In this document: piece by piece, positions 1-64,000 of the stretch
Layout: each line of letters starts with the position of its first letter
How positions within the stretch are numbered: the stretch's first letter is position 1
Assembly (NCBI GenBank): GCA_000471925.1
Contig: CP006668.1
Location: 310,001 to 374,000, forward strand
Reading direction: 5' to 3'
Length of the DNA stretch: 64,000 nt
DNA from: Ralstonia pickettii DTP0602
GTDB taxonomy: Bacteria; Pseudomonadota; Gammaproteobacteria; Burkholderiales; Burkholderiaceae
Notes under the pieces: model-generated
Told to the model about the DNA's origin: nothing
What the model saw: the letters and a program-made list of their open reading frames with translations, nothing else
Database searches by the model: none
Made by a program: the position numbers and the translations under genes

Positions 1-811
1 TCGCGGTAAAGCGCAGCAGGATCCGGCTGCCTTCCGGTAGCCTGGCCGCGTCGCGCGTGTGCAGCGTCACGCCGCACACGCCCGCGCGGACCTGCAGCAT
101 GGCCGGCATCCATCTCCCATCACCCGCTTGCGCCACCGCGCCGTCGTAATCGTCCGGGGCGGGCGTGCAGATCCCCTGCGGCAGCCTCACTGCCAGCGCA
201 TGAGCTGCCGGCCCGGCCATGACGGTGCCGGCCAGTTCGTGCGGATGCCCCAGCACGGCGCCGGCAAGCTCCACGTCGCCGGCCGATACCAGCTGCCGGG
301 CGTAGGTCGAGGAGCACGGTGCATCGCTGCCGGCTTCGGCTGCCTGCCGCAGTGCCACCGGGTTGACCGTAAAGCCGTGGCGCAGCCCGGCTTGCACCAG
401 GTAAGCCACGTCCCCCTTGCGCTGGTGCCCGCACGCAAAATTCTCTCCCACCACCAGGGCCCGCATGCCGAGCCCGCCCAGCAGGGTCTGTTCGACGAAT
501 GCGTCCACGGGCTGCGTGCTGCGCGCACGGTCAAAGCGGATCACCAGGCAGGCATCCACGGCACCGCTCGCGGCCAGCAGTGCCAGGCGCTGCCCGACGC
601 TGCCGAGCAGCGGCGGCGCGCGGTGCGGCGTGACCACGGCACGCGGGTGCGGATCGAAGGTGACCACCACGGCAGGCAGCCCCAGCGCATCGCCGCGGGC
701 GCGCAACTGCGCCAGCACGGCGCGGTGTCCGCGATGCACGCCATCGAACATGCCGATCGATACCACGGCGCCGGAGGGCGCGAAGGCTTCTGCTTCGGAG
801 AGTAGCTGCAT
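1..811 (-). CDS. RibF-like FAD synthetase, C-terminus beyond window
   Basis: The reading frame is open from ATG at 811 to the window edge (270 codons seen). It shows the FAD synthetase (FMN adenylyltransferase) signatures in order: the nucleotide-binding GMFDGVHRGH near residue 20, TFDPHP near 50, GENFACGHQRKGD near 120 and SSTYARQLV near 165. The start is supported by GGGAG six bases upstream; an in-frame ATG at 832 is possible. Bifunctional RibF proteins continue into a riboflavin kinase domain with a GxPTAN motif. Here that region is short and the motif is not visible, so the protein may make FAD from FMN only. It lies beside two genes for FADH2-using monooxygenase systems, so a role in FAD supply is inferred. 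It is probably a paralogue of the housekeeping ribF. Confidence 0.75.
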   Translation of the reverse strand, partial: MQLLSEAEAFAPSGAVVSIGMFDGVHRGHRAVLAQLRARGDALGLPAVVVTFDPHPRAVVTPHRAPPLLGSVGQRLALLAASGAVDACLVIRFDRARSTQPVDAFVEQTLLGGLGMRALVVGENFACGHQRKGDVAYLVQAGLRHGFTVNPVALRQAAEAGSDAPCSSTYARQLVSAGDVELAGAVLGHPHELAGTVMAGPAAHALAVRLPQGICTPAPDDYDGAVAQAGDGRWMPAMLQVRAGVCGVTLHTRDAARLPEGSRILLRFTA

Positions 812-920
812 GGGAGGCTCCCGATGAAACATGAGAGCCATGCTAGGCGGCACCGGCCCGGGCTGCCAGCGGGCGCGCCGGCATAGCCACCATAACCAGC
901 GCGATGGTGAGGGCTTCCCC

Positions 921-1871
921 CTATGCCTCGGCCACGGCCGACGCGTGCTGCTGGAACAACTCGCGCAGTACCCCGCGTATCCACTGGTTGCCACTCTCGC
1001 GATGCACGCGGTCGTGCCAGTACATCGCAACCTCGATCTCGGGCAAGTCCAGCGGCGGCGTGACCAGTTGCAGTCCCATCTCGTCCGCCAGCATCCGCCC
1101 CAGCGTCATCGGCAACAGCACCACGGCGTCGGAGCGACACGCGATCAGCGCGGCGGTCGTGAACATGGGCACGCGACAGACGATCTTCTCGCGCGGCACG
1201 GCGGCCTCGACGGCGCGTTCCACCGACAGGTGCTCGTGCCCGGTCCCGGCCGCCGTCACCAGCACGTGTTGTTCCGCGATGAACGCGGCAAGGTCCGGGC
1301 GCGCGCCCAGGCGCGGGTGGCCGCGGCGCGTCACGGCGACATAGCGCTCGCGCCACAGCGGCTGGCGCCGCACGCCCTGCGTCAGGCCGGGGAACGAGCC
1401 GATGGCCAGGTCGACCAGCCCGGACTCCAGCCACAGGTCGATGTGCTGTGCGTCGCAATTGACGGCCTGCACATGCACGCCGGGCGCGCCGTTGGCCAGG
1501 CGGTTGATGAGCGGCGGCAGCATCTGCGCCCCGCCGGCATCGATGATGAAGAAGCTGAAGGTGCGTGATGACGTGGCTGGATCGAAGGCCACGTGGTCGG
1601 AACGCAGCGCGCGCATGCGTTCCAGGATGCCGCGCACCGGCTCGGCCAGCGCCAGCGCCTTGGGCGTGGGTTCCATGCGCAAGGCCACGCGCACGAACAG
1701 CGGATCGCCAAAGTACGTGCGCAGCTTTGCCAGCGTCTTGCTCAGCGCCGGCTGCGTGATGTTGAGCACGCGTGCGGCCCTGGTCAGGCTGCGCTCGGCG
1801 AGCAGCACGTCGAGCACCTGCAGGTGATGCAGGCCCAGATCGTCTTCATGCCGCTGAGGAATAGTGTCCAT
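921..1871 (-). CDS. tcpR: LysR-type regulator of chlorophenol-type operon (TcpR-like)
   Basis: A 316-residue protein of usual LysR length. An N-terminal winged helix-turn-helix (about residues 14-72, containing SLTRAARVLNITQPALS) is followed by a substrate-binding domain. The wording of the HTH resembles the NahR/NodD-like branch of LysR proteins, which often sense aromatic compounds. It is transcribed away from the flavin reductase-monooxygenase operon that starts at 2010. This is the arrangement of tcpR in Cupriavidus and hadR in Ralstonia, where the LysR protein activates the operon in response to chlorophenol. The 138-base divergent gap should hold the binding site, but I could not assign a confident T-N11-A box. 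Function is inferred from position; effector unknown. Confidence 0.75.
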   Translation of the reverse strand: MDTIPQRHEDDLGLHHLQVLDVLLAERSLTRAARVLNITQPALSKTLAKLRTYFGDPLFVRVALRMEPTPKALALAEPVRGILERMRALRSDHVAFDPATSSRTFSFFIIDAGGAQMLPPLINRLANGAPGVHVQAVNCDAQHIDLWLESGLVDLAIGSFPGLTQGVRRQPLWRERYVAVTRRGHPRLGARPDLAAFIAEQHVLVTAAGTGHEHLSVERAVEAAVPREKIVCRVPMFTTAALIACRSDAVVLLPMTLGRMLADEMGLQLVTPPLDLPEIEVAMYWHDRVHRESGNQWIRGVLRELFQQHASAVAEA

Positions 1872-2009
1872 GACGTCGTCTCAATAGTAGAAGTCCGGCG
1901 TTGCAACTAGTCTACGTGGAACGCGCAGCCATGAATACAACAAGCGCGCATCGCGCCGGTGGCGAAACCTGGATCCGGATGCGAGAAGTCATCACCAAAG
2001 GAGGACGAC

Positions 2010-2567
2010 ATGAACGGATTTCCCTTCGCGGCGCCGTCGGGCAGCCAGGACAGAGAAGTTCCCGATGGCATCAGTGCGCAGCGGTTCAGGGAGGCGCTGT
2101 CGCGCGCCGCAACGCCGGTGACGGTGATTGCCACCAACGGCCAGGCAGGCGAGGCGGGCGTGACCTGCTCGGCGGTCTGTTCGGTCTGCGACAACCCGCC
2201 GACAGTGCTGGTCTGCATCAATCGCAACAGCTACGCCAATGCGGTCATCAAGGCCAACGGGGTGCTCAGCGTCAACTGGCTGCACGCGGGACAGTCCGGG
2301 CTGTCACAGGTTTTCGCCGGCGCCGGCGGGCTGCCCATGCCCGAGCGCTTTGCCACCGGCACCTGGCATCGCCAGCGCACCGGTGCACCGTGCAGCAGCG
2401 ATGCCGCGCTGACGCTGGACTGCCGCATCAGCGAGGCCTTCGAAGTGGGCAGCCACAGCATCTTCCTGGCCCGGGTCGTGTCGGCCGCGCACGACGAGAC
2501 GGACAGCGTTCCCCCTTTGGTCTATTGCCAGCGCAGCTACGCGACTACCACACCGGTTGCTGCTTAG
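2010..2567 (+). CDS. tcpX: flavin:NADH reductase component (TcpX/HpaC type)
   Basis: A 185-residue protein of the small flavin reductase (HpaC/RutF-like) family, which makes free reduced flavin for a partner monooxygenase. Family features are visible: RFREALSRAATPVTVIAT at residues 23-40, the flavin-binding CSAVCSVCDNPPTVLVC stretch near 52-68, and a C-terminal region with PLVYCQRSY. Start ATG 2010 is preceded by AAAGGAGGACGAC, a very strong ribosome binding site; the frame is open further upstream without a better start. The HpaB-type oxygenase starts 85 bases after the stop, so the two form a two-component monooxygenase. The longest matching precedent is TcpX/HadX in chlorophenol clusters. 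Reduction of FAD rather than FMN is inferred from the partner. Confidence 0.85.
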   Translation: MNGFPFAAPSGSQDREVPDGISAQRFREALSRAATPVTVIATNGQAGEAGVTCSAVCSVCDNPPTVLVCINRNSYANAVIKANGVLSVNWLHAGQSGLSQVFAGAGGLPMPERFATGTWHRQRTGAPCSSDAALTLDCRISEAFEVGSHSIFLARVVSAAHDETDSVPPLVYCQRSYATTTPVAA

Positions 2568-2652
2568 GCGCCGCGCGCCGCTTCCCCTGAACCCCCAACC
2601 ACGCGAGTCCGCACGGCCCGCGCAGCAGAGCCTTTGCCAAGGAGACACCGCC

Positions 2653-4206
2653 ATGATTCGTACCGGCACGCAGTACCTGGAATCCCTGAACGACGGCCGC
2701 AATGTCTGGGTCGGCAACGAGAAGATCGACAACGTTGCCACCCACCCCAAGACACGCGACTACGCGCAGCGCCACGCCGACTTCTACGACCTGCACCATC
2801 GCCCGGACCTGCAGGACGTGATGACCTATATCGACGAGGGTGGCCAGCGCCGGGCCATGCAGTGGTTCGGCCACCGCGACAAGGAGCAGCTGCGCCGCAA
2901 GCGCAAGTACCACGAGACTGTCATGCGCGAGATGGCGGGCGCGTCGTTCCCCCGCACGCCGGACGTCAACAACTATGTGCTGACCACCTACATCGACGAC
3001 CCCGCGCCGTGGGAAACGCAGTCGATCGGCGACGACGGGCATATCAAGGCCGGCAAGATCGTCGACTTCATCCGCTACGCCCGGGAGCATGACCTGAACT
3101 GCGCCCCGCAGTTCGTGGACCCGCAGATGGACCGTTCCAACCCGGACGCGCAGGAGCGCTCGCCCGGCCTGCGCGTGGTGGAAAAGAACGAAAAGGGCAT
3201 CGTGGTGAACGGCGTGAAGGCCATCGGCACCGGCGTGGCCTTTGCCGACTGGATCCACATCGGCGTGTTCTTCCGCCCCGGTATTCCCGGCGACCAGGTC
3301 ATCTTTGCCGCGACACCGGTCAACACGCCGGGCGTCACCATCGTCTGCCGCGAGAGCCTGGTCAAGGATGACAAGGTCGAGCACCCGCTTGCCGCGCAGG
3401 GCGACGAACTCGACGGCATGACCGTATTCGAGAACGTCTTCATCCCGTGGTCGCACGTCTTCCATATCGGCAATCCCAACCATGCCAAGCTGTACCCGCA
3501 GCGCGTGTTCGACTGGCTGCACTACCACGCGCTGATCCGGCAGATGGTGCGGGCCGAGCTGGTGGCCGGCCTGGCGGTGCTGATCACCGAGCATATCGGC
3601 ACCAACAAGATCCCGGCGGTGCAGACCCGTGTGGCCAAGCTGATCGGTTTCCACCAGGCCATGCTGGCACACCTGATCGCCAGCGAGGAACTGGGCTTCC
3701 ATACGCCCGGCGGCCACTACAAGCCCAACATCCTGATCTACGACTTCGGCCGTGCGCTCTACCTCGAGAATTTCTCGCAGATGATCTACGAGCTGGTGGA
3801 CCTGTCCGGCCGCAGTGCGCTGATCTTTGCCAGCGAGGACCAGTGGAACGACGACAAGCTCAATGGCTGGTTCGAGCGCATGAACAACGGCCCGGTGGGC
3901 CGCCCGCATGACCGCGTGAAGATCGGCCGCGTGATCCGCGACCTGTTCCTCACCGACTGGGGCAGCCGCCTGTTCGTGTTCGAGAACTTCAACGGCACGC
4001 CGCTGCAGGGCATCCGCATGCTGACCATGCAGCGCGCCGAGTTCTCGGGCTCCGGGCCGTACGGCAAGCTGGCGCGGCAGGTGTGCGGCATCGATTCGGC
4101 GGTGACCGACGACACCGAATACCGCAAGACCGCCGACTACGCCAAGGCGCTCGACGCCGCACGGCACCAGGAAGAAGTCGCGCTGGCGGGCGCCATGGCG
4201 ATTTGA
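2653..4206 (+). CDS. tcpA: FADH2-dependent chlorophenol/nitrophenol 4-monooxygenase (TcpA/HadA type)
   Basis: A 517-residue protein of the HpaB/TftD group-D flavin monooxygenases, the same length as HadA and TcpA. It opens with [16 protein letters not shown] and carries the family's oxygenase segments, including [18 protein letters not shown] near residue 160 and the conserved [10 protein letters not shown] near residue 290. From memory the whole sequence follows HadA of Ralstonia pickettii very closely. HadA/TcpA hydroxylate 4-chloro- or 4-nitrophenols with loss of the halide or nitrite, giving a quinone. The protein is cytoplasmic and acts with the reductase just upstream. Start at 2653 follows AAGGAGACACCGCC. 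Substrate range (trichlorophenol or nitrophenol) cannot be read from sequence. Confidence 0.87.
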
Positions 4207-4283
4207 CCCGCGCGGCGGACGGGGGAGGGGGCTCCGCCCGGCCCGCCCGCGTTTTTTCGCATCCACAAGAGAAGGAAACCATC

Positions 4284-4874
4284 ATGACTGCCACCATTTC
4301 CCTTGCTACCCTGTTCGGCGAGGCACGCAGCCAGAACGGCTGGCTCGACCGCGACGTTCCCGACGCCAGGCTGCGCGAGATCTATGACCAGATGAAGTTC
4401 GGCCCGACCTCGGTCAACTGCTCGCCCGCGCGCATCGTCTTCGTCCGCAGCATGGAAGCCAAGCAAAAGCTCGCGGGCGCCGTGGCGCCGGCCAACGTCG
4501 ACAAGGTGATGAACGCGCCGGTGGTGGCCATCGTCGGCTATGACACCCGCTTCTACGACCGCCTGCCTGAGCTGTTCCCGCACAACCCTGCGGTCAAGTC
4601 CTGGTTCGAAGGCCCGGAGAAGGCCGCTTTCGCCGAGACCACGGCGTTCCGCAACGGCACGCTGCAGGGCGCCTACCTGATCATGGCCGCGCGCGCGGTC
4701 GGGCTGGATTGCGGACCGATGTCGGGGTTCAACAATGCCGCGGTGGACGCGGCTTTCTTTGCGGGAACGACGATCCGGTCGAACTTTATCTGTGGACTGG
4801 GCCATGGCGATCCCGGCCGGGTGTTTCCGCGCAGCCCGCGCCTGGCGTTCGAGCAGGCCTGCACGCTGGCGTAG
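4284..4874 (+). CDS. tcpB: nitroreductase-family quinone reductase (TcpB/HadB, RutE-like)
   Basis: A 196-residue member of the HadB/RutE branch of the nitroreductase fold. These are FMN proteins; RutE homologues reduce malonic semialdehyde, while TcpB reduces the chlorinated quinone made by TcpA to its hydroquinone. Visible family elements are the early [17 protein letters not shown] stretch (about 37-53), the central [24 protein letters not shown] stretch containing the conserved AARA..G segment, and a C-terminal [17 protein letters not shown]. Start ATG 4284 follows AGAAGGAAACCATC. It lies 77 bases after the monooxygenase and 48 before the dioxygenase. Quinone reduction is inferred from the order of genes, since the sequence alone would fit RutE equally well. 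Confidence 0.8.
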
Positions 4875-4922
4875 GCCCAAACGATCCGACCCCGGCTTCC
4901 CCACAATCCAACGGAGACAAGC

Positions 4923-5762
4923 ATGCGCAATCTCGACGAGGACACCATCACCCAGGCGGTGCTGGCACGCCTGGCCGACACGCCCGATCCACGCGTCAGG
5001 GAGATCGTCGCCAGCCTGGTGCGGCACCTGCACGACTTTGCCCGTGACGTGAGGCTGACGGAAGCGGAGTGGTTGCAGGGCATCCGCTTCCTGACCGCCA
5101 CCGGCCACAAGTGCGATGACAAGCGGCAGGAATTCATCCTGCTCAGCGACGTGCTCGGCCTGTCGATGCTGACGGTCTGCATGAACAACCGCAAGCCGGC
5201 CGGCTGCACCGAAGCCACGGTGTTCGGCCCGTTCCACGTGGAAGGCGCACCGCACTACGAGGATGGCGCCGATCTCGCCAACGGCGCCAAAGGAGAACCG
5301 TGCGAGGTGTCCTGCACCATCCGCGACCTCGCCGGTGAGCCGGTGCCGGGCGCGACCATCGACGTCTGGCAGGCCGATGCCGACGGCCGCTACGACGTGC
5401 AGTACGCCGGCCTGGACCAGGCTCAGGGGCGTGGCGTGCTGCATAGCGATGCGAACGGCAGGTTCCGCTTCCGCACGGTGCTGGCACAGGCGTACCCGAT
5501 TCCGGATGACGGCCCGGTGGGTGACTTGCTGCGTGCCACCGGCCGCCACCCGTGGCGGCCCGCGCACCTGCATTTCATGATCCAGGCGCCGGGCTACGAG
5601 ACGCTGGTCACCCATGTCTTCCGCAAGGGCGACCAGTATCTTGATTCCGACGCTGTGTTCGGCGTGCGCGAATCGCTGGTGGGCGAGTGGGTGCGGCAGG
5701 GCGATGGCAGCTGGCGGCTCGACTTCGACTTCGTGCTGAACCGCGCGGCGTGTTCAGATTAG
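4923..5762 (+). CDS. tcpC: hydroxyquinol 1,2-dioxygenase (TcpC/HadC type)
   Basis: A 279-residue intradiol ring-cleavage dioxygenase. The N-terminal helical dimerisation domain (to about residue 100) contains LTATGHKCDDKRQEF. The catalytic beta-sandwich follows with GPFHVEGAP near 102, DVWQADADGRYDVQY near 150 and HPWRPAHLHFMIQAPGY near 207. The two Tyr and two His iron(III) ligands of the family fall in the last two segments. These enzymes open hydroxyquinol or 6-chlorohydroxyquinol between the adjacent hydroxyls to (chloro)maleylacetate. It is the last gene of the operon in the window; the next enzyme, maleylacetate reductase, is not here. Length and order match TcpC. Confidence 0.87.
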   Translation: MRNLDEDTITQAVLARLADTPDPRVREIVASLVRHLHDFARDVRLTEAEWLQGIRFLTATGHKCDDKRQEFILLSDVLGLSMLTVCMNNRKPAGCTEATVFGPFHVEGAPHYEDGADLANGAKGEPCEVSCTIRDLAGEPVPGATIDVWQADADGRYDVQYAGLDQAQGRGVLHSDANGRFRFRTVLAQAYPIPDDGPVGDLLRATGRHPWRPAHLHFMIQAPGYETLVTHVFRKGDQYLDSDAVFGVRESLVGEWVRQGDGSWRLDFDFVLNRAACSD

Positions 5763-5898
5763 GGGAGGGACCAGTTCGAAAGCCGCGAAGCTTGGGGCGG
5801 AAGTGAGTCGGGCATCACTGGCGCCGGGTATGCACTGGACGACCGCCCTGTGCGCCGCTAGAGGTGCGTAGGGCGGCCACCATTGCAGTCTCCTTTCG

Positions 5899-6408
5899 TC
5901 AGTATGGCGGGTTGACCACAACATACTGCGACCCCTGCGGCAGGTACCAGGTACTGCCGCATTGCTGGTAAACCATGCCACCGTAGTTGACAGGAACGCA
6001 GCTCGGCGGAACGGAGCGAACGAAGGAGCCCACCACCGCCGACGTGACCGCGACCGTGGCGGTGACCGCTGCGGCTGTCGCCACCGGGTGGTAATCGTTG
6101 TCCCAGCCGCAGCAGCCATGGCTATCGACATTTACGTTGACGTTCCGGTTGGTATTGACATTGACGTTGCGGCTGGCATTGACATTGTTGACGCTCGAGT
6201 TGCGGACGTTGTTGGTACGTACATCGGCACGCTGGTTGTTTACCTCGCGTGCGCCGCCGGCCGCGGCGGCGCGGCCTTGTCCACCGGCATGCGCGCCGGC
6301 GGCGCGGCCCTCGCCCCGAGCAGCTTCCGCGGTCGGCGTCCAGCCCGATGCCACCAGGACAAGCGCGGCCATGCACACCGCAAACGGCTTACCAAATGTG
6401 TAGGTCAT
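5899..6408 (-). CDS. secreted Asn/Val-rich low-complexity protein, function unknown
   Basis: A 169-residue protein with a signal peptide (about residues 1-29, ending in AEA). An Ala/Gly-rich stretch follows, then about 40 residues dominated by Asn and Val in alternating NVNVN patterns (roughly residues 56-95). After a DSHGCCGWDND segment comes a short Ala/Val-rich, possibly membrane-inserting helix. The C-terminus contains VNYGGMVYQQCGSTWY and ends in PPY. This tail resembles small surface proteins that share a CGSTWY-type end, but I cannot name a characterised member. ATG 6408 follows AGGAG at good spacing. It begins downstream of, and probably in one transcript with, the DUF2092 lipoprotein gene (gap 12 bases from that stop). 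Export to the periplasm is well supported; the rest is open. Confidence 0.7.
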   Translation of the reverse strand: MTYTFGKPFAVCMAALVLVASGWTPTAEAARGEGRAAGAHAGGQGRAAAAGGAREVNNQRADVRTNNVRNSSVNNVNASRNVNVNTNRNVNVNVDSHGCCGWDNDYHPVATAAAVTATVAVTSAVVGSFVRSVPPSCVPVNYGGMVYQQCGSTWYLPQGSQYVVVNPPY

Positions 6409-6420
6409 GGCGATGCTCCT

Positions 6421-7236
6421 TTACCGGGCCTTCAGGGGAACAAACTCTGCCTGCCTGGCATCCTTGGGTGGCTTGAACGCGAACACGGAATCGCCGAACC
6501 TCGGATTCAGGTTCCACTTGTAAAGCGTGACCGATTGCGGCCTGGCCTCGTCGGACCGATTGGTGATGACGAGCTTGCGCGGCAGCGGCCGGCTGCCGGT
6601 GGCGATCCAGATCTGCCAGTCGAGCTGGCCCTGGCGGAAGGCATAGTGGTCGCACAGCTCGCCGCCGACGATGTCCTGGCCGGCAATCATCGCCGATTCC
6701 AGGTCGTCGAGCGGGGCGGCGGGCGTGCCCCACAGGAACAGGTCGGCCGAAGGAATCTCGACGCCGAACCGCTCCCTCAGGCGCTGGACGAGCACGCCGA
6801 GGTTGTCGGTGAAGTCCGCCTGCGAGTAGTACTTCTGCACGGGCATGGAAAGGGTCACCTTCTTGCCGTCATAGATCAGGTCGCGCTGCGAACGCGCGCT
6901 GCGCATCTGGGCGCGCAACCTGTCCGGCCGCCGGACATCGAGATCGGCCGTCGCCGCGTGCTGCAGCTTCTGGCCATCCATCAGCACCCGCTCCCCGGAA
7001 AGGTCGATGAAGACTTCGAACTGCTTGAGCGACTGGAGGTATTTACCCATGTCGTTCAGCGCCTGCACGGCGGCCGGGTCGACTGCCTTCGCATCAACCG
7101 GCGCCTTGGTGGGCGCAGCAGGCGTTGGGGCGGCCGAAGCCGCAGGCGGGCTTGGCGGCGTGCTGGAGGTCTTGGAAGGCGTGCTGCAAGCCGCCAGCGC
7201 GATGACTAGCAAGCTCAGAACCGGTATGCGTGCCAT
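6421..7236 (-). CDS. DUF2092-family lipoprotein
   Basis: A 271-residue protein with a lipoprotein signal: hydrophobic LSLLVIALAAC puts the lipobox cysteine near residue 17. A Pro/Ala/Thr/Ser-rich linker (about 20-50) precedes a globular domain with MGKYLQSLKQFEVFIDLSG, RPDRLRAQMRS and DVRRPDRLRA-type strands typical of DUF2092. That family resembles LolA/LolB-like lipoprotein-binding half-barrels; no enzyme activity is known to me. I chose ATG 7236, with GGAG six bases upstream, over an in-frame TTG at 7248. The secreted Asn/Val-rich gene follows after 12 bases. DUF2092 genes are commonly paired with such a partner, so the two probably work together at the envelope. Confidence 0.75.
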   Translation of the reverse strand: MARIPVLSLLVIALAACSTPSKTSSTPPSPPAASAAPTPAAPTKAPVDAKAVDPAAVQALNDMGKYLQSLKQFEVFIDLSGERVLMDGQKLQHAATADLDVRRPDRLRAQMRSARSQRDLIYDGKKVTLSMPVQKYYSQADFTDNLGVLVQRLRERFGVEIPSADLFLWGTPAAPLDDLESAMIAGQDIVGGELCDHYAFRQGQLDWQIWIATGSRPLPRKLVITNRSDEARPQSVTLYKWNLNPRFGDSVFAFKPPKDARQAEFVPLKAR

Positions 7237-7498
7237 GGTGAACTCCAATAGAGGAGAATCCTTACCAGCGCAGGACGGGTGCCGTTGCCATGACGCCGGA
7301 CTTGCGCGGCCGTGCCCTCATGCCAGCAATGGCGACGCCCGCAAATGTTCCATGACAGCCGGGCCTTAGTGAAGTGAAACTTTTTGCGGCGGACGTTAAG
7401 CCGCCTCGAAAGCCAGAAGTGCGGAACAATGCATAAATGTCACGAAGCCGGCGCAGCGCACCGGCCCGGGCTGACATACTGTCTTCCCGTTACTCACC

Positions 7499-8479
7499 TC
7501 AATCAATACTCGCGCCCGATTCCCGCACCAGCTTCGCCCACTTGTCCGTATCGTGCCGGATCAGCATCGAGAACTGCTCCGGTGTCGAAGTCAGCGGCGA
7601 CGCCCCAGCGTGCACCAGCTTGTCACGCATCGCCTTGTCCTGCGCGATACGGGTGATCTCCTGCGACAGCCGGCTCGCGACCGCCGGCGGCAATCCGCGC
7701 GGCGCGACCACACCGAACCAGACGTCGGCCTCATAGCCGCTGATACCAGCCTCGGCCATGGTCGGCACGTCCGGCAGCGCTGGCGAGCGCGTAGCACTGG
7801 TCACCGCCAGCGCACGCAAGCGGCCCGCCTTCACGTGCGGCAGCGAGCCCGGCAGGTTGTCGAACATCAGCTGCACCTGGTTGGCCAGCAGGTCGGCCAT
7901 TGCCGGTCCACTGCCCTTGTACGGCACGTGCACGATCTCAATGCCCGCCATCGACTTGAACAGTTCGCCCGAAAGGTGGTTGGTGGTGCCGTTGCCCGCC
8001 GAGCCCATGTTCAGCTTGCCGGGATTGGCCTTGGCATAGCTCACCAGTTCGCGCACGTTCCTGGCCGGCACGTTGGGGTTGACCACGAGGATGTTCGGCA
8101 CGCCGGCGAACAGCGCCACCGGCGAGAAATCCTTCTGCGCATCGAACGGCAGCTTTTTGTAGAGCGTCGCGTTGATCGACTGCGTGCCCACGGTGCCGAA
8201 CAGCAGGGTGTAGCCATCGGCCGGCGCCTTGGCCACCACGTCCGAGCCGATGGTGCCGCCAGCGCCGGGACGATTGTCCACGACGACCTGCTGGCCCAGC
8301 GTTTCGGACAGCCGGGTCGCCAGCACCCGGCCGAGCAGGTCGGTGGTACCGCCCGGGGGGAACGGCACCACCAGGCGAATCGGCTTGTCAGGGTAGGGGC
8401 CGGCGAGGGCCAGCGTGGTGGCGAGCGTAGTTGCTAGCGTCAGACACGTTGCAGCCAGCGCATGTGCGATTGGTTTCAT
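7499..8479 (-). CDS. Bug-type tripartite tricarboxylate receptor protein
   Basis: A 326-residue periplasmic solute receptor of the Bug/TctC family. The signal peptide spans about residues 1-26 (repeated TLATTLATTLALAG). Hallmarks are YPDKPIRLVVPFPPGGTTD at 28-46, NRPGAGGTIG near 70, ADGYTLLF near 87 and GNGTTNHLSGELF near 150. These proteins bind carboxylates between two lobes. No TctA/TctB membrane subunits are nearby, so it is an orphan receptor, as is usual in Burkholderiales. It starts 61 bases after the stop of the argininosuccinate-lyase-like gene and is likely co-transcribed. That suggests its ligand is the lyase substrate or a relative, which is inference. Confidence 0.88.
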   Translation of the reverse strand: MKPIAHALAATCLTLATTLATTLALAGPYPDKPIRLVVPFPPGGTTDLLGRVLATRLSETLGQQVVVDNRPGAGGTIGSDVVAKAPADGYTLLFGTVGTQSINATLYKKLPFDAQKDFSPVALFAGVPNILVVNPNVPARNVRELVSYAKANPGKLNMGSAGNGTTNHLSGELFKSMAGIEIVHVPYKGSGPAMADLLANQVQLMFDNLPGSLPHVKAGRLRALAVTSATRSPALPDVPTMAEAGISGYEADVWFGVVAPRGLPPAVASRLSQEITRIAQDKAMRDKLVHAGASPLTSTPEQFSMLIRHDTDKWAKLVRESGASID

Positions 8480-8540
8480 GGGGGCGGGTTCTCCGTGGGA
8501 CAAGGATAAGGGCAATGCCGGCTGCGATGCGCGCCGTGGT

Positions 8541-10049
8541 TCAGTGAATTGAGGCGGCGAGGTGGCCGACCGAGCGCTTGAGCGTCGCGCGGGCGGCGTC
8601 CAGGCGCGACCGTGTGGCGTCAAGGCTCTCCCGCGCCAGTTGGGTCGCGGCGTGCTGGGCGGCCACGTTGTCGCGCACCAGCGCCGGTGCCGGGCCGCCC
8701 GCTGCTGTGCGCGCGGCGACACCCTGCTCGGGATCCAGGCAGCGTGCTACCGCGGCCGCGCCCAGGCCCGCCGGGCGGCCCGCGACGCGCACCGCGGCGG
8801 CATCGACCATGTCCGCGCTGATTTCGTCCGCGGGAAGATGCTGGTCGAGCGCGTCGCGCACCACGGCACCGACGATGTGGTGGGCCTGGCGGAACGACAT
8901 GCCGGCCTCGCGGACCAGCGCATCGGCGAGGTCTGTCGCCGTGGAGAAGTCGCGGCGTGCGCGCGACAGCATGCCGGCCCGTTGCGGCGTGGCGCTGGCG
9001 ATCACCAGGCGCAGCAGCGACAGGCAGCGCAGGCATTCGTCGCCGGCCTCCCAGAAGCCGCGCATGCTTTCGCGGTTGCCGTCGCCGGAATGCGTGAAGT
9101 GGCTGCCCTTGAGCGCGGCCAGCGCACCGGTCAGCAGGCCCACCATGTGGCCGCCCTTGCCCTTCAGGTATTCGAGCACGACCGGGTTCTTCTTCTGCGG
9201 CATGATGCTGGAGGTGCCCGCCACGCTGTCCGGGAAGTCGATCAGGCCGAATTCCGGCGTGGCCCAGACGTACAGGTCCTGCGCCACGCGGCCCCAGGTG
9301 ACGGCGGCGATGGTGATCGCCGACAGCATCTCCCACGCAAAGTCGCGCGATGCCACGGCATCGAGCGAGTTCGGCACGAAGGTGGAGAAACCCAGCCAGC
9401 GCGCCGTCGCCGCCCGGTCGATCGCGAATGCCGTGCCGGCCAGCGCGCCGGCGCCGAGCGGGCAGGCATCCAGCGCTGCCAGCGCCCGCTCCAGGCGCGC
9501 GATATCCCGGCCGAGCGCTTCGGCAAAGCCGGCGAGGTAGTAGCCATAGGTGATCGGCTGCGCTGCCTGCAGGTGGGTATACCCGGGCATCACCACGTCG
9601 GCGTAAGCGGCAGCCTGGTCCAGCGCCACCGAACGCACCGCGAGCATGGCATCCAGGATGTCCAGCGCCAGGTCGCGCGCGCGCAGCCGGTCATGCGTGG
9701 CGAGGATGTCGTTGCGGCTGCGCGCGACATGCAGCCTGCCGCCGGCGTCCGCGCCGGCGATCTGCATCAGGTGGGCTTCGTAGTTGAAGTACGCGTCTTC
9801 GCGCGCCGGATCCAGCTGCACGGCGCCGGCGCCCTCGGACTCGATGCGCTCCAGTGCCTGGGCCAGCACCGCAGCCACGTCCGCGGGGATCAGCTCAGTG
9901 CCGTGCAGCATCAGCAGGTGCGCCTGGTTGATGTCGGTGAGATAGCGGAAGCCGCTGCCGAACTCGCGCATCAGGCGCGGCAGGTAGATGTGTTCGCATA
10001 CCTCGGCGGCGGTGGGCTGGGTCAGGCGGCGGCTGACTTTGGATTCCAT
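8541..10049 (-). CDS. argininosuccinate-lyase-like C-N lyase (fumarase/aspartase superfamily)
   Basis: A 502-residue enzyme, longer than typical ArgH (about 460). It has the superfamily's three signatures: GGRLHVARSRNDILATHD near residue 112, MPGYTHLQAAQPITYG near 155 and the catalytic loop GTSSIMPQKKNP with serines near 280-281. Enzymes of this family release fumarate by beta-elimination. The HVARSRND motif places it with argininosuccinate lyase and the EDDS-lyase-like proteins rather than FumC or AspA. Start ATG 10049 has AGGAG ten bases upstream. Its partner downstream is a Bug receptor, not arginine genes, so a role in degrading an imported N-substituted aspartate seems more likely than arginine synthesis. 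The true substrate is unknown. Confidence 0.8.
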   Translation of the reverse strand: MESKVSRRLTQPTAAEVCEHIYLPRLMREFGSGFRYLTDINQAHLLMLHGTELIPADVAAVLAQALERIESEGAGAVQLDPAREDAYFNYEAHLMQIAGADAGGRLHVARSRNDILATHDRLRARDLALDILDAMLAVRSVALDQAAAYADVVMPGYTHLQAAQPITYGYYLAGFAEALGRDIARLERALAALDACPLGAGALAGTAFAIDRAATARWLGFSTFVPNSLDAVASRDFAWEMLSAITIAAVTWGRVAQDLYVWATPEFGLIDFPDSVAGTSSIMPQKKNPVVLEYLKGKGGHMVGLLTGALAALKGSHFTHSGDGNRESMRGFWEAGDECLRCLSLLRLVIASATPQRAGMLSRARRDFSTATDLADALVREAGMSFRQAHHIVGAVVRDALDQHLPADEISADMVDAAAVRVAGRPAGLGAAAVARCLDPEQGVAARTAAGGPAPALVRDNVAAQHAATQLARESLDATRSRLDAARATLKRSVGHLAASIH

Positions 10050-10085
10050 GCTGTTCGATCTCCTGAAACGATGGAGCAAGTATGG

Positions 10086-10139
10086 AAATCCGCGGGATAT
10101 ATCGTCAAATCAGAACTTTGGCTGCAGATATGCGGATTT
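10086..10139. promoter_or_regulatory. inverted repeat in lyase/LysR divergent promoter
   Basis: AAATCCGC at 10086-10093 is repeated in inverse as GCGGATTT at 10132-10139, with the self-complementary GATATATC at 10096-10103 between them. The pair sits between the divergent lyase gene (start 10049) and LysR gene (start 10182). It probably marks the two LysR tetramer half-sites and the overlapping promoters. No experiment supports this; position and symmetry are the only evidence. Confidence 0.45.
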
Positions 10140-10181
10140 GATATGCTGCGGCTGCCCTCCGTGTTCCAGCCCAGCGCCCCC

Positions 10182-11057
10182 ATGAACTACAAGCAGATCG
10201 AAGCGTTCCGTGCCGTCATGCTCACACGCTCCATGACCGAGGCGGCGGCGCAGCTGCACACCTCGCAGCCGAATATCAGCCGCGTGATCGGCCAGCTGGA
10301 GCGCGAAACGGGCTTCCGGCTGTTCGAGCGGGTCGGCAACCGGCTCGCGCCCACCGACGAGGCCGAGGCCCTGTTCCTGGATGTGGAGCGTTCCTTCGTT
10401 GGCCTGGACAGCCTGCGTGCCTCGGCGCGGTCGATCCGCGAGTCAGGGGTGGGCACGTTGCGTATCGGCACGGTGCCGTCGATTGCGATGAGCGTGATGC
10501 CGCAGGCCATCCTGGCCTTTCGCGAACGCTATCCGGACGTGCCGATCGCCGTGCATACCAACGATTCGCCCACGGTGGCCAAGTGGACCGCGGCGCGGTT
10601 CTGCGATATCGGGCTGGTGTCGTATATGGCCGAGACCACCGGCATCCGCAGCGAGCTGCTGCGCCGCGAGGACGGCGTATGCATCGTGCCGGCCACGCAC
10701 CGGCTGGCGCGCAAGCGCCGCATCCACGCCAGCGACCTCGACGGCGAGCGCTTTATCTCGCTGACTCATGGCGACGGCACGCGCACCACGGTCGATGCCG
10801 CCTTCGTGCCGGATGACCGGCGCGTGTTGACGCTGGAGACGCCTTATGCCGCCACCATCTGCACGATGGTCGGCATGGGGCTGGGCGTCAGCGTGGTCAA
10901 CCCGCTGGTGGTGCGCAGCCTGAAGCCGGCCGGCGTCAAGGCGATTCCGTTCGAGCCTGTCATCGCCTTCCAGAGCCATATCCTGTTCAACCCGCAGCGG
11001 CCGGTACCGGCGCTGGCGCAGTGGTTCCTGGCGTGCTTGCGGCGGGTGACGGGGTAA
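10182..11057 (+). CDS. LysR-type transcriptional regulator
   Basis: A 291-residue LysR protein. MNYKQIEAFRAVMLTRSMTE opens the winged helix-turn-helix, and NISRVIGQLERETGFRLFER is the recognition and dimer-helix region. The ligand-binding domain follows (about residues 90-290). The opening is like that of OccR/ArgP-type regulators, many of which sense amino acids or opines. That would fit the divergent C-N lyase and receptor genes. An in-frame ATG at 10143 would add 13 residues, but 10182 gives the normal family start. It most likely controls the divergent lyase-receptor operon through the repeat at 10086-10139. The effector is unknown. Confidence 0.85.
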   Translation: MNYKQIEAFRAVMLTRSMTEAAAQLHTSQPNISRVIGQLERETGFRLFERVGNRLAPTDEAEALFLDVERSFVGLDSLRASARSIRESGVGTLRIGTVPSIAMSVMPQAILAFRERYPDVPIAVHTNDSPTVAKWTAARFCDIGLVSYMAETTGIRSELLRREDGVCIVPATHRLARKRRIHASDLDGERFISLTHGDGTRTTVDAAFVPDDRRVLTLETPYAATICTMVGMGLGVSVVNPLVVRSLKPAGVKAIPFEPVIAFQSHILFNPQRPVPALAQWFLACLRRVTG

Positions 11058-11105
11058 GGACAAGCCATTGCGGGCGCCAGCGGCAGGGCAGGCTTTAGCA
11101 AAGGC

Positions 11106-11687
11106 TTAAGCCATGCGCGCCGGCGCCGTAAAGGCCTGCAGGAACGCAAGTCCCGGCTGTGCCGCGGCGCTGCCTTCAATGACCGTCTTCAGCGTGGGTT
11201 CGGGCAGCCAGGGATAGGGCAACGACGACTGCAAGGCCGACAACACCGCCGCCCCCGGATCCGGCACCGAGTCCATCCGCTCGATATGAATATGCAGGCT
11301 GGCGATACGGTATGAACCGTCGTGCCCGGCGGCAAAGCCCCAGCGGTAGAAACCTTTCCCCGCGCGCAAGGTGTGGGCCGCCGTTTCGCGCATCACCACC
11401 AGCCACGGAATGGTCATGGTGTTCCCCGTGAACGCGGCGGCGGCGTCGCCGATGTAGTACGTCCGGCAGCGGTCGAACGTCCGCGCAAAGTCGCTCACCA
11501 GCGTCGCGGCGATGGCTGACGCGCCTTCCGTCTTCGCCGGAAAGCTGATGGTATCGGTGTCGATCGAGAACGTCAGCGACGCATCCTGCGCAAAAGCTTC
11601 AGCGATCAGCGCCGGCCGATTATTGTCCTTGGCCTCGACATAGAGGGCGAGCAGCGCTTTTGCCGCGGTGAGTGAGATCGGGTTCAT
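11106..11687 (-). CDS. SnoaL-like / NTF2-fold protein
   Basis: A 193-residue protein beginning MNPISLTAAKALLALYVEAKDNNRP. It contains RTYYIGDAAAAFTG and IPWLVVMRE strands and ends with a Pro/Leu-rich tail. The alternation of an N-terminal helix and a curved sheet is that of the SnoaL/NTF2-like superfamily, which includes polyketide cyclases, dehydratases and ligand-binding proteins. No catalytic residues can be assigned. ATG 11687 is chosen because the residues upstream read as intergenic DNA. It is divergent from the MarR gene and shares a 113-base promoter region with it, so it is a likely target of that regulator. Function is unknown. Confidence 0.65.
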   Translation of the reverse strand: MNPISLTAAKALLALYVEAKDNNRPALIAEAFAQDASLTFSIDTDTISFPAKTEGASAIAATLVSDFARTFDRCRTYYIGDAAAAFTGNTMTIPWLVVMRETAAHTLRAGKGFYRWGFAAGHDGSYRIASLHIHIERMDSVPDPGAAVLSALQSSLPYPWLPEPTLKTVIEGSAAAQPGLAFLQAFTAPARMA

Positions 11688-11757
11688 GCCGGGTAACCTT
11701 TTGGGGTGTAGGGGATGGCACACAAGCGCCGGGGCGACGCAGGGAGTTTGATAGAAT

Positions 11758-11774
11758 TTGGCACAAAGCTTGCA
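11758..11774 (+). promoter_or_regulatory. sigma-54 (-24/-12) promoter match before MarR gene
   Basis: TTGGCAC, five bases, then TTGCA matches the sigma-54 consensus (TGGCAC-N5-TTGC) exactly, with GG at 11760-11761 and GC at 11772-11773, ten bases apart. Transcription would start near 11785, just before the MarR start at 11801. The -12 half overlaps the palindrome at 11767-11783. A perfect match of this length is unlikely by chance in 64 kb, but a sigma-54 dependent marR gene would be unusual, and I did not identify an enhancer site. Confidence 0.45.
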
Positions 11775-11783
11775 TTGCAAGCT
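11767..11783. promoter_or_regulatory. 17-bp perfect palindrome, probable MarR operator
   Basis: AGCTTGCA-T-TGCAAGCT is perfectly symmetric over 17 bases. It lies 17 bases before the MarR start codon and in the common promoter of the divergent SnoaL-like gene. MarR dimers bind palindromes of this size. It overlaps the -12 element of a sigma-54 type promoter, so binding would block transcription. Autoregulation is inferred. Confidence 0.65.
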
Positions 11784-11800
11784 AAATGACCTAAGCGACG

Positions 11801-12343
11801 ATGGCGACGAATCCTGCAAGCAAGACTCTGACGATCACGCACCCGGCTTGCCTGATCGATGGCTCGGACCGCGAGTTCCGGCACCTGGTCAATGGCCTGT
11901 TGCCGTTTGCCGCGCGGCTGCTTTCCGTGCGCGACGGCTTCGGCAGCCTGATCGGCCTGACCGGGGTACAGTACTCGCTGATCCGCTCCATTTCGCACCT
12001 TTCGCAGCAAGGCGAGGTAACGGTGAACCAGCTGGCCGACCACCTGCACCTGAGCGGCCCGTTCATTACCATCGAAACCGGCAAGCTGAAGAAGCTTGGC
12101 CTGATCGACAAGAAGGCCCATCCCGACGACAAGCGCAAGATGCGGCTGACCATCACGGCGGCGGGATCGAAGCTGCTCAATGAACTGCTGCCGGTGCAGC
12201 AGCAGATCAATGACGTGCTGTTCGACGGCGTCACCCGCACCGAATTCAAGGTGCTGTGCTCGGTGGTCGACCGCCTGGTCGCCAACGGCGACCGCGCCGC
12301 GCTCGACCTGGAGCACCTGCAGGCGCGCCGCCAGAAGGGCTAG
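11801..12343 (+). CDS. MarR-family transcriptional regulator
   Basis: A 180-residue MarR protein, somewhat longer than the 140-150 usual because of an N-terminal extension of about 25 residues. The winged helix core runs about residues 60-140: VTVNQLADHLHLSGPFITIETGKL is the DNA-reading region, and LGLIDKKAHPDDKRKMRLTIT is the beta wing with the typical DxR-like acidic/basic pattern. MarR dimers usually repress their own and a divergent gene until a phenolic or other ligand binds. A 17-bp palindrome directly upstream is the likely operator. The cysteine desulfurase paralogue converges from downstream. The start has only a weak ribosome site. Ligand unknown. Confidence 0.85.
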   Translation: MATNPASKTLTITHPACLIDGSDREFRHLVNGLLPFAARLLSVRDGFGSLIGLTGVQYSLIRSISHLSQQGEVTVNQLADHLHLSGPFITIETGKLKKLGLIDKKAHPDDKRKMRLTITAAGSKLLNELLPVQQQINDVLFDGVTRTEFKVLCSVVDRLVANGDRAALDLEHLQARRQKG

Positions 12344-12353
12344 CCCGCTGCCT

Positions 12354-13577
12354 TCAGTGCGCGGCCCACTGGACGGTGCCGACATCGATGCCCTCCTGGT
12401 GCATTTCCCATAGCGGGCTCAGTTCGCGCAGCCGCGACACCGTGGCGCTGACCTGCCGGATCACTTCATCGACTTCCGCTTCGGTGGTATAGCGGCCCAG
12501 CGTAAAGCGGATCGAGCTGTGCGCCAGTTCGTCGCTGCGGCCGAGCGCCCGCAGCACGAACGACGGCTCCAGCGAGGCTGAGGTGCAGGCCGAGCCCGAA
12601 GACACCGCCACGTCCTTAATGCCCATGATCAGGGATTCGCCTTCGACAAAGTTGAAGCTGATGTTCAGGTTGTGCGGGATGCGGTGCGCGAGGCTGCCAT
12701 TGACGTAGACCTCGTCCAGCCGCGACAGCCCCGCCAGCAGCCGGTCGCGCAGCGCGCCTACACGGCGCGCTTCTTCCGCCAGTTCCAGTCTTGCCAGCCT
12801 GAAGGCTTCGCCCATGCCCACGATCTGGTGCGTCGGGAGGGTGCCGGAGCGCATGCCGCGCTCATGCCCGCCGCCGTGGATCTGCGCTTCCAGCCGGATG
12901 CGCGGCTTGCGTCGCACGTAGAGCGCGCCGATGCCCTTGGGGCCGTAGACCTTGTGCGCGGTCACCGTAAGCAGGTCGATCTTCAGCGCCTCCAGGTCGA
13001 TGGGAACCTTGCCCGCCGCCTGCACCGCATCGCAGTGGAACACGATGCCTGCCGCGCGGCAGATCTCACCGATCTGCGCGACCGGCTGGATCACGCCGAT
13101 CTCGTTGTTGACCATCATCACCGACACCAGGATGGTGTCCGGCCGCAATACGCCGCACAGCGTGTCGAGATCGACCAGGCCGTCTTCGCCGACATCCAGG
13201 TAGGTCACCGCAAAGCCCTGCCGTTCCAGCTCGCGGCAGGTATCGAGCACCGCCTTGTGCTCGGTCCTGACCGTGACGATGTGATTCCCCTTGCCCCGAT
13301 AGAAATGCGCTGCGCCCTTGATGGCCAGGTTGTTGCCCTCGGTCGCGCCGGAGGTCCAGACGATCTCGCGCGGGTCAGCATTGAGCAGCGCCGAGACATG
13401 CGCGCGCGCGGCTTCCACCGCCTCTTCCGCCTGCCAGCCGTAGTAGTGGCTGCGCGAGGCCGGGTTGCCGAACTGGTGCTGCAGGAACGGGACCATCTTC
13501 TCGACGACGCGGGCGTCGACCGGCGTCGTCGCGCTGTAGTCCATGTAGATCGGAAGGGATTTCGGTTCGGTTGGCAT
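12354..13577 (-). CDS. iscS: cysteine desulfurase, stand-alone IscS paralogue
   Basis: A 407-residue class V PLP enzyme that moves sulfur from cysteine to acceptor proteins. Motifs include [11 protein letters not shown] at the start, [13 protein letters not shown] near 78, [11 protein letters not shown] near 155, [10 protein letters not shown] near 182 and the PLP lysine in [10 protein letters not shown] near 208. The persulfide cysteine C331 lies in [12 protein letters not shown]. These are group I (IscS) rather than SufS features. ATG 13577 has AGGA about ten bases upstream; an ATG at 13586 is too close to that site. No iscR, iscU, iscA or hsc genes are adjacent, so it is probably a second copy serving a special route rather than the main Fe-S pathway. 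Confidence 0.85.
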
Positions 13578-13946
13578 GGGGCTCATTTCCTGGATGCGGA
13601 GGTGGGGAGGACCGTGTGCAGGCGAACCCGCTGGTCAAGGAAAGTGGGGCCGAGTCTAGCACCGGGTGCCCGCGCGCCGGGCGGGTGCCATGCTGCCGGT
13701 AGGGTTGCTTGACGCCTCTCCACTGGCTCTGCCGGCGTGTCTGGTGACCCGGCGTGCCGCCCGCAAAGTCTTGTTCAGCAAGGCTTTGCGGATTTCTTCA
13801 GGGGCCGGCGCGCGCGCCCTCCGGATCCCGCCTAGGGTTTCCACTAACTTGAATAGCGTTGTTACCTAGCATTCAATAATATCTAACTTACAAAGCTAAT
13901 AAACAAAGCAATAGAGTTGATGGAACAAACATGCGTAGGAGTCGTG
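13578..13946. other. 369-base intergenic leader region
   Basis: This gap separates the iscS paralogue from the large monooxygenase-transporter operon. It holds no convincing gene. The left half is GC-rich and contains a strong hairpin at 13761-13791. The right half (about 13840-13935) is markedly AT-rich for this genome, with TAATAT at 13877-13882, and is the probable promoter of the operon. No -35/-10 pair with normal spacing could be chosen. An in-frame TTG/ATG at 13917/13920 lies upstream of the better supported start at 13947. Confidence 0.6.
13761..13791. repeat. 31-base hairpin, 13-bp stem
   Basis: CCGCAAAG-T-CTTG, loop TTCAG, CAAG-G-CTTTGCGG. All pairs are Watson-Crick except one T-G. 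No T-run follows on either strand and both neighbouring genes are transcribed away from it, so it is not an obvious terminator. It could be a regulatory cruciform or an RNA structure in the iscS leader. Confidence 0.6.
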
Positions 13947-14480
13947 ATGGCTGAGTCATCTGCCGGTCGTGGCGTCGAGATGGACGCCGATGCACAGCGC
14001 CGCTTCAGGAATGCGCTGGCGATGTTTGCAACGGGTGTCGCCGTGATCACGGCGCCGCGCGAAGAGGGGGTGCCGGTCGGCATCACGGTGGCGTCGTTCA
14101 ACTCGGTGTCGCTGGACCCGCCGCTGGTGCTGTTCTCGGTCGACCGCCGCTGCCTGAGCCTTGGCGACTTGCGCACGGCCCCCCGCTTCGCGGTCAACGT
14201 GCTGGCCGAAGCGCAGCAGGAGATCTCGAACCGGTTCGCGAAGGCGAACACAGGCAAGTGGGAAGGCATCGACTTCGGCGCGCAGGACGGCGAGCGCCAT
14301 GTGCTGCTGCCGGATGCGCTGGCCACGTTCGAATGCGAGCCCTACGCGCAGCACGACGGCGGCGACCACGTCATCTTCATCGGGCGGGTGGTCCGCCATC
14401 AGGCCCGGCACGACGGCCGGCCCCTGATCTTCTTTGGCGGCAAGTACCGGGCACTGGAAGACAGCCCGGCCGCCGCTTGA
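13947..14480 (+). CDS. flavin reductase component of second two-component monooxygenase
   Basis: A 177-residue HpaC/DIM6-type flavin reductase. RRFRNALAMFATGVAVITAP (about 12-31) is the family's opening helix. ITVASFNSVSLDPPLVLFSV near 42-61 forms the flavin pocket, and HVIFIGRVV and LIFFGGKYRAL are the C-terminal strands. ATG 13947 is preceded by GTAGGAG with ideal spacing. It heads an operon of ten same-strand genes with small gaps, and its oxygenase starts 37 bases downstream. It delivers reduced flavin to that HpaB-type enzyme. It is clearly different from the tcpX-like reductase at 2010, so each oxygenase has its own reductase. Confidence 0.85.
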   Translation: MAESSAGRGVEMDADAQRRFRNALAMFATGVAVITAPREEGVPVGITVASFNSVSLDPPLVLFSVDRRCLSLGDLRTAPRFAVNVLAEAQQEISNRFAKANTGKWEGIDFGAQDGERHVLLPDALATFECEPYAQHDGGDHVIFIGRVVRHQARHDGRPLIFFGGKYRALEDSPAAA

Positions 14481-14517
14481 ATCCACAAAACACAGGCAGT
14501 CAGGACAGGAGAACGAC

Positions 14518-16002
14518 ATGATCAAGACCGGTAGCCAACACATCGCGATGCTGCGCGATGGCCGCGAAGTGTATCTGGACGGCAAGCGGGTCACGGACGT
14601 CACGGTGCACCCGGCGTTCCGCAACTCGATTCGCAGCTACGCCAATCTCTACGATTACCAGGCGCGTCCCGAGAACATCGAGAAGATGACCTTCCAGCCC
14701 GCAGGCGCGGACCGGCGCGTGAGCCGCATCTGGGAGCTCCCCACCAGCTACAACGAGCTGGTCGAGCGCCGCCAGATGCTGGAAGCCTGGACCGCGCTGC
14801 ACTATGGCTTCATGGGCCGCTCGCCCGACCATGTCGCCTCCTGTATCTCGGGCATGGTCATGGGCATCGACGTGCTCGAGCAGGCCGATCCCGCTCGCGC
14901 CGGTGCGTTGCGTGATTACTACCGCTATGCGCGGGACAACGACCTGTTCCTGACCTACGTCATCGTGAACCCGCAGGCCAACCAGGCCAAGGCGGCGCAC
15001 GAGCAGGAAGACAAGTACCTGGCCGTGGGCATTGTCGACCAGGACGCCGAGGGCATCACGGTGCGCGGCGCGAAGATGCTGGCCACCAGCGGCATCATGG
15101 CCAACGAGGTGTTCTGCAGCTGCATCCAGCCGCTGCGCGAGGGCGACGAGATGTATGCGCTGTCGTTCGCGGTGCCGATGAACACCAAGGGGCTGAAGGT
15201 GATGTCGCGCAAGTCGTACGAGGCCAGCGCTACCTCGGTCTTCGACAACCCGCTCGCGAGCCGCTTCGACGAGAACGATGCCGTGCTCTATTTCGACGAC
15301 GTCAAGGTGCCGTGGGACCGGATCTTCGTCGCGGGCGACGTAGCGATGTGCGCAAAGCAGTTCCACGCCACGCCCGCCCACGTCTACCAGAACTACCAGT
15401 GCCAGGTCCGGCTGATGGTGAAGCTGCGCTTCCTGGTCGGGCTCGCGCACCGGATCACCGAGATCAACGGCACCAACGGCTTCCCGCAGGTCAGGGAGCT
15501 GCTGGGCCAGCTCGCCGCGGAGGCGGGCATGGTCGAGGCCTGGGTCTACGGCATGGAGGCCAAGGGCCAGGTCAACCAGAACGGCTATTTCGTGCCCGAC
15601 CGCAGCATGCTGTACGGCTCGCAGGTGGTGACGCAGCAGCTCTATGCCAAGGTGCTCAACACGCTGCGCGAGCTGGCCGGCGGCGGCATGATCATGCTGC
15701 CGTCGAGCATCGGGGATTTCGCCAACCCCGCGCTCGCCGGGATTATCGCCAAGACGCAGAAGTCGCCGGTGTGCAGCCCGGAGGAGCGCGTCAAGTTCTT
15801 CAAGCTGGCCTGGGATGCCGTCGGCTCCGAGTTTGCCTCGCGCCATAACCAGTACGAGATGTTCTACGCCGGCGCCACCTTCGTCACCAAGGGCCACGCC
15901 TACCGGACCTACGACTGGAAGAGCGCTTCCGGCCTGGTCGACCACATGCTCGGCAGCTACTCCCTCGAAGACGAACTGGCCCGGCTGCCGCAGGCGGCCT
16001 GA
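14518..16002 (+). CDS. HpaB-family FADH2-dependent monooxygenase
   Basis: A 494-residue member of the 4-hydroxyphenylacetate 3-hydroxylase/PvcC family. It opens MIKTGSQHIAMLRDGREVYL, then shows LYDYQA, YRYARDNDLFLTYVIVNPQA near 150 and KMLATSGIMANEVFC near 190. VPWDRIFVAGD near 260 and GGGMIMLPSS near 395 follow. It is clearly separate from the TcpA-like enzyme at 2653 and closer in wording to HpaB. Such enzymes hydroxylate phenolic or heteroaromatic rings ortho to a hydroxyl. The start follows CAGGAGAACGAC. The neighbouring cupin, amidase and FAH-like genes suggest the hydroxylated product is ring-opened and carries an amide or ring nitrogen. Substrate unknown. Confidence 0.83.
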   Translation: MIKTGSQHIAMLRDGREVYLDGKRVTDVTVHPAFRNSIRSYANLYDYQARPENIEKMTFQPAGADRRVSRIWELPTSYNELVERRQMLEAWTALHYGFMGRSPDHVASCISGMVMGIDVLEQADPARAGALRDYYRYARDNDLFLTYVIVNPQANQAKAAHEQEDKYLAVGIVDQDAEGITVRGAKMLATSGIMANEVFCSCIQPLREGDEMYALSFAVPMNTKGLKVMSRKSYEASATSVFDNPLASRFDENDAVLYFDDVKVPWDRIFVAGDVAMCAKQFHATPAHVYQNYQCQVRLMVKLRFLVGLAHRITEINGTNGFPQVRELLGQLAAEAGMVEAWVYGMEAKGQVNQNGYFVPDRSMLYGSQVVTQQLYAKVLNTLRELAGGGMIMLPSSIGDFANPALAGIIAKTQKSPVCSPEERVKFFKLAWDAVGSEFASRHNQYEMFYAGATFVTKGHAYRTYDWKSASGLVDHMLGSYSLEDELARLPQAA

Positions 16003-16046
16003 CACGCCTGCATTGTTTCCCCCTTGCCCCGATAACGGAGATCAGC

Positions 16047-16427
16047 ATGGCAATCAACAAGCTTCACGACGAATTCCATACCGTAGACCTGGCGTCCGGC
16101 TGGGAGGTCCCTCACGGCTATCCCGCCGGCATCCAGCAGAAGATCCTGTCCGGCGCGCTGGACGAAGGCGGCCGCGGCGGCAGCCGCACCCGCCTGCTGC
16201 GCTTTGACCCGGGTGTCTTCACCACCGCGCCGTTCGTGCACGAGTACTGGGAGGAGGTTTACCTGCTCAGCGGCGACCTGACCGTCGGCAACGATGTCAA
16301 CGGGGAGGGCGGCGAAGCCTTCGCGCCCAACACCTACGCCTGCCGTCCGCCCGGCGCATTCCATGGTCCGTTCAAGTCGAGCGGCGGTTGCATGCTGCTG
16401 GAAATCCACTACTACGACCCGGCCTGA
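16047..16427 (+). CDS. small cupin-domain protein
   Basis: A 126-residue single-cupin protein related to the ChrR/acetylacetone-dioxygenase type. The first cupin motif holds H65 with the acidic pair E69-E70 in FVHEYWEEVYLLSGDL. The second holds H106 in RPPGAFHGPF. These are plausible ligands for a divalent metal. Start ATG 16047 follows ACGGAG. It lies between the monooxygenase and the amidase, and its stop is two bases before the amidase start, so the translation is coupled. In a catabolic operon it might be a ring-cleaving dioxygenase, an isomerase or a stabilising metal protein. The sequence does not decide between these. Confidence 0.75.
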   Translation: MAINKLHDEFHTVDLASGWEVPHGYPAGIQQKILSGALDEGGRGGSRTRLLRFDPGVFTTAPFVHEYWEEVYLLSGDLTVGNDVNGEGGEAFAPNTYACRPPGAFHGPFKSSGGCMLLEIHYYDPA

Positions 16428-16429
16428 TC

Positions 16430-17773
16430 ATGGAAGCCACCGTAGCCTCCACCAGACGCCAGCTTGCCGACGGCAGCGCCAATGCGCAGTCACTGCTGGC
16501 AGCGTGCGTCGAACGCATCTGCAATCCGGGCGGCGAAGGCGCGCGCGTCTTCCCGCATGGCGTCAGCATGGCGGCCCGCAAGCAGGCCCAGGCGAGCGAC
16601 ATGCTGCGCGAACAGGGCGTGGCGGGCCCGCTTGCAGGGTTGCCCGTCTCCGTGAAGGACCTGTTCGACGTGCAGGGCGACGTGACCCGCGCCGGTGCCC
16701 GCGTGCTGCCGGAGCGGCCCGCCGGTGCGGATGCGCCGCCCATCGCCCGCTTGCGTGCGGCGGGGGCTGTGCTGGTCGGGCGTACCAATATGACCGAGTT
16801 CGCCTACTCCGGTGTCGGCATCAATCCGCACTATGGCACGCCGCGCAACCCGTTCGACCGGCAAGCCGGCCGCATTCCGGGCGGATCGTCGTCCGGGGCA
16901 GCGGTGTCCGTGACCGACGGCATGGCGCTGGCCGCGGTCGGTTCGGACACCGGCGGCTCCTGCCGCATCCCCGCGGCGCTGTGCGGCATCGTCGGCTTCA
17001 AGCCCACGGCAAGCCGCGTGCCGCTGCAGGGTGCGGTACCGCTGTCGCCCAGCTACGACTCGGTCGGGTGCCTGGCCAATACGGTTGCGTGCTGTGCCGC
17101 CGTCGATGCGGTGATGGCAGGCGAAGAGGGGCCCACGGCAGCGGTGCCGCTCGTGGGCCTGCGCCTGGCCGTGCCGACCGGGCTGGTGCTGGAAGGCATC
17201 TCCGATGAGGTTGCCGAGGTCTTCAGCCGCACGCTGCGCCGGCTGTCCGCGGCTGGCGCGTTGCTGCAGGACGTGGAGTTCGACAGCTGGGACCAGCTGG
17301 CCGAGCTCGGCGCCCACGGCGGCATGGTTGCCGCCGAGGCCAGCGCATGGCACGGCAGCCTGGTGGCGGCGCATGCCGACCGCTATGACCCGCGCGTGCT
17401 GTCGCGCATCCGGCTGGCGGACGGGCAGCGCGCCGCCGATTACCTGCGCATGCGGCAGCGCCGCGGCGAGCTGTGCCGGCGGGCGGACGCCGAACTGGCG
17501 GGCTTCGATGCCGTGGTCCTGCCGACCGTGCCGATCGTCGCGCCGCGCATTGCGGACCTCGACGATGACGACACCTTTTTTGCCACCAACCGGCTGCTGC
17601 TGCGCAACCCGGCCATCGCCAACATGCTGGACCTGTGCTCGCTGTCGGTCCCTTGCCATCGCCACGGCGAGGCGCCGGTCGGCCTGATGCTGTTCGGCCG
17701 CCACCTTGCCGACCGCAGGCTGCTGGCGATCGGCATGGGGATCGAGTCGGCGCTGCGCCATGAACGAGGTTAG
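16430..17773 (+). CDS. amidase-signature family hydrolase
   Basis: A 447-residue amidase signature enzyme with the full Ser-Ser-Lys triad: K76 in VSVKDLFDVQG, the cis-serine in GGSSSG (residues 151-156) and nucleophile S177 in GSDTGGSCRIPA. The Gly/Ser-rich core runs about 70-200, and the C-terminal half includes DAVVLPTVP near 365. The family hydrolyses amides, ureas and related C-N bonds. The C-terminal wording resembles enzymes annotated as aspartyl/glutamyl amidotransferase A-like hydrolases. No gatB or gatC is present, so it acts alone. It overlaps nothing but starts right behind the cupin stop. It suggests that the pathway substrate or an intermediate contains an amide. Confidence 0.87.
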   Translation: MEATVASTRRQLADGSANAQSLLAACVERICNPGGEGARVFPHGVSMAARKQAQASDMLREQGVAGPLAGLPVSVKDLFDVQGDVTRAGARVLPERPAGADAPPIARLRAAGAVLVGRTNMTEFAYSGVGINPHYGTPRNPFDRQAGRIPGGSSSGAAVSVTDGMALAAVGSDTGGSCRIPAALCGIVGFKPTASRVPLQGAVPLSPSYDSVGCLANTVACCAAVDAVMAGEEGPTAAVPLVGLRLAVPTGLVLEGISDEVAEVFSRTLRRLSAAGALLQDVEFDSWDQLAELGAHGGMVAAEASAWHGSLVAAHADRYDPRVLSRIRLADGQRAADYLRMRQRRGELCRRADAELAGFDAVVLPTVPIVAPRIADLDDDDTFFATNRLLLRNPAIANMLDLCSLSVPCHRHGEAPVGLMLFGRHLADRRLLAIGMGIESALRHERG

Positions 17774-17835
17774 ACCCCGGCGGCAGCGCCGCCGACCGTA
17801 ATACCCGGCATTTCCATAAATACATAGGAGACAAC

Positions 17836-19074
17836 ATGCCTGATATCCGTATCGGCGCGGCCGTGCTTGCCTGCGCCACCCTGTTCGCGGCGACTGCCGC
17901 GACGGCGCAAACAGCTCCCGTCAGCGCACCCGTCAGCGACGGCGTGGTCAAGGTCGGTGTCCTGACCGACATGTCGTCCATCTTTTCCGACATCGGCGGC
18001 AAGGGCTCGGTGGTGGCCGCGCAAATGGCCGTGGACGATTTCGGCGGCAAGGTGCTGGGCGCACCGATCCAGGTGGTGAGCGCCGACCACCAGAACAAGA
18101 CCGACGTGGCTGCTACGCTGGCGCGCGGCTGGTTCGACAACCAGAAGGTCGACATCATCCAGGACGCGCTGCCGTCCTCGGTGGCGCTGGCCGTCTCCAA
18201 CCTGGGCAAGCTCAAGCGCAAGATCGTCATTGCCAGCGGCGCCGGCACCACGCGCCTGAGTAACGAGGATTGCTCGCCTTACACTATCCAGTACTCGTAC
18301 GACACCTACGCATTCGCCGCTAATACCGTCAAGGCCCTGGCACGGCGCGGCGACAACAGCTGGTACTTCCTGACCGTCGACTATGCCCTTGGTGCATCGC
18401 TCGAGAAGGACGGTACCGAGGCGCTGTCGGGCGTCGGCGGAACCATCAAGGGCAAGGCGAAGCATCCGATCAATTCGGCGGACCTGTCGTCCTACCTGCT
18501 GCAGGGGCAGGCTTCCGGCGCGAAGGTGATCGGCCTGGCCAACGCGGGCGCCGACACGGTCAATGCGATCAAGACGGCAGCGGACTTCGGCATGAACGGC
18601 GCGGGCAAGCAGAGGCTGGCCGGGCTGCACATGTTCATCAGCGACATCCACAGCCTGGGGCTGAAAGCCGCACAGGGCATGACGCTGACCACGGCGTTCT
18701 ACTGGGACCGCGATGACGCCACGCGCGCCTGGTCGCAACGGTTCTTCGAGAAGACCGGGCGCATGCCGACGCTGGTCCATGCCGGCGTGTATTCGTCGAC
18801 GATGCACTACCTCAAGGCGGTCCAGGCCGCGCGCACGGACGAAAGCGATGCCGTGCTGGCCAGGATGCGCGCGACGCCGGTCAATGACTTCTTCGCCAGC
18901 AACGGCACGATCCGCGCCGACGGCCTGATGGTCCACGACATGTACCTGGTCGAAGTGAAGCGCCCGCAGGAGTCGAAGCGGCCCTGGGACTACTACAAGA
19001 TCAAGGCCGTGATCCCCGCGAACGAAGCATTTCGTCCGCTCAGCGCAAGCACCTGCCCGCTGGTCAGGAAGTAA
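17836..19074 (+). CDS. branched-chain-type ABC transporter substrate-binding protein
   Basis: A 412-residue periplasmic binding protein (type I, LivJ-like). The signal peptide ends near residue 25 (ATAATAQ). It then shows VKVGVLTDMSSIFSDIGGKG, VVAAQMAVDDFGGKVLG and the central NKTDVAATLARGW segment. In many Burkholderiales members of this group the ligands are aromatic acids, amides or urea-like compounds rather than amino acids. It follows the amidase by 62 bases with TAGGAG before the start. The FAH-like gene separates it from its ATPase genes. It is presumably the binding subunit for the LivGFHM-type importer downstream, and its ligand would be the substrate of this operon. Confidence 0.88.
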   Translation: MPDIRIGAAVLACATLFAATAATAQTAPVSAPVSDGVVKVGVLTDMSSIFSDIGGKGSVVAAQMAVDDFGGKVLGAPIQVVSADHQNKTDVAATLARGWFDNQKVDIIQDALPSSVALAVSNLGKLKRKIVIASGAGTTRLSNEDCSPYTIQYSYDTYAFAANTVKALARRGDNSWYFLTVDYALGASLEKDGTEALSGVGGTIKGKAKHPINSADLSSYLLQGQASGAKVIGLANAGADTVNAIKTAADFGMNGAGKQRLAGLHMFISDIHSLGLKAAQGMTLTTAFYWDRDDATRAWSQRFFEKTGRMPTLVHAGVYSSTMHYLKAVQAARTDESDAVLARMRATPVNDFFASNGTIRADGLMVHDMYLVEVKRPQESKRPWDYYKIKAVIPANEAFRPLSASTCPLVRK

Positions 19075-19147
19075 GCCCCATCTACCTGGCCGGCGCCGGC
19101 ACGTGTGCCAGCACCGGTCAGCCACAACACCGCAGAGAGCATCCGAA

Positions 19148-19837
19148 ATGAAAACCCTTACCTTTGATATCGAAACCCGCCTCGGCAAGTCGCAGCGCGC
19201 CGTCACCATCTGCCAGTTGGTCGTGGCCGGATGGACCGGCCGGGACGTCGAAGCCATGGAGGCCCACATCCGCGAGCTGGAGGAACTGGGCGTGAAGCGT
19301 CCCGCCTATACCCCGGTCTTCTATCGCGTCGCGGCGGCGCGGCTGGGTACCGCGGGGGAGATCCAGGTCAGCGGCGAAGCGAGCAGCGGCGAGGCCGAGT
19401 TCCTGCTGGTCAGGGATGGCGGCGAGATCCTGGTGGGCATCGCCTCGGACCATACCGACCGCGAGGCCGAGACCTACGGCATTACCGTATCGAAGCAGAT
19501 GTGCGAAAAGCCCTGTGCGCCGACCTTGTGGCGCCTGGCCGAAGTGGCGGGACACTGGGACCGGCTGGTGCTGCGCTCCTACGCCACCATCGACGGCGAA
19601 CGTGTGCTGTACCAGGAGGGCCCGGTGACGGCCATGCGGTCCCCGACCGACCTGCTGGAGCGGTTCGCCGGCCACGGTGGTGACTTTGGCGAGGGCGCGG
19701 CCATGCTGTGCGGCACCTTGCCCGCCATCGGCGGCATCCGCCCGGCCGAGCGCTTCGAGATCGAACTGGAAGATCCGGTGCTTGGGCGCACGCTGCGCCA
19801 TGCATACGCGGTCGCGACGCTGCCCGTCGAGGGTTGA
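19148..19837 (+). CDS. DUF2848 protein, fumarylacetoacetate-hydrolase-like
   Basis: A 229-residue protein of the DUF2848 family. The C-terminal sequence LCGTLPAIGGIRPAERFEIELED follows the pattern of the final strands in fumarylacetoacetate hydrolases (GTP-GVG-GD-EVEI). SDHTDREAET near 105 and CAPTLWRL near 125 could supply acidic metal ligands and a catalytic residue. FAH-fold enzymes cleave C-C bonds in ring-opened aromatics or hydrate dienoates. It lies between the binding protein and the ATPase genes of one importer, inside the monooxygenase operon. I therefore infer a step after ring opening. The assignment to the FAH fold is by eye and has not been confirmed by structure search. Confidence 0.7.
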   Translation: MKTLTFDIETRLGKSQRAVTICQLVVAGWTGRDVEAMEAHIRELEELGVKRPAYTPVFYRVAAARLGTAGEIQVSGEASSGEAEFLLVRDGGEILVGIASDHTDREAETYGITVSKQMCEKPCAPTLWRLAEVAGHWDRLVLRSYATIDGERVLYQEGPVTAMRSPTDLLERFAGHGGDFGEGAAMLCGTLPAIGGIRPAERFEIELEDPVLGRTLRHAYAVATLPVEG

Positions 19838-19886
19838 GCATGGCGCGCCATCCACATTGCCACGGCAGCGCTACGGAGTTACGCCC

Positions 19887-20663
19887 ATGCCCCAAGACGA
19901 CCTGATACTGGCCACCCGGAACCTCGGGAAATCCTTCCGCGGCTTCACGGCGGTGAGCGATGTCAACCTGCGGGTGCGACGCGGGTCGATCCATGCATTG
20001 ATCGGGCCCAACGGCGCGGGCAAGACCACTTGCTTCAACCTGCTCACCAAGTTCCTGGAGCCGACCACCGGCACCATCCTATTCAACGGCATCGACATCA
20101 CCCGCGAGAAGCCCGCGCAGATCGCGCGCCGCGGCGTGATCCGTTCCTTCCAGATCTCGGCGGTGTTCCCGCACCTGACGGTGATGGAGAACGTGCGCAT
20201 CGGCCTGCAGCGCCAGCTTGGCACCGCGTACCAGTTCTGGCGCAGCGAGCGCTCGCTGAACGTGCTCAACGACCGCGCCATGGAACTGCTCGAGCAGGTC
20301 GGGCTGACCGAGTTCGCGCACACCGTCACGGTGAACCTGCCGTACGGCCGCAAGCGCGCGCTCGAGATCGCCACGACGCTGGCGATGGAGCCCGAGCTGA
20401 TGCTGCTGGACGAACCCACGCAGGGCATGGGCCATGAGGACGTGGACCGCGTCACGCAGCTGATCAGGAAGGTCTCGGCGGGCCGCACCATCCTGATGGT
20501 GGAGCACAACATGAGCGTGGTGTCGTCGATCGCGGACAAGATCACGGTGCTGCAGCGCGGCGCGATCCTGGCCGAGGGCCCTTACGCTGAAGTGTCGAAG
20601 GACCCGCGCGTGATGGAGGCCTACATGGGCACTGTCGACGCGGAACTGCAAGGCGCGCACTGA
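19887..20663 (+). CDS. livG: ABC transporter ATPase, LivG type
   Basis: A 258-residue ATPase. Walker A is GPNGAGKTT near residue 38. The signature is the LivG-typical NLPYGRKRALEIA in place of LSGGQ, Walker B is LMLLDEPTQGMG and the H-loop is MVEHNMSVV. LivG proteins carry a longer helical insert, seen here as FWRSERSLNVLNDRAMELLEQ. It pairs with the LivF-type ATPase eleven bases downstream and drives the LivH/LivM-type permeases. It powers import of the unknown ligand bound by the protein at 17836, at the inner face of the cytoplasmic membrane. Confidence 0.92.
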   Translation: MPQDDLILATRNLGKSFRGFTAVSDVNLRVRRGSIHALIGPNGAGKTTCFNLLTKFLEPTTGTILFNGIDITREKPAQIARRGVIRSFQISAVFPHLTVMENVRIGLQRQLGTAYQFWRSERSLNVLNDRAMELLEQVGLTEFAHTVTVNLPYGRKRALEIATTLAMEPELMLLDEPTQGMGHEDVDRVTQLIRKVSAGRTILMVEHNMSVVSSIADKITVLQRGAILAEGPYAEVSKDPRVMEAYMGTVDAELQGAH

Positions 20664-20673
20664 GGGGCACGAC

Positions 20674-21399
20674 ATGACGACATCGAATACACCTGCCCTC
20701 GAAATCAAGGGCCTGGAGGCCTGGTACGGCGAATCGCACATCCTGCACGGCGTGGACCTGACGGTGAACCGCGGTGAAGTGGTCACGCTGCTGGGCCGCA
20801 ACGGCGCCGGTCGCACCACCACGCTGCGCGCGATCATGGGCCTGACGGGTGCGCGCAAGGGCTCGATCAAGGTCAATGGCCATGAAACCATCAGCCTGCC
20901 CACGCACAAGATCGCGCACTACGGCATTGGCTATTGCCCCGAAGAGCGCGCCATCTTCTCCAGCCTCTCATGCGAAGAAAACCTGATGCTGCCGCCCGTG
21001 CTCAAGGGCGCCGACACCAGCAAGGGCATGAGCGAGGCGGATATCTACGAGATGTTCCCGAACCTGAAGGAGCGGCGCCAGAGCCAGGGCACGCGTCTTT
21101 CCGGCGGCGAGCAGCAGATGCTGGCGGTCGGGCGCATCCTGCGCACGGGTGCCAACCTGCTGCTGCTCGATGAAATCTCGGAAGGGTTGGCACCGGTGAT
21201 CGTGCAGGCGCTCGCGCGCATGATCCTGATGCTCAAGCAGAAGGGGTACACGGTGGTGATAGTGGAGCAGAACTTCCGCTTCGCCGCGCCGCTGGCCGAC
21301 CGCTTCTACGTGATGGAGCACGGCAGCATCGTCGAGCGCTTCGCGGCCAGTGAGCTGCAGGCCAGGATGCCGGTGCTGCATGAACTGCTGGGCGTATGA
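20674..21399 (+). CDS. livF: ABC transporter ATPase, LivF type, with altered Walker A
   Basis: A 241-residue ATPase with the signature RLSGGEQQMLAVGR, Walker B LLLLDEISEGLAP and the family's VEQNF in place of an H-loop histidine. The Walker A reads GRNGAGRTTT, so arginine replaces the lysine that normally contacts the ATP phosphates. The same replacement occurs, as far as I recall, in other Burkholderiales LivF proteins and so may be a lineage trait rather than damage. With the normal LivG Walker A it suggests an asymmetric ATPase pair. The gene starts ten bases after livG and ends nine before livH. Confidence 0.92.
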   Translation: MTTSNTPALEIKGLEAWYGESHILHGVDLTVNRGEVVTLLGRNGAGRTTTLRAIMGLTGARKGSIKVNGHETISLPTHKIAHYGIGYCPEERAIFSSLSCEENLMLPPVLKGADTSKGMSEADIYEMFPNLKERRQSQGTRLSGGEQQMLAVGRILRTGANLLLLDEISEGLAPVIVQALARMILMLKQKGYTVVIVEQNFRFAAPLADRFYVMEHGSIVERFAASELQARMPVLHELLGV

Positions 21400-21408
21400 G
21401 GAGCCCCT

Positions 21409-22293
21409 ATGACTCTGTTTGAAATCCCGTTTCCGGCGCTGCTGTCGCAGCTGCTGCTGGGGCTCGTCAATGGTGCTTTCTACGCCATGCTGAGCCTGGG
21501 CCTGGCGGTCATCTTCGGCCTGCTGAACGTCATCAACTTTGCGCACGGTGCGCTCTTCATGCTCGGCGCGGTGCTGGCGTGGGCCGGCATGACCTATGCC
21601 GGGCTCAGCTACTGGGCGATGCTGCTGCTGTCGCCGCTGGTGGTCGCAGCACTGGGCGTGGCGATCGAGAAGACCATGCTGCGCTGGATCTACAAGCTGG
21701 ACCATATCTACGGCCTGCTGCTGACGCTCGGCATCACGCTGGTGATCGAGGGCATCTTCCGCTCGGTCTATGGCGTGTCCGGGCTGCCCTATTCGCCGCC
21801 CGAAGCGCTGCAAGGCGCCGCCGACCTCGGCTTCATGCGCTTGCCCAACTACCGCGCGTGGGTAGTCGTGGCTTCGCTGGCGGTCTGCATGTCGACCTGG
21901 TACGTGATCGAGAAGACCCGGCTGGGCGCCTACCTGCGCGCGGGCACCGAGAACGCCAAGGTGGTGGAGGCCTTCGGCGTCAACGTGCCGCTGATGGTCA
22001 CGCTGACCTACGGCTTCGGCGTGGCACTGGCGGCGTTTGCCGGCGTGCTGGCCGCGCCGGTCATGCAGGTGTCGCCGCTGATGGGGCAGAACCTGATCAT
22101 CATCGTGTTCGCGGTGGTGGTGATCGGCGGCATGGGCTCGATCCTGGGCGCGATCCTGACCGGCCTGGGTCTGGGCGTGATCGAAGGGCTGACCAAGGTG
22201 TTTTATCCGGAAGCATCGTCGACCGTGGTGTTCGTGACCATGGTGATCGTGCTGCTGTTGCGCCCGGCAGGGCTGTTCGGAAAGGAGAAATGA
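21409..22293 (+). CDS. livH: branched-chain-type ABC permease, LivH type
   Basis: A 294-residue inner-membrane permease with about eight hydrophobic segments. The LivH opening LLSQLLLGLVNGAFYAMLSLGLAVIFGLLNVINFAHG is intact, with the conserved NFAHG near residue 45. The cytoplasmic coupling loop EAFGVNVPLM near 187 includes the EAA-like A-FG pattern, and GGMGSILGAI near 240 is also conserved. A GAGG ribosome site precedes ATG 21409. The stop codon overlaps the ATGA at the LivM start, showing translational coupling. Substrate selection is set by the binding protein. Confidence 0.92.
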   Translation: MTLFEIPFPALLSQLLLGLVNGAFYAMLSLGLAVIFGLLNVINFAHGALFMLGAVLAWAGMTYAGLSYWAMLLLSPLVVAALGVAIEKTMLRWIYKLDHIYGLLLTLGITLVIEGIFRSVYGVSGLPYSPPEALQGAADLGFMRLPNYRAWVVVASLAVCMSTWYVIEKTRLGAYLRAGTENAKVVEAFGVNVPLMVTLTYGFGVALAAFAGVLAAPVMQVSPLMGQNLIIIVFAVVVIGGMGSILGAILTGLGLGVIEGLTKVFYPEASSTVVFVTMVIVLLLRPAGLFGKEK

Positions 22294-23309
22294 TGAACGG
22301 GCAATCTATCGCTGCACTGGGAATGCAGCCACCGCAGGCGGTACGCCGCCTGCCACGGCGGGCACTGTACGTGGCGCTGCTGGCGTGCCTGCTGGCGGCG
22401 CCGCTGGCAGGGGCCTATCCGGTGTTCGTGCTCAAGGTGCTGTGCTTCGCGCTGTTTGCATGCGCCTTCAACCTGCTGATCGGCTACACCGGGCTGCTGT
22501 CGTTCGGCCATGCGGCCTTTTTTGGCGGCGCCGGCTACGCGGCCGGCCATGCGATGAAGGCCTGGGGCGTGACGCCGGAGATCGGCCTGATCCTGGGCAT
22601 GGCCACCGGCGCTCTGATCGGCTACGTGGTGGGCTCGCTGGCGATCCGCCGGCAGGGCATCTACTTCTCGATGATCACGCTGGCACTGGCGCAGATGCTG
22701 TTCTTCATCTGCCTGCAGGCGCCGTTCACCGGCGGCGAGGACGGCCTGCAGGGCATCCCACGCGGCAAGCTGTTCGGCGTGCTGTCGCTGTCTAGTGACC
22801 TGACGCTGTACTACGTGGCGCTGGCGATCATCGTCGCGGCCTTTGCGCTGATCGTGCGCACGGTGCATTCGCCGTTCGGGCAGATCCTGAAGGCGATCAA
22901 GGAGAACGAGCCGCGCGCGATCTCGCTGGGCTATGACGTCGACCGCTTCAAGGTGACCGCCTTCGTGCTGTCGGCGGCGCTGTCGGGGCTGGCCGGCTCG
23001 ATCAAGGCGCTGGTGCTGGGCTTCGAGACGCTGACCGATGTGCACTGGTCGATGTCCGGGATGGTCATCCTGATGACCTTGCTGGGCGGCCTCGGCACGC
23101 TGTCCGGGCCGATCGTCGGCGCCTTTGTCGTGGTCGCGCTGGAGAACAAGCTCGGCGAACTGGGCAGCTACCTGGCGGCCGCGACGGGCATCGACTGGTT
23201 CAACGGGCTCGGGGAATCGGTGTCGATGGTGACCGGCATTATCTTCATCGTCTGCGTGCTGACGTTCCGCAGGGGCATCGTCGGCAGTCTGGGGCGAAGT
23301 CCTGGATGA
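22293..23309 (+). CDS. livM: branched-chain-type ABC permease, LivM type
   Basis: A 338-residue permease; ATG 22293 is five bases after AAAGGAG, and an adjacent ATG at 22290 gives one more residue. The LivM core is present: FNLLIGYTGLLSFGHAAFFG near 50-70, GRKLFG-like loop before SSDLTLYYV, the coupling segment AIKENEPRAISLGYD near 205 and GGLGTLSGPIVGA near 265. It closes the ten-gene operon that began at 13947. Eighteen bases after its stop begins the left half of a terminator hairpin that has been split by the IS4 element. Confidence 0.92.
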   Translation: MNGQSIAALGMQPPQAVRRLPRRALYVALLACLLAAPLAGAYPVFVLKVLCFALFACAFNLLIGYTGLLSFGHAAFFGGAGYAAGHAMKAWGVTPEIGLILGMATGALIGYVVGSLAIRRQGIYFSMITLALAQMLFFICLQAPFTGGEDGLQGIPRGKLFGVLSLSSDLTLYYVALAIIVAAFALIVRTVHSPFGQILKAIKENEPRAISLGYDVDRFKVTAFVLSAALSGLAGSIKALVLGFETLTDVHWSMSGMVILMTLLGGLGTLSGPIVGAFVVVALENKLGELGSYLAAATGIDWFNGLGESVSMVTGIIFIVCVLTFRRGIVGSLGRSPG

Positions 23310-23327
23310 GGCCCGGTTTTCCCCTCT

Positions 23328-23337
23328 CCCGCTTGCG
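23328..23337. repeat. target site duplication, left copy
   Basis: CCCGCTTGCG directly precedes the left end of the IS4 element and is repeated exactly at 24837-24846 after the right end. A 10-bp duplication is within the range for IS4-family elements. Confidence 0.9.
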
Positions 23338-24836
23338 CTTGCCTTTACCCACAACTTCCGGCGGCTTACTCGTTTTTCTGGAAGATCCGATACATTTCGG
23401 TGATTTCGTGCAGGGCGAGGAAGCCGCGCCACAGGACGGTGGCTCCCGGGGGATCGTCGTTTTTGCGACCCAGGTAGCCACCGAGCTTGGCGATCCAAAG
23501 GACAGCTTCGCTGAGTTTGGGCGCCTGCTCCGGTGGCTTGGTGGTGCCGTGCGTGCGGCAGTACAAAGCCCGCCATTCGAGCGATTGCAGTAGCACCGAG
23601 CAAGGGATATCGGCTTCGAGCCGGCCCAGCATGGTCGCGTACATAATGCGCCAGCCGATCACGGCGAACAGCGCCGTGGCCCGCAGGAACCGCTCCAGCG
23701 TCCCGAACTGCCGGGCCTCGATCTGGCAGCCACTTTTCAGGACACGATGCCAGGATTCAATGGTCCAGCGCCGGGCGTACCAGCTCAGCCGTTCGAGCAC
23801 ATCTTCCAGCGTTTGGGTGGGCATCGAACTGAGCAACATCCATTCGAGCGGCTCAACGCCTTCGGGCGGCTCGATTTCCAGCGCGTGAATGGCAAACACT
23901 TCGAGACTCGGTAGCCCCTCTGCACCGCGGCTGCGCGGCGCTCGCAGTTGGACCGGCACACAGCGCAAAGCCAGTCGGGCACTACGTGCCTGCCTGGCGC
24001 CGGACCTGGGCACGTGCAGTACGGTCTCCCCAAGTACAGGAGCCGCGGCAACCGTCTCCCACAGATACTTCTCTGGGTGGTCCACGCCCCGATTCCAGGC
24101 GGCCCGCACCAACCAGTCCACCCCCGCTGGGCGCGGCGCCAGAAACACGTCATACACATCGCCCTCGCGATCGCTGACGGCAACAAGGTGCGTGTCCGGA
24201 CACTGCATCTTGAGCGGCTCAAGGCATTCCAGCCCCTCCAGCCACTTCACGCTTTCCTTCTCGCGAATGGACAGCGCCCGGCGCTGCCTGGCCTTGCCCG
24301 ATGCTTGCGGCGCACGCACCCACGTCTTCATGCTCAACACGCCCAGTGGCAGGCCCTCAGGCGTCACCGCCAGCACGCTGTGCAACATGAATCCGTGCAA
24401 ATTGCCGCCCGTGCCGTGACCAAGTCCCTCAGTCGCGGGCAAATTTGCCAGATTGAATTCCGTGGTGTCCTGCACCGTCAGGACGACAGGCACCTGCTGC
24501 ATGCGACCCACGGTTTGAACGACGTGGCTCGCCAGTATTCCGTCCGGGTCGACCGCCTCATTATCAAAGAAGCGATATGCCGCCTTGAGTTGGGCACCAC
24601 TCAAGGCCTGCGGGAACGAAACATGGGCTTTTTGCGCCAGTCCGCGCGCCAATGCCACAAGGCGCTGCGTGCGACGTGCATCGCCCAACTGAGCGCCACC
24701 GAATTCGTCGCTGGCCCAGTCTTCCAGATCTTCCGTATCAGGCAAAATTGCCACCACTGATTGTCAACTTCACCCGAAGTTAACACCGTCCAATCCGGTT
24801 TACAACCTTTCCTATCGAGATGTGGGTAAAGGCAAG
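23338..24836 (-). mobile_element. complete IS4-family insertion sequence, 1499 bp
   Basis: The element begins CTTGCCTTTACCCACA and ends with its exact reverse complement TGTGGGTAAAGGCAAG, giving 16-bp perfect terminal inverted repeats. They extend imperfectly inward. Direct 10-bp duplications CCCGCTTGCG flank both ends. It carries a single full-length transposase gene on the minus strand. The intact ends, duplication and open reading frame suggest a recent insertion that may still be mobile. It landed in the loop of the terminator between livM and dadA, disrupting no gene. No second copy is present in the window. Confidence 0.93.
23366..24757 (-). CDS. IS4-family transposase (Tn5-like DDE)
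   Basis: A 463-residue transposase that fills the element. Its N-terminal domain (WASDEFGGAQLGDARRTQRLVALA) is the Tn5-type DNA-binding region. The catalytic core shows the first Asp in VLTVQDTTEFN near 99, the second in VAVSDREGDVYD near 195 and the YREK signature in WYARRWTIESWHRVLKSG near 335, whose Glu is the third acidic residue. LEWMLLSSMPTQTLEDV precedes it in the expected place. No frameshift is seen. The protein cuts and rejoins the element at its terminal repeats. Confidence 0.93.
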   Translation of the reverse strand: MVAILPDTEDLEDWASDEFGGAQLGDARRTQRLVALARGLAQKAHVSFPQALSGAQLKAAYRFFDNEAVDPDGILASHVVQTVGRMQQVPVVLTVQDTTEFNLANLPATEGLGHGTGGNLHGFMLHSVLAVTPEGLPLGVLSMKTWVRAPQASGKARQRRALSIREKESVKWLEGLECLEPLKMQCPDTHLVAVSDREGDVYDVFLAPRPAGVDWLVRAAWNRGVDHPEKYLWETVAAAPVLGETVLHVPRSGARQARSARLALRCVPVQLRAPRSRGAEGLPSLEVFAIHALEIEPPEGVEPLEWMLLSSMPTQTLEDVLERLSWYARRWTIESWHRVLKSGCQIEARQFGTLERFLRATALFAVIGWRIMYATMLGRLEADIPCSVLLQSLEWRALYCRTHGTTKPPEQAPKLSEAVLWIAKLGGYLGRKNDDPPGATVLWRGFLALHEITEMYRIFQKNE

Positions 24837-24846
24837 CCCGCTTGCG
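24837..24846. repeat. target site duplication, right copy
   Basis: CCCGCTTGCG follows the right inverted repeat of the IS4 element and is identical to 23328-23337. It is the other half of the insertion signature. Confidence 0.9.
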
Positions 24847-24872
24847 GGAGAGGGGAGAAAACACCCGCGAGC

Positions 24873-26141
24873 TCAGGCCTTGGCCAATGCCAGCGCCGCA
24901 GCCGGCGCGACCGCCGTCTTTGCGCCGAGGTGTTGCTCAACCACCCCAGCCACCATATCCGCCGTCACCGCGGACAACGTCCAGCCCAGGTGCCCATGCC
25001 CCGTGTTGTAGAAGACGCACGGCGCTTTCCCTCGGCCTACGCGCGGCAGCATGTCCGGCATCATCGGCCGCAATCCGGCCCAGGGCACCACGCTGCGCGT
25101 GCTGACACCCGGGAAGCACTGCTGCACCCACTCCACCAGCGGCCGGATGCGATCGGCGCGGATGTCGCGGTTGTAGCCGTTGAACTCCGCGGTGCCGGCC
25201 ACGCGGAAGCGGTCGTCGCCCAGGCGGCTGGTGACCAGCTTGGTTGCATCGTCGAGCAGGCTGACGGTCGGCGCCGCGGCGCGGCTGGCCTCGTCGGCCA
25301 GGTTGACCGTGATCGAATAGCCTTTGACCGGGTAGATGTTGACACGGTCCCCCAGGCCGGCCGCCAGCGCGCGGCTGGCGGTGCCGGCGCAGATCATGGC
25401 GCCGTCGAAGGTCGACGTGGACGTATCGGTGCCTTGCTGCACGGTCACGCTGGCGCGCCTGCCGTCGGTCTTGACGGCGCTGACGTCCTGCCCGTAGAGG
25501 CAGCGCACGCCGAGCCGGTCGATGGCCGCGGCCAGGCCGCTGGTGAACTTGTGGATATCGCCGGTCGAGTCGCTCTCGGTGAAATACCCGCCGTAGTAGG
25601 AGCCCACCAGCGTCGGCTCGATCGCCCGCATCTCCTGCGGCGTCACGGCGCGCCGCTCCAGCCCGCCCTGCGCCAGCAGCGCGGAGACGCGGCCGGCATG
25701 CTCGAAGCCGGCCTTGTCGCGGTAGATATGGAGGATGCCCTCTTTCTTCAGGTCGAAATCGATGCCCTCCTGCGCCGCCCAGGCGAACAGGTGCTCGCGG
25801 GCCGCGATGGCCAGGCGCGCGGTCTCGGCAGTATTGCTGCGGTAGTGGGGGATCGACGCGATGAACTCGGCAAACCACGTGAGCTTGTGCCAGCTCGGGC
25901 TGGGATTGACCAGCAGCGGGGCGTCGCTCCTGAGCATCCATTTGAGCCCCTTGACGATGGTCGACCAGTGGGTCCAGACCTCGGCATTGGAGGCGGACAG
26001 CTGTCCGCCATTGGCGAACGAGGTCTCCATGGCGGCATAGCGATGCCGTTCGAACAGCGTGACGGAGAATCCGCGCCGGGCGAGCGCGTAGGCTGTGGTG
26101 ACACCGGTGATGCCACCGCCGATGACGGCGATTGTCTTCAT
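24873..26141 (-). CDS. dadA: D-amino acid dehydrogenase / glycine oxidase-type flavoenzyme
   Basis: A 422-residue DAO-family oxidoreductase. The FAD-binding VIGGGITGVTTAYALARRGF lies at residues 5-24 and ERHRYAAMETSFANGGQLS near 35-53. The C-terminal NTGHGHLGWTLS near 390 is the DadA-type closing motif. The family oxidises D-amino acids (and in related enzymes glycine) to keto acids and ammonia at the membrane quinone pool. The start is ATG 26141; the longer open frame upstream is untranslated leader that contains a tandem glycine riboswitch. That control makes glycine, or a D-amino acid handled with it, the likely physiological substrate. It faces livM across the interrupted terminator. Confidence 0.88.
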   Translation of the reverse strand: MKTIAVIGGGITGVTTAYALARRGFSVTLFERHRYAAMETSFANGGQLSASNAEVWTHWSTIVKGLKWMLRSDAPLLVNPSPSWHKLTWFAEFIASIPHYRSNTAETARLAIAAREHLFAWAAQEGIDFDLKKEGILHIYRDKAGFEHAGRVSALLAQGGLERRAVTPQEMRAIEPTLVGSYYGGYFTESDSTGDIHKFTSGLAAAIDRLGVRCLYGQDVSAVKTDGRRASVTVQQGTDTSTSTFDGAMICAGTASRALAAGLGDRVNIYPVKGYSITVNLADEASRAAAPTVSLLDDATKLVTSRLGDDRFRVAGTAEFNGYNRDIRADRIRPLVEWVQQCFPGVSTRSVVPWAGLRPMMPDMLPRVGRGKAPCVFYNTGHGHLGWTLSAVTADMVAGVVEQHLGAKTAVAPAAALALAKA

Positions 26142-26174
26142 GAGCTGCAGGCTCCAGGAACGTCGATGGTGGGA

Positions 26175-26200
26175 GTCCATACGCAATATGCGTAGCGGAC
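26175..26200 (-). promoter_or_regulatory. hairpin between riboswitch and dadA (expression platform candidate)
   Basis: In the mRNA, GTCC-GC-TACGCA, loop TAT, TGCGTA-T-GGAC forms a stem directly after the second glycine aptamer and before the ribosome site. The next bases include CTCCC, which could pair with the GGAG ahead of the start. There is no U-run, so control of translation start rather than termination is suggested. Confidence 0.5.
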
Positions 26201-26404
26201 GCCCCCTCTGTTCTGGACCTGAGAGATTCACGACGCCTCGCCGGGGCGATGCGCGCTTGCTCCTTCGGTATGCCGGCGGACGATGACGCCGGACATTCTT
26301 CAGAGTGCACTGCTAGTGATACCGGTCCTTTTGCCTGAGAGTTTCCGGGGCGGTTGCTCCTTCGGCGCTGTCCCGCGGCGGTTGCCGCCGGAACAGTCTC
26401 TCCC
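26201..26404 (-). promoter_or_regulatory. tandem glycine riboswitch
   Basis: Read on the minus strand, the leader of dadA has two successive glycine aptamers. The first runs from GGGAGAG (26404) through GCCGAAGGAGCAA to CTCTCAGGCAAAAGGACCG. The second follows a short linker with GCACTCTGAAGA and contains ACCGAAGGAGCAAG, CTCTCAGGTCCAGAACAGAG. CCGAAGGAGCAA and CTCTCAGG with the GGAC/CAGAACAGAG tails are diagnostic of the glycine class. Glycine riboswitches usually switch genes on when glycine is high. This is a direct sequence match to the known motif; the response of this copy is inferred. Confidence 0.95.
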
Positions 26405-26683
26405 AGCATCACACTGGCTTGACGCCAATCCGGGCAATGTAGAGACAAGGCACGGCCTTGGATATGCGGGTTTACGCGAGTGGCGCGATGCGGCAATCCA
26501 CCGTTCGCCGTGGGACGAGGCGAGCACTTTCACCGCGGCTCCGGCGTCGCCCGCGTCGCTATGTCGCACCGGCCGGGACCTGCTTGCCACCTAAAATGTC
26601 AGCGCTCGCTCTCGGGAGGAAGCGCCGGACACACAGCGCGCGCAGGGCAGGCGAGCCAAAAAAGACGAGAACAAGGTTTTCCA

Positions 26684-28957
26684 GTGAAGAGAAATCGGAT
26701 TGCGCTGGCCGCATCGGCCGCGCTGATGGGCCCCGGCATGGCGGGCGCCCAGGTTGCCGCGCCTGAGCCACTGCAGGAGGTGGTGGTCTCGGCCAAGACC
26801 GAGCGTAGTGAAACTCCCGCCACGCCGCCCAATACGCCGTCGCCGGCCTATGGCATCAGCAGCAAGCGCATGGCGGACTTCAATGTGGTGAACACCGAGG
26901 ACGCGCTCAAGTACGCGCCCAATCTCGCCGTGCGCAAGCGCTTTATCGGCGATATGAATTCGATCATCTCGGTGCGCAGCACCAGCTCGCGCCAGTCGGC
27001 GCGGGGGCTAGTCTATGCGGACGGCCTGCTGCTGTCCAACCTGCTGGGCTCGGATTTCACATTTCCGCCGCGCTGGTCGCTGGTCAATGCCGCCGAGATC
27101 GAGCGCGTGGACGTGCTGTACGGCCCGTATTCCGCGCTGTACCCGGGCAATTCGCTGGGCGCGACGGTGCTGATCTCGACGCGCACCCCGGAGAAGTTCG
27201 AGGGCGATGCCAGCGTGCAGCTGTTCACGCAGCGCTTCGGCCTGTACGGCACGCATGACAACTTCAACGGCGTGCATGCCAACGCCTACGTGGGCGACCG
27301 CGTCGGCCCGTTCTCCTGGCTGGTCAGCGTGGACCGGCAGGACAGCAAGAGCCAGCCGCTGAGCTTCTACACCGCGGCGCGTTCGTCCGCGCGCGCCACT
27401 TCCGCCGACAAGCCGGTCACCGGCGCCTTCTTCGACAAGGACCAGACCGGCGCCGACCGCGTGGTGATGGGCGTCAACAGCGAGGGCGTCACGCACACGG
27501 TGCAGGACCAGCTCAAGGTCAAGCTGGGCTATGACATCACCAATACGCTGCAAGCGCAGTTCACCGCCGCGTACTGGCAACAGGACCGCTCCAGCGCCAC
27601 CGGCAGCTACCTGCGCGATGCCAACGGCAACGTCGTCTCCAGCGGCCCGGTGAATATCGGAGGCTTTCGCTATGTGATTCCCGCCAACGCCTTTGCCCCG
27701 AGCAACGGCGAGGACGCGCGCTGGCTCTACGGCCTGTCGCTGCGCACGCGCAACGAGACCGGCTGGAACTTCTCCGGCGTGGCGTCGCTGTTCGATGTCA
27801 GCAAGGACGTGAGCCGCACCGCCAGCACGGCTGGCAACGGTCCGGGCACCGTTACCTATGGCGACGGCACCGGCTGGCGCACGCTGGACCTGAAGGCCGA
27901 CTACCGTCCGCAGCAACTGCAGGGCGGGCACTGGGTCACCTTCGGTTACCACTACGACAACTACCGGCTGACCAATACCACCTACAACACCTCGGACTGG
28001 CAGGCGGCGACCATCACCGCCTTCAACAATGCCTTTGCCGGCAAGACCGAGACCCAGGCGCTGTATGCGCAGGATGCCTGGTACTTCGCCCCGGACTGGA
28101 AGCTGATCCCCGGCGTGCGCTACGAGCACTGGCGCGCCTATGACGGCAGCCGCAGCCAACCCGGCGTGAATATCGGCTACCCGGTGCGCAGCGAATCCAA
28201 CTGGTCGCCCAAGCTGGCGCTCGAGAAAGCGATCGGGCAGGACTGGCTGGGCCGGCTGTCGCTGGGCCAGGCCTATCGCTACCCGACTGTCAGCGAGCTG
28301 TTCCAGGGGCGCATCACCGGCACCTCGCTGATCAACAACGATCCCAACCTGCGGCCCGAGCGCTCGTTCTCCAAGGACCTGACCTTCGAGCGGACGGTGG
28401 AGCGGGCGTATTTCCGCGTCTCGGTGTATGAGGACGATATCCGCGACGCGCTGGTGAGCCAGACCAACACCACCGTGTTCCCGACCGTCACCAGCTTCCA
28501 GAACGTGGACCGCGTGCGCACGCGCGGCATCGAGCTGGCGTATGACGCGCGCGATGTCTTTATCAACGGCTTCGACCTGTCGGCCAGCGGCGCCTACAAC
28601 CATTCGAAGACGCTGGAGAACGCCAACAACCCGGCCTCGGTGGGCAAGTATTTCTACCGGATCCCCAAGTGGCGCGCCAACCTGGTCGGCACCTATCGCA
28701 TCACGCCGGCCTGGGCCGGCACGCTGGCCATGACCTATTCCGGGCGGCAGTACAATACGCTCGACAATTCGGACGTCAACCCTGACACCTTCGGCGGCAC
28801 CAGCAGCTTCCTGACCTTCGATGTCAAGGTGACTTACCGGCCTGCCAAGAACGTGCGCCTCGGGCTTGGCATCGACAACCTGACCGACCAGCGCTACTAC
28901 GTCTACCACCCGTATCCGGGGCGGACGTTCTACGCCGAGGCCAAGCTCTCCTTCTAA
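26684..28957 (+). CDS. TonB-dependent outer-membrane receptor
   Basis: A 757-residue receptor starting at GTG 26684 with AAGG eight bases upstream; no in-frame ATG gives a signal peptide. Residues 1-22 (MKRNRIALAASAALMGPGMAGA) are the signal. LQEVVVSAKTER near 30 is the TonB box and plug start. The plug continues with NTEDALKYAPNLAVRKRF and IERVDVLYGPYSALYPGNSLG near 145. The rest is the 22-stranded barrel, with RIPKWRANLVGTYRI and a C-terminal phenylalanine. It starts a three-gene operon with a His/Cys-rich propeller and a thioredoxin-like protein. That context suggests a metal such as copper rather than a siderophore. No Fur box was seen. Confidence 0.88.
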   Translation: MKRNRIALAASAALMGPGMAGAQVAAPEPLQEVVVSAKTERSETPATPPNTPSPAYGISSKRMADFNVVNTEDALKYAPNLAVRKRFIGDMNSIISVRSTSSRQSARGLVYADGLLLSNLLGSDFTFPPRWSLVNAAEIERVDVLYGPYSALYPGNSLGATVLISTRTPEKFEGDASVQLFTQRFGLYGTHDNFNGVHANAYVGDRVGPFSWLVSVDRQDSKSQPLSFYTAARSSARATSADKPVTGAFFDKDQTGADRVVMGVNSEGVTHTVQDQLKVKLGYDITNTLQAQFTAAYWQQDRSSATGSYLRDANGNVVSSGPVNIGGFRYVIPANAFAPSNGEDARWLYGLSLRTRNETGWNFSGVASLFDVSKDVSRTASTAGNGPGTVTYGDGTGWRTLDLKADYRPQQLQGGHWVTFGYHYDNYRLTNTTYNTSDWQAATITAFNNAFAGKTETQALYAQDAWYFAPDWKLIPGVRYEHWRAYDGSRSQPGVNIGYPVRSESNWSPKLALEKAIGQDWLGRLSLGQAYRYPTVSELFQGRITGTSLINNDPNLRPERSFSKDLTFERTVERAYFRVSVYEDDIRDALVSQTNTTVFPTVTSFQNVDRVRTRGIELAYDARDVFINGFDLSASGAYNHSKTLENANNPASVGKYFYRIPKWRANLVGTYRITPAWAGTLAMTYSGRQYNTLDNSDVNPDTFGGTSSFLTFDVKVTYRPAKNVRLGLGIDNLTDQRYYVYHPYPGRTFYAEAKLSF

Positions 28958-28982
28958 GCAATTGAACAGGCTGACCACAACC

Positions 28983-30203
28983 ATGACAGGCATGCGCCCC
29001 GGCTTTCGCTTTCTCGTTGCCGGGCTGCTGGCCTGCACCGCGCTGGCGGGCACCGCGCAAACGCATGGCAACCACGGCGGCCACGGTGGCCAGGCCAAGG
29101 CCGCGAAGATGAGCGAACTGGGCACCGGCGCCGCGTTCGACCGGGACGGCAAGCTGTGGATCGCCTACAAGGACGGCCCCTATGTCGCGGTGCGTTCGTC
29201 GACGGATTTCGGCCGCAGCTTCGGACCCGCGCAGCACATCAACAGCACGCCGGAGCCGGTTGCCGCCGACCACGACAGCCGGCCCAAGGTGGCCACCGGG
29301 CGCGACGGCGAGATCTTCGTCACCTGGACCCAGCCGCGGCCCAAGCCCTGGACCGGCTTTATCCGCTTTGCGCGCTCCACCGACGGTGGCAAGTCCTTCG
29401 CCACGCCGCTGACGGTACATGCCAATCGCGACGAGATCACGCACCGCTTCGACGCCATCGCGGTCGACCAGTCCGGCCGCATCTTCGTCAGCTGGATCGA
29501 CAAGCGCGACGTCATCGCCGCCGAGGCGCGCAAGCAGCCGTATGCCGGCGCCGCGATCTACTACGCGGTATCGGCCGACCACGGCAAGAGCTTCCAGGGC
29601 GACTACAAGATCGCCGACCAGTCGTGCGAATGCTGCCGCATTGCCATGTCGCCCACGCCCGACGGCAACATGCTGGCGTTGTGGCGCCACGTGTTCCCGC
29701 CCAACGCACGCGACCACGCGCTCGCGCAGCTTGGCGCCGACGGCACCGCCACGCCGCTGCAGCGCGCCACCTTCGACGACTGGCGCATCGACGCCTGCCC
29801 GCATCAGGGGCCGGGCGCGTCGGTGGCGCCGGACGGCACGCTGCACATGGTCTGGTTCAACATGCGCGAAGGCAAGCCCACGGTGTCGGTCGGCCGCTGG
29901 AAGGACGGCAAGCTGCAGGCGCAGCGCCCGCTCGAAGACCCGCGCGCGCAGCATGCCGATATTGTCGCGCTCGACAATAACGAGATCGCGGTCGCCTGGA
30001 AGTCGTTCGACGGCCAGCAGACGCGCCTGTCCGCCATGCTGTCGCACGACGGCGGCAAGACCTGGCAGACCCGGCAGGTGGCCCGCACCGAGCGCGACTC
30101 CGATCAACCACACGTGCTGCAGCATGCAGGCCGCGCCTACGTGTTGTGGCGCACCGAGGCCGAAGGCTTCCAGGTGTTCCCGCTGGCAAAGGAGGGCGCA
30201 TGA
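28983..30203 (+). CDS. periplasmic Asp-box beta-propeller with His-rich and CECC metal motifs
   Basis: A 406-residue secreted protein with a signal peptide ending near residue 26 (LAGTAQ). A short HGNHGGHGG stretch follows. The body is a six-blade type propeller with repeated sialidase-like Asp boxes: STDFGRSFG, STDGGKSFA, SADHGKSFQ and SHDGGKTWQ. SCECCRIAM places C215, C217 and C218 together, and WRIDACPHQGPG near 265 adds Cys and His. True sialidases have an arginine triad, which I could not find. I therefore expect binding of a metal or metal complex rather than sugar hydrolysis. ATG 28983 is used; an in-frame TTG at 28962 is less likely. It follows the TonB receptor by 25 bases and overlaps the next gene. 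Confidence 0.75.
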   Translation: MTGMRPGFRFLVAGLLACTALAGTAQTHGNHGGHGGQAKAAKMSELGTGAAFDRDGKLWIAYKDGPYVAVRSSTDFGRSFGPAQHINSTPEPVAADHDSRPKVATGRDGEIFVTWTQPRPKPWTGFIRFARSTDGGKSFATPLTVHANRDEITHRFDAIAVDQSGRIFVSWIDKRDVIAAEARKQPYAGAAIYYAVSADHGKSFQGDYKIADQSCECCRIAMSPTPDGNMLALWRHVFPPNARDHALAQLGADGTATPLQRATFDDWRIDACPHQGPGASVAPDGTLHMVWFNMREGKPTVSVGRWKDGKLQAQRPLEDPRAQHADIVALDNNEIAVAWKSFDGQQTRLSAMLSHDGGKTWQTRQVARTERDSDQPHVLQHAGRAYVLWRTEAEGFQVFPLAKEGA

Positions 30204-30718
30204 AGCCGATCCGCCGCAAGCTGCTGGCTGCCGCAGCGTTTGCCCTGATGGGCAGGTCCGTCGCCAATGCCGCCGGCAAGAAGGATGATGCGGCAACCAG
30301 CCGCGTGGCCGTATTCGAATCCGCCAGCGCCGCACAACTCACCGCCAGCCAGAAAGGCAATCCGTTCGTGCTGCTGGTGTGGTCGCTCGACTGCGTCTAT
30401 TGCAAGCGCAATTTCGACGCCATCGGCAAGCTGCGCGCGCGCTATCCTGACCTGCGCGTCGTCACGCTGGCGATGGACAATCCCGAGGCGCTGCCGCAGG
30501 TGCAGCAGCTGCTCAGGCGGGTCAACCTCACGCGCAACGCATGGGTGTCCGGCAGCGAGCCACAGGAACGGCTGCGCTATGCGGTCGATCCCGACTGGAT
30601 GGGGGAGATGCCGCGCACCTACTTCTATCGCGCGGACGGGCAGCGGCAGGGCGTGTCAGGCGTGATCAGCGACGCGGACTGGGACAAGCACCTGCGCTGG
30701 GCCGGCATCGCCGGCTGA
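30200..30718 (+). CDS. periplasmic thioredoxin-like (TlpA-type) protein
   Basis: A 172-residue protein with a signal peptide (to about residue 25, ANAAG). A thioredoxin fold has the active site C65-V-Y-C68 in SLDCVYCKRNFD and cis-proline in EMPRTYFYR. The gene overlaps the propeller gene by four bases (ATGA), so they are translationally coupled. TlpA-type proteins reduce disulfides or deliver electrons to copper or haem centres. Here the likely partner is the Cys cluster of the propeller upstream. Length and domain are normal. A strong hairpin follows. Confidence 0.8.
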   Translation: MKPIRRKLLAAAAFALMGRSVANAAGKKDDAATSRVAVFESASAAQLTASQKGNPFVLLVWSLDCVYCKRNFDAIGKLRARYPDLRVVTLAMDNPEALPQVQQLLRRVNLTRNAWVSGSEPQERLRYAVDPDWMGEMPRTYFYRADGQRQGVSGVISDADWDKHLRWAGIAG

Positions 30719-30735
30719 GTTCGCCCGGACGCGCC

Positions 30736-30772
30736 GGCGCCGGCGGCCGCAAGGGGCGGCCGGGCCGGCGCC
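30736..30772. terminator. GC-rich hairpin between convergent genes
   Basis: A 15-base arm starting GGCGCCGGCGGCCGC pairs with its complement ending GGCCGGCGCC, with a two-base bulge and an AAGG loop. It lies between the stops of the thioredoxin-like gene (30718) and the DUF3597 gene (30778). It lacks a T-run, so termination may be partial. Confidence 0.55.
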
Positions 30773-30777
30773 ATGCC

Positions 30778-31218
30778 TCAGGACAATTCCTTCGGCAGCT
30801 TGCCGCCATTCGCCGCCAGCTCCTGCATCAGGCGCTTGTGCAACCAGATGTTCATCGCCGCTGAGTCGTTCATGTCGCCGCTGTATTGAAGTTCGCGCGC
30901 CAGCTCCTTGCGGTGTTCCAGGCTGCTGTCGACGCCCAGCGCCTTCATCGTATCGACGATGGAGGTGCGCCATTCCAGCTTCTGCCCGCCTTCCGTGACG
31001 AGGCGGTCCATGATGGCCTCGACATCGACGCCGGACAGCGGCTCGGGCTTGGCCGCAGTGGCCGCCCCGGCGCTGCCCGGGGCGGTGCCGCCTGCCGGCG
31101 CGGTGGTGGCAGGGCCCGACGGCGTCGCGCCGGCGGATGTCGGCGTGCCGGCGGTGGTCGTGGCAGCCGGCTTGGCCTTCCCTAGCAGCTTGTTGAGGAT
31201 GTCCTTGAAGATGCTCAT
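30778..31218 (-). CDS. DUF3597-family protein
   Basis: A 146-residue soluble protein. It starts MSIFKDILNKLLGKA, has a Pro/Ala/Thr/Gly-rich linker (about 17-58), then a compact helical domain with GVDVEAIMDRLV, KLEWRTSIVDTMKALG and HKRLMQELAANGGKLP. These are DUF3597 hallmarks, a family that resembles BON-associated, LysM-type stress proteins in context but has no known activity. AGGAG lies seven bases before ATG 31218. It is monocistronic and convergent with the TonB operon. The domain call is firm; function is unknown. Confidence 0.82.
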   Translation of the reverse strand: MSIFKDILNKLLGKAKPAATTTAGTPTSAGATPSGPATTAPAGGTAPGSAGAATAAKPEPLSGVDVEAIMDRLVTEGGQKLEWRTSIVDTMKALGVDSSLEHRKELARELQYSGDMNDSAAMNIWLHKRLMQELAANGGKLPKELS

Positions 31219-31602
31219 GGCTGGCTCCTGAATTGGTGTTGGGGGCTACAGCGCACGCATGTTCCGGGCCATGGTGCCGCCTGCGCCCGGGCGCCGGTCT
31301 GCCGCTGACGCTTTGTAAATGTTGCGTGCAGCGCGGGCCAGGTTCGTCACGACGTTTGCTGCACATGACGGCGTACGCGCCACCGCCTTCAAGAACAATC
31401 ACGACGATCGGTCCTCCTACGCCGCAGGCCAGCGCGGCCGCGCCGTGTTGCCGTCCGGCGATACGCGCTCCGGATTGGCCCCCCGCCTGCCCCCCCGTCG
31501 GACCCCCCGCCATCCCTTGCCGCTTGCCCTCGCCACAACGGATGATCTATCACAGTTGTGTGGGTGGCAGGCCCTGACGCCTGCGTGAGACAGGAGCGAA
31601 TC
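31219..31602. other. 384-base intergenic stretch between divergent genes
   Basis: This gap lies between the DUF3597 gene (leftward) and the PfpI-like gene (rightward) and should hold both promoters. I see no credible gene. The long open frame on the minus strand here is a by-product of high GC. A Pro/Arg-coding run of C-rich sequence fills 31470-31520. No operator symmetry stood out. Confidence 0.5.
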
Positions 31603-32289
31603 ATGAGTGGCAAGAAGATCCTCGTTGTACTGACCAGCTTTGAGAAGTACCCGAACATGGACCGTGCAACCGGCCTCTGGCTGGGCGAGGCCGTGCATTT
31701 CGTCAAGAAGGTGGAAGCCGCGGGCTACCAGGTGGACTTTGTCAGTCCCAAGGGCGGCTATACGCCGATCGATCCCCATAGCCTGCAGATGGCCGAGCCG
31801 GTGGATTGGGAGTGGTACCAGAAGAAGGACTTCATGAACCGGCTGGGCCAGACCCTCAAGCCCAGCGAGGTCAGGGCCGGCGACTACGTGGCCATCTACT
31901 TCGCCGGCGGCCACGGCGTGATCTGGGATTTCCCGGACAACGAGGAACTGCAGGCGCTCAGCCGCAACATTTATGAATCGGGTGGCTATGTCACCTCGGT
32001 ATGCCACGGTGCCGTGGGACTGCTGAATATCAAACTGTCCGACGGCACGCTGCTGATCAACAACAAGAAGGTCACCGGCTTCTCGAACCAGGAAGAGAAG
32101 CTGGCCGGGCTCGACAGCCATGTCCCGTACCTGACCGAGACGGAAATGCTTGCGCGCGGAGCAAAGTACACCAAGGCGCCCGAGCCGTGGCAGTCGTTTG
32201 CGGTGGAGGATTCGCGCGTGATCACGGGTCAGAACCCGGCCTCCGGCGGGGCGGTTGCCGATCTGCTGCTGTCGGCACTGAAGGCGTGA
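31603..32289 (+). CDS. DJ-1/PfpI-family class I glutamine-amidotransferase-like protein (Hsp31 type)
   Basis: A 228-residue protein. The nucleophile elbow TSVCHGAVG carries C134, and the acidic partner is the Glu in WLGEAVHF near residue 27. GGHGVIWDFPDN near 102-113 supplies the conserved glycine-histidine pair. The family includes Hsp31/HchA-like glyoxalase III and deglycase-type enzymes that handle methylglyoxal and protein damage. Its length and TSFEKYPNMDRATGLWLGE opening fit the Hsp31-like subgroup. ATG 31603 follows CAGGAGCGAATC. It appears to be monocistronic, since the LuxR gene begins 63 bases later with its own short leader. Confidence 0.85.
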   Translation: MSGKKILVVLTSFEKYPNMDRATGLWLGEAVHFVKKVEAAGYQVDFVSPKGGYTPIDPHSLQMAEPVDWEWYQKKDFMNRLGQTLKPSEVRAGDYVAIYFAGGHGVIWDFPDNEELQALSRNIYESGGYVTSVCHGAVGLLNIKLSDGTLLINNKKVTGFSNQEEKLAGLDSHVPYLTETEMLARGAKYTKAPEPWQSFAVEDSRVITGQNPASGGAVADLLLSALKA

Positions 32290-32352
32290 GGCCGTAAGGC
32301 GCCGTGAAGGCGGCGGGCGCGGCCTGTGCGGTGCGCGCCCGCCGTCACCGCA

Positions 32353-35142
32353 ATGACGCAGCCATCCCCGGCCCTCACCACACAGCGATCCCCGTGGCGG
32401 CCCGCGCTGATCGCGACCAAGCTGGCGCCGCCCAGGACGCGCCACTACGTCAGCCGCGAGCAGGCCATCTGGCAATTGCGCCCGGGCCTGGAGCGCAAGC
32501 TGACCGTGCTGACCGCACCGGCAGGGTGCGGCAAGACCTCGTTGCTGGGCGAATGGAAGAACATCCTGGCTGCGGAAGGCGTTGCGGTCGGCTGGCTCAG
32601 CATCGACCGCGATGACGACGATCTCTACCAGTTCGGGGCCTACCTGCTTGCCGCGGTGCGCGAGGCCTGCGGGGAGATCGGCAACAGCGTGCGCGAACGG
32701 CTCGAGAACGATGCGCTGGCGCCGGCGGACGCGATCTTTGCCGAGCTGCTCAACGAGATCGCGGCGCTGCCGCGCCAGATGGTATTGGTGCTGGACGACT
32801 TCGACCGGCTGGAGGCGCCGGCGATCCACGAGGCGGTGTTCCGCCTGCTGCGCTATGCGCCCGACAACCTGCACGTCCTGGTCGCGGGACGCGGCGAGCC
32901 GGCATTTCCGCAAAGCTATTTCGAGGTGCGCGGGCAGTTGCTCAGGCTCGACGCGGAGGTGCTGCGCTTCGACAGCGCGGAGACGCAGGCGTTCTTCAGC
33001 CGCGTATCCGGGCTGAGCCTGAGTGCGGCGCAAGCCGAGACGCTGCTGCATGCGACCGAAGGCTGGGTGGCCGGGCTGCAGCTGGCCACGTTTGCGCTGG
33101 GCGAACCTGGTGGCATCGACGATTTCGCCATCCGCCTGCCGCATGCACGCCACAGCATCGCCGCCTACCTCAACGAGAATGTGTTCGTGCACGTGCCCCA
33201 GCCGTTGCAGGCCTTCCTGCTGCAAACTTCGGTGCTGGACCGGATGTCGGTGCCGCTGTGCAACGCAGTGACCGGGACCGAATCGGCACAGGCCAGCTTC
33301 GATTGGCTGGTTGCGCACAATCTGTTTTTCCGCCCGCTGGACGCGGACTGCCAGTGGTACCGCTATCACGCACTGTTTGCGGAATACCTGCGCACGCGCC
33401 TCGCCCGGGAACGGCCGCAGGAGCTCGCGGCGCTGCATCGCCGCGCCAGCGAATGGTATGCCGGGCAGTCGCTGTGGGCCGAGGCGGTCAGGCATGCACT
33501 GGCGGCCGGCGATGTCGAACGCGCCGCGGCCTGGGTCGAGCAATGCGCGATGGGCCTGGTCGAGGCCAGCGACGTGCGCACGCTGCTGAGCTGGGTCGCA
33601 AAGCTGCCCGCCGAGGCGGTGCGCGCACGACTGCGGCTGCGCCTGGCGCATGCGTGGGCACTGGCGCTGACGATGCAGGCGGTGCCGGCACAACAGGCGC
33701 TGGCCGCGGTCGAGGACGATATAGCGCACGGCCTGCTGCCGGTGACCGACACGCTGCGGGTTGAACTGGAAGCGGTCAAGGCGTTGATCGCCGGCCTGTG
33801 CGACGAGAGCCAGCGTTCGCTCGAGCTGGGCCGGAGCGTGCTGGACCTGCACCCGCCGCAAGGCACGTGGGCGGAGGGCATCGGGCTTACCACCCACGTC
33901 TTCGGGCTGACCTATGCATCCCGCTTCGAAGCGGTAGAGCTGCTGCGACATCCGTCTGGCGTTGGCAGCAGGGCATCGGCACCGCTCTACGCCACGGTGT
34001 ACCGGCAGAGCATGCTGGGGCTCAGCCTGTTCGTGCAGGGCCGGCTTGGCGAAGCCGTGCAGACGCTGGAGGACGTGCTGCGCGAGGCCAACACGCGTGC
34101 CGGCGCGCAGTCAGCCGCGTCAGTGCTGCCGGTAGGCTACCTGGCCGCAATCCACTACGAGTGGAACGACATCGAGCGGGTCGCCGCACTGCTGGAGGGA
34201 CGCTTCGAGATCGCGCTGCAGGCCTGCTCGCTCGGCCCGCTGGCCGGCTTCTGCGTGACGCTGGCGCGCCTGCGCTGCATGGAGGGCAAGGAGGACGAGG
34301 CCTACCGCATCCTGGAGGATGCCGAAGCCGTGGCACGCAGCCGCCAGTGGCTGCGGATGCAGGTCGCGTGCAAGGCGGAAGCGATCCGGATGGCGATTCG
34401 GGCCGGCAACCTGGGTCGCGCGGCGCGGATCGGCCATGAGCTCGAGGCGCTCGCCGGTACCCGCCCCGAGGCGCTGCAAGGCAGCTTCCTGGAAACGTGG
34501 CAGCGCTTCCAGATCGCGCAGGGCCGCCTGCTGGTCGCTCGCGGCAGGCCGGCCGAAGCCGTCCCGGTGCTGCGAGGCGTGCATGCCGAGCTGCACGCGG
34601 CACGGATGCAATACCTCGCCGCGCAGGTCAGCGTCGCCCTTGCCACCGCCTTGCACGCGGCCGGGCAGGGCGATGAGGCGGTGCAGGCCATCGCGCCCGC
34701 GTTTGCCTACGGGCAGCAGCATGGCCTGCATCGGACCTTTATCGACGGTGGTCCGGCCGTGCGGGAAATCCTCGACGGCATGCGATCGGGGCCGCACCGC
34801 CATGCGGGGCTCGAGCCGTGGTACCTGGCAGAACTCAGCGCCGGCTTCGACGCACCCGCCGGCGTGCCGGGTGCGAGCGCGGGTGCGTCGTCGGGACCGG
34901 CGCAGGAAGCGCTCGGTGCAAGCCGGCTCAGTGCCCGCGAGGTGGAGATCCTCGACTACGTCGCACGCGGGCTGTCGAACAAGGAAATCGCGCGTGCGAT
35001 TCGTGTGGCCCCGGAGACGGTCAAGTGGCACCTGAAGAATGTCTACGAGAAGCTCAAGGTCAATTCCCGCATCCAGGCCGTGCGCAGCGGCCTGGGCCGC
35101 GATTTGCCGCTGGTGGCTGACCGAAGCTTGCGCAAGAGCTGA
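32353..35142 (+). CDS. MalT-type LuxR transcriptional regulator (STAND ATPase)
   Basis: A 929-residue regulator. The N-terminal NB-ARC-like ATPase has Walker A APAGCGKTS near residues 55-63 and Walker B MVLVLDDFD near 145. A winged-helix and long TPR-like helical region follow (about 330-800). The LuxR DNA-binding domain lies at about 860-920 with LSAREVEILDYVARGLSNKEIA. Proteins of this type (MalT, AlkS, AcoK) bind a small inducer through the TPR region and activate transcription with ATP. Its targets may be the acyl-ligase/symporter cluster downstream or a distant locus. Convergent quinone oxidoreductase follows after a terminator. Confidence 0.87.
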   Translation: MTQPSPALTTQRSPWRPALIATKLAPPRTRHYVSREQAIWQLRPGLERKLTVLTAPAGCGKTSLLGEWKNILAAEGVAVGWLSIDRDDDDLYQFGAYLLAAVREACGEIGNSVRERLENDALAPADAIFAELLNEIAALPRQMVLVLDDFDRLEAPAIHEAVFRLLRYAPDNLHVLVAGRGEPAFPQSYFEVRGQLLRLDAEVLRFDSAETQAFFSRVSGLSLSAAQAETLLHATEGWVAGLQLATFALGEPGGIDDFAIRLPHARHSIAAYLNENVFVHVPQPLQAFLLQTSVLDRMSVPLCNAVTGTESAQASFDWLVAHNLFFRPLDADCQWYRYHALFAEYLRTRLARERPQELAALHRRASEWYAGQSLWAEAVRHALAAGDVERAAAWVEQCAMGLVEASDVRTLLSWVAKLPAEAVRARLRLRLAHAWALALTMQAVPAQQALAAVEDDIAHGLLPVTDTLRVELEAVKALIAGLCDESQRSLELGRSVLDLHPPQGTWAEGIGLTTHVFGLTYASRFEAVELLRHPSGVGSRASAPLYATVYRQSMLGLSLFVQGRLGEAVQTLEDVLREANTRAGAQSAASVLPVGYLAAIHYEWNDIERVAALLEGRFEIALQACSLGPLAGFCVTLARLRCMEGKEDEAYRILEDAEAVARSRQWLRMQVACKAEAIRMAIRAGNLGRAARIGHELEALAGTRPEALQGSFLETWQRFQIAQGRLLVARGRPAEAVPVLRGVHAELHAARMQYLAAQVSVALATALHAAGQGDEAVQAIAPAFAYGQQHGLHRTFIDGGPAVREILDGMRSGPHRHAGLEPWYLAELSAGFDAPAGVPGASAGASSGPAQEALGASRLSAREVEILDYVARGLSNKEIARAIRVAPETVKWHLKNVYEKLKVNSRIQAVRSGLGRDLPLVADRSLRKS

Positions 35143-35159
35143 GGGCTGATCGTGGCCGA

Positions 35160-35181
35160 CGCCGGCACACGCGTGCCGGCG
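35160..35181. terminator. hairpin between convergent luxR-type and oxidoreductase genes
   Basis: CGCCGGCAC, loop ACGC, GTGCCGGCG forms a perfect 9-bp stem, 17 bases after the regulator stop and 4 bases from the oxidoreductase stop. No T-run is present. Position between convergent genes supports a bidirectional terminator role. Confidence 0.6.
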
Positions 35182-35185
35182 CCCG

Positions 35186-36205
35186 TCACGCCTCCATCGT
35201 CAGGACGATCTTGCCGATGTGGGTGCCGGAGTCCATCAGTTCGTGCGCCTGCCGCGCATGCTCCAGCGCAAAGGTCTGGTAGAGGACGGGCTTGACCTGG
35301 CCCGATGCCATCAGCGGCCACACGTGGGTTTCCAGCTCGCGGATGATCTCGGCCTTTTCCGCGGGCGTGCGCGAGCGCAGTGTCGAGCCGATATGGGTCA
35401 GGCGCTTGGTCAGCATCGGGAACAGGTCGACTTCGCGGGCGACGCCCTTGATCACGCCGATCTGAACGATGCGGCCGTTGATCGCCGCGGCGGCATAGTT
35501 GCGCGGCACGTAGTCGCCCGCAATGATGTCGACGATGACGTCGGCACCCTTGCCGCCGGTCTCGCGCATCACGGCGTCCACGAAATCCTCTTCCAGGTAG
35601 TTCACCGCATAGTCCGCGCCGAGCGCCAGGCTGGCGTCGCGCTGCGCCGCGGAGCTGACCGTGGTGATGATGGTGGCGGCGCCGAATGCCCTGGCGAGCA
35701 TGGTCGCCGTGGTGCCGATGCCCGAAGCGCCGCCATGGATCAGCACGGTATCGCCGCGGGTGAAACGGCCGCGCTGGAACAGGTTCAGCCACACGGTCAT
35801 GAAGGTCTCGGGCATGGCGGCGGCTTCCACCAGCTGCAGCCCCTGGGGCAGATGCAGCGTGGTGTCTTCGCTGGCGACGCCATACTCGGCATAGCCGCCG
35901 CCCGGGACCAGCGCGCACACGGTGTCGCCGATGCTGAAGTGGGTGACGCCGCTGCCGATGGCCAGCACCTCTCCCGCGACTTCGAGGCCGGGAATGTCGG
36001 AAGCGCCGGGAGGAGGATCGTACAAGCCCTTGCGCTGGAACACGTCAGGGCCGTTGACGCCGGCGGCGCGGTGCCGGATCAGCAGCTCGCCGGGGCCGGG
36101 GACGGGGACGGGCCGTTGCACCGGCACCAGCACTTCCGGGCCGCCGGGACGGACGATTTCGATGGCCGTCATCGAGGTTGGGATATGGGGGGAATTCGCA
36201 CGCAT
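35186..36205 (-). CDS. NAD(P)H:quinone oxidoreductase, zinc-independent MDR family
   Basis: A 339-residue medium-chain dehydrogenase/reductase of the QOR/PIG3 type. The N-terminal GroES-like domain contains HRAAGVNGPDVFQRKGLYDPPPG. The nucleotide-binding domain has the motif VLIHGGASGIGTTATMLARAFGA near 150-170. The zinc ligands of alcohol dehydrogenases are missing, as expected for quinone reductases. The C-terminal HELMDSGTHIGKIVLTM is typical of TIGR02824-like PIG3 proteins. Start ATG 36205 follows AGGA seven bases upstream. It may reduce quinones or enones. It lies 136 bases from the symporter gene with its own likely promoter. Confidence 0.85.
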   Translation of the reverse strand: MRANSPHIPTSMTAIEIVRPGGPEVLVPVQRPVPVPGPGELLIRHRAAGVNGPDVFQRKGLYDPPPGASDIPGLEVAGEVLAIGSGVTHFSIGDTVCALVPGGGYAEYGVASEDTTLHLPQGLQLVEAAAMPETFMTVWLNLFQRGRFTRGDTVLIHGGASGIGTTATMLARAFGAATIITTVSSAAQRDASLALGADYAVNYLEEDFVDAVMRETGGKGADVIVDIIAGDYVPRNYAAAAINGRIVQIGVIKGVAREVDLFPMLTKRLTHIGSTLRSRTPAEKAEIIRELETHVWPLMASGQVKPVLYQTFALEHARQAHELMDSGTHIGKIVLTMEA

Positions 36206-36324
36206 GGTAGTTCCTGGGGTACGTCGTTGAGTGTGCAGAGGCAGTAGCCACGATGGCTTGCCTCAAGGTGGAGGCAGTATAGGTTTGCGAAATCGCCAGC
36301 GGTGATGCAGCAATTCATGGCTCC

Positions 36325-36340
36325 GATGCAGAATTGCATC
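36325..36340. terminator. small hairpin after symporter gene
   Basis: GATGCA, loop GAAT, TGCATC lies directly behind the stop of the ActP-like gene. Outer bases GCAATTC at 36309 repeat the symmetry in inverse. There is no T-run, so its role in ending the symporter transcript is tentative. Confidence 0.3.
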
Positions 36341-36341
36341 G

Positions 36342-38018
36342 TCAGTGCTCCGAAGCCGCCGCTGCGCCATGGCCGGTCTCTGCGCGCACAAGTTGCACGT
36401 CGAATGCCTCGCGCTCCGCAACCGCACGCGGGCTGCGGTCGAGCCGCGAGCACGCCCAGGTGACCAGGAATGCGAGCGGCACCGTGAACAACGCCGGATG
36501 GTCATAGGGAAAGAGCGCGGCAGGATGCCCAAGCACGTTCTTCCACACCGCCGGCGAAAGGATCACCAGCACGACCGACGACACCAGGCCAGTGGCCACG
36601 CCCCAGACCGCGCCACGGCTGGTCAGCCCCTTCCAGTACATCGACAGCACCAGCACCGGGAAATTTGCCGACGCCGCCACGTTGAATGCCAGCGCCACCA
36701 GGAAGGCCAGGTTCTGCCCCCTGAAGCCGATGCCGAGCAGCACCGCAACCACGCCGATCACCACCGTCGCCCGTCGGGTGACGGCGATCTCTGCCGCCTC
36801 AGTAGTACTGCCGCGCCGCAGGACGTTGGCATAGAGATCGTGCGAGATCGCCGACGCGCCCGCGAGCGTCAGTCCTGAAACCACCGCAAGGATGGTGGCA
36901 AACGCCACCGCCGCCAGGAAGCCGAGGAAGAGATTGCCGCCGGTGGCACGGGCAAGGTGCATCGCCACCATGTTCGCGCCGCCCAGCAGGCGCCCGCCGG
37001 CCTGCCCCAGCTCGAAGTAGCGGCCATCGGTGCCGACGATGACAATGGCGGCAAGGCCGATGGCGAACATGGCGAGGAACATGTAGCCGATGCAGGAGCT
37101 GGCCACCAGCACGCTCTTGCGCGCCTCGCGTGCATTGGGCACGGTGAAGAAACGCATCAGGATATGCGGCAGGCCCGACAGGCCCAGCACGGTTGCCACG
37201 CACAGCGACAGCGCCGAGACCGGGTCCGCGAACAGCGTCCCCGGCGCCAGCAGCGCGCTGCCGCTCTGATGTACCGCCGTCGCGCGCCTGGCCAGCACCT
37301 CGAAGCTGAAGCCGAACTGCACCATCGACAACAGCAGCAGCAAGGTGCCGCCGAACAGCAGCAGGACCGCCTTGATGATCTGGACCCAGGTCGTGGCGAT
37401 CATGCCGCCGACGCTGACGTAGACCATCATCAGTGCGCCGACCCCGATCACGGCATAGGCGTAGTCGATGCCAAATAGCAGCTGCACCAGCTCGCCCGCG
37501 CCGACCATCTGCACGATCAGGTAAAGCAGCACCACCACCAGGCTGCTCGCCGCGGCCACGCAGCGGGTGCTGACGGGGTCGAGCCGGTCGGAGATGATGT
37601 CCACGAAGGTGAATTTGCCGAGGTTGCGCAGCCGCTCCGCCATCAGGAACAGCATCACCGGCCAGCCGACAAAGAATCCGACGATGTAGAGCAAGCCGTC
37701 GAAGCCGCGTGCGTAGACCAGGCTGACAACGCCCAGCAGTGTCGCCGCGGACATGTAGTCGCCCGCCACCGCCAGGCCGTTCTGCGTGCCCGAGATGCCG
37801 GCGCCGGCGGTAAAGAAGTCCTGGGCGGTCCGCGTCCGCCGCGATGCCCACCAGGTGATGGCGAGCGTCAGTGCGACAAAGACCAGGAACATCGCGATGG
37901 CTTCGGGGTTCAGCGGCTGGGCCTGTCCGGCTTCGATGGCTGGGCCGGCCTGTGCCACTGTCGGAGCTGCCGCAAGGGAAGACATCGCCGTCAAGGCGTC
38001 AGCGTGGCGCGGCTTCAT
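36342..38018 (-). CDS. actP: ActP-type sodium:solute (monocarboxylate) symporter
   Basis: A 558-residue inner-membrane protein of the SSS family with about 13 hydrophobic segments. An apparent signal sequence (AMSSLAAAPTVAQAG) precedes TM1. TM2 holds the ActP-like TAQDFFTAGAGISGTQNGLAVAGDYMSAA region, with GDYMSAATLLG near residue 88. The C-terminal half shows FNVAASANFPVLVLSMYWKG and SRGAVWGVATGL. ActP carries acetate and other short monocarboxylates. The gene overlaps the DUF485 stop by four bases, the usual yjcH-actP arrangement. With an acyl-CoA ligase upstream, it probably imports the acid that the ligase activates. Confidence 0.88.
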   Translation of the reverse strand: MKPRHADALTAMSSLAAAPTVAQAGPAIEAGQAQPLNPEAIAMFLVFVALTLAITWWASRRTRTAQDFFTAGAGISGTQNGLAVAGDYMSAATLLGVVSLVYARGFDGLLYIVGFFVGWPVMLFLMAERLRNLGKFTFVDIISDRLDPVSTRCVAAASSLVVVLLYLIVQMVGAGELVQLLFGIDYAYAVIGVGALMMVYVSVGGMIATTWVQIIKAVLLLFGGTLLLLLSMVQFGFSFEVLARRATAVHQSGSALLAPGTLFADPVSALSLCVATVLGLSGLPHILMRFFTVPNAREARKSVLVASSCIGYMFLAMFAIGLAAIVIVGTDGRYFELGQAGGRLLGGANMVAMHLARATGGNLFLGFLAAVAFATILAVVSGLTLAGASAISHDLYANVLRRGSTTEAAEIAVTRRATVVIGVVAVLLGIGFRGQNLAFLVALAFNVAASANFPVLVLSMYWKGLTSRGAVWGVATGLVSSVVLVILSPAVWKNVLGHPAALFPYDHPALFTVPLAFLVTWACSRLDRSPRAVAEREAFDVQLVRAETGHGAAAASEH

Positions 38019-38329
38019 TGACGGGCCTCCTGCAGGATCGTCCCGACGAGGGCTTCCAGCACCCCATTTGCCCGATGCACATAGAACCACGTCGCCAGCC
38101 ATCCGAGCAGGATGACGCCGATGGCAAGGGCGATGCCGAGATTGATCATTCCGCTTGCATGGAGTGGCCGGCCCAGCACGTGCGGCGCGGCAGCTACTGC
38201 GAGCATCAGCGCAAGATACGGACCGAGTACCAGTACAAGCAGCCCGCATGACAGGCGGGCGCGGCGGCGCGCCAGCTCCGCGAACCTGGGATGGCGCCGG
38301 ATGCGCGCGATGGTGGTGGAATCCTGCAT
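38015..38329 (-). CDS. DUF485 (YjcH-like) small membrane protein
   Basis: A 104-residue protein in a frame different from the long open frame around it. RRHPRFAELARRRARLSCGL opens it and two transmembrane helices follow (about 28-48 and 62-84), ending in a charged tail. It matches DUF485, the partner of ActP-type symporters, and its stop overlaps the symporter start (ATGA). AGGAGAC precedes the ATG at 38329. It is thought to assist or regulate its symporter; no catalytic role is known. Confidence 0.85.
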   Translation of the reverse strand: MQDSTTIARIRRHPRFAELARRRARLSCGLLVLVLGPYLALMLAVAAAPHVLGRPLHASGMINLGIALAIGVILLGWLATWFYVHRANGVLEALVGTILQEARQ

Positions 38330-38373
38330 GACTTGTCTCCTGTGATGTTGTGGTCGTTGGCTTGCGGCAATGC

Positions 38374-40053
38374 CTATCCGTTCGCGCCGCCCGCCGGGGA
38401 AACGGCTGCGTATTTTTCGCGAAGCAGGCGCTTGTTGATCTTGCCGACGCTGGTTTTCTCGATGGCCTCCACGAACAGCACGTGGTCCGGCACCGCGTAC
38501 CGCGAGATCGCGCCGCGGCGCACATATTCGTGCAGGTGCGTGCGGATCGCGGCGGCGTCGGCGGCCTGCCCGGGCCGCAGCACGATCACGGGCAGCGGCC
38601 GTTCGCCCCAGCGCGCGTCCTTGATGCCGATCACGGCCACTTCGCTGACCGCGGCGTGGCGCGAGATCAGGTCTTCCAGCTCCAGCGACGAGACCCATTC
38701 GCCGCCGCTCTTGATCACGTCCTTGATGCGGTCGGTGACCTGGAGGTAGCCGTCGCTGTCGATGGCGCCGATATCGCCGGTATGGAGATAGTCGCCAGCC
38801 CACAGGTGCTCGGATTCGGCGGCATTGCCGAGATAGCCCTGGGTCAGCCAGGGTGCGCGCACCACGATCTCGCCTGTGGCCTTGCCGTCGTGCGCGATGT
38901 CGCGCATCTCGTCGTCGACGATGCGCAGGTCCACCAGCGGGATCGGCAACCCGGTCCTGGTGCGGATGTCCAGCGCGGCTTCGGCATCGGCAAGCAACGG
39001 CGTCTTGACCTGCGCCAGCGTGAGGATGGGACAGGTCTCGGACATGCCGTAGCCGGTAAAGACGTCGATGCCGCGCGCCAGCGCCGCCTGCGCCAGCCCG
39101 CGCGGCAGCGCCGAGCCGCCGACGATGATCTTCAGGCGGCTCAGGTCCGTGTGCGCGCAATCGGGATGCGACAGCAGCATATGCAGCAGCGTGGGTACGC
39201 CATGCGAGAAGGTCACGCCCTCGCGCGCGATCAGCGCGAGCAGATGGTCGGCGGCATAGCGGCCCGGATATACCTGGCGCAGGCCGAGCGCGGTTGCCAC
39301 GAAAGGCATCCCCCATGCATGCACATGGAACATCGGCGTGAGCGGCATGTAGACATCGTCCCGGTGCACCCGGCCTTGCACCGGGGCGCTGGTCAGCGCC
39401 GTCATGGTCGCCAGCGTGTGCAGCACGATCTGCCGGTGGCTGAAGTAGACCCCCTTGGGCAAGCCGGTGGTGCCGGTGGTGTAGAAGGTCGTGGCGCGCG
39501 CGTTCTCGTCGAAGTCCGCAAACGCATAGTCAGGCGGTGACGAGGCCAGCATCGCTTCATACCCGGCAAGGAAGCCGTCGGGCAGCGGCGCGCTGTCCAT
39601 GCCGAAACTGCTGTCGCAGGCCAGGACATAGCACTCGATGGTGCCCAGCTGGTCGCGGATGGCATCGATCACCGGCAGGAAGTCGGCATGGACGATCAGC
39701 AGCCTGGCGCCTGCGTGGTTCAGCGTGTAGGCGATCTGCTCGGGCGACAGGCGCACATTCACGGTCATCAGCACGGCGCGCATCATGGGGATGGCGAAGT
39801 AGCCCTCCAGGTAGCGATGGCTGTCCCAGTCCATCACCGCGACGGTGTCGCCGGGCCGGATGCCGAGCGTGTGCAGGCCGCTGGCCAGCTGGCCGATGCG
39901 ATGGCGCAAGTTCCAGTAGCTGAGCCTGGCCTGGTCGCGATAGACGATCTCCTGCTCCGGATTGACCGCCAGCGGTGTATGCAGGAGCTGCTTGATCAGA
40001 AGCGGGTAGGCGTACGCCGACGGCGTTCGCGGGATGGGGGTTGGCTGTGACAC
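38374..40053 (-). CDS. acyl-CoA ligase (AMP-binding, fatty-acid type)
   Basis: A 559-residue ANL-superfamily ligase starting at GTG 40053, five bases after GGAGG. The AMP-binding P-loop is FYTTGTTGLPKGVYFSH near 195. GYGMSETCP near 350, the hinge-linked YLHTGDIGAIDSDGYLQVTDRIKDVIKSGGEWVSS near 440-470 and the catalytic lysine in KTSVGKINKRLLREK near the C-terminus follow. The wording fits medium- or long-chain fatty acid ligases (AlkK/FadD3-like), not acetyl-CoA synthetase. It leads an operon with DUF485 and ActP-type genes and is divergent from an SDR and a phosphotransferase. It would activate an imported carboxylic acid; chain length is uncertain. Confidence 0.87.
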   Translation of the reverse strand: MSQPTPIPRTPSAYAYPLLIKQLLHTPLAVNPEQEIVYRDQARLSYWNLRHRIGQLASGLHTLGIRPGDTVAVMDWDSHRYLEGYFAIPMMRAVLMTVNVRLSPEQIAYTLNHAGARLLIVHADFLPVIDAIRDQLGTIECYVLACDSSFGMDSAPLPDGFLAGYEAMLASSPPDYAFADFDENARATTFYTTGTTGLPKGVYFSHRQIVLHTLATMTALTSAPVQGRVHRDDVYMPLTPMFHVHAWGMPFVATALGLRQVYPGRYAADHLLALIAREGVTFSHGVPTLLHMLLSHPDCAHTDLSRLKIIVGGSALPRGLAQAALARGIDVFTGYGMSETCPILTLAQVKTPLLADAEAALDIRTRTGLPIPLVDLRIVDDEMRDIAHDGKATGEIVVRAPWLTQGYLGNAAESEHLWAGDYLHTGDIGAIDSDGYLQVTDRIKDVIKSGGEWVSSLELEDLISRHAAVSEVAVIGIKDARWGERPLPVIVLRPGQAADAAAIRTHLHEYVRRGAISRYAVPDHVLFVEAIEKTSVGKINKRLLREKYAAVSPAGGANG

Positions 40054-40165
40054 GGAGCCTCCTGGTTCGCGGTGGCGGCGGCCCGGGGCAGCGCGGCCAG
40101 CGTGGGTGCGCGCCATCCGCGGGAATGCCGGATGGCTGGCAGCGTAAGCGCGCGCAGGCCGCAAT

Positions 40166-40259
40166 CCAGCCCCCCGATCGGGGAGTCCCGCGGCTTCGGG
40201 TGGGTGGCCAGGCGGGGGGCGGGAGGACGAAGCTGGGGCCTCCCCGATTGGGGGGCTGG
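40166..40259. repeat. long inverted repeat between ligase and SDR genes
   Basis: A 20-base arm at 40166-40185 (CCAGCCCCCCGATCGGGGAG) is repeated in inverse at 40240-40259 with one mismatch. Each arm itself contains a palindrome centred on GATC or GATT. The 54 bases between are G-rich. The structure sits in the 274-base divergent promoter region and could be a paired operator or a cruciform. Confidence 0.7.
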
Positions 40260-40327
40260 CGTTGCCGGGGTTGTCGCCTACGCTGTGCGCTCCACTGACG
40301 GTGCCCAACGACGAAGGAGACGACGCC

Positions 40328-41116
40328 ATGGATTCCTCCCCCTATTTCCGACCCGTGTTCCCTGACCTGGCAGGCAAGGTGGCATTGGTCACCGGCGCGT
40401 TCGGCGGTCTCGGCCGCCACTTTGCGCTGACACTGGCCGGCGCGGGGTGCAGCGTGGCGCTCGCGGGCAGGCGTGACGCCGACGGCGAGCCGTTGCTGGA
40501 AGAGATCCGCGCCGCCGGCGGGACGGGGTGCGTCGTGAAGCTCGACGTGCGCGATGCCGCCTCGGTGTCGGACGCCTTCACGCAAGCGCGCGAGGCGCTC
40601 GGCACCGTGGAGATCGTCATCAACAGCGCCGGCATCGCCACGACGGAAGCAGCGCTTGCGACGACCGAGGCGGACTGGGCCAGTGTCATCGACACCAACC
40701 TGAGCGGCGCCTGGCGGGTCGCCCAACGCGCGGCGCGGCACATGCGCGAGGCCGGCCGGCAGGGCAGCATCGTCAACATTGCCTCGATCCTCGGCCTGCG
40801 CGTGGCCCAGCAGGTGCCGGCGTACACCGCAGCCAAGGCCGGGCTGATCCACCTGACGCGCTCGCTGGCGCTGGAATGGGCGCGCCATGGCATCCGTGTG
40901 AACGCGCTGGCGCCGGGCTATTTCGAAACCGGGATCAACCGCGCCTACTTCGAAACCGAAAGCGGGCAGGCCATGATCCGGCGCATTCCGCAACGGCGCC
41001 TGGGGCATCCGTCGCAACTGGACGGTGCGCTGATGCTATTGGCATCTGACGCCGGCAGCTACATCACCGGCGCGGTGCTGCCGGTGGATGGCGGGCACCT
41101 GGTGGGCTCGCTCTGA
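40328..41116 (+). CDS. short-chain dehydrogenase/reductase
   Basis: A 262-residue classical SDR. The cofactor motif is TGAFGGLG (about residues 22-29), followed by AGRRDADG, whose Arg residues favour NADP, and INSAGIATTE. The catalytic set is S153 in IASILG, Y166 and K170 in YTAAKAG, with the usual Asn upstream. The C-terminal GSYITGAVLPVDGGHL is intact. It oxidises or reduces a hydroxyl/ketone group. AAGGAGACGACGCC precedes the start. The phosphotransferase gene follows after 26 bases, so these two form a unit, divergent from the acyl-CoA ligase. Confidence 0.88.
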   Translation: MDSSPYFRPVFPDLAGKVALVTGAFGGLGRHFALTLAGAGCSVALAGRRDADGEPLLEEIRAAGGTGCVVKLDVRDAASVSDAFTQAREALGTVEIVINSAGIATTEAALATTEADWASVIDTNLSGAWRVAQRAARHMREAGRQGSIVNIASILGLRVAQQVPAYTAAKAGLIHLTRSLALEWARHGIRVNALAPGYFETGINRAYFETESGQAMIRRIPQRRLGHPSQLDGALMLLASDAGSYITGAVLPVDGGHLVGSL

Positions 41117-41142
41117 TACACGCTCTGACATACGTATTCGCG

Positions 41143-42186
41143 ATGAACGAAACGCATCACTACGACTGGGACGCGCTGGCCAGGTCGCTGCGCGCGCACG
41201 GGCTGATCGACCAGCCGCAGGTGTCCGTGTCCCGCCTTGCGGGCGGGCAATCCAATCCGACTTTCCTGGTGGCATCCGACGAACGCCGCTATGTGCTGCG
41301 CACCAGGCCGCCTGGCCGGGTCCATGCCAACGCCCATGCCATCGACCGCGAGTACCGCGTGATGCAGGCACTACGCGACAGCGGCGTGCCGGTCCCGGCC
41401 GTGTACCTCTACAGCGAAGACCGCTCGGTCACCGGCAGCCCGTTCTATGTGATGGCGTACCTGGAGGGCAGGGTGCTGCTCGACCAGTCGCTGCCAGGCA
41501 TGCCGCCCGCGCAGCGCAGCGCCATCTACGCGGAGATGAACCGCGTGCTGGCCGCGCTGCACCGTGTCGACTTCCGGCAGGCGGGGCTGGCCGACTACAG
41601 CCGCACCGGCAACTACCTCGAACGCCAGATCGCCGGCTGGAGCCGCCAGTGCCGCGAACTGCCGGTTGCGGAGTGCCAGGCCATGCAGTCGCTGATGAAC
41701 TGGTTGCCAAAGAACATCCCCGCCACAGAAGGCACGTGCATCGTCCATGGCGACTTCCGGCTGGATAACGTGGTTTTCCACCCCAGCGAACCCAGGATCA
41801 TCGGCGTGCTGGACTGGGAGCTGTCGGCCCTTGGCGATCCGCTGGTCGATTTCGCGTATCACTGCCTGAGCTGGCATATCCCGCCGTCGCTGTGGCGCGG
41901 GATCGCCGGACTGGATCTCGATGGTCTCGGCATCCCGGCAGAGGCAAGCTATATGCAGTGGTACTGCGTTGCGACCGACAGGCAGGGCATCGGGCATTGG
42001 GACTTCTATCTCGCCTACAACCTGTTCCGCCTGGCCGCCATCCTGTTCGGCATCGCGCAGCGTGCGCGGCAGGGCAATGCGGCCGCTGCCGATGCGGTGG
42101 AAACGGGACAGAAGGCCAGGCCGATGGCCGAGCTGGCGTGGCACTACGCGATGCGGCACGAGGCCGCGCGGCGGGTGCAGGGCTGA
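41143..42186 (+). CDS. ACAD10/LvaA-like phosphotransferase
   Basis: A 347-residue protein-kinase-fold phosphotransferase of the aminoglycoside phosphotransferase group. The catalytic loop HGDFRLDN has H202 and D204, and the metal motif is GVLDWELSALGDPLVDFAYH near 225. The N-terminal lobe has GGQSNPTFLV and the ATP-binding VLRTRPPG. Close relatives act on CoA-bound hydroxyacids: LvaA phosphorylates 4-hydroxyvaleryl-CoA and ACAD10/11 kinase domains act on 4-hydroxyacyl-CoA. Together with the SDR and the ligase next door this suggests hydroxyacyl-CoA processing. No acyl-CoA dehydrogenase partner is nearby. Antibiotic resistance is not implied. Confidence 0.83.
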   Translation: MNETHHYDWDALARSLRAHGLIDQPQVSVSRLAGGQSNPTFLVASDERRYVLRTRPPGRVHANAHAIDREYRVMQALRDSGVPVPAVYLYSEDRSVTGSPFYVMAYLEGRVLLDQSLPGMPPAQRSAIYAEMNRVLAALHRVDFRQAGLADYSRTGNYLERQIAGWSRQCRELPVAECQAMQSLMNWLPKNIPATEGTCIVHGDFRLDNVVFHPSEPRIIGVLDWELSALGDPLVDFAYHCLSWHIPPSLWRGIAGLDLDGLGIPAEASYMQWYCVATDRQGIGHWDFYLAYNLFRLAAILFGIAQRARQGNAAAADAVETGQKARPMAELAWHYAMRHEAARRVQG

Positions 42187-42197
42187 TGGCCCCGCCG

Positions 42198-43403
42198 CTA
42201 CTCATACAAGTGAAAGGCGCTGAAATCCCGTAGCCGGTATCCAGCCTTGGCGAGCTTGTCTAACTCCTCCTGGTAGCTGTCGCTCAGCATGTTGTGGCGC
42301 GCCTGCCAGACCGGACCGTCCGTCTTCTCCCAGATGGCCGCATAGCGGCCGCTGTCGCCGGCCTTCCAGCTGCTCAGGTGCACCAGCCGGTAGCCCTGCT
42401 GGCCGAGCTCGTTGAAGGCCTGCTGGTACTGCGCCGAGCTCATGCCGTAGCGCGCGGCGAAAGGCGGACTGGCACGCTTCTCGAAGATGGCGGCGTAAAG
42501 GTCCTGGCCGTTGACGTTGTAGCCGCTCACGCGCACGGGGCCGAAGCCGTCCCGCACCGCGCGGTCGATCTCGGCCTGGTAGGCCGCCGCGGTAATGCCG
42601 TGGAAGGCGCGGAACTCGGGGCCCTGCACCTTTTCGAAAATGACCGCGTAGCGGTCGATGCCGCCGCTGGTGAAGCCGGCCACGTCGACCGGCCGGTAGC
42701 CGGCCTGGACCCAGCGGTCGAGCTCGCGCTGGTACTCTGCGCGCGTGAGGCCCTGGCGCGCGACAAAGGCCGGGCCCTCCCGCTGCTCGAAGAGCGCAGC
42801 GTAGGTCGGCCTGCCATTGACGCCATACCCGCGCACGACAACCGGCCGGAAACCACGCGCCACCAGGCTCTCGAACTCCTGCTGATACTGCTGCGCGCTC
42901 AGCCCATTCCGCGCCTCCCAGGCGGGTCCGGAAGACTTGTCCCACACTGCTGCAAAGATGGTGAGCTCGGGATTGGTGCGCAATGCCGAGCGCGATGATG
43001 CGGTATTGCTGCGGCAGCAAAACACCTTGCTGCCGGTCACGCACGCGGCACCGCTGAAGCTGCCCGCGGGCGGCGTGCGCCGCTGCTCGCCGGCGCCGCA
43101 ACTGCCGTCGCAAGAGGGCGCGGTGCCATCCCAGCGGCATTCGCTGCCCTGGGTCGCGGGGCAGCACAGCGCCTTGCTGCCGGTCGAGCAGGCTTCGCCG
43201 AAGTCCGTATTCTGGATGCCGGGAAACGCGTCCTGCCAGTGATCCGGCGATGAGCTGAGACGCATGGTCTCCGACTCGCCGTCGCGGCAGGAGCCGCTGC
43301 AGAAGGGCGCGGTACCGTCCCAGCGGCACGTCTGCGCCAGCGCCAGGGAGGCTGCCGTGGCGGCAAGCAGGGCGACGAGCGCCGCGATGAAGGGCTTGAA
43401 CAT
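42198..43403 (-). CDS. secreted Cys-rich protein with five BTRD1-type repeats
   Basis: A 401-residue protein with a signal peptide to about residue 23 (LALAQ). Two copies of a Cys-rich unit follow: CRWDGTAPFCSGSCRDGE with GSKALCC (about 24-70) and CRWDGTAPSCDGSCGAGE with GSKVFCC (about 78-125). The rest is about five copies of a roughly 48-residue repeat built on YAAIFEK, GPAW-AR-GLS--QYQ-E and GYRPV-VSGY. These match the bacterial tandem repeat domain 1 (BTRD1) found in polyglycine hydrolases and lectin-like secreted proteins. No catalytic serine motif is evident. It reads as an extracellular binding protein with many disulfides. It has no obvious partner genes. Confidence 0.75.
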   Translation of the reverse strand: MFKPFIAALVALLAATAASLALAQTCRWDGTAPFCSGSCRDGESETMRLSSSPDHWQDAFPGIQNTDFGEACSTGSKALCCPATQGSECRWDGTAPSCDGSCGAGEQRRTPPAGSFSGAACVTGSKVFCCRSNTASSRSALRTNPELTIFAAVWDKSSGPAWEARNGLSAQQYQQEFESLVARGFRPVVVRGYGVNGRPTYAALFEQREGPAFVARQGLTRAEYQRELDRWVQAGYRPVDVAGFTSGGIDRYAVIFEKVQGPEFRAFHGITAAAYQAEIDRAVRDGFGPVRVSGYNVNGQDLYAAIFEKRASPPFAARYGMSSAQYQQAFNELGQQGYRLVHLSSWKAGDSGRYAAIWEKTDGPVWQARHNMLSDSYQEELDKLAKAGYRLRDFSAFHLYE

Positions 43404-43803
43404 GCGAGCCTCCCTCCGGAAAGCCGGCGCGCAAGCGGTGGGTCCGCTGGCCGAATGCAGTGCCCTTGCGCGCATAGGGCGTGCGCTACGGGCAAGTTTA
43501 GGCAGGCGTGGCGGGCCAGCGGAAAGAGTTTCTAAGGACGGATCTGTGCGGCAAGCAAGACGTAACAGCGCTGATACCGCCTCATGCGCCACAAAGTCCA
43601 AAGGATTTTGCGCCCGATCAAGTTACGGTGTGGATCACTGCCTACAGTGAAGGCGGCGGCAGCCGGCCAGTCCGGGGTCGCCATTGCCGTCCGGTCTCGT
43701 CCAGGCGCCTGCCCGCCTGAGATCCGCAGGATCGATGCCATCGTGCCCGCGATGACATCGACGATGACCTCCGCCGTGGACAGACAGGTCGAGGTGCGCG
43801 CCC
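43404..43803. other. 400-base intergenic stretch
   Basis: This region lies between the leftward BTRD1-repeat gene and the rightward membrane-protein gene. It should contain both promoters. It includes a less GC-rich patch around 43530-43640. I see no credible gene, RNA or clear operator in it; open frames across it have no start site or homology I recognise. Confidence 0.5.
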
Positions 43804-44478
43804 GTGTTGACTACTTCCATCGATCCGCATGCCGCCGAAGAGCGACCCCGCCTGCTCGATACCGTCGACCGGGTCTCCGAGATGTGCTTCGGCCTGTTCA
43901 TGGCGCTGACCTTCGTGGGGGCGGTATCGGCTGTGGCGGCCCCAGCAGATGCCGGCCGCGTCATGTTCCAAACGGCCCTCGGCTGCAACCTGGCCTGGGG
44001 GCTTGTCGACGCGGTGATGTACCTGGTCCGGACCCTGACCGAGCGGGGGCGCAAGCTGTCGCTGGTCAAGGCGGTGCGCGCAAGCGACCCGTCCGATGGC
44101 ATCGCACGCCTGCGCGAAGCGCTTTCGCCGGCCTTGCGGACGCTGGTCGCCGACACGGAGCTGGAGGCAATGCGCAGCCGTATCGCCAGGTCGACCGACT
44201 GGCCCGAGAAGCCCGCGCTGCGCGGCCAGGACTTTCTCGCGGCAGCGGCGATCTTCGGGATTGTCGTGCTCGCGACGTTCCCGGTTGCGCTTCCCTTTAT
44301 CCTCATTCACGAGGTCCCGGCGGCGCTGCTGGTATCGCGGGTCCTGACCATCGTGATGTTGTTCGGCGCCGGCATTGCCCTCGGGCGCCACGCCGGCTTC
44401 GGCGGCTGGATAGCAGGCGTGGCCATGACGGTGCTGGGCATCGCGCTGACAGTGGCCATCATCCTGCTGGGAGGCTGA
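43804..44478 (+). CDS. integral membrane protein, unknown function
   Basis: A 224-residue protein starting at GTG 43804, with GAGG about nine bases upstream. It has about five hydrophobic segments: MCFGLFMALTFVGAVSAVAA, FQTALGCNLAWGLVDAVMYLV, FLAAAAIFGIVVLATFPVALPFI, VLTIVMLFGAGIALG and GVAMTVLGIALTVAIILLGG. A soluble loop with RLREALSPALRTLVADTELEAM sits between TM2 and TM3. The GLVDAVMYLVR and late TM wording recall VIT/CCC1-like transporters, but the identification is weak. It ends two bases before the outer-membrane type gene downstream, so the pair is an operon. Confidence 0.65.
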   Translation: MLTTSIDPHAAEERPRLLDTVDRVSEMCFGLFMALTFVGAVSAVAAPADAGRVMFQTALGCNLAWGLVDAVMYLVRTLTERGRKLSLVKAVRASDPSDGIARLREALSPALRTLVADTELEAMRSRIARSTDWPEKPALRGQDFLAAAAIFGIVVLATFPVALPFILIHEVPAALLVSRVLTIVMLFGAGIALGRHAGFGGWIAGVAMTVLGIALTVAIILLGG

Positions 44479-44480
44479 GC

Positions 44481-45128
44481 ATGTGGGCCGCGCGGCTGGC
44501 CGCGCCCTGCCTGCTGCTGGCCGCGGCAACCGCGCCGCTGGATGCGCGCGCAGCCGAACAAAGCGAAGCCCAGCCACCGGCGGCGGAAGCGCCCGCCTGG
44601 AGCGGCTCGCTCGCAGCCTACCTCAACCTGCCGCGCGGCAATGAGGCCTATGTCACCGGCATCGCCATCGCCAATCGCGGCGCCTTGCACCTGGAAGCCC
44701 GCAGCAACTACGAAGGCATGGACGCGTACTCGTTCTTCGTCGGGTACAACCTCGGTGTCGGCGAAGCCGTGCGCCTGGACTTCACGCCGATCCTGGGGTT
44801 TGTCACGGGCAGCACGCACAGCGTGGTGGGCGGCTTCGAGGCCACGTTGACCGGCCGGTATGCGGATGCCTATATCGAGTTCGAGTACGTGCCGGACGCC
44901 CAGCCGTCCGGCTACGCCTACGCCTGGAGCGAGCTGGCGTTCCGCCCGGTCGAATGGTTCCGCATCGGCCTTGCCGCCCAGCGCACGCGCGTGCATGACA
45001 ACGGCCGCAACCTGCAACGCGGCGTGTTTGCGCAGGTGAAGGGCAAGCACGTCGCCGCCGCGGTGTACTGGTTCAACCCGGCGTCGCATGAGCAGGTCAC
45101 CGTGATTTCCGTGGCGATCAGCTTCTGA
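44481..45128 (+). CDS. putative small outer-membrane beta-barrel protein
   Basis: A 215-residue protein with a signal peptide to about residue 24 (LDARAAEQ). A series of amphipathic strands follows: GSLAAYLNLP, LHLEARSNYEGMDAYSFFVGYNLG, VRLDFTPILGFV, GGFEATLTGRYADAYIEFEYVP, AWSELAFRPVEWFRIGLAAQRT and VFAQVKGKHVAAAVYWFNP. It ends in ISVAISF with a terminal phenylalanine, the signature recognised by the BAM complex. I cannot name the family. It is co-transcribed with the inner-membrane protein upstream, which points to a two-membrane function. Confidence 0.65.
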   Translation: MWAARLAAPCLLLAAATAPLDARAAEQSEAQPPAAEAPAWSGSLAAYLNLPRGNEAYVTGIAIANRGALHLEARSNYEGMDAYSFFVGYNLGVGEAVRLDFTPILGFVTGSTHSVVGGFEATLTGRYADAYIEFEYVPDAQPSGYAYAWSELAFRPVEWFRIGLAAQRTRVHDNGRNLQRGVFAQVKGKHVAAAVYWFNPASHEQVTVISVAISF

Positions 45129-45134
45129 CGGGGG

Positions 45135-46529
45135 CTAAGGATTCCCCTTGGCCATGCGCATCGGATCGACCAGCCGGTCGAATTCCTCCCCGCTCAGCAA
45201 TCCCAGTTCAAGCGCTGCCGCGCGCGGCGCAATGCCGCGGCTGACGGCGGTATTCGTGATCTGCGCGGCGCGATCGTACCCCAGCACGGAATTGAGCGCC
45301 GTCACGGCGAGCAGGGGGTTCTCCAGGTTTCGCGCAAGCTTCTCACGGTTCGGCGCAAGCCCCCGGACCAGCCGTTGCGCAAACATGCGGGCGCTGTCCG
45401 CCAGCACGCGAATCGACTGCAGCACGTTGTAGATCAGTACCGGCTTGGCGACGTTGAGCTCGAAGCTGCCGGAGGCGCCGGCCATGGTGACCGTCATGTG
45501 GTTGCCGCACACCTGCATGGCCGCCTGGACCACGACCTCCGCCACAGTCGGATTGCGCTTGCCCGGCATGATGGATGAGGTCAGGCCATCCTCGGGGATC
45601 AGCAGCTCGCCCAGGCCGCAGTTCGGGCCCGATCCGAGCCAGCGCAGGTCGTTGGCGATCTTCGTGAACGACACCGCGATCACGTTGAGCACGCCCGACA
45701 GCTCGACCAGTGCATCGTGGGCCGCCATGCCTTCGACCTTGCACGGGTTCGGCCGGAACGCCAGGCCGCTCAGCTGGCTGGCCTCTTCGCAGAATGCCGC
45801 GGCAAAACCGGGCGGGGCGTTCAGGCCCGTGCCGGCGGCGGTGCCGCCTTGCGGCAGCACCAGCAGGCGCGGCATGGTGCCGTGCAGGCGTTCGAGCGCA
45901 TTGTCGAGCTGCGCGGTGAAGCCTTCGAACGCCATCCCCATTGTCATCGGCACGGCATCCATCAAATGCGTGCGCGCGATCTTCAGCACATCGGCAAAGG
46001 CATCGGCACGCTCGCGCAGGCTGTCGCGCAGCAGCACCAGGGCAGGGATCAGCCTGTCCTTTAGCTCGAGCGCCGCGGTCATATGCATGACCGTGGGAAA
46101 GCTGTCGTTGGAAGACTGCGAGGCGTTCACATGGTCGTTCGGATGGACCGGCGATTTCGTGCCGAGCGGCTGGCCCAGGCACTCGTTGGCCCGGTTCGCG
46201 ATCACCTCGTTCGCATTCATGTTGGTCTGCGTGCCGGACCCCGTTTGCCAGATGGTGAGCGGGAAGTGCTGGTCGAACTTGCCGCTGCGCAGCTCCGCTG
46301 CAGCGGCGACGATCATCTCGCCCAGGCCCGGATCCAGCACGCCACAGCGCATGTTCGCCTGCGCCGCCGCCATCTTGTGCAGGCCGAACGCATGGATCAG
46401 GCACGCCGGGAAGCGCTCCTCACCCACCTCGAAGATGGCCAGGGCGCGCTGCGTCTGCGCCCCCCAGTAGCGGTCGGCCCGGATATCGACCGGGCCGAAG
46501 GCATCATGCTCGACGCGAAACGCTGTCAT
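45135..46529 (-). CDS. fumC: class II fumarate hydratase
   Basis: A 464-residue FumC-type enzyme that hydrates fumarate to L-malate. Signatures are TGSGTQTNMNANEVIANRA near residue 97, HPNDHVNASQSSNDSFPT near 129 and the catalytic loop SSIMPGKRNPT near 318. The usual GSSIMPGKVNP reads TSSIMPGKRNP here (G to T and V to R). FELNVAKPVLIYN and ALNSVLGYD follow as in E. coli FumC. It is the third gene of a lyase-Bug-fumarase operon, five bases after the Bug stop. It probably removes fumarate produced by the lyase rather than serving the citric acid cycle. Confidence 0.88.
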   Translation of the reverse strand: MTAFRVEHDAFGPVDIRADRYWGAQTQRALAIFEVGEERFPACLIHAFGLHKMAAAQANMRCGVLDPGLGEMIVAAAAELRSGKFDQHFPLTIWQTGSGTQTNMNANEVIANRANECLGQPLGTKSPVHPNDHVNASQSSNDSFPTVMHMTAALELKDRLIPALVLLRDSLRERADAFADVLKIARTHLMDAVPMTMGMAFEGFTAQLDNALERLHGTMPRLLVLPQGGTAAGTGLNAPPGFAAAFCEEASQLSGLAFRPNPCKVEGMAAHDALVELSGVLNVIAVSFTKIANDLRWLGSGPNCGLGELLIPEDGLTSSIMPGKRNPTVAEVVVQAAMQVCGNHMTVTMAGASGSFELNVAKPVLIYNVLQSIRVLADSARMFAQRLVRGLAPNREKLARNLENPLLAVTALNSVLGYDRAAQITNTAVSRGIAPRAAALELGLLSGEEFDRLVDPMRMAKGNP

Positions 46530-46534
46530 GGCGC

Positions 46535-47524
46535 TCAGTCCAGCGAGATGTTGGCCTTGGCCGCCACGGTCTTCCAGCGTTCGACTTCCGCAGCCGTGTG
46601 CTTGCCCAGCGCGCTGGCCGTGTAGCGCTCGGGCGGCAGCATCTGGATCGCCTGTGCCGACATCTTCGCGGTGAACGCCTTGTCGGTCATGACCTTCAGA
46701 TAGGCCTGCTGCATCTTGTCGATGACCGCTTGCGGCGTCCCCTTCGGTGCGTAGATGCCGTACCAGGTGCTGGCCTCGAATCCCGGCACCACGGTTTCCG
46801 CCAGCGTCGGCACGTCCTTGAGTTGCGCCACCCTGGCTGCGGAGGTCACCGCCAGCGGCCGGACCTTGGATTCCGTGATCTGCGGCAGCGCGGTATTGGT
46901 CTGGTCGAACATGCCGTCGACCTGTCCGCCGATCACGTCGATCAGTGCCGGGCCCGCGCCCTTGTACGGCACCAGCGAGACCTTGATGCCGGCCGACGCG
47001 GCGAACAGCGCCGCCACCAGGTGCGAGGTCGAGCCCACCCCGGCATTGCTGATAAACAGCTTGCCGGGGTTCTTCTTGCCCATTTCGACCAGCTCGCGCA
47101 CATCCTTGGCCGGGTGGTCCTTGCGGACCATCAGCACCATCGGCGTATCGGGAAAGCGGAACACCGGCGCGAAATCCTTGACCGGGTCATAGGGCAGCTT
47201 CTTGTACAGCGCGGGCGCGGCGCCCATGTAGCCCATGTGCCCGACCAGCATGGTGTAGCCGTCGGCCTGCGCTCGCGCTGCCTTGGCGGCGCCGACCGTA
47301 CCGCCGGCGCCCGGCGAGTTGTCGATGATGATCGACTGGCCGACCTCGCGCGAGACGCGGTCGGCAATGGTCCGCGCCAGCGCGTCGGTCGGTCCGCCGG
47401 CGGCGAACGGCACGATCCAGGTGATGGGCTTGGCGGGATACGACTGCGCGAAGGCCGGCATGGCCGCGGCCAGTGCGGCGGCGGTGATGGCGGCGCTGGC
47501 GGCGAAGGTGCGGATGCGATTCAT
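46535..47524 (-). CDS. Bug-type tripartite tricarboxylate receptor protein
   Basis: A 329-residue periplasmic receptor. The signal peptide ends near residue 26 (AMPAFAQ). Family motifs are SYPAKPITWIVPFAAGGPTD, NSPGAGGTVGAA near 68, ADGYTMLVGH and GVGSTSHLVAALF near 165. No membrane TctAB genes are near. It lies between a PcaB-like lyase (56 bases upstream) and fumC (5 bases downstream), so it should bind the acid that this operon breaks down. GGAG precedes the start at a slightly long distance. Ligand unknown. Confidence 0.88.
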   Translation of the reverse strand: MNRIRTFAASAAITAAALAAAMPAFAQSYPAKPITWIVPFAAGGPTDALARTIADRVSREVGQSIIIDNSPGAGGTVGAAKAARAQADGYTMLVGHMGYMGAAPALYKKLPYDPVKDFAPVFRFPDTPMVLMVRKDHPAKDVRELVEMGKKNPGKLFISNAGVGSTSHLVAALFAASAGIKVSLVPYKGAGPALIDVIGGQVDGMFDQTNTALPQITESKVRPLAVTSAARVAQLKDVPTLAETVVPGFEASTWYGIYAPKGTPQAVIDKMQQAYLKVMTDKAFTAKMSAQAIQMLPPERYTASALGKHTAAEVERWKTVAAKANISLD

Positions 47525-47580
47525 GAAGGGTGTCTCCTGCTTATGGTGTCTGTGGTGTGTTTCAGGTTGCGATGCCGGCC

Positions 47581-48957
47581 TCAGGCTGCGGATTGCCTGG
47601 ACAGGGCGACGGCGCGGTCGACCATCTGGGGCGCGAGGCCCAGGTAGTTCGCCGGATCGGTCATGCGATCGATGGCGGCGCGGTCGAAATGGCGGGTGAC
47701 TTCGGGCAGCGCGGCCAGGGCATCGGCCAGCGTGCCGCCGCGCTCGTTGACGGTGCGGCAGGCGTCATAGACCACGTCGTGCGCCTGCTGCCGGCCGATG
47801 TGGGGCGCCATGCCCATCATCACGGCCTCGGCCACGATCAGGCCGTTGGTGATGCCGAGGTTGTGCTTCATGCGGGCTTCATCGACGATCAGGCCGCCCA
47901 GCGCAAACTTGGCCTGGTGCAGCGCGCCGGCGCTCAGGATGAAGCTCTCCGGGATGGCGATCCATTCTGCGTGCCACGGGCCGGTGGCGCGCTCGAAGTC
48001 CTGCACCATGGCATCGACCATCAGCCCCGCGTGCTGGCGCACGGCCTTGGAGGCCGCCAGCATCAGCTCGCTGGAAATCGGGTTGCGCTTTTGCGGCATG
48101 GTGCTGCTGGCGCCGCGGCCCTTGACGAAGGGTTCATAGACTTCGGCGAACTCGGTCGACGCCATGATCATGATGTCGAGCGCGATCTTGCCGAGCGAGC
48201 CGGTGATGAGCGCGAGCAGGTTCACCGCTTCGGCAAAGCCGTCGCGCGCCACATGCCAGGTCGTCGCGGGCACGCCGAGGCCGAGTTCATCGGCCAGCGC
48301 CTCCTGCACTGCGAAGCCCTGGTCGCCCAGCGAGGCCAGCGTGCCGGCCGCACCGGCGAACTCGACCACCGCCACGCGGGGACGCAGTTCGGCCAGGCGC
48401 TGCTGGTGGCGGTCGAACATCGCCAGCCAGATCGCGACCTTGTAGCCGAAGGTGACGGGCAGTGCTTGCTGCAGGTGGGTGCGGCCCGCCATGGGCGTAT
48501 TGCGATGCTTCACGGCGAGGTCGGCCAGGATGCCGCGCAGCTCGCGGATATCCGCATCGATGCTGTCGAGCGCGTCGCGCACCTGCAGCGCGACGGCGGT
48601 GTCCATGATGTCCTGGGTGGTAGCGCCCCAGTGCACATAGCGCCCGGCGTCCCCGCACATCGACACGAGCTGGTGCACCAGCGGCAGGATCGGGTAGCCG
48701 ACGATGTCGGTTTCCTCGCGCATATGGTCGAAGTCGATCCGCTCGATGCGGGATTCGCGGGCGATGGTCTCGGCCGCTTCCGGGGGGATCACGCCGGCCT
48801 TGGCCTCGGCCCGGGCAAGTCCGACCTCGACGTCGATATACCGCTGGACCAGCGCGATATCGGAGAAAATCTCGCGCATCTTGCTGGTGCCGAATGCGTC
48901 GCGGAAGAGGATGGAGTCGACGACAGTGCTGGCCGCCGCGGTAGTGAACATGGACAT
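47581..48957 (-). CDS. PcaB/PurB-like lyase (fumarase/aspartase superfamily)
   Basis: A 458-residue enzyme. It shows YVHWGATTQDIMDTA near residue 105, AGRTHLQQALPVTFGYK near 155 and the catalytic loop ASSTMPQKRNP near 285. The pattern belongs to the 3-carboxymuconate cycloisomerase/adenylosuccinate lyase branch. PcaB itself normally lies in protocatechuate clusters, which are absent here. With a receptor and fumarase in the same operon, a C-N or C-C lyase that yields fumarate from a substituted succinate is more likely. Start ATG 48957 has AAGG seven bases upstream. The promoter carries two identical GntR-type palindromes. Confidence 0.8.
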   Translation of the reverse strand: MSMFTTAAASTVVDSILFRDAFGTSKMREIFSDIALVQRYIDVEVGLARAEAKAGVIPPEAAETIARESRIERIDFDHMREETDIVGYPILPLVHQLVSMCGDAGRYVHWGATTQDIMDTAVALQVRDALDSIDADIRELRGILADLAVKHRNTPMAGRTHLQQALPVTFGYKVAIWLAMFDRHQQRLAELRPRVAVVEFAGAAGTLASLGDQGFAVQEALADELGLGVPATTWHVARDGFAEAVNLLALITGSLGKIALDIMIMASTEFAEVYEPFVKGRGASSTMPQKRNPISSELMLAASKAVRQHAGLMVDAMVQDFERATGPWHAEWIAIPESFILSAGALHQAKFALGGLIVDEARMKHNLGITNGLIVAEAVMMGMAPHIGRQQAHDVVYDACRTVNERGGTLADALAALPEVTRHFDRAAIDRMTDPANYLGLAPQMVDRAVALSRQSAA

Positions 48958-48989
48958 GGTGCTACCTTGGAGAGGTGAGAGGTGCGTTA

Positions 48990-49005
48990 ATATGTTCGAA
49001 CATAT
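48990..49005. promoter_or_regulatory. GntR operator, copy 1
   Basis: ATATGTTCGAACATAT is a perfect 16-bp palindrome, 33 bases upstream of the lyase start. An identical copy lies 33 bp away, centre to centre, about three helical turns. It would overlap the leftward promoter of the lyase-Bug-fumC operon. Confidence 0.8.
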
Positions 49006-49020
49006 CGGTATGTAGCCATT

Positions 49021-49040
49021 AAATATGTTCGAACATATTT
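49021..49040. promoter_or_regulatory. GntR operator, copy 2
   Basis: AAATATGTTCGAACATATTT is a perfect 20-bp palindrome containing the same 16-bp core as the copy at 48990. It lies directly before the GntR gene and would let the protein control itself as well as the divergent operon. The AGGA at 49041 follows immediately. Confidence 0.8.
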
Positions 49041-49090
49041 AGGAAATGATGGTTAACCCGTGTTCGCGTTTTGTGACGCGGCAGGCATTC

Positions 49091-49825
49091 ATGAACAAGA
49101 CCAATTCAGCAGACATCAGCAGGCAGCTCATCGAGGGCATCACCAGCGGTCGCTTTGCGGTCGGCTCGCTGCTGCCGACGGAATTCGAGCTGTGCGAGCA
49201 GTACCAGGCCAGCCGCTACACCATCCGCGCGGTGCTGCAGGAGTTGCAGCAGCTGGGGCTGGTGTCGCGGCGCAAGAACGTGGGCACGCGGGTGGAGTCG
49301 GCCAGGCCCAGGCCGGTATTCCGGCCCTCGCTGGCGTCAGTGGACGACCTGGTGCAGTTCGGCGCGGAGCACCTGCGGGTGGTGCAGTCGGTGGAGGAGA
49401 TCGCTGTGCCGGCCGACGTCGCGGCGGAGATCGGATGCGAGCCCGGCGTGCGCTGGCTGCGCATCTCCAGCCTGCGCATGGATGGCGGCAAGGACGGCCC
49501 GCCGATGGCGTGGACCGATGTGTATGTGGATCCGGCCTATGCGGAGATCGGCGACATGGTGCGCGCGTCGCCGGACACGCTGGTCAGCGCGCTGATCGAG
49601 TCGCGCTACGACCGGCAGATTGCGGAGATCTACCAGGATGTGCGCGCCTTTGCCGTCAAGGACGGACGCATTGCTGACGCGCTCAGGCTGGAGGCGGGCG
49701 CCGCTGCGCTGAAGATTGTGCGGCGCTATATGGACGCGGCTGGCGAGACCTTCGAGGTCTCGGTCACCGTGCATCCGGCGGATAGTTTCTCGGTGTCGAT
49801 GCGGATGCAGCGCTCGGCGGGGTGA
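49091..49825 (+). CDS. GntR-family regulator (HutC subfamily) of the lyase operon
   Basis: A 244-residue regulator. The winged helix-turn-helix is at residues 8-70 (LLPTEFELCEQYQASRYTIRAVLQELQQLGLVSRRK). The UTRA effector domain is at about 90-240, ending in SFSVSMRMQR. ATG 49091 gives the normal family start; ATGs at 49046/49049 just after AGGA would add 14-15 residues and cannot be excluded. It is divergent from the lyase-Bug-fumC operon. Two identical palindromes in the gap are its probable binding sites. HutC-type proteins usually repress until the pathway substrate binds. Confidence 0.87.
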   Translation: MNKTNSADISRQLIEGITSGRFAVGSLLPTEFELCEQYQASRYTIRAVLQELQQLGLVSRRKNVGTRVESARPRPVFRPSLASVDDLVQFGAEHLRVVQSVEEIAVPADVAAEIGCEPGVRWLRISSLRMDGGKDGPPMAWTDVYVDPAYAEIGDMVRASPDTLVSALIESRYDRQIAEIYQDVRAFAVKDGRIADALRLEAGAAALKIVRRYMDAAGETFEVSVTVHPADSFSVSMRMQRSAG

Positions 49826-49862
49826 GGGCCCTTGTCACGCTGACGGAGGTGCAGGCATCGGC

Positions 49863-50058
49863 TTAGCCGCCGTGGGACGCCTCGCCAAAATCGAGCAACA
49901 CCTTGCAGCTCTGCTGCGGATGGCGTTCAGCCAGGTCGAAGGCGGCGGCGACGTCGCGGAAGTCGAACTGGTGCGTGACGATGTGGCCGGGATTCACCAG
50001 GCCGCGCGTGATCCAGTCGATCACGGTGGGGAAGTGGCTGCTGTCGCCGACGCTGATG
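49863..50058 (-). pseudogene. C-terminal fragment of zinc-type alcohol/polyol dehydrogenase
   Basis: The minus strand encodes about 65 residues, SSHFPTVIDWITRGLVNPG, HIVTHQFDFRDVAAAFDLAE and a stop after LDFGEASHGG. This is the closing part of an L-idonate or sorbitol dehydrogenase-like protein (pattern: F-TAI-LI-G-VD-LITH-F-L-AFE). The reading frame runs on only into antisense of the transporter gene. The N-terminal 270 or so residues, including the zinc and NAD sites, are absent. The break coincides with the start of the TRAP transporter sequence, marking a rearrangement junction. Confidence 0.7.
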
Positions 50059-51344
50059 GAACTGGGCAATGCCAACCTGGTGATCTTCTTCCTGCTGATG
50101 CTCGTCACCTGCGTCGTCATCGGCGTGCCCATCGCCTTCGCTTTCGGGCTGGCGACCTTGTCATACCTGGCGCTGTCCACCGCCACGCCGCTGTCCATCA
50201 TCCCGAACCGCATGCAGGACGGGATGTCCCACCTGATCCTGCTGGCGGTGCCTTTGTTTGTCTTCCTGGGCGGGCTGATCGAGATGACCGGTCTTGCGCG
50301 GGCGATGATCAGCTTCCTCGTCACGCTGATCGGCCACGTGCGCGGCGGCCTGCAGCATGTACTGCTGGGCGCGATGTATATCGTCTCCGGCATCTCCGGC
50401 GCCAAGGCCGCCGACATGGCTGCAGTGGCCCCGGCGCTGTTTCCGGAGATGAGGAAGCGCGGTGCCAGGGACGGCGACCTGATCGGCTTGCTATCGGCAT
50501 CGGGGGCCATGTCAGAAACTATTCCGCCAAGCATTGTGCTGATCACGGTCGGGTCGGTGACCGGCGTGTCGATCACGTCGTTGTTTATCGGCGGCCTGAT
50601 GCCGGCTGTGGTCGGGCTGGTCATGATGGCCTTCGTGGTCTGGTCCCAGACGCGCAGGGAGGACATGAGCGCTGCCGTACGTGCGCCACGGCGGGAAATC
50701 CTCAGGTCCCTGCTGGTTGCGCTGCCCGCGCTGGCGCTGCCGGTCATTATCCGCAGCGCGGTCGTGGAGGGCATGGCCACGGCAACCGAGGTATCGACCA
50801 TCGGTATCTTCTATACCGTGCTGGCGGGCGTCGTGGTCTATCGGCAGTTCGACTGGCGCCGGATCTACCCGATGCTGCTTGATACGGCGGCGCTGTCGGG
50901 TGCGATCCTGCTGATTGTCGGCTGCGCCACCACCATGGCGTGGGCGCTGACGCAATCAGGTTTGCCGAGGACCTGGTCGGCATCATGTCCGCCGTGCCAG
51001 GCGGCAAGATCGGCTTCTTGCTCGTTTCTGCGCTGGCCTTTGTCATCCTGGGCAGCCTGCTGGAGGGCATCCCCGCGATCGTGCTGTTCGGGCCCTTGCT
51101 GTTCCCGATTGCGAAGCTGGTCGGCGTGCATGAGGTGCACTACGCGATGGTGGTGATCTTCGCGATGGGGCTGGGTTTGTTCGCGCCGCCTTTTGGCGTG
51201 GGGTTCTATGCGGCCTGTGCGATCGGACGGGTTTCACCCGATGTGGCGATGCCGCGGGTCTGGCCGCATATGGCGGCGCTGTTTATCGCGCTGTTGCTGT
51301 TGCTGTTGACGTTGGTGCCTTGGTTCTCCATCGGCTTCCTGTGA
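50056..51344 (+). pseudogene. frameshifted TRAP transporter large permease (DctM)
   Basis: The sequence reads as a complete DctM-type permease of about 429 codons in two frames. The first frame starts at ATG 50056 with NLVIFFLLMLVTCVVIGVPIAF and includes SGISGAKAADMAAVAPAL and SETIPPSIVLITVG. It runs to about 50960 (AWALTQSG). The frame then shifts by one base and continues with FAEDLVGIMSAVPGG to the stop at 51344 (LTLVPWFSIGFL). Loss of one G in TCAGGTTTGCC explains the shift. The small DctQ and receptor DctP genes that normally accompany it are gone, and a dehydrogenase fragment abuts its start. It is not expected to be functional. Confidence 0.8.
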
Positions 51345-51428
51345 CCAGCGCTGCGCGGTGCGTAGTCCAAAGCTGACAAGCCGCCTTCCGGTGGCTTGTC
51401 CTCCTGTCAGTGCGTTTCACCCGCCAGA

Positions 51429-52418
51429 TCAATCCGGCTTGATCCCCGCCCGCGCGATGATCGGCTTCCATCGCTGCTGTTCCTGCGCGATAAACTTCGC
51501 GAACTCCGCGGGCGTATTGCCGATGACAATGGCCGCGTCCCCGCTCAGGCGCTCGACCGACGTGGGGCTCTTCACTGCCTTGATGGTCGCATCGGCCAGC
51601 TTGTCCGCGGCAGCCTGCGGCAGCGACGCGGGTGCGAGCAGCCCGTACCATTGCGTCATCTCGAAATTGGCATAGCCCTGCTCCGCCACGGTGGGCACGT
51701 CCGGCAGCTGCGGGATGCGTTGGGTCGTGCCCGTGGCGATGCAACGCACCTTGCCCGCCTTGATGAACTGGAGGATCGCCGGCGCGCCCACTGCTGCGGC
51801 ATCCAGCCGGCCCGAGAGCAGGTCGGTGATCTGCGGGCCGCTGCCGCGATACGGCACGTGGGTGATAAAGGTGCCGGTCGCGGCCTTCAGGTATTCGAAC
51901 GCGAGATGGCCGGCGCTGCCGTTGCCGGCCGAGCCGTAGTTCAGCTTGCCGGGCTTGCTCTTGGCAAGCGCGACGAATTCCTTCAGGTTCTTCGCCGGCA
52001 CATCGGGATGGACCACATACAGGCTCGGCACCTTGGACAGCAGCGAGATGGGGCGGAAGTCCTTGTTGGGGTCGTACGGCAGCTTGGGGAAGATGAACGG
52101 GTTGACCGCCAGCGTGCCGATGTGGCCCAGGATCAGCGTATGGTTGTCTTCGGCGCGCGCGACTTCGCCCATGGCGATATTGCCGGCGGCGCCCGGCTTG
52201 TTCTCGACGAACACCGATACGCCGAGCAGCTTGGTCAGCTCCGCCGCGGTGGAACGGGCGACGATTTCCGAGCTGCCGCCCGGTGCAAAGGGCACCACCA
52301 GGCGGATCGGCTTGGCCGGCCAGGCCTGCGCGCGGGCCAGCGACGGTGCCAGCGCGCACGCGCCCAGCGCGGCGGAGGCCTTGAGTAAATGGCGGCGAAT
52401 GGGGTCGATGTCGGTCAT
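51429..52418 (-). CDS. Bug-type receptor with Tat-like signal
   Basis: A 329-residue member of the Bug family. The N-terminus contains an RRHLLKASAALGACALAPSLARA segment, with twin arginine followed by a hydrophobic stretch, which suggests Tat export. Mature motifs are WPAKPIRLVVPFAPGGSSE, NKPGAAGNIAMGE and GNGSAGHLAFEYL near 155. It follows another Bug gene by 79 bases, so two different receptors are made together. No TctAB genes are present. Likely ligand class is carboxylates, perhaps related to the substrate of the divergent lactonase-like amidohydrolase. Confidence 0.87.
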   Translation of the reverse strand: MTDIDPIRRHLLKASAALGACALAPSLARAQAWPAKPIRLVVPFAPGGSSEIVARSTAAELTKLLGVSVFVENKPGAAGNIAMGEVARAEDNHTLILGHIGTLAVNPFIFPKLPYDPNKDFRPISLLSKVPSLYVVHPDVPAKNLKEFVALAKSKPGKLNYGSAGNGSAGHLAFEYLKAATGTFITHVPYRGSGPQITDLLSGRLDAAAVGAPAILQFIKAGKVRCIATGTTQRIPQLPDVPTVAEQGYANFEMTQWYGLLAPASLPQAAADKLADATIKAVKSPTSVERLSGDAAIVIGNTPAEFAKFIAQEQQRWKPIIARAGIKPD

Positions 52419-52497
52419 GTGAGTCTCCGGAAATATTGGGTCGTTAGCGCGCAGGTCATTTGCGCGGGCCATTAACGCGAGGGAAGGCGGCGGGTCG

Positions 52498-53484
52498 TTA
52501 CTCGGGCTTGACGTTGCCGTCCCTGATGACCTTGGCCCATAGCCTGGTCTGTCCGTCGATGAACTGGCGCGCCTGCGCGGGCGGGGCGGCGACCAGCTCG
52601 CCACCCAGCTCGGTCACGCGCTGTTTGATCTCCGGGCTGTTCATGACTTTCTGCAAGCCATCGGCAAGCTTGCCGGCGATTGGCTCGGGCGTTGCGGCCG
52701 GCAGGAAGGCGGCATTCCACTCGTAGACCTCGTAGCCCGCCACGCCGGCTTCCTGCATCGTTGGCACATCCGGCAGCGCGCTGGTGCGGCTATGGCTGGT
52801 CACCGCCAGCGGCTTGAGCTTGCCGGCCTTGATGTGCTGCAGGCTGGAGGCGACGTTGGCAAAGAACAGCGGCACCTGCCCCGCGATGACATCGGTCATG
52901 GCCGGGCCGCCGCCCTTGTAGGGCACATGCAGCAGGTCCACGCCCGCGCGCTGCTCGAACAGCACGCCGGCCAGGTGCTGCGCGGAGCCGTTGCCGGACG
53001 AGGCGAATGCGACCGAGCCCGGCTTCTGCTTTGCCATCGCCAATACGTCGCTGACCTTGCTGGCGGGGAAGCTTGCGGTGGCGACCAGCACGTTGGGGTA
53101 GCGCGCCAGCACGCCCACGGGCGTGAAAGCCTTGCCCGGATCGTAGGGCAGCTTCGGATAGAGGCTCGGGTTCACCGCATAAGACGACGCATCGACCATC
53201 AGCGTGTAGCCGTCCGGCGCCGCCTTGGCGACATAGGCCGCGCCAATCTGCCCGCCGGCACCCGGCCGGTTCTCCACGATGACCGACTGGCCCAGCTCAC
53301 GGCCAAGTCCGGGCGCGATCTGGCGCGCCATCAGGTCGGCGCCGCCACCCGGAGGATAGGTCACCACGATGGTGATCGGGCGCGACGGCCATGCGGCCGC
53401 GGGGTCGGCGGCCTGCGCCGGTGCCGGTTGCAGCAGGATGCCTGCGGCGCCAATGGCCGCGGCCATCGCCTTGATGCTTTGCAT
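52498..53484 (-). CDS. Bug-type tripartite tricarboxylate receptor protein
   Basis: A 328-residue receptor. The signal peptide ends near residue 25 (APAQA). Mature features are WPSRPITIVVTYPPGGGAD, NRPGAGGQIGAAYVAKA, PDGYTLMVD and GNGSAQHLAGVLFEQ near 165. AGGAG lies eight bases before ATG 53484. It is 27 bases downstream of the GntR gene and 79 upstream of a second Bug gene, in one operon. The receptor and regulator would both be under the palindrome at 54290. Ligand unknown. Confidence 0.88.
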   Translation of the reverse strand: MQSIKAMAAAIGAAGILLQPAPAQAADPAAAWPSRPITIVVTYPPGGGADLMARQIAPGLGRELGQSVIVENRPGAGGQIGAAYVAKAAPDGYTLMVDASSYAVNPSLYPKLPYDPGKAFTPVGVLARYPNVLVATASFPASKVSDVLAMAKQKPGSVAFASSGNGSAQHLAGVLFEQRAGVDLLHVPYKGGGPAMTDVIAGQVPLFFANVASSLQHIKAGKLKPLAVTSHSRTSALPDVPTMQEAGVAGYEVYEWNAAFLPAATPEPIAGKLADGLQKVMNSPEIKQRVTELGGELVAAPPAQARQFIDGQTRLWAKVIRDGNVKPE

Positions 53485-53511
53485 GAATCTGTCTCCTCGG
53501 GTGCGGACTTG

Positions 53512-54261
53512 TTATCGGATGTCCGCGGTATAGCGAAAGGCGTAGGCATCGCCCCGGGTCAGCCGGTATTCGATGCAGGTTCCACGCAGGTCGAAGGCGT
53601 GTCGTGTCACCACCGCGCACGGATGCGCATCCGGCAGTTCGAGCAGCGGGGCCTCGTCCACCGTCAGCGTGCGGAAGGTCACTTCATCCACGGCGCGGTG
53701 CACCGTGATCCCGCACTGGCTGCCGAGCAACGGATAAAGCAGGTCGCCCCACTGCCACACAGGCAGTTGCTGCAGCGCCTCGCAGCGCGGCAGCGGCAGC
53801 CAGATCGATTCCAGCAGCCGGGGCTTTTCGTCCAGCCAGCGGCGGCGCGAGATCGCCAGGCCGCGTGCGCCGGCGGGCAGCTCGAAGCGCTCGGCCATGG
53901 CCTTGTCCAGCCGCACGGAGCGGCACGACAGGATCTCCGAGCGGGGCACGGCAGCCATCGCATCGGCGGCGCCGAAACGGAAGAAGCGCATCAGGCTGCC
54001 ACCGGTCAGGCCTTTGCGCACGAAGGTGCCCTTGCCCTGCACGCGCTCCAGCAGGCCCTGGTGCACCAGCACGGCAATCGCCTGGCGGATCGTTCCCAGC
54101 GCAATGCCAAATTCCTTTGCCAGCAACCCTTCGGCCGGTATCGCCTCGCCCGGCGGCCATTCGCCGGACACGATCCGGGCCTGCAACTCGGCCGCGATCT
54201 TGCCGTATCGGCTCACTCCCGCGGTGGCCGCTGTCATCAGGGAAACGTCGTTGTCTCGCAT
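53512..54261 (-). CDS. GntR-family regulator (HutC/UTRA)
   Basis: A 249-residue regulator. The winged HTH lies at about residues 17-85: YGKIAAELQARIVSGEWPPGEAIPAEGLLAKEFGIALGTIRQAI, then LLERVQGKGTFV. The UTRA ligand domain covers about 95-245 and ends RLTRGDAYAFRYTADIR. It is divergent from the amidohydrolase at 54382 and heads the operon with two Bug receptors. A perfect 14-bp palindrome lies 29 bases upstream of its start. The start codon lacks a clear ribosome site; an in-frame ATG at 54237 is possible. It probably senses the compound bound by the receptors. Confidence 0.86.
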   Translation of the reverse strand: MRDNDVSLMTAATAGVSRYGKIAAELQARIVSGEWPPGEAIPAEGLLAKEFGIALGTIRQAIAVLVHQGLLERVQGKGTFVRKGLTGGSLMRFFRFGAADAMAAVPRSEILSCRSVRLDKAMAERFELPAGARGLAISRRRWLDEKPRLLESIWLPLPRCEALQQLPVWQWGDLLYPLLGSQCGITVHRAVDEVTFRTLTVDEAPLLELPDAHPCAVVTRHAFDLRGTCIEYRLTRGDAYAFRYTADIR

Positions 54262-54289
54262 GTCAGGGCGTGGTAAATTGAATGTCGAT

Positions 54290-54303
54290 GTCCTCTAGAG
54301 GAC
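54290..54303. promoter_or_regulatory. 14-bp palindrome, probable GntR operator
   Basis: GTCCTCTAGAGGAC is perfectly symmetric and lies between the divergent GntR gene and the amidohydrolase gene. HutC-type regulators bind such short palindromes. It could control both directions. Confidence 0.65.
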
Positions 54304-54381
54304 TAGAATACTGACGCGGACCCGGATCCCATATCCGTAAATACCCGCGGGGTGCCGAGGGTAGGCCTATGAGGCAGACAG

Positions 54382-55236
54382 ATGAGTAAAAGTGCTTTGC
54401 CGGTGGTGGACTGCCACTTCCATGTGTTCGACGCGGGCGGGGCCGCGCCTTCGGCCCGCTATCGCCCCCCCTATGCCGCCGGCCTGCAGGACTGGCACAG
54501 CCTCGTTGCCACGCTGGGCGATCCCTGCGGCGTGGTGGTGCAGACCAGCTTTCTCGGCACTGACAATTCCGCATTGCTTGCCGCGCTGCGCGCCATGCCC
54601 GCGCGTTTGCGAGGTGTCGCGGTGGTGGATCCGGGCGTGTCCGACGATGCCTTGCGCGAACTGCATGACGCCGGCGTGCGCGGCATCCGGCTGAACCTGT
54701 ACCGCGATCCCGACTGGCAGCGCATTGCCACCGCACCCTGGCGCGTGCTGTTCGCGCGCATCGCTGCGTTGGGCTGGCATGTCGAACTTCATACCGACAA
54801 TGGCGACGGCAGCACCGTGCTGGCGCAACTGGATGTCGCACTGGGCGACACCGGCGTACCGGTCGTGATCGACCACTTCGGCAGGCCGGGCGCCGCCGGT
54901 ATCGACGATCCGGTTTTCAGCGTGGCCGCGGCTGTGCGCGAGCGCCGCCAGGTATGGGTCAAGTTCAGCGCGCCTTACAGGCTGAATGCGCTGCAGGATT
55001 GGCGGCAGCTGGCGCGGAAGTGGCTCGATGTCGCGGGTGCCGACAGGCTGCTGTGGGGCAGCGACTGGCCGTGGACCAATCATGAGGCGCCGGCGCGGGC
55101 GAAGGAATGCGAAGCCTTGTCGGGGTGGCTGGGCACGCCGTTGCCGGGTATTGCGGAGATGCCGCGCGATGCGTTGGCGGATGCGTTCCGGTGGAGGAAT
55201 GCGGCGGCGTTGTATGGCTTTGCGATGGAACAGTAG
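54382..55236 (+). CDS. amidohydrolase-2 family protein (PDC lactonase-like)
   Basis: A 284-residue TIM-barrel hydrolase. Metal and catalytic motifs in order: DCHFHVFD (HxH at residues 11-13), HVELHTDNG near 134, VVIDHFGRPG near 157 and LLWGSDWPWTNHE near 222. This set matches the 2-pyrone-4,6-dicarboxylate lactonase (LigI)/amidohydrolase-2 group, which hydrolyse lactones or act on carboxylates. It is divergent from a GntR regulator and two Bug receptors. The unit reads as uptake, sensing and hydrolysis of one organic acid. The precise substrate cannot be read from sequence. Confidence 0.82.
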   Translation: MSKSALPVVDCHFHVFDAGGAAPSARYRPPYAAGLQDWHSLVATLGDPCGVVVQTSFLGTDNSALLAALRAMPARLRGVAVVDPGVSDDALRELHDAGVRGIRLNLYRDPDWQRIATAPWRVLFARIAALGWHVELHTDNGDGSTVLAQLDVALGDTGVPVVIDHFGRPGAAGIDDPVFSVAAAVRERRQVWVKFSAPYRLNALQDWRQLARKWLDVAGADRLLWGSDWPWTNHEAPARAKECEALSGWLGTPLPGIAEMPRDALADAFRWRNAAALYGFAMEQ

Positions 55237-55371
55237 GGTCGCAATCCCACGCCGGGATCGCTCCTATTCTTGATTTCAGCGCAAATATCATTCGCGCATC
55301 CAAGGCTGTTTCGCAAGGCGTGTCCTGCCCAGAATGCCTCCTGTTTGCTCGACCAGAACAGGAGATTCCCA

Positions 55372-55722
55372 ATGAAGCCCTTCGCAGCATCCAGGCCGCC
55401 CTTCGCCGGCCGCAGCTACCGCGTCGACTACGAGGGCTTGTCCGCCCACAACATCTATGCCGAGGATGGCCGCTCGTTGCGCTACGCCATCGTCTCAGGC
55501 CCCTACGCGGGCGCAAGTGGCGAGGCCGCGTGCGAATGGCGCCAGGTTGCAGAAGGGATCTACGTGATCTCGTGGCAGGAGGCCAACGGCGCCACGGTGG
55601 TCCATGTCGACGACTTTGCGCGTGGGCAATCGCAGGCGTTCTTTACCACGCCGGACCTGCAGTTCGTGCGCATGCAGGGGCCGCTGGTGCCGCTGCAGGA
55701 GGGCGAGCCCGCTGCTGGCTGA
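55372..55722 (+). CDS. MoaF-related small protein
   Basis: A 116-residue protein with GRSYRVDYEGLSAHNIYAEDG, CEWRQVAEGIYVISWQEANGATVVHVDDF and a C-terminal FFTTPDLQFVRMQGPL. This lipocalin-like pattern matches the C-terminal domain of MoaF, a family named for its position near monoamine-regulated genes and without a settled function. CAGGAGATTCCC precedes ATG 55372. It is separated by 135 bases from the amidohydrolase and faces the aldo/keto reductase across a hairpin. It may bind a small ligand. Confidence 0.7.
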   Translation: MKPFAASRPPFAGRSYRVDYEGLSAHNIYAEDGRSLRYAIVSGPYAGASGEAACEWRQVAEGIYVISWQEANGATVVHVDDFARGQSQAFFTTPDLQFVRMQGPLVPLQEGEPAAG

Positions 55723-55745
55723 GGCGTTGGCAAAGAGGGGCCCAC

Positions 55746-55775
55746 ACCGCCGTGGCCGCGTCGGGCCGCGGCGGT
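55746..55775. terminator. hairpin between convergent MoaF-like and aldo/keto reductase genes
   Basis: ACCGCCG-T-GGCC, loop GCGTCG, GGCC-G-CGGCGGT gives a 12-bp stem with one T-G pair. A second small hairpin, GCCGGC-atcac-GCCGGC, follows at 55784. There is no clear T-run; position supports bidirectional termination. Confidence 0.6.
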
Positions 55776-55805
55776 TGTGCATGCCGGCATCACGCCGGCG
55801 CTGCC

Positions 55806-56828
55806 TCAGGCCTGGTCGATGGGAAGCGGTGCCTCGGGCGCGACGAGCCCTTGCGCGCGCAGCTCGCGCCAGAAGTCCGCCGGAACGGCCTCGGCAAGCG
55901 CTGCCTGGTCCTCGGCGATCCGCTCGGGGCGGCTCGCGCCCGGGATCACCGCGGCGACCGCCGGATGGGCCAGCGAGAACTGCAGCGCCGCCGCCTTGAC
56001 GCTGATGCCGTGGCGTTGCGCGAGCGCCTTGATGCGCTCCACCCTGGCGAGGATCTCGGGCGGGGCCTTCTGGTATTCGAAGTGCGTACCGCCGGCGAGG
56101 ATGCCGGAGCTGTACGGACCGCCGACCACGATCTCGGTATTGCGCCGGGCCGCGGCCGGCATCACGCGCTGCAGCGCGCGGCCATGGTCGAGCAGCGTGT
56201 AGCGGCCCGCCAGCAGGAAGCCGTCCGGCTGCGGCTCATCCAGGTCGAGCGTCAGCTCGATCGGCTCGACGCGGTTGACGCCGAGGCCCCAGGCCTTGAT
56301 GGCGCCTTGCTCGCGCAGGCGGGTCAGCACGCGGAACGCGCCCTTGCGCGCGATCTCGAACTGCGCGAGCCATTCATCGCCATAGAAGTCCTGCGCGATG
56401 TCGTGGATCCACACGATGTCGATGTGATCGGTATTCAGCCGCTTGAGGCTGTCCTCGAACGAGCGCATGGTGCCGTCGGCGCTGTAGTCGTTGACGATCT
56501 TGTTGGGCCGGCCGGAAGCGAATACACCGGCCTTCTCGCCAAGGTCGCGCGCGCTGACGTCCTCGACTTCATCCAGGATCACGCGGCCGACCTTGGTGCT
56601 CAGCACATAGTCCTTGCGATCGTGGCTGGCGAGGATCCGGCCCAGCCGGATCTCGGACAGGCCGGCGCCGTAGAACGGGGCGGTGTCGAAGTAGCGGATG
56701 CCGTGGTCCCAGGCCGCTTCCACGGTGGCCTCGGCTTCCGCTTCCGGGATCTCGCGGAACATGTTGCCGAGCGGGGCGGTGCCGAACCCAAGCCGGGTGC
56801 CCGCGGGCAGTTTGTCCTTGATGCTCAT
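55806..56828 (-). CDS. aldo/keto reductase (aldose/pyridoxal dehydrogenase-like)
   Basis: A 340-residue AKR. The barrel opens GFGTAPLGNMFREI. The catalytic Asp-Tyr pair is in GIRYFDTAPFYGAGLSE near 50-60, then Lys in YVLSTKVGR and His in IDIVWIHDIAQDF near 145. The closing VIPGASRPERI near 300 binds NADP. The subgroup resembles D-threo-aldose/L-fucose dehydrogenases and pyridoxal 4-dehydrogenase. GGAG stands six bases before ATG 56828; the ATG at 56840 is weaker. It is divergent from a LysR gene that probably controls it. Confidence 0.86.
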   Translation of the reverse strand: MSIKDKLPAGTRLGFGTAPLGNMFREIPEAEAEATVEAAWDHGIRYFDTAPFYGAGLSEIRLGRILASHDRKDYVLSTKVGRVILDEVEDVSARDLGEKAGVFASGRPNKIVNDYSADGTMRSFEDSLKRLNTDHIDIVWIHDIAQDFYGDEWLAQFEIARKGAFRVLTRLREQGAIKAWGLGVNRVEPIELTLDLDEPQPDGFLLAGRYTLLDHGRALQRVMPAAARRNTEIVVGGPYSSGILAGGTHFEYQKAPPEILARVERIKALAQRHGISVKAAALQFSLAHPAVAAVIPGASRPERIAEDQAALAEAVPADFWRELRAQGLVAPEAPLPIDQA

Positions 56829-56885
56829 GACTTGCTCCATAACGTAACGATTGGTGAAGCCAAGTCTAGGATGGCAACTTAAGTC

Positions 56886-56896
56886 TGTCTAAGACA
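56886..56896. promoter_or_regulatory. TGTCT-A-AGACA operator candidate
   Basis: This 11-bp perfect palindrome lies in the gap between the divergent aldo/keto reductase and LysR genes. It is flanked by the inverse pair TTAAGTC (56879) and GTTAAGT (56909). The AT-rich setting and T-N-A spacing are typical of LysR binding sites. Confidence 0.5.
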
Positions 56897-56930
56897 TAAT
56901 TGTCTGTAGTTAAGTCCTGCGGAGTCTCAA

Positions 56931-57875
56931 ATGTTGGATATACGGCAACTTCACTATTTCGTCGCGGTGGCCGAGGACGAGCACGTGGGCCGGGCCGCCG
57001 AGCGCCTGCATATCTCGCAATCCCCGCTGAGCCGGCAGATCGCGCAGCTCGAGGACAAGCTCGGGCTTATGCTGTTCGAGCGCTCCCAGCAGCGCATCCG
57101 CCTCACGCCCGACGGACGCACGTTCCTGGCGGAGACCAAGGCCTTCCTGACCCATGCCAACCGGCTTGAATCGCTGGCGCGGCGCCTTGGCAAGGGCGAC
57201 GAGGGCGGGCTGTGCATCGGCTACCTGGAATACGCGATGCATTCAGGCGTGCTGCCCAATGCGCTGCGCGCCTTGCGCGCCGAGCGGCCCGCGGTCCACA
57301 TCGCGCTCTACAACTACAACTCGGCCGCGCAGATCGAGGGCTTGCGCCAGCGCAGCCTCGACATCGCCCTGGTCTGCGAGCCGCCCGCGCCCGACGATCC
57401 CGACCTCGAGTGCGCGCAGGTGCTCAACGATCCGATGCTGCTCGCGATGCCCGAGGGCCATCCGCTGGCCGCTGTCGCGCAGCTGACGCCCGAGGATTTG
57501 GCCGTGCAGAAGTGGATCGGCGTGATGCACAAGGAGAACGCGCTGGGCCATGATCCCTTTATCGCTGCCTGCGCGCGCGCCGGCTTCACACCCGCGATCA
57601 CGATGGAGGCCACCGAGCCGCTGGCCGCGCTCGGACTGGTTGCCGCCGGGCTCGGCGTGACCATGATCCAGCAGAGCCTGCGCCACCAGGCACCGGGCGG
57701 CGTGGTGCTGCACGACCTGTCGTGGTTCACGTACCGCACGCCGCTGTGGGCCGCCTGGCACAAGGTCAACCTGCGCCCGCTGGTGGAGATTTTCCGCAAG
57801 ACGCTGCTGGCCACGAGTGCCGACGCGCTCGCCGGCACGCCGGCCTATCCGCGCCTGACGCCGGCTGCGGCGTGA
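56931..57875 (+). CDS. LysR-type regulator
   Basis: A 314-residue LysR protein. MLDIRQLHYFVAVAEDEHVGRAAERLHISQSPLSRQIAQLE is a classical winged HTH of the CynR/CatR-like type. The ligand domain contains LAMPEGHPLAAV near 170 and GLGVTMIQQS near 250. It is divergent from the aldo/keto reductase, with a candidate binding site in the 102-base gap. It is likely to activate that gene and itself. The effector is unknown. Confidence 0.86.
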   Translation: MLDIRQLHYFVAVAEDEHVGRAAERLHISQSPLSRQIAQLEDKLGLMLFERSQQRIRLTPDGRTFLAETKAFLTHANRLESLARRLGKGDEGGLCIGYLEYAMHSGVLPNALRALRAERPAVHIALYNYNSAAQIEGLRQRSLDIALVCEPPAPDDPDLECAQVLNDPMLLAMPEGHPLAAVAQLTPEDLAVQKWIGVMHKENALGHDPFIAACARAGFTPAITMEATEPLAALGLVAAGLGVTMIQQSLRHQAPGGVVLHDLSWFTYRTPLWAAWHKVNLRPLVEIFRKTLLATSADALAGTPAYPRLTPAAA

Positions 57876-58078
57876 GCGGCTCGGCGTGCACCTGTACTTC
57901 CCGAGCCGCCGCCAGTCATCTCCTGCCTTTGCGTTGCTGGGATGCCTTGCGCTATCGCGCTTGATGTGGCGGACGTTGGTCAGGGTTTTCCCTGCGTAGC
58001 CTGTGGCCCGTGCAGAGCGCGCACCTCGTGCCGGCCCGGCCAGTTCCGATTTCCGTAAGGATCCGCGTCGCGGCTTAA

Positions 58079-58107
58079 TTGACGCTCGGTCCCCGTCTTC
58101 TTATCGT
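58079..58107 (+). promoter_or_regulatory. sigma-70 promoter candidate for malonate operon
   Basis: TTGACG at 58079-58084 and TATCGT at 58102-58107 are separated by 17 bases, the ideal spacing. Transcription would start near 58114. It reads towards matC. The -10 match is moderate. Confidence 0.45.
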
Positions 58108-58191
58108 TGGTCCCATAACAGCAAAGCTGAAATGACGACCGGCCTGCGCGATTCTCCTGCGGGCTGTATCGCGCTATCCCAGGAGACAGAC

Positions 58192-58224
58192 GTGACCATC
58201 CACAGCATCCCCACCTCGCCGTAG
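58192..58224 (+). CDS. possible ten-residue leader peptide
   Basis: GTG at 58192 lies six bases after AGGAGAC and is followed by nine codons (V T I H S I P T S P) and TAG. A GC-rich hairpin starts two bases after the stop. The arrangement resembles a leader peptide whose translation affects a downstream structure. It is too short for any coding statistic, so it may be accidental. Confidence 0.35.
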   Translation: MTIHSIPTSP

Positions 58225-58225
58225 C

Positions 58226-58244
58226 GGCCGCCCCGGGGGCGGCC
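58226..58244 (+). repeat. GC-rich palindrome after mini-ORF
   Basis: GGCCGCCCC-G-GGGGCGGCC is a perfect 19-base inverted repeat, giving a very stable stem-loop 90 bases before matC. No T-run follows. It could act as an attenuator or RNA-processing signal with the mini-ORF upstream. Confidence 0.55.
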
Positions 58245-58334
58245 CGCGCTTCCGGCACTCCCTGCCAAAGCACTTCCTTCGCTTGACCCACCAAGCGGCG
58301 GGCGCCCCTGCGCGCCTTCCGCGACGGAGACGCT

Positions 58335-59738
58335 ATGTCGCAACACCTGATTTCCATCTCTGTCCTGGCGCTGATGTTTGTCATCGCCACGGTCCTGCCC
58401 ATCAATATGGGCGCGCTGGCCTTCGTCGGCGCGTTCCTGGTCGGCACCCTGGTTGCCGCGATGCCGGCCAAGGGTATCCTGGCCGGCTTCCCCGCCGACC
58501 TGTTCCTGACGCTGGTCGGCATCACTTACCTGTTCGCTGTGGCGCAGAACAACGGCACCATCGACTGGCTGGTGAGGCTTGCGGTGCGCGCCGTGGGCGG
58601 CCGGATCGCGGCGATTCCGTGGATCATGTTCATGATCGCGGCGGTGCTGACCTCGGTCGGCGCGGTCAGCCCGGCAGCGGTGGCGATCATTGCGCCGATC
58701 GCGCTGGGGTTTGCCGCGCGCTATGGCATCAATCCGCTGCTGATGGGGCTGATGGTGATCCACGGTGCGCAGGGCGGCGGCTTCTCGCCGATCAGCATCT
58801 ATGGCGGCATCACCAACAAGATCGTGCAGAAGGCGGGCCTGCCGCTGAACGAGATGGCGACGGCCTTTGCCAGCCTGGGTGTCAACCTTGCCGTGGCCGC
58901 GGGACTGTTCGTCGCATTCGGCGGCCTGCGCCTGATGCGGCAATCGGCGCCGGCGGCAGCACCGCAGGCGGCCGCCGACGGTGTGCTGGCCATGAGCCCT
59001 CCCTTCGGCGCACACACCGTGCCGGCGCAGGGCGCGCAGATCTATGGCGATGCCGAGGCCGAGGCCGGCATGGAAGAGCGGAAGACGATGGCACGCGACC
59101 GCGGGTCGATGCTCGAAGGCAATGCCGCCAGCACCGCCGAGGCGCCGGCCGGCCTCTACCAGTACCTGACCGTGGCCGGCCTGGTGGCGCTGGCTGTCCT
59201 GACCCTCTACTTCAAGCTCGATATCGGCTTTGTCTCGCTGACCATCGCGCTGCTGCTCACGCTGATGGCGCCGGAACTGCAGAAGCGCGCACTGAGCCAG
59301 GTGTCGTGGCCCGAGATCATGCTGATCGTCGGCGTCAGCACCTACGTGGGCGTGATGGACAAGATGGGCACGATCGATTTCGTCGGCCACAGCGTGGCCC
59401 ACCTGACCTCGCCGCTGATGGCGGCGCTGCTGCTGTGCTTCGTAGGAGCGGTGGTGTCGGCGTTCGCATCGTCGACCGCGGTGCTGGGCTCGCTGATCCC
59501 GCTTGCCGTGCCGTTCCTGCAGCAAGGCTCCGACGTCAGCGCGATCGGCTTTATCGCGGCGATGGCGGTGTCTTCGACGATCGTGGATGTGAGCCCGTTC
59601 TCGACCAACGGTGCGCTGGTACTGGCCAACGCCCAGGGCGTGGACCGGCAGGCCTTCTTCCGCAAGCTGATGATCTATGGCGCGCTGGTGACCGTGATTG
59701 CGCCGGTCGTGCTGTGGTTCATCTTCGTTGTGCTCTGA
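58335..59738 (+). CDS. matC: MatC-type malonate/dicarboxylate permease
   Basis: A 467-residue inner-membrane transporter with about 11 hydrophobic segments. The N-terminal third (LVGITYLFAVAQNNGTIDWLVR, SVGAVSPAAVAIIAPIALGFAARYG, GAQGGGFSPISIYGGITNKIV) is the MatC N-terminal domain. A long, charged cytoplasmic loop at about residues 200-275 (including GAHTVPAQGAQIYGDAEAEAG) separates it from the second half, where STIVDVSPFSTNGAL near 425 repeats the substrate-site motif. MatC proteins carry malonate. GGAG lies five bases upstream of ATG 58335. The following acetyl-CoA synthetase, mdcR and mdcA strongly support malonate as the substrate. Confidence 0.83.
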   Translation: MSQHLISISVLALMFVIATVLPINMGALAFVGAFLVGTLVAAMPAKGILAGFPADLFLTLVGITYLFAVAQNNGTIDWLVRLAVRAVGGRIAAIPWIMFMIAAVLTSVGAVSPAAVAIIAPIALGFAARYGINPLLMGLMVIHGAQGGGFSPISIYGGITNKIVQKAGLPLNEMATAFASLGVNLAVAAGLFVAFGGLRLMRQSAPAAAPQAAADGVLAMSPPFGAHTVPAQGAQIYGDAEAEAGMEERKTMARDRGSMLEGNAASTAEAPAGLYQYLTVAGLVALAVLTLYFKLDIGFVSLTIALLLTLMAPELQKRALSQVSWPEIMLIVGVSTYVGVMDKMGTIDFVGHSVAHLTSPLMAALLLCFVGAVVSAFASSTAVLGSLIPLAVPFLQQGSDVSAIGFIAAMAVSSTIVDVSPFSTNGALVLANAQGVDRQAFFRKLMIYGALVTVIAPVVLWFIFVVL

Positions 59739-59771
59739 GTTCCTTCCATCGCCTACACCAGACTCGAAAAC

Positions 59772-61754
<1,983 letters not shown>

Positions 61755-61818
61755 CCATGCGAACCAGCCGCCACGCGGCTAAGATAGGAGGCCGCCCCCC
61801 ACACCCGAGCCCAGCACC

Positions 61819-62736
61819 ATGAGAATCCGCATTGGCGAAGAGATCACCTTCCGCAAACTCGAAGCCCTGCTGGCGTTCATGGAATCGGGCAACCTGGCCA
61901 AGGCGGCCGAGATCCTGGACACCAGCACGGTCAGCGTGCACCGTGCGCTGCATTCGCTGGAGGAGGGCACCAGTTGCGCGCTGTTCCGGCATGAGGGCCG
62001 CAACCTGATCCCGACCGATGCGGCCTATGTGCTGGCGGATACGGCAAGAGAAGTGCTCAAGACCATGGCCGACGGCATCCGCGCCACGCGCGAGGCCGCC
62101 GGCTATTCGGCCGACCAGCTCAAGATCGGCTCGCTCTATTCACTGACGGTCCAGACCGTGCCCAAGATCGTGATCGGGCTGAAGCTGCGGCGCCCGGAGC
62201 TGCAGACCGAACTCGTGCTGGGCTCCAATGCGGACCTGCTGCAAAAGCTCAAGCAAGGCTCGATCGACGCCACGCTGATGGCGGTGCCCGAGCCGGATCC
62301 GGATATCGAATCGATCCCGCTGTTCGAGGACGATATCTTCTTTGCGGCGCCGGCCAACTCCCCTTATGCCTCGATGCCGGCGGTCGACCTGCGCGCCTGC
62401 CGCGACGAACCATTTGTCGCGCTGAGCGAGGGTTTCGTCACCTATCATGGATTTGTCGAGGCGTTCCGGATCGCGGAGTTCACGCCGAATCTCGTCATGA
62501 AGGTGGGCGATATCTTCTCGCTGATGAACCTGGTGGGCGGCGGCATCGGCTGCACGCTGCTGCCCGGCCGGGTCCGGGGCGTGTATTCGCGCAACGTGGC
62601 GTTCGTGCCACTGACCGGCGAGTACGACATCAAGCAGAGCATCGGCCTGAGCTTCCTGCGCCGCCGCGAACGCGATCCCAACCTGCTGGCGCTGGCCGCG
62701 GTGTGCCGCATGGCCATGCGCGAGACGGACCAATAG
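61819..62736 (+). CDS. mdcR: MdcR-type LysR regulator of malonate utilisation
   Basis: A 305-residue LysR protein. The HTH reads EEITFRKLEALLAFMESGNLAKAAEILDTSTVSVHRALHSLEEG, followed by CALFRHEGRNLIPT, which are MdcR hallmarks (TSTVSVHRALHSLEEG). The ligand domain covers about residues 92-295. MdcR proteins activate malonate decarboxylase genes in response to malonate. It lies 64 bases after acs and 135 before mdcA, in the same direction. An inverted repeat before mdcA is its likely target. Confidence 0.9.
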   Translation: MRIRIGEEITFRKLEALLAFMESGNLAKAAEILDTSTVSVHRALHSLEEGTSCALFRHEGRNLIPTDAAYVLADTAREVLKTMADGIRATREAAGYSADQLKIGSLYSLTVQTVPKIVIGLKLRRPELQTELVLGSNADLLQKLKQGSIDATLMAVPEPDPDIESIPLFEDDIFFAAPANSPYASMPAVDLRACRDEPFVALSEGFVTYHGFVEAFRIAEFTPNLVMKVGDIFSLMNLVGGGIGCTLLPGRVRGVYSRNVAFVPLTGEYDIKQSIGLSFLRRRERDPNLLALAAVCRMAMRETDQ

Positions 62737-62763
62737 GGCGCCGGGGCCGCTTCCAGCCTTGCT

Positions 62764-62785
62764 GCTGGCCTCGCTTCCGGCCAGC
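62764..62785 (+). terminator. hairpin after mdcR
   Basis: GCTGGCC, loop TCGCTTCC, GGCCAGC forms a 7-bp stem 27 bases after the mdcR stop, followed by a T-poor sequence and CTCCCCCC. It may reduce read-through into mdcA, which has its own operator. Weak evidence. Confidence 0.35.
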
Positions 62786-62822
62786 GTAACGGTTCTCCCC
62801 CCGGCGTGATTGTTCGGTGACC

Positions 62823-62841
62823 TCCACCTGTTTAAGGTGGA
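62823..62841. promoter_or_regulatory. inverted repeat before mdcA, probable MdcR site
   Basis: TCCACCT-GTTTA-AGGTGGA has perfect 7-bp arms, centred 40 bases upstream of the mdcA start. The T-to-A spacing suits a LysR-type site, and mdcR is the gene directly upstream. Confidence 0.6.
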
Positions 62842-62871
62842 CCCATCAGACAGACGTCAGCCGGAGATGCG

Positions 62872-64000
62872 ATGACCACCACCAGCACGGGCCGCCAATG
62901 GAACACCCGCAGGGAAGCCAAGGCGCGCCGCAAGCAGAACGCCGCCGCGATCGCGCAGGGCAAGCTGGTCCCGACCAGCGATATCGTGCCCTTCCTGGAG
63001 GCCGTGCTGCTTCCGGGCGACCGCGTGGTGCTCGAGGGCAACAACCAGAAGCAGGCTGACTTCCTGTCGCGCTCGCTGGCGCAGGTCGATCCCGCGCGCG
63101 TGAACGCGCTGCACATGATCATTCCCAGCGTCAGCCGGGTCGAGCACCTGGACCTGTTCGAGCGCGGCATCGCGCGCAAGCTGGATTTCTCGTACGCCGG
63201 CGCGCAGAGCATCCGCATCTCGCAGTTCCTGGAAGACGGGCAGCTCGAAGTGGGTGCGATCCACACCTATATCGAACTCTATGCGCGGCTGTATGTGGAC
63301 CTGGTTCCCAACGTCGTGCTGATCGCCGGATACAAGGCCGATCGCGACGGCAATCTCTACACCGGCCCGAGCACCGAAGACACGCCGGCACTCGTCGAGG
63401 CCGCCGCCTTCCGCGACGGCCTGGTCATCGCGCAAGTCAACGAGATCGTCGACGACCCCGCCGGCCTGCCGCGCGTGGACGTGCCGGGCTCCTGGATCGA
63501 CTACGTGGTGCAAGCGGACAAGCCCTTCTTCTGCGAACCGCTGTTCACGCGCGACCCGCGCCTGATCAAGCCGGTCCACGTGCTGATGGCGATGATGGCG
63601 ATCCGCGGCATCTACGAGCGCCACCAGGTGCAGTCGCTCAACCACGGCATTGGCTTCAACACCGCGGCGATCGAACTGATCTTGCCTACCTATGGCGAGT
63701 CGCTGGGGCTGAAAGGCAAGATCTGCAAGTACTGGACCCTCAACCCGCATCCGACGCTGATCCCTGCCATCGAGACCGGCTGGGTCGAGAGCGTGCACAG
63801 CTTTGGCAGCGAACTGGGCATGGAGGCTTATGTTGCCGCAAGGCCGGATGTCTTCTTCACCGGTGCGGATGGTTCGATGCGCTCGAACCGTGCCTTCTGC
63901 CAGCTTGCCGGCCAGTACGCGGTGGACCTCTTCATCGGCTCGACCCTGCAGATCGACGGCGACGGCCACTCGTCCACGGTGACCCGCGGGCGCCTGTCGG
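62872..64000 (+). CDS. mdcA: malonate decarboxylase alpha subunit (partial, runs off window)
   Basis: The first 376 residues of MdcA are present; the full protein is usually about 550. It has WNTRREAKARRKQNAAAIAQGK, then VVLEGNNQKQADFLSRSLAQVDP. RVNALHMIIPSVSRVEHLDLFE, GFNTAAIELILPTYG near 262 and CKYWTLNPHPTLIPA near 285 follow. MdcA is the acetyl-S-ACP:malonate ACP transferase that loads malonate onto the acyl carrier subunit. GGAG stands five bases before ATG 62872. The remaining mdc genes should follow outside the window. The frame is open to the edge. Confidence 0.93.
   Translation, partial: MTTTSTGRQWNTRREAKARRKQNAAAIAQGKLVPTSDIVPFLEAVLLPGDRVVLEGNNQKQADFLSRSLAQVDPARVNALHMIIPSVSRVEHLDLFERGIARKLDFSYAGAQSIRISQFLEDGQLEVGAIHTYIELYARLYVDLVPNVVLIAGYKADRDGNLYTGPSTEDTPALVEAAAFRDGLVIAQVNEIVDDPAGLPRVDVPGSWIDYVVQADKPFFCEPLFTRDPRLIKPVHVLMAMMAIRGIYERHQVQSLNHGIGFNTAAIELILPTYGESLGLKGKICKYWTLNPHPTLIPAIETGWVESVHSFGSELGMEAYVAARPDVFFTGADGSMRSNRAFCQLAGQYAVDLFIGSTLQIDGDGHSSTVTRGRLS

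Follow-up and report, generated by a model that had tools for sequence, protein, structure and literature searches.

The ten-gene operon at 13947..23309 of the window (the whole stretch of 64,000 nucleotides that was analysed) raises the question of which compound its enzymes degrade. The first-pass annotation had proposed an imported nitrogen-containing aromatic compound that undergoes hydroxylation, ring opening or rearrangement, amide hydrolysis and C–C hydrolysis. It was found that the genes form a conserved catabolic unit, probably for an imported nitrogen-containing aromatic compound, with predicted hydroxylation and amide hydrolysis; ring cleavage by a cupin dioxygenase was not supported, and C–C hydrolysis need not occur. 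In the open-access literature searched, with part of the matches judged by their titles, no title describing a pathway of this gene content was found, in agreement with the earlier statement that no such characterised pathway was known.

Organization of the operon

All ten genes were open and located on the + strand, with gaps of 5–76 bases and one 1-base overlap for the start codons chosen; the earlier description of co-directional, tightly spaced genes was confirmed. Nine of the ten had a Pfam match above the cut-off, the cupin being the exception. The start of the flavin reductase gene at 13947 was plausible, because AGGAG was present at 13937–13941. Two ATPases, two permeases and a Peripla_BP_6 protein (Pfam) made up a Liv-type ABC importer. 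The host genome is 8.1 Mb, and its nearest relatives at the operon locus were Cupriavidus (HpaB 99% identical in C. necator A5-1, locus L057). The features of the operon and its upstream region are as follows.

11106..11819, − strand, SnoaL-like protein, conserved neighbour in 33/55 loci (SnoaL_4 26.6 bits, cut-off 24)
11766..11784, operator-like palindrome TAGCT-N9-AGCTA with 1 mismatch, directly upstream of the MarR gene (pattern scan)
11801..12343, + strand, MarR-family gene, probable regulator of the operon, in 54/55 related loci (MarR_2 37.4 bits)
12354..13586, − strand, IscS-type cysteine desulfurase paralogue, conserved neighbour in 47/55 loci (Aminotran_5 285.1 bits)
13880..13898, operator-like palindrome TATCTAACTTACAAAGCTA upstream of the operon (pattern scan)
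13947..14480, + strand, flavin reductase, partner of the oxygenase (Flavin_Reduct PF01613 132.6 bits; start by AGGAG)
14518..16002, + strand, HpaB-type (group D) flavin monooxygenase, Arg101-His105-Tyr147, proposed pyrrole-2-carboxylate 5-hydroxylase (HpaB_N 304.2 and HpaB 198 bits)
16047..16427, + strand, small single-domain cupin, probable metal site His65-Glu69-His106, proposed hydratase or ring-opening enzyme (Cupin_7 26.2 bits, slightly below the cut-off of 27)
16433..17773, + strand, amidase-signature amidase, proposed alpha-ketoglutaramate (omega-)amidase (Amidase 268.5 bits; NF005460 604.2 bits, cut-off 447)
17836..19074, + strand, periplasmic substrate-binding protein of the importer (Peripla_BP_6 334.5 bits)
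19151..19837, + strand, DUF2848 protein with predicted FAH fold, proposed ring-opening tautomerase/isomerase (DUF2848 292.6 bits)
19884..20663, + strand, LivG-type ATPase (ABC_tran; the two ATPases of the operon scored 108.7 and 95.3 bits)
20674..21399, + strand, LivF-type ATPase (ABC_tran, as above)
21409..22293, + strand, LivH-type permease (BPD_transp_2; the two permeases of the operon scored 116.9 and 121.8 bits)
22293..23309, + strand, LivM-type permease (BPD_transp_2, as above)

The oxygenase

The oxygenase contained HpaB_N and HpaB domains and was adjoined by the flavin reductase gene, as in two-component group D flavin monooxygenases. Its scores were below both NCBIfam equivalog cut-offs for HpaB, with 355.7 versus 480.2 bits (TIGR02309) and 287.4 versus 885.2 bits (TIGR02310). 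Alignment with the Thermus and enterobacterial-type HpaB structures showed that the Arg of the GRSPD motif was kept (position 101), and that His105 and Tyr147 replaced Tyr and His, respectively. The Arg-Tyr-His substrate triad, which we take to bind the phenol in the Thermus structure, was therefore absent from the window oxygenase, which had Arg101-His105-Tyr147 instead. Identification as a 4-hydroxyphenylacetate (4-HPA) hydroxylase was rejected, as both curated cut-offs were missed and Arg-His-Tyr was present instead of Arg-Tyr/Phe-His.

Arg-His-Tyr was observed in 73 of 73 clade matches with a readable triad (42–100% identity). Some of these loci overlap, so the number of independent genes is lower than 73. 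Another two matches of the clade started after the first two triad positions. The same residues were present in 120 of the 120 matches listed for the Arthrobacter HpaB homologue. The outgroups at about 31–39% identity, namely seven HpaBs of six loci (35–39%) and L001 of the same genome (32%), exhibited Arg-Tyr-His or Arg-Phe-His. L003 and the second HpaBs of L005 and L057 (25–26%) showed neither pattern, as the second position was gapped or unread and the third was Pro. If true, this three-residue marker would separate these oxygenases from the 4-HPA hydroxylases whose name they carry.

Among 120 matches listed, one, Rhodococcus koreensis P0332, was named "pyrrole-2-carboxylate monooxygenase subunit" by NCBI; its UniRef name and the visible names of the other named rows were of the 4-HPA type. 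P0332 was 42% identical to the window oxygenase over 487 aligned positions, and a search of the window's genome with P0332 at E ≤ 1e-100 matched only the operon HpaB. In a maximum-likelihood tree (midpoint root), one branch separated the window clade and the sister clade, with P0332 among its actinobacterial HpaBs, from the other HpaBs. An identity of 42% is not taken to fix the substrate, and the joining branch had a support of only 86/78.

The cupin, the DUF2848 protein and the amidase

The cupin residues Phe63-x-His65, Glu69 and His106, in the register of the ChrR alignment, were found in 54 of 54 genome loci with a cupin. According to an excerpt of PMC4219425, the iron site of 3-His cupin dioxygenases consists of HxH plus a third His. 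Such a site, as in Dke1 and dihydroxyacetophenone dioxygenase, was not found in the cupin, where Phe63 replaces the first His of HxH. It therefore departs from the 3-His dioxygenase pattern, and ring cleavage by a dioxygenase is not supported. It is more likely that the cupin is a ring-opening or hydrating enzyme.

For the DUF2848 protein, an FAH-like fold was predicted over the whole length, and fumarylpyruvate hydrolases were among the fold matches of the predicted model. The FAH likeness noted earlier was hence supported, but not its restriction to the end of the protein. Among PDB sequences there was no match at E ≤ 0.001 (best 0.037). E81, E83, D103 and K115 were present in 21 of 21 members read from other loci; E81/E83 (Glu-x-Glu), D103 and K115 are presumably the FAH active-site residues. 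The family is large, with at least 7,516 matches in one search. The C–C hydrolysis of the earlier scheme is not a required step if, as proposed below, a C5 substrate ends in a C5 product, because the FAH-like enzyme then need not break a C–C bond.

Lys75, Ser153 and Ser176 of the amidase were conserved in every in-cluster amidase read (36 of 36). We take these to be the catalytic Lys-Ser-Ser triad of the amidase-signature family, consistent with the intact triad reported in the first-pass annotation.

Recurrence across genomes

Scanning for HpaB yielded 55 distinct genome loci, whose neighbours were read up to 10 kb on each side at set identity thresholds. The genes co-occurred, contrary to the refuting condition set in the first-pass annotation (no co-occurrence in other genomes), and recurrence across 55 loci indicated that the gene set is more than a chance assembly: flavin reductase, cupin and MarR were found in 54 loci each, DUF2848 in 50, IscS in 47, the SnoaL-like gene in 33, amidase in 32, the binding protein and LivG in 29 each, LivF in 27, and LivH and LivM in 26 each. 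L027 and L053 were cut off by short contigs, and the remaining three loci without DUF2848 were L010, L042 and L044. No amidase was present in 12 Burkholderia loci and 9 Pandoraea loci (21 of 55 in all), none of them cut off at the operon. All 14 amidase-less Burkholderia and Pandoraea genomes searched carried an amidase elsewhere (50–55% identity). LEh25 and C. laharis kept the in-cluster amidase, yet had a similar second copy elsewhere too. In Pandoraea L123, the amidase elsewhere was near a second DUF2848 gene (53%).

The core of reductase, HpaB, cupin, amidase and DUF2848 was kept in the alphaproteobacteria Shinella (L050, L051), Rhizobium (L052), Paracoccus (L062), Thioclava (L060) and a record labelled Roseateles XES5 (L059), with DUF2848 on the opposite strand except in Thioclava. 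The Liv transporters of the four measured loci (L050, L051, L052 and L062) were 29–37% identical to that of the window, and L059 and L060 carried Liv-type transporters by annotation. Because the distant loci keep the enzymes and have Liv transporters of only 29–37% identity, what is inherited as a unit is the enzyme core rather than the importer. This core extends from betaproteobacteria into alphaproteobacteria, and also to Arthrobacter, where the amide hydrolase is a different one.

The cluster is uncommon: at E ≤ 1e-150, and with the own genome counted, the oxygenase was found in 42 of 299 Burkholderiaceae genomes drawn and in 3 of 300 drawn from Burkholderiales. For the cupin, matches at E ≤ 0.001 were obtained in 34 of 249 genomes of Pseudomonadota; above 47% identity there were the own genome (100%), one other (50%) and a 26-residue stretch at 58%.

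Parts of the core were exchanged in more distant loci, the following examples being single loci picked from lists and not a census. In Arthrobacter StoSoilB13, the order was CN_hydrolase-DUF2848-HpaB-cupin-reductase, and the transporter and regulator were of the MFS and GntR types, respectively. Natrinema had cupin and DUF2848 adjacent to a CN-hydrolase-type gene, and in Priestia megaterium the cupin match lay within a CN-hydrolase gene that DUF2848 adjoined. The CN hydrolases of the exchange loci scored below the curated cut-offs of the families they matched. In Bradyrhizobium sp. 187, DUF2848 and cupin were accompanied by a one-component FAD monooxygenase nearest to PnpA and the hydroxypyridine enzyme HspB, and in Vibrio maritimus by a PLP-dependent aminotransferase-like protein, which scored best against MocR-type regulators, below their cut-offs. 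DUF2848-amidase pairs alone were found in Pantoea, Phyllobacterium and Paracoccus. Near such a pair, Caballeronia SL2Y3 had a gene annotated as ureidoglycolate lyase that was below the NCBIfam cut-offs for this name. A UbiD decarboxylase was located beside the cluster in one genome only, Nitratireductor, with HmfF (furan-dicarboxylate) as best PDB match; AnInD, an indole-3-carboxylate enzyme and the second-best PDB relative of this UbiD, is inactive on pyrrole-2-carboxylate (P2C) according to an excerpt of PMC8988006.

Probable regulator and operator-like sites

The earlier statement that no regulator gene lies in the operon has to be supplemented by the MarR gene 1.6 kb upstream of it on the same strand, which recurs in 54 of 55 loci. 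The IscS-type neighbour shared 74% identity with the other IscS-type copy of the genome. The palindrome TAGCT-N9-AGCTA, with at most one mismatch, was found in 48 of 59 reductase promoter regions (Markov control mean 0.3) and upstream of MarR in 16 of 54 loci (Markov mean 0.1); the window has both sites, at 13880 before the operon and at 11766 before MarR. No such site was found in the control regions upstream of the binding protein (0/31), DUF2848 (0/50), IscS (0/47) and cupin (0/54), and L048, L060, L062, L064 and L130 had no good site (3–5 mismatches). Across the genome, 28 sites with at most one mismatch were counted versus 152 for the reversed control, so the pattern is rare but not unique. 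The Markov resampling control leaves shared ancestry among the related upstream sequences in, and the palindrome counts therefore overstate independence; the agreement between beta- and alphaproteobacteria (L046, L050, L059) is the stronger point. We infer that the operon would be under MarR control.

Proposed degradation of pyrrole-2-carboxylate

From the genes present, their conservation, the clade, the predicted folds, the signature residues and the operator-like site, we infer a substrate and a sequence of reactions. In our estimate, there is about an even chance that the operon serves, under the control of MarR, to degrade a small N-heteroaromatic acid with a five-membered ring, most likely P2C. 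The Liv-type transporter would import P2C, and HpaB with the flavin reductase would hydroxylate it at C5. The cupin and the DUF2848 protein, in an order assigned tentatively, would tautomerise, hydrate and open the 5-hydroxypyrrole/5-oxopyrroline ring via cyclic 2-hydroxy-5-oxoproline to alpha-ketoglutaramate, which the amidase would convert to 2-oxoglutarate and ammonia. The degradation of P2C is said in older studies to end at 2-oxoglutarate.

In favour of P2C are the NCBI name of the sister-clade protein P0332 and the Arg-His-Tyr residues of both clades. By arithmetic, adding water to 5-hydroxy-P2C gives the formula of alpha-ketoglutaramate, so the operon enzymes suffice with no aldolase or CoA step; one O2 (with NADH) and two hydrations account for all atoms. 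The P2C model needs no further catabolic gene, which fits an operon that has none. P2C monooxygenase is tabulated as a group D enzyme in an excerpt of PMC6165268, and alpha-ketoglutaramate with an omega-amidase is described as the ending for the pyridine rings of nicotine and 2-hydroxypyridine in part of PMC6214936. Amide hydrolysis appears to be kept by an unrelated CN hydrolase in Arthrobacter, Natrinema and Priestia, which would support P2C, and the HmfF-like UbiD beside the Nitratireductor cluster fits a five-membered ring. Against P2C, the name is one label among 120 matches listed, 21 of 55 loci have no amidase, and the model gives no role to the conserved genes for IscS and the SnoaL-like protein. 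The neighbourhood of some loci included molybdenum hydroxylases or a VanA-type oxygenase, and these could point to a larger substrate.

Alternative substrates

A hydroxypyridine-type ring, for example 2,6-dihydroxypyridine, could be converted via trihydroxypyridine to alpha-ketoglutaramate, with cupin, DUF2848 and amidase acting at the end as in the P2C model. The formula of alpha-ketoglutaramate is also that of trihydroxypyridine plus water, the nicotine and 2-hydroxypyridine routes are described with this ending (PMC6214936, in part), and the Bradyrhizobium sp. 187 flavoprotein beside DUF2848 and cupin was nearest to PnpA and HspB. However, the described routes employ other oxygenases and other ring hydrolases, and the sole non-4-HPA substrate label in the sister clade, among the 120 matches listed, is P2C; we regard this substrate as unlikely.

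It is quite unlikely that, along the lines of the original scheme, a phenolic or aryl-amide substrate undergoes ring cleavage by a cupin dioxygenase and FAH-type C–C hydrolysis. HpaB, cupin and FAH folds can perform such reactions in other systems, and Dke1 (3bal) and fumarylpyruvate hydrolases were among the fold matches of the cupin and the DUF2848 protein, respectively. But Phe63 occupies the first-His position of HxH dioxygenases, the oxygenase lacks the Arg-Tyr-His of the phenol-type HpaBs read, and no enzyme for the resulting fragments was found among the ten genes by Pfam.

The IscS-type gene adjoining in 47 of 55 loci, and a cysteine-synthase-family gene upstream of the flavin reductase in XES5, would suit a sulphur-containing heterocycle, with the IscS paralogue handling the released sulphur. 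This is very unlikely, given that IscS was absent from five alphaproteobacterial core loci (L046, L048, L050–L052) and none was seen in the Arthrobacter ORF list. Ordinary 4-HPA catabolism, to which the automatic names of the homologues point, is scarcely credible in view of the HpaB scores below both curated cut-offs (355.7 versus 480.2 bits and 287.4 versus 885.2 bits), the different signature residues, the separate Arg-Tyr-His HpaB of the genome (L001) and the lack of a homoprotocatechuate enzyme among the ten genes (Pfam).

Beyond the single operon, we propose, tentatively and at somewhat less than even odds, that the cluster represents the genes for P2C catabolism in Proteobacteria together with an undescribed exchangeable module. 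This module of cupin, DUF2848 and an amide hydrolase (amidase-signature or nitrilase type) would open a cyclic carbinolamide, with a 2-oxo-acid omega-amide as the product. It would range from Burkholderiaceae to a haloarchaeon and be joined to different front ends (two-component HpaB, one-component flavoprotein or aminotransferase-like protein). If true, P2C breakdown, known mainly from enzyme activity, would gain genes, in 42 of the 299 Burkholderiaceae genomes drawn, and members of the FAH-fold family DUF2848 (at least 7,516 matches) would gain a function. Microbial P2C metabolism is called "known but poorly understood" in an excerpt of a 2026 paper (PMC12899673).

Comparison with known systems

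KdgF, a ring-opening cupin, ties with many other cupins as a match to the operon cupin and differs in substrate class. Compared with the FAH superfamily (FAHD1, Cg1458, fumarylpyruvate hydrolase and HpcE), the DUF2848 protein differs in having no PDB sequence match at E ≤ 0.001. The 4-hydroxyphenylacetate 3-monooxygenase HpaBC shares the fold family and the flavin reductase partner, but the active-site Tyr and His are exchanged in the window oxygenase, the curated cut-offs are missed and the neighbours are different.

The degradation of nicotine (pAO1 PKC/NIT) and 2-hydroxypyridine (HpoH/HpoI) is similar to the route proposed here in that an N-heterocycle is hydroxylated, opened to alpha-ketoglutaramate and converted by an omega-amidase to 2-oxoglutarate (PMC6214936, in part, where ring opening to alpha-ketoglutaramate by PKC is a hypothesis). 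These endings differ from the operon in the oxygenase and in the protein that opens the ring. Nitrilase-type is also the class of the known omega-amidase, unlike the amidase-signature enzyme of the operon.

A further comparison is with the P2C monooxygenase of Rhodococcus and Arthrobacter, whose activity was reportedly described in papers of 1991 and 1997 (cited in PMC6165268 and PMC12899673) and which is likewise a two-component group D enzyme. The Arthrobacter locus differs from the operon in its amide hydrolase, a CN hydrolase, and its transporter of the MFS type. The Rhodococcus protein of that name, although only 42% identical, belongs to the sister clade and shares Arg-His-Tyr with the window oxygenase.

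Genes of the window outside the main operon

The main operon of the window is flanked by an IscS-type gene and two further open reading frames (ORFs), the latter two named by sequence reading alone:

12354-13586, IscS-type cysteine desulfurase paralogue, adjoining the operon
23366-24757, transposase-like ORF, directly after the operon
24873-26231, D-amino-acid-dehydrogenase-like ORF, after the transposase-like ORF

The IscS-type paralogue was 74% identical to the other IscS-type copy of the genome, and such a gene beside the operon was kept in 47 of the 55 distinct genome loci from the HpaB scan.

Besides the pair of the main operon, another flavin reductase and HpaB pair was found at window 921-5762. 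This HpaB shared ∼26% identity with the main HpaB and carried a triad other than Arg-His-Tyr; the same segment also holds a LysR gene in divergent orientation and a catechol dioxygenase of the intradiol type, and the whole looks like an aromatic pathway separate from the main operon.

Gene neighbourhoods in other genomes

An extra copy of the core genes, rearranged and with divergent DUF2848 and cupin, was observed in Cupriavidus sp. LEh25 and amp6 (loci L007 and L008). The extra copy in L007 adjoins a VanA-type Rieske oxygenase, a reductase and two alpha/beta hydrolases. At the Nitratireductor locus L046, an HmfF-like UbiD decarboxylase (14504-15892) adjoins the DUF2848 gene of the cluster, and TctABC-like transporter genes, named by ORF reading, were also present. 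Molybdenum-hydroxylase genes were found within ∼10 kb of the cluster at three loci, as named by annotation (L063) or ORF reading (L130 and L049).

DUF2848 was also encountered in other settings. A recurrent gene set in which DUF2848 is joined by an amidase, a DUF4286 protein and an MFS transporter, with neither oxygenase nor cupin, occurred on Pantoea and Phyllobacterium plasmids (L139, L145 and L149). On a Sulfitobacter plasmid (L147), DUF2848 adjoins a hydantoinase B/oxoprolinase protein, a putative hydro-lyase and a TRAP transporter, a context that may point to a role of DUF2848 in lactam (oxoproline-like) chemistry. On a Priestia megaterium plasmid, a single open frame adjoining DUF2848 (L135:8125-9285) encodes both a nitrilase-type amidase and a cupin; this is a natural fusion tying amidase function to cupin function.
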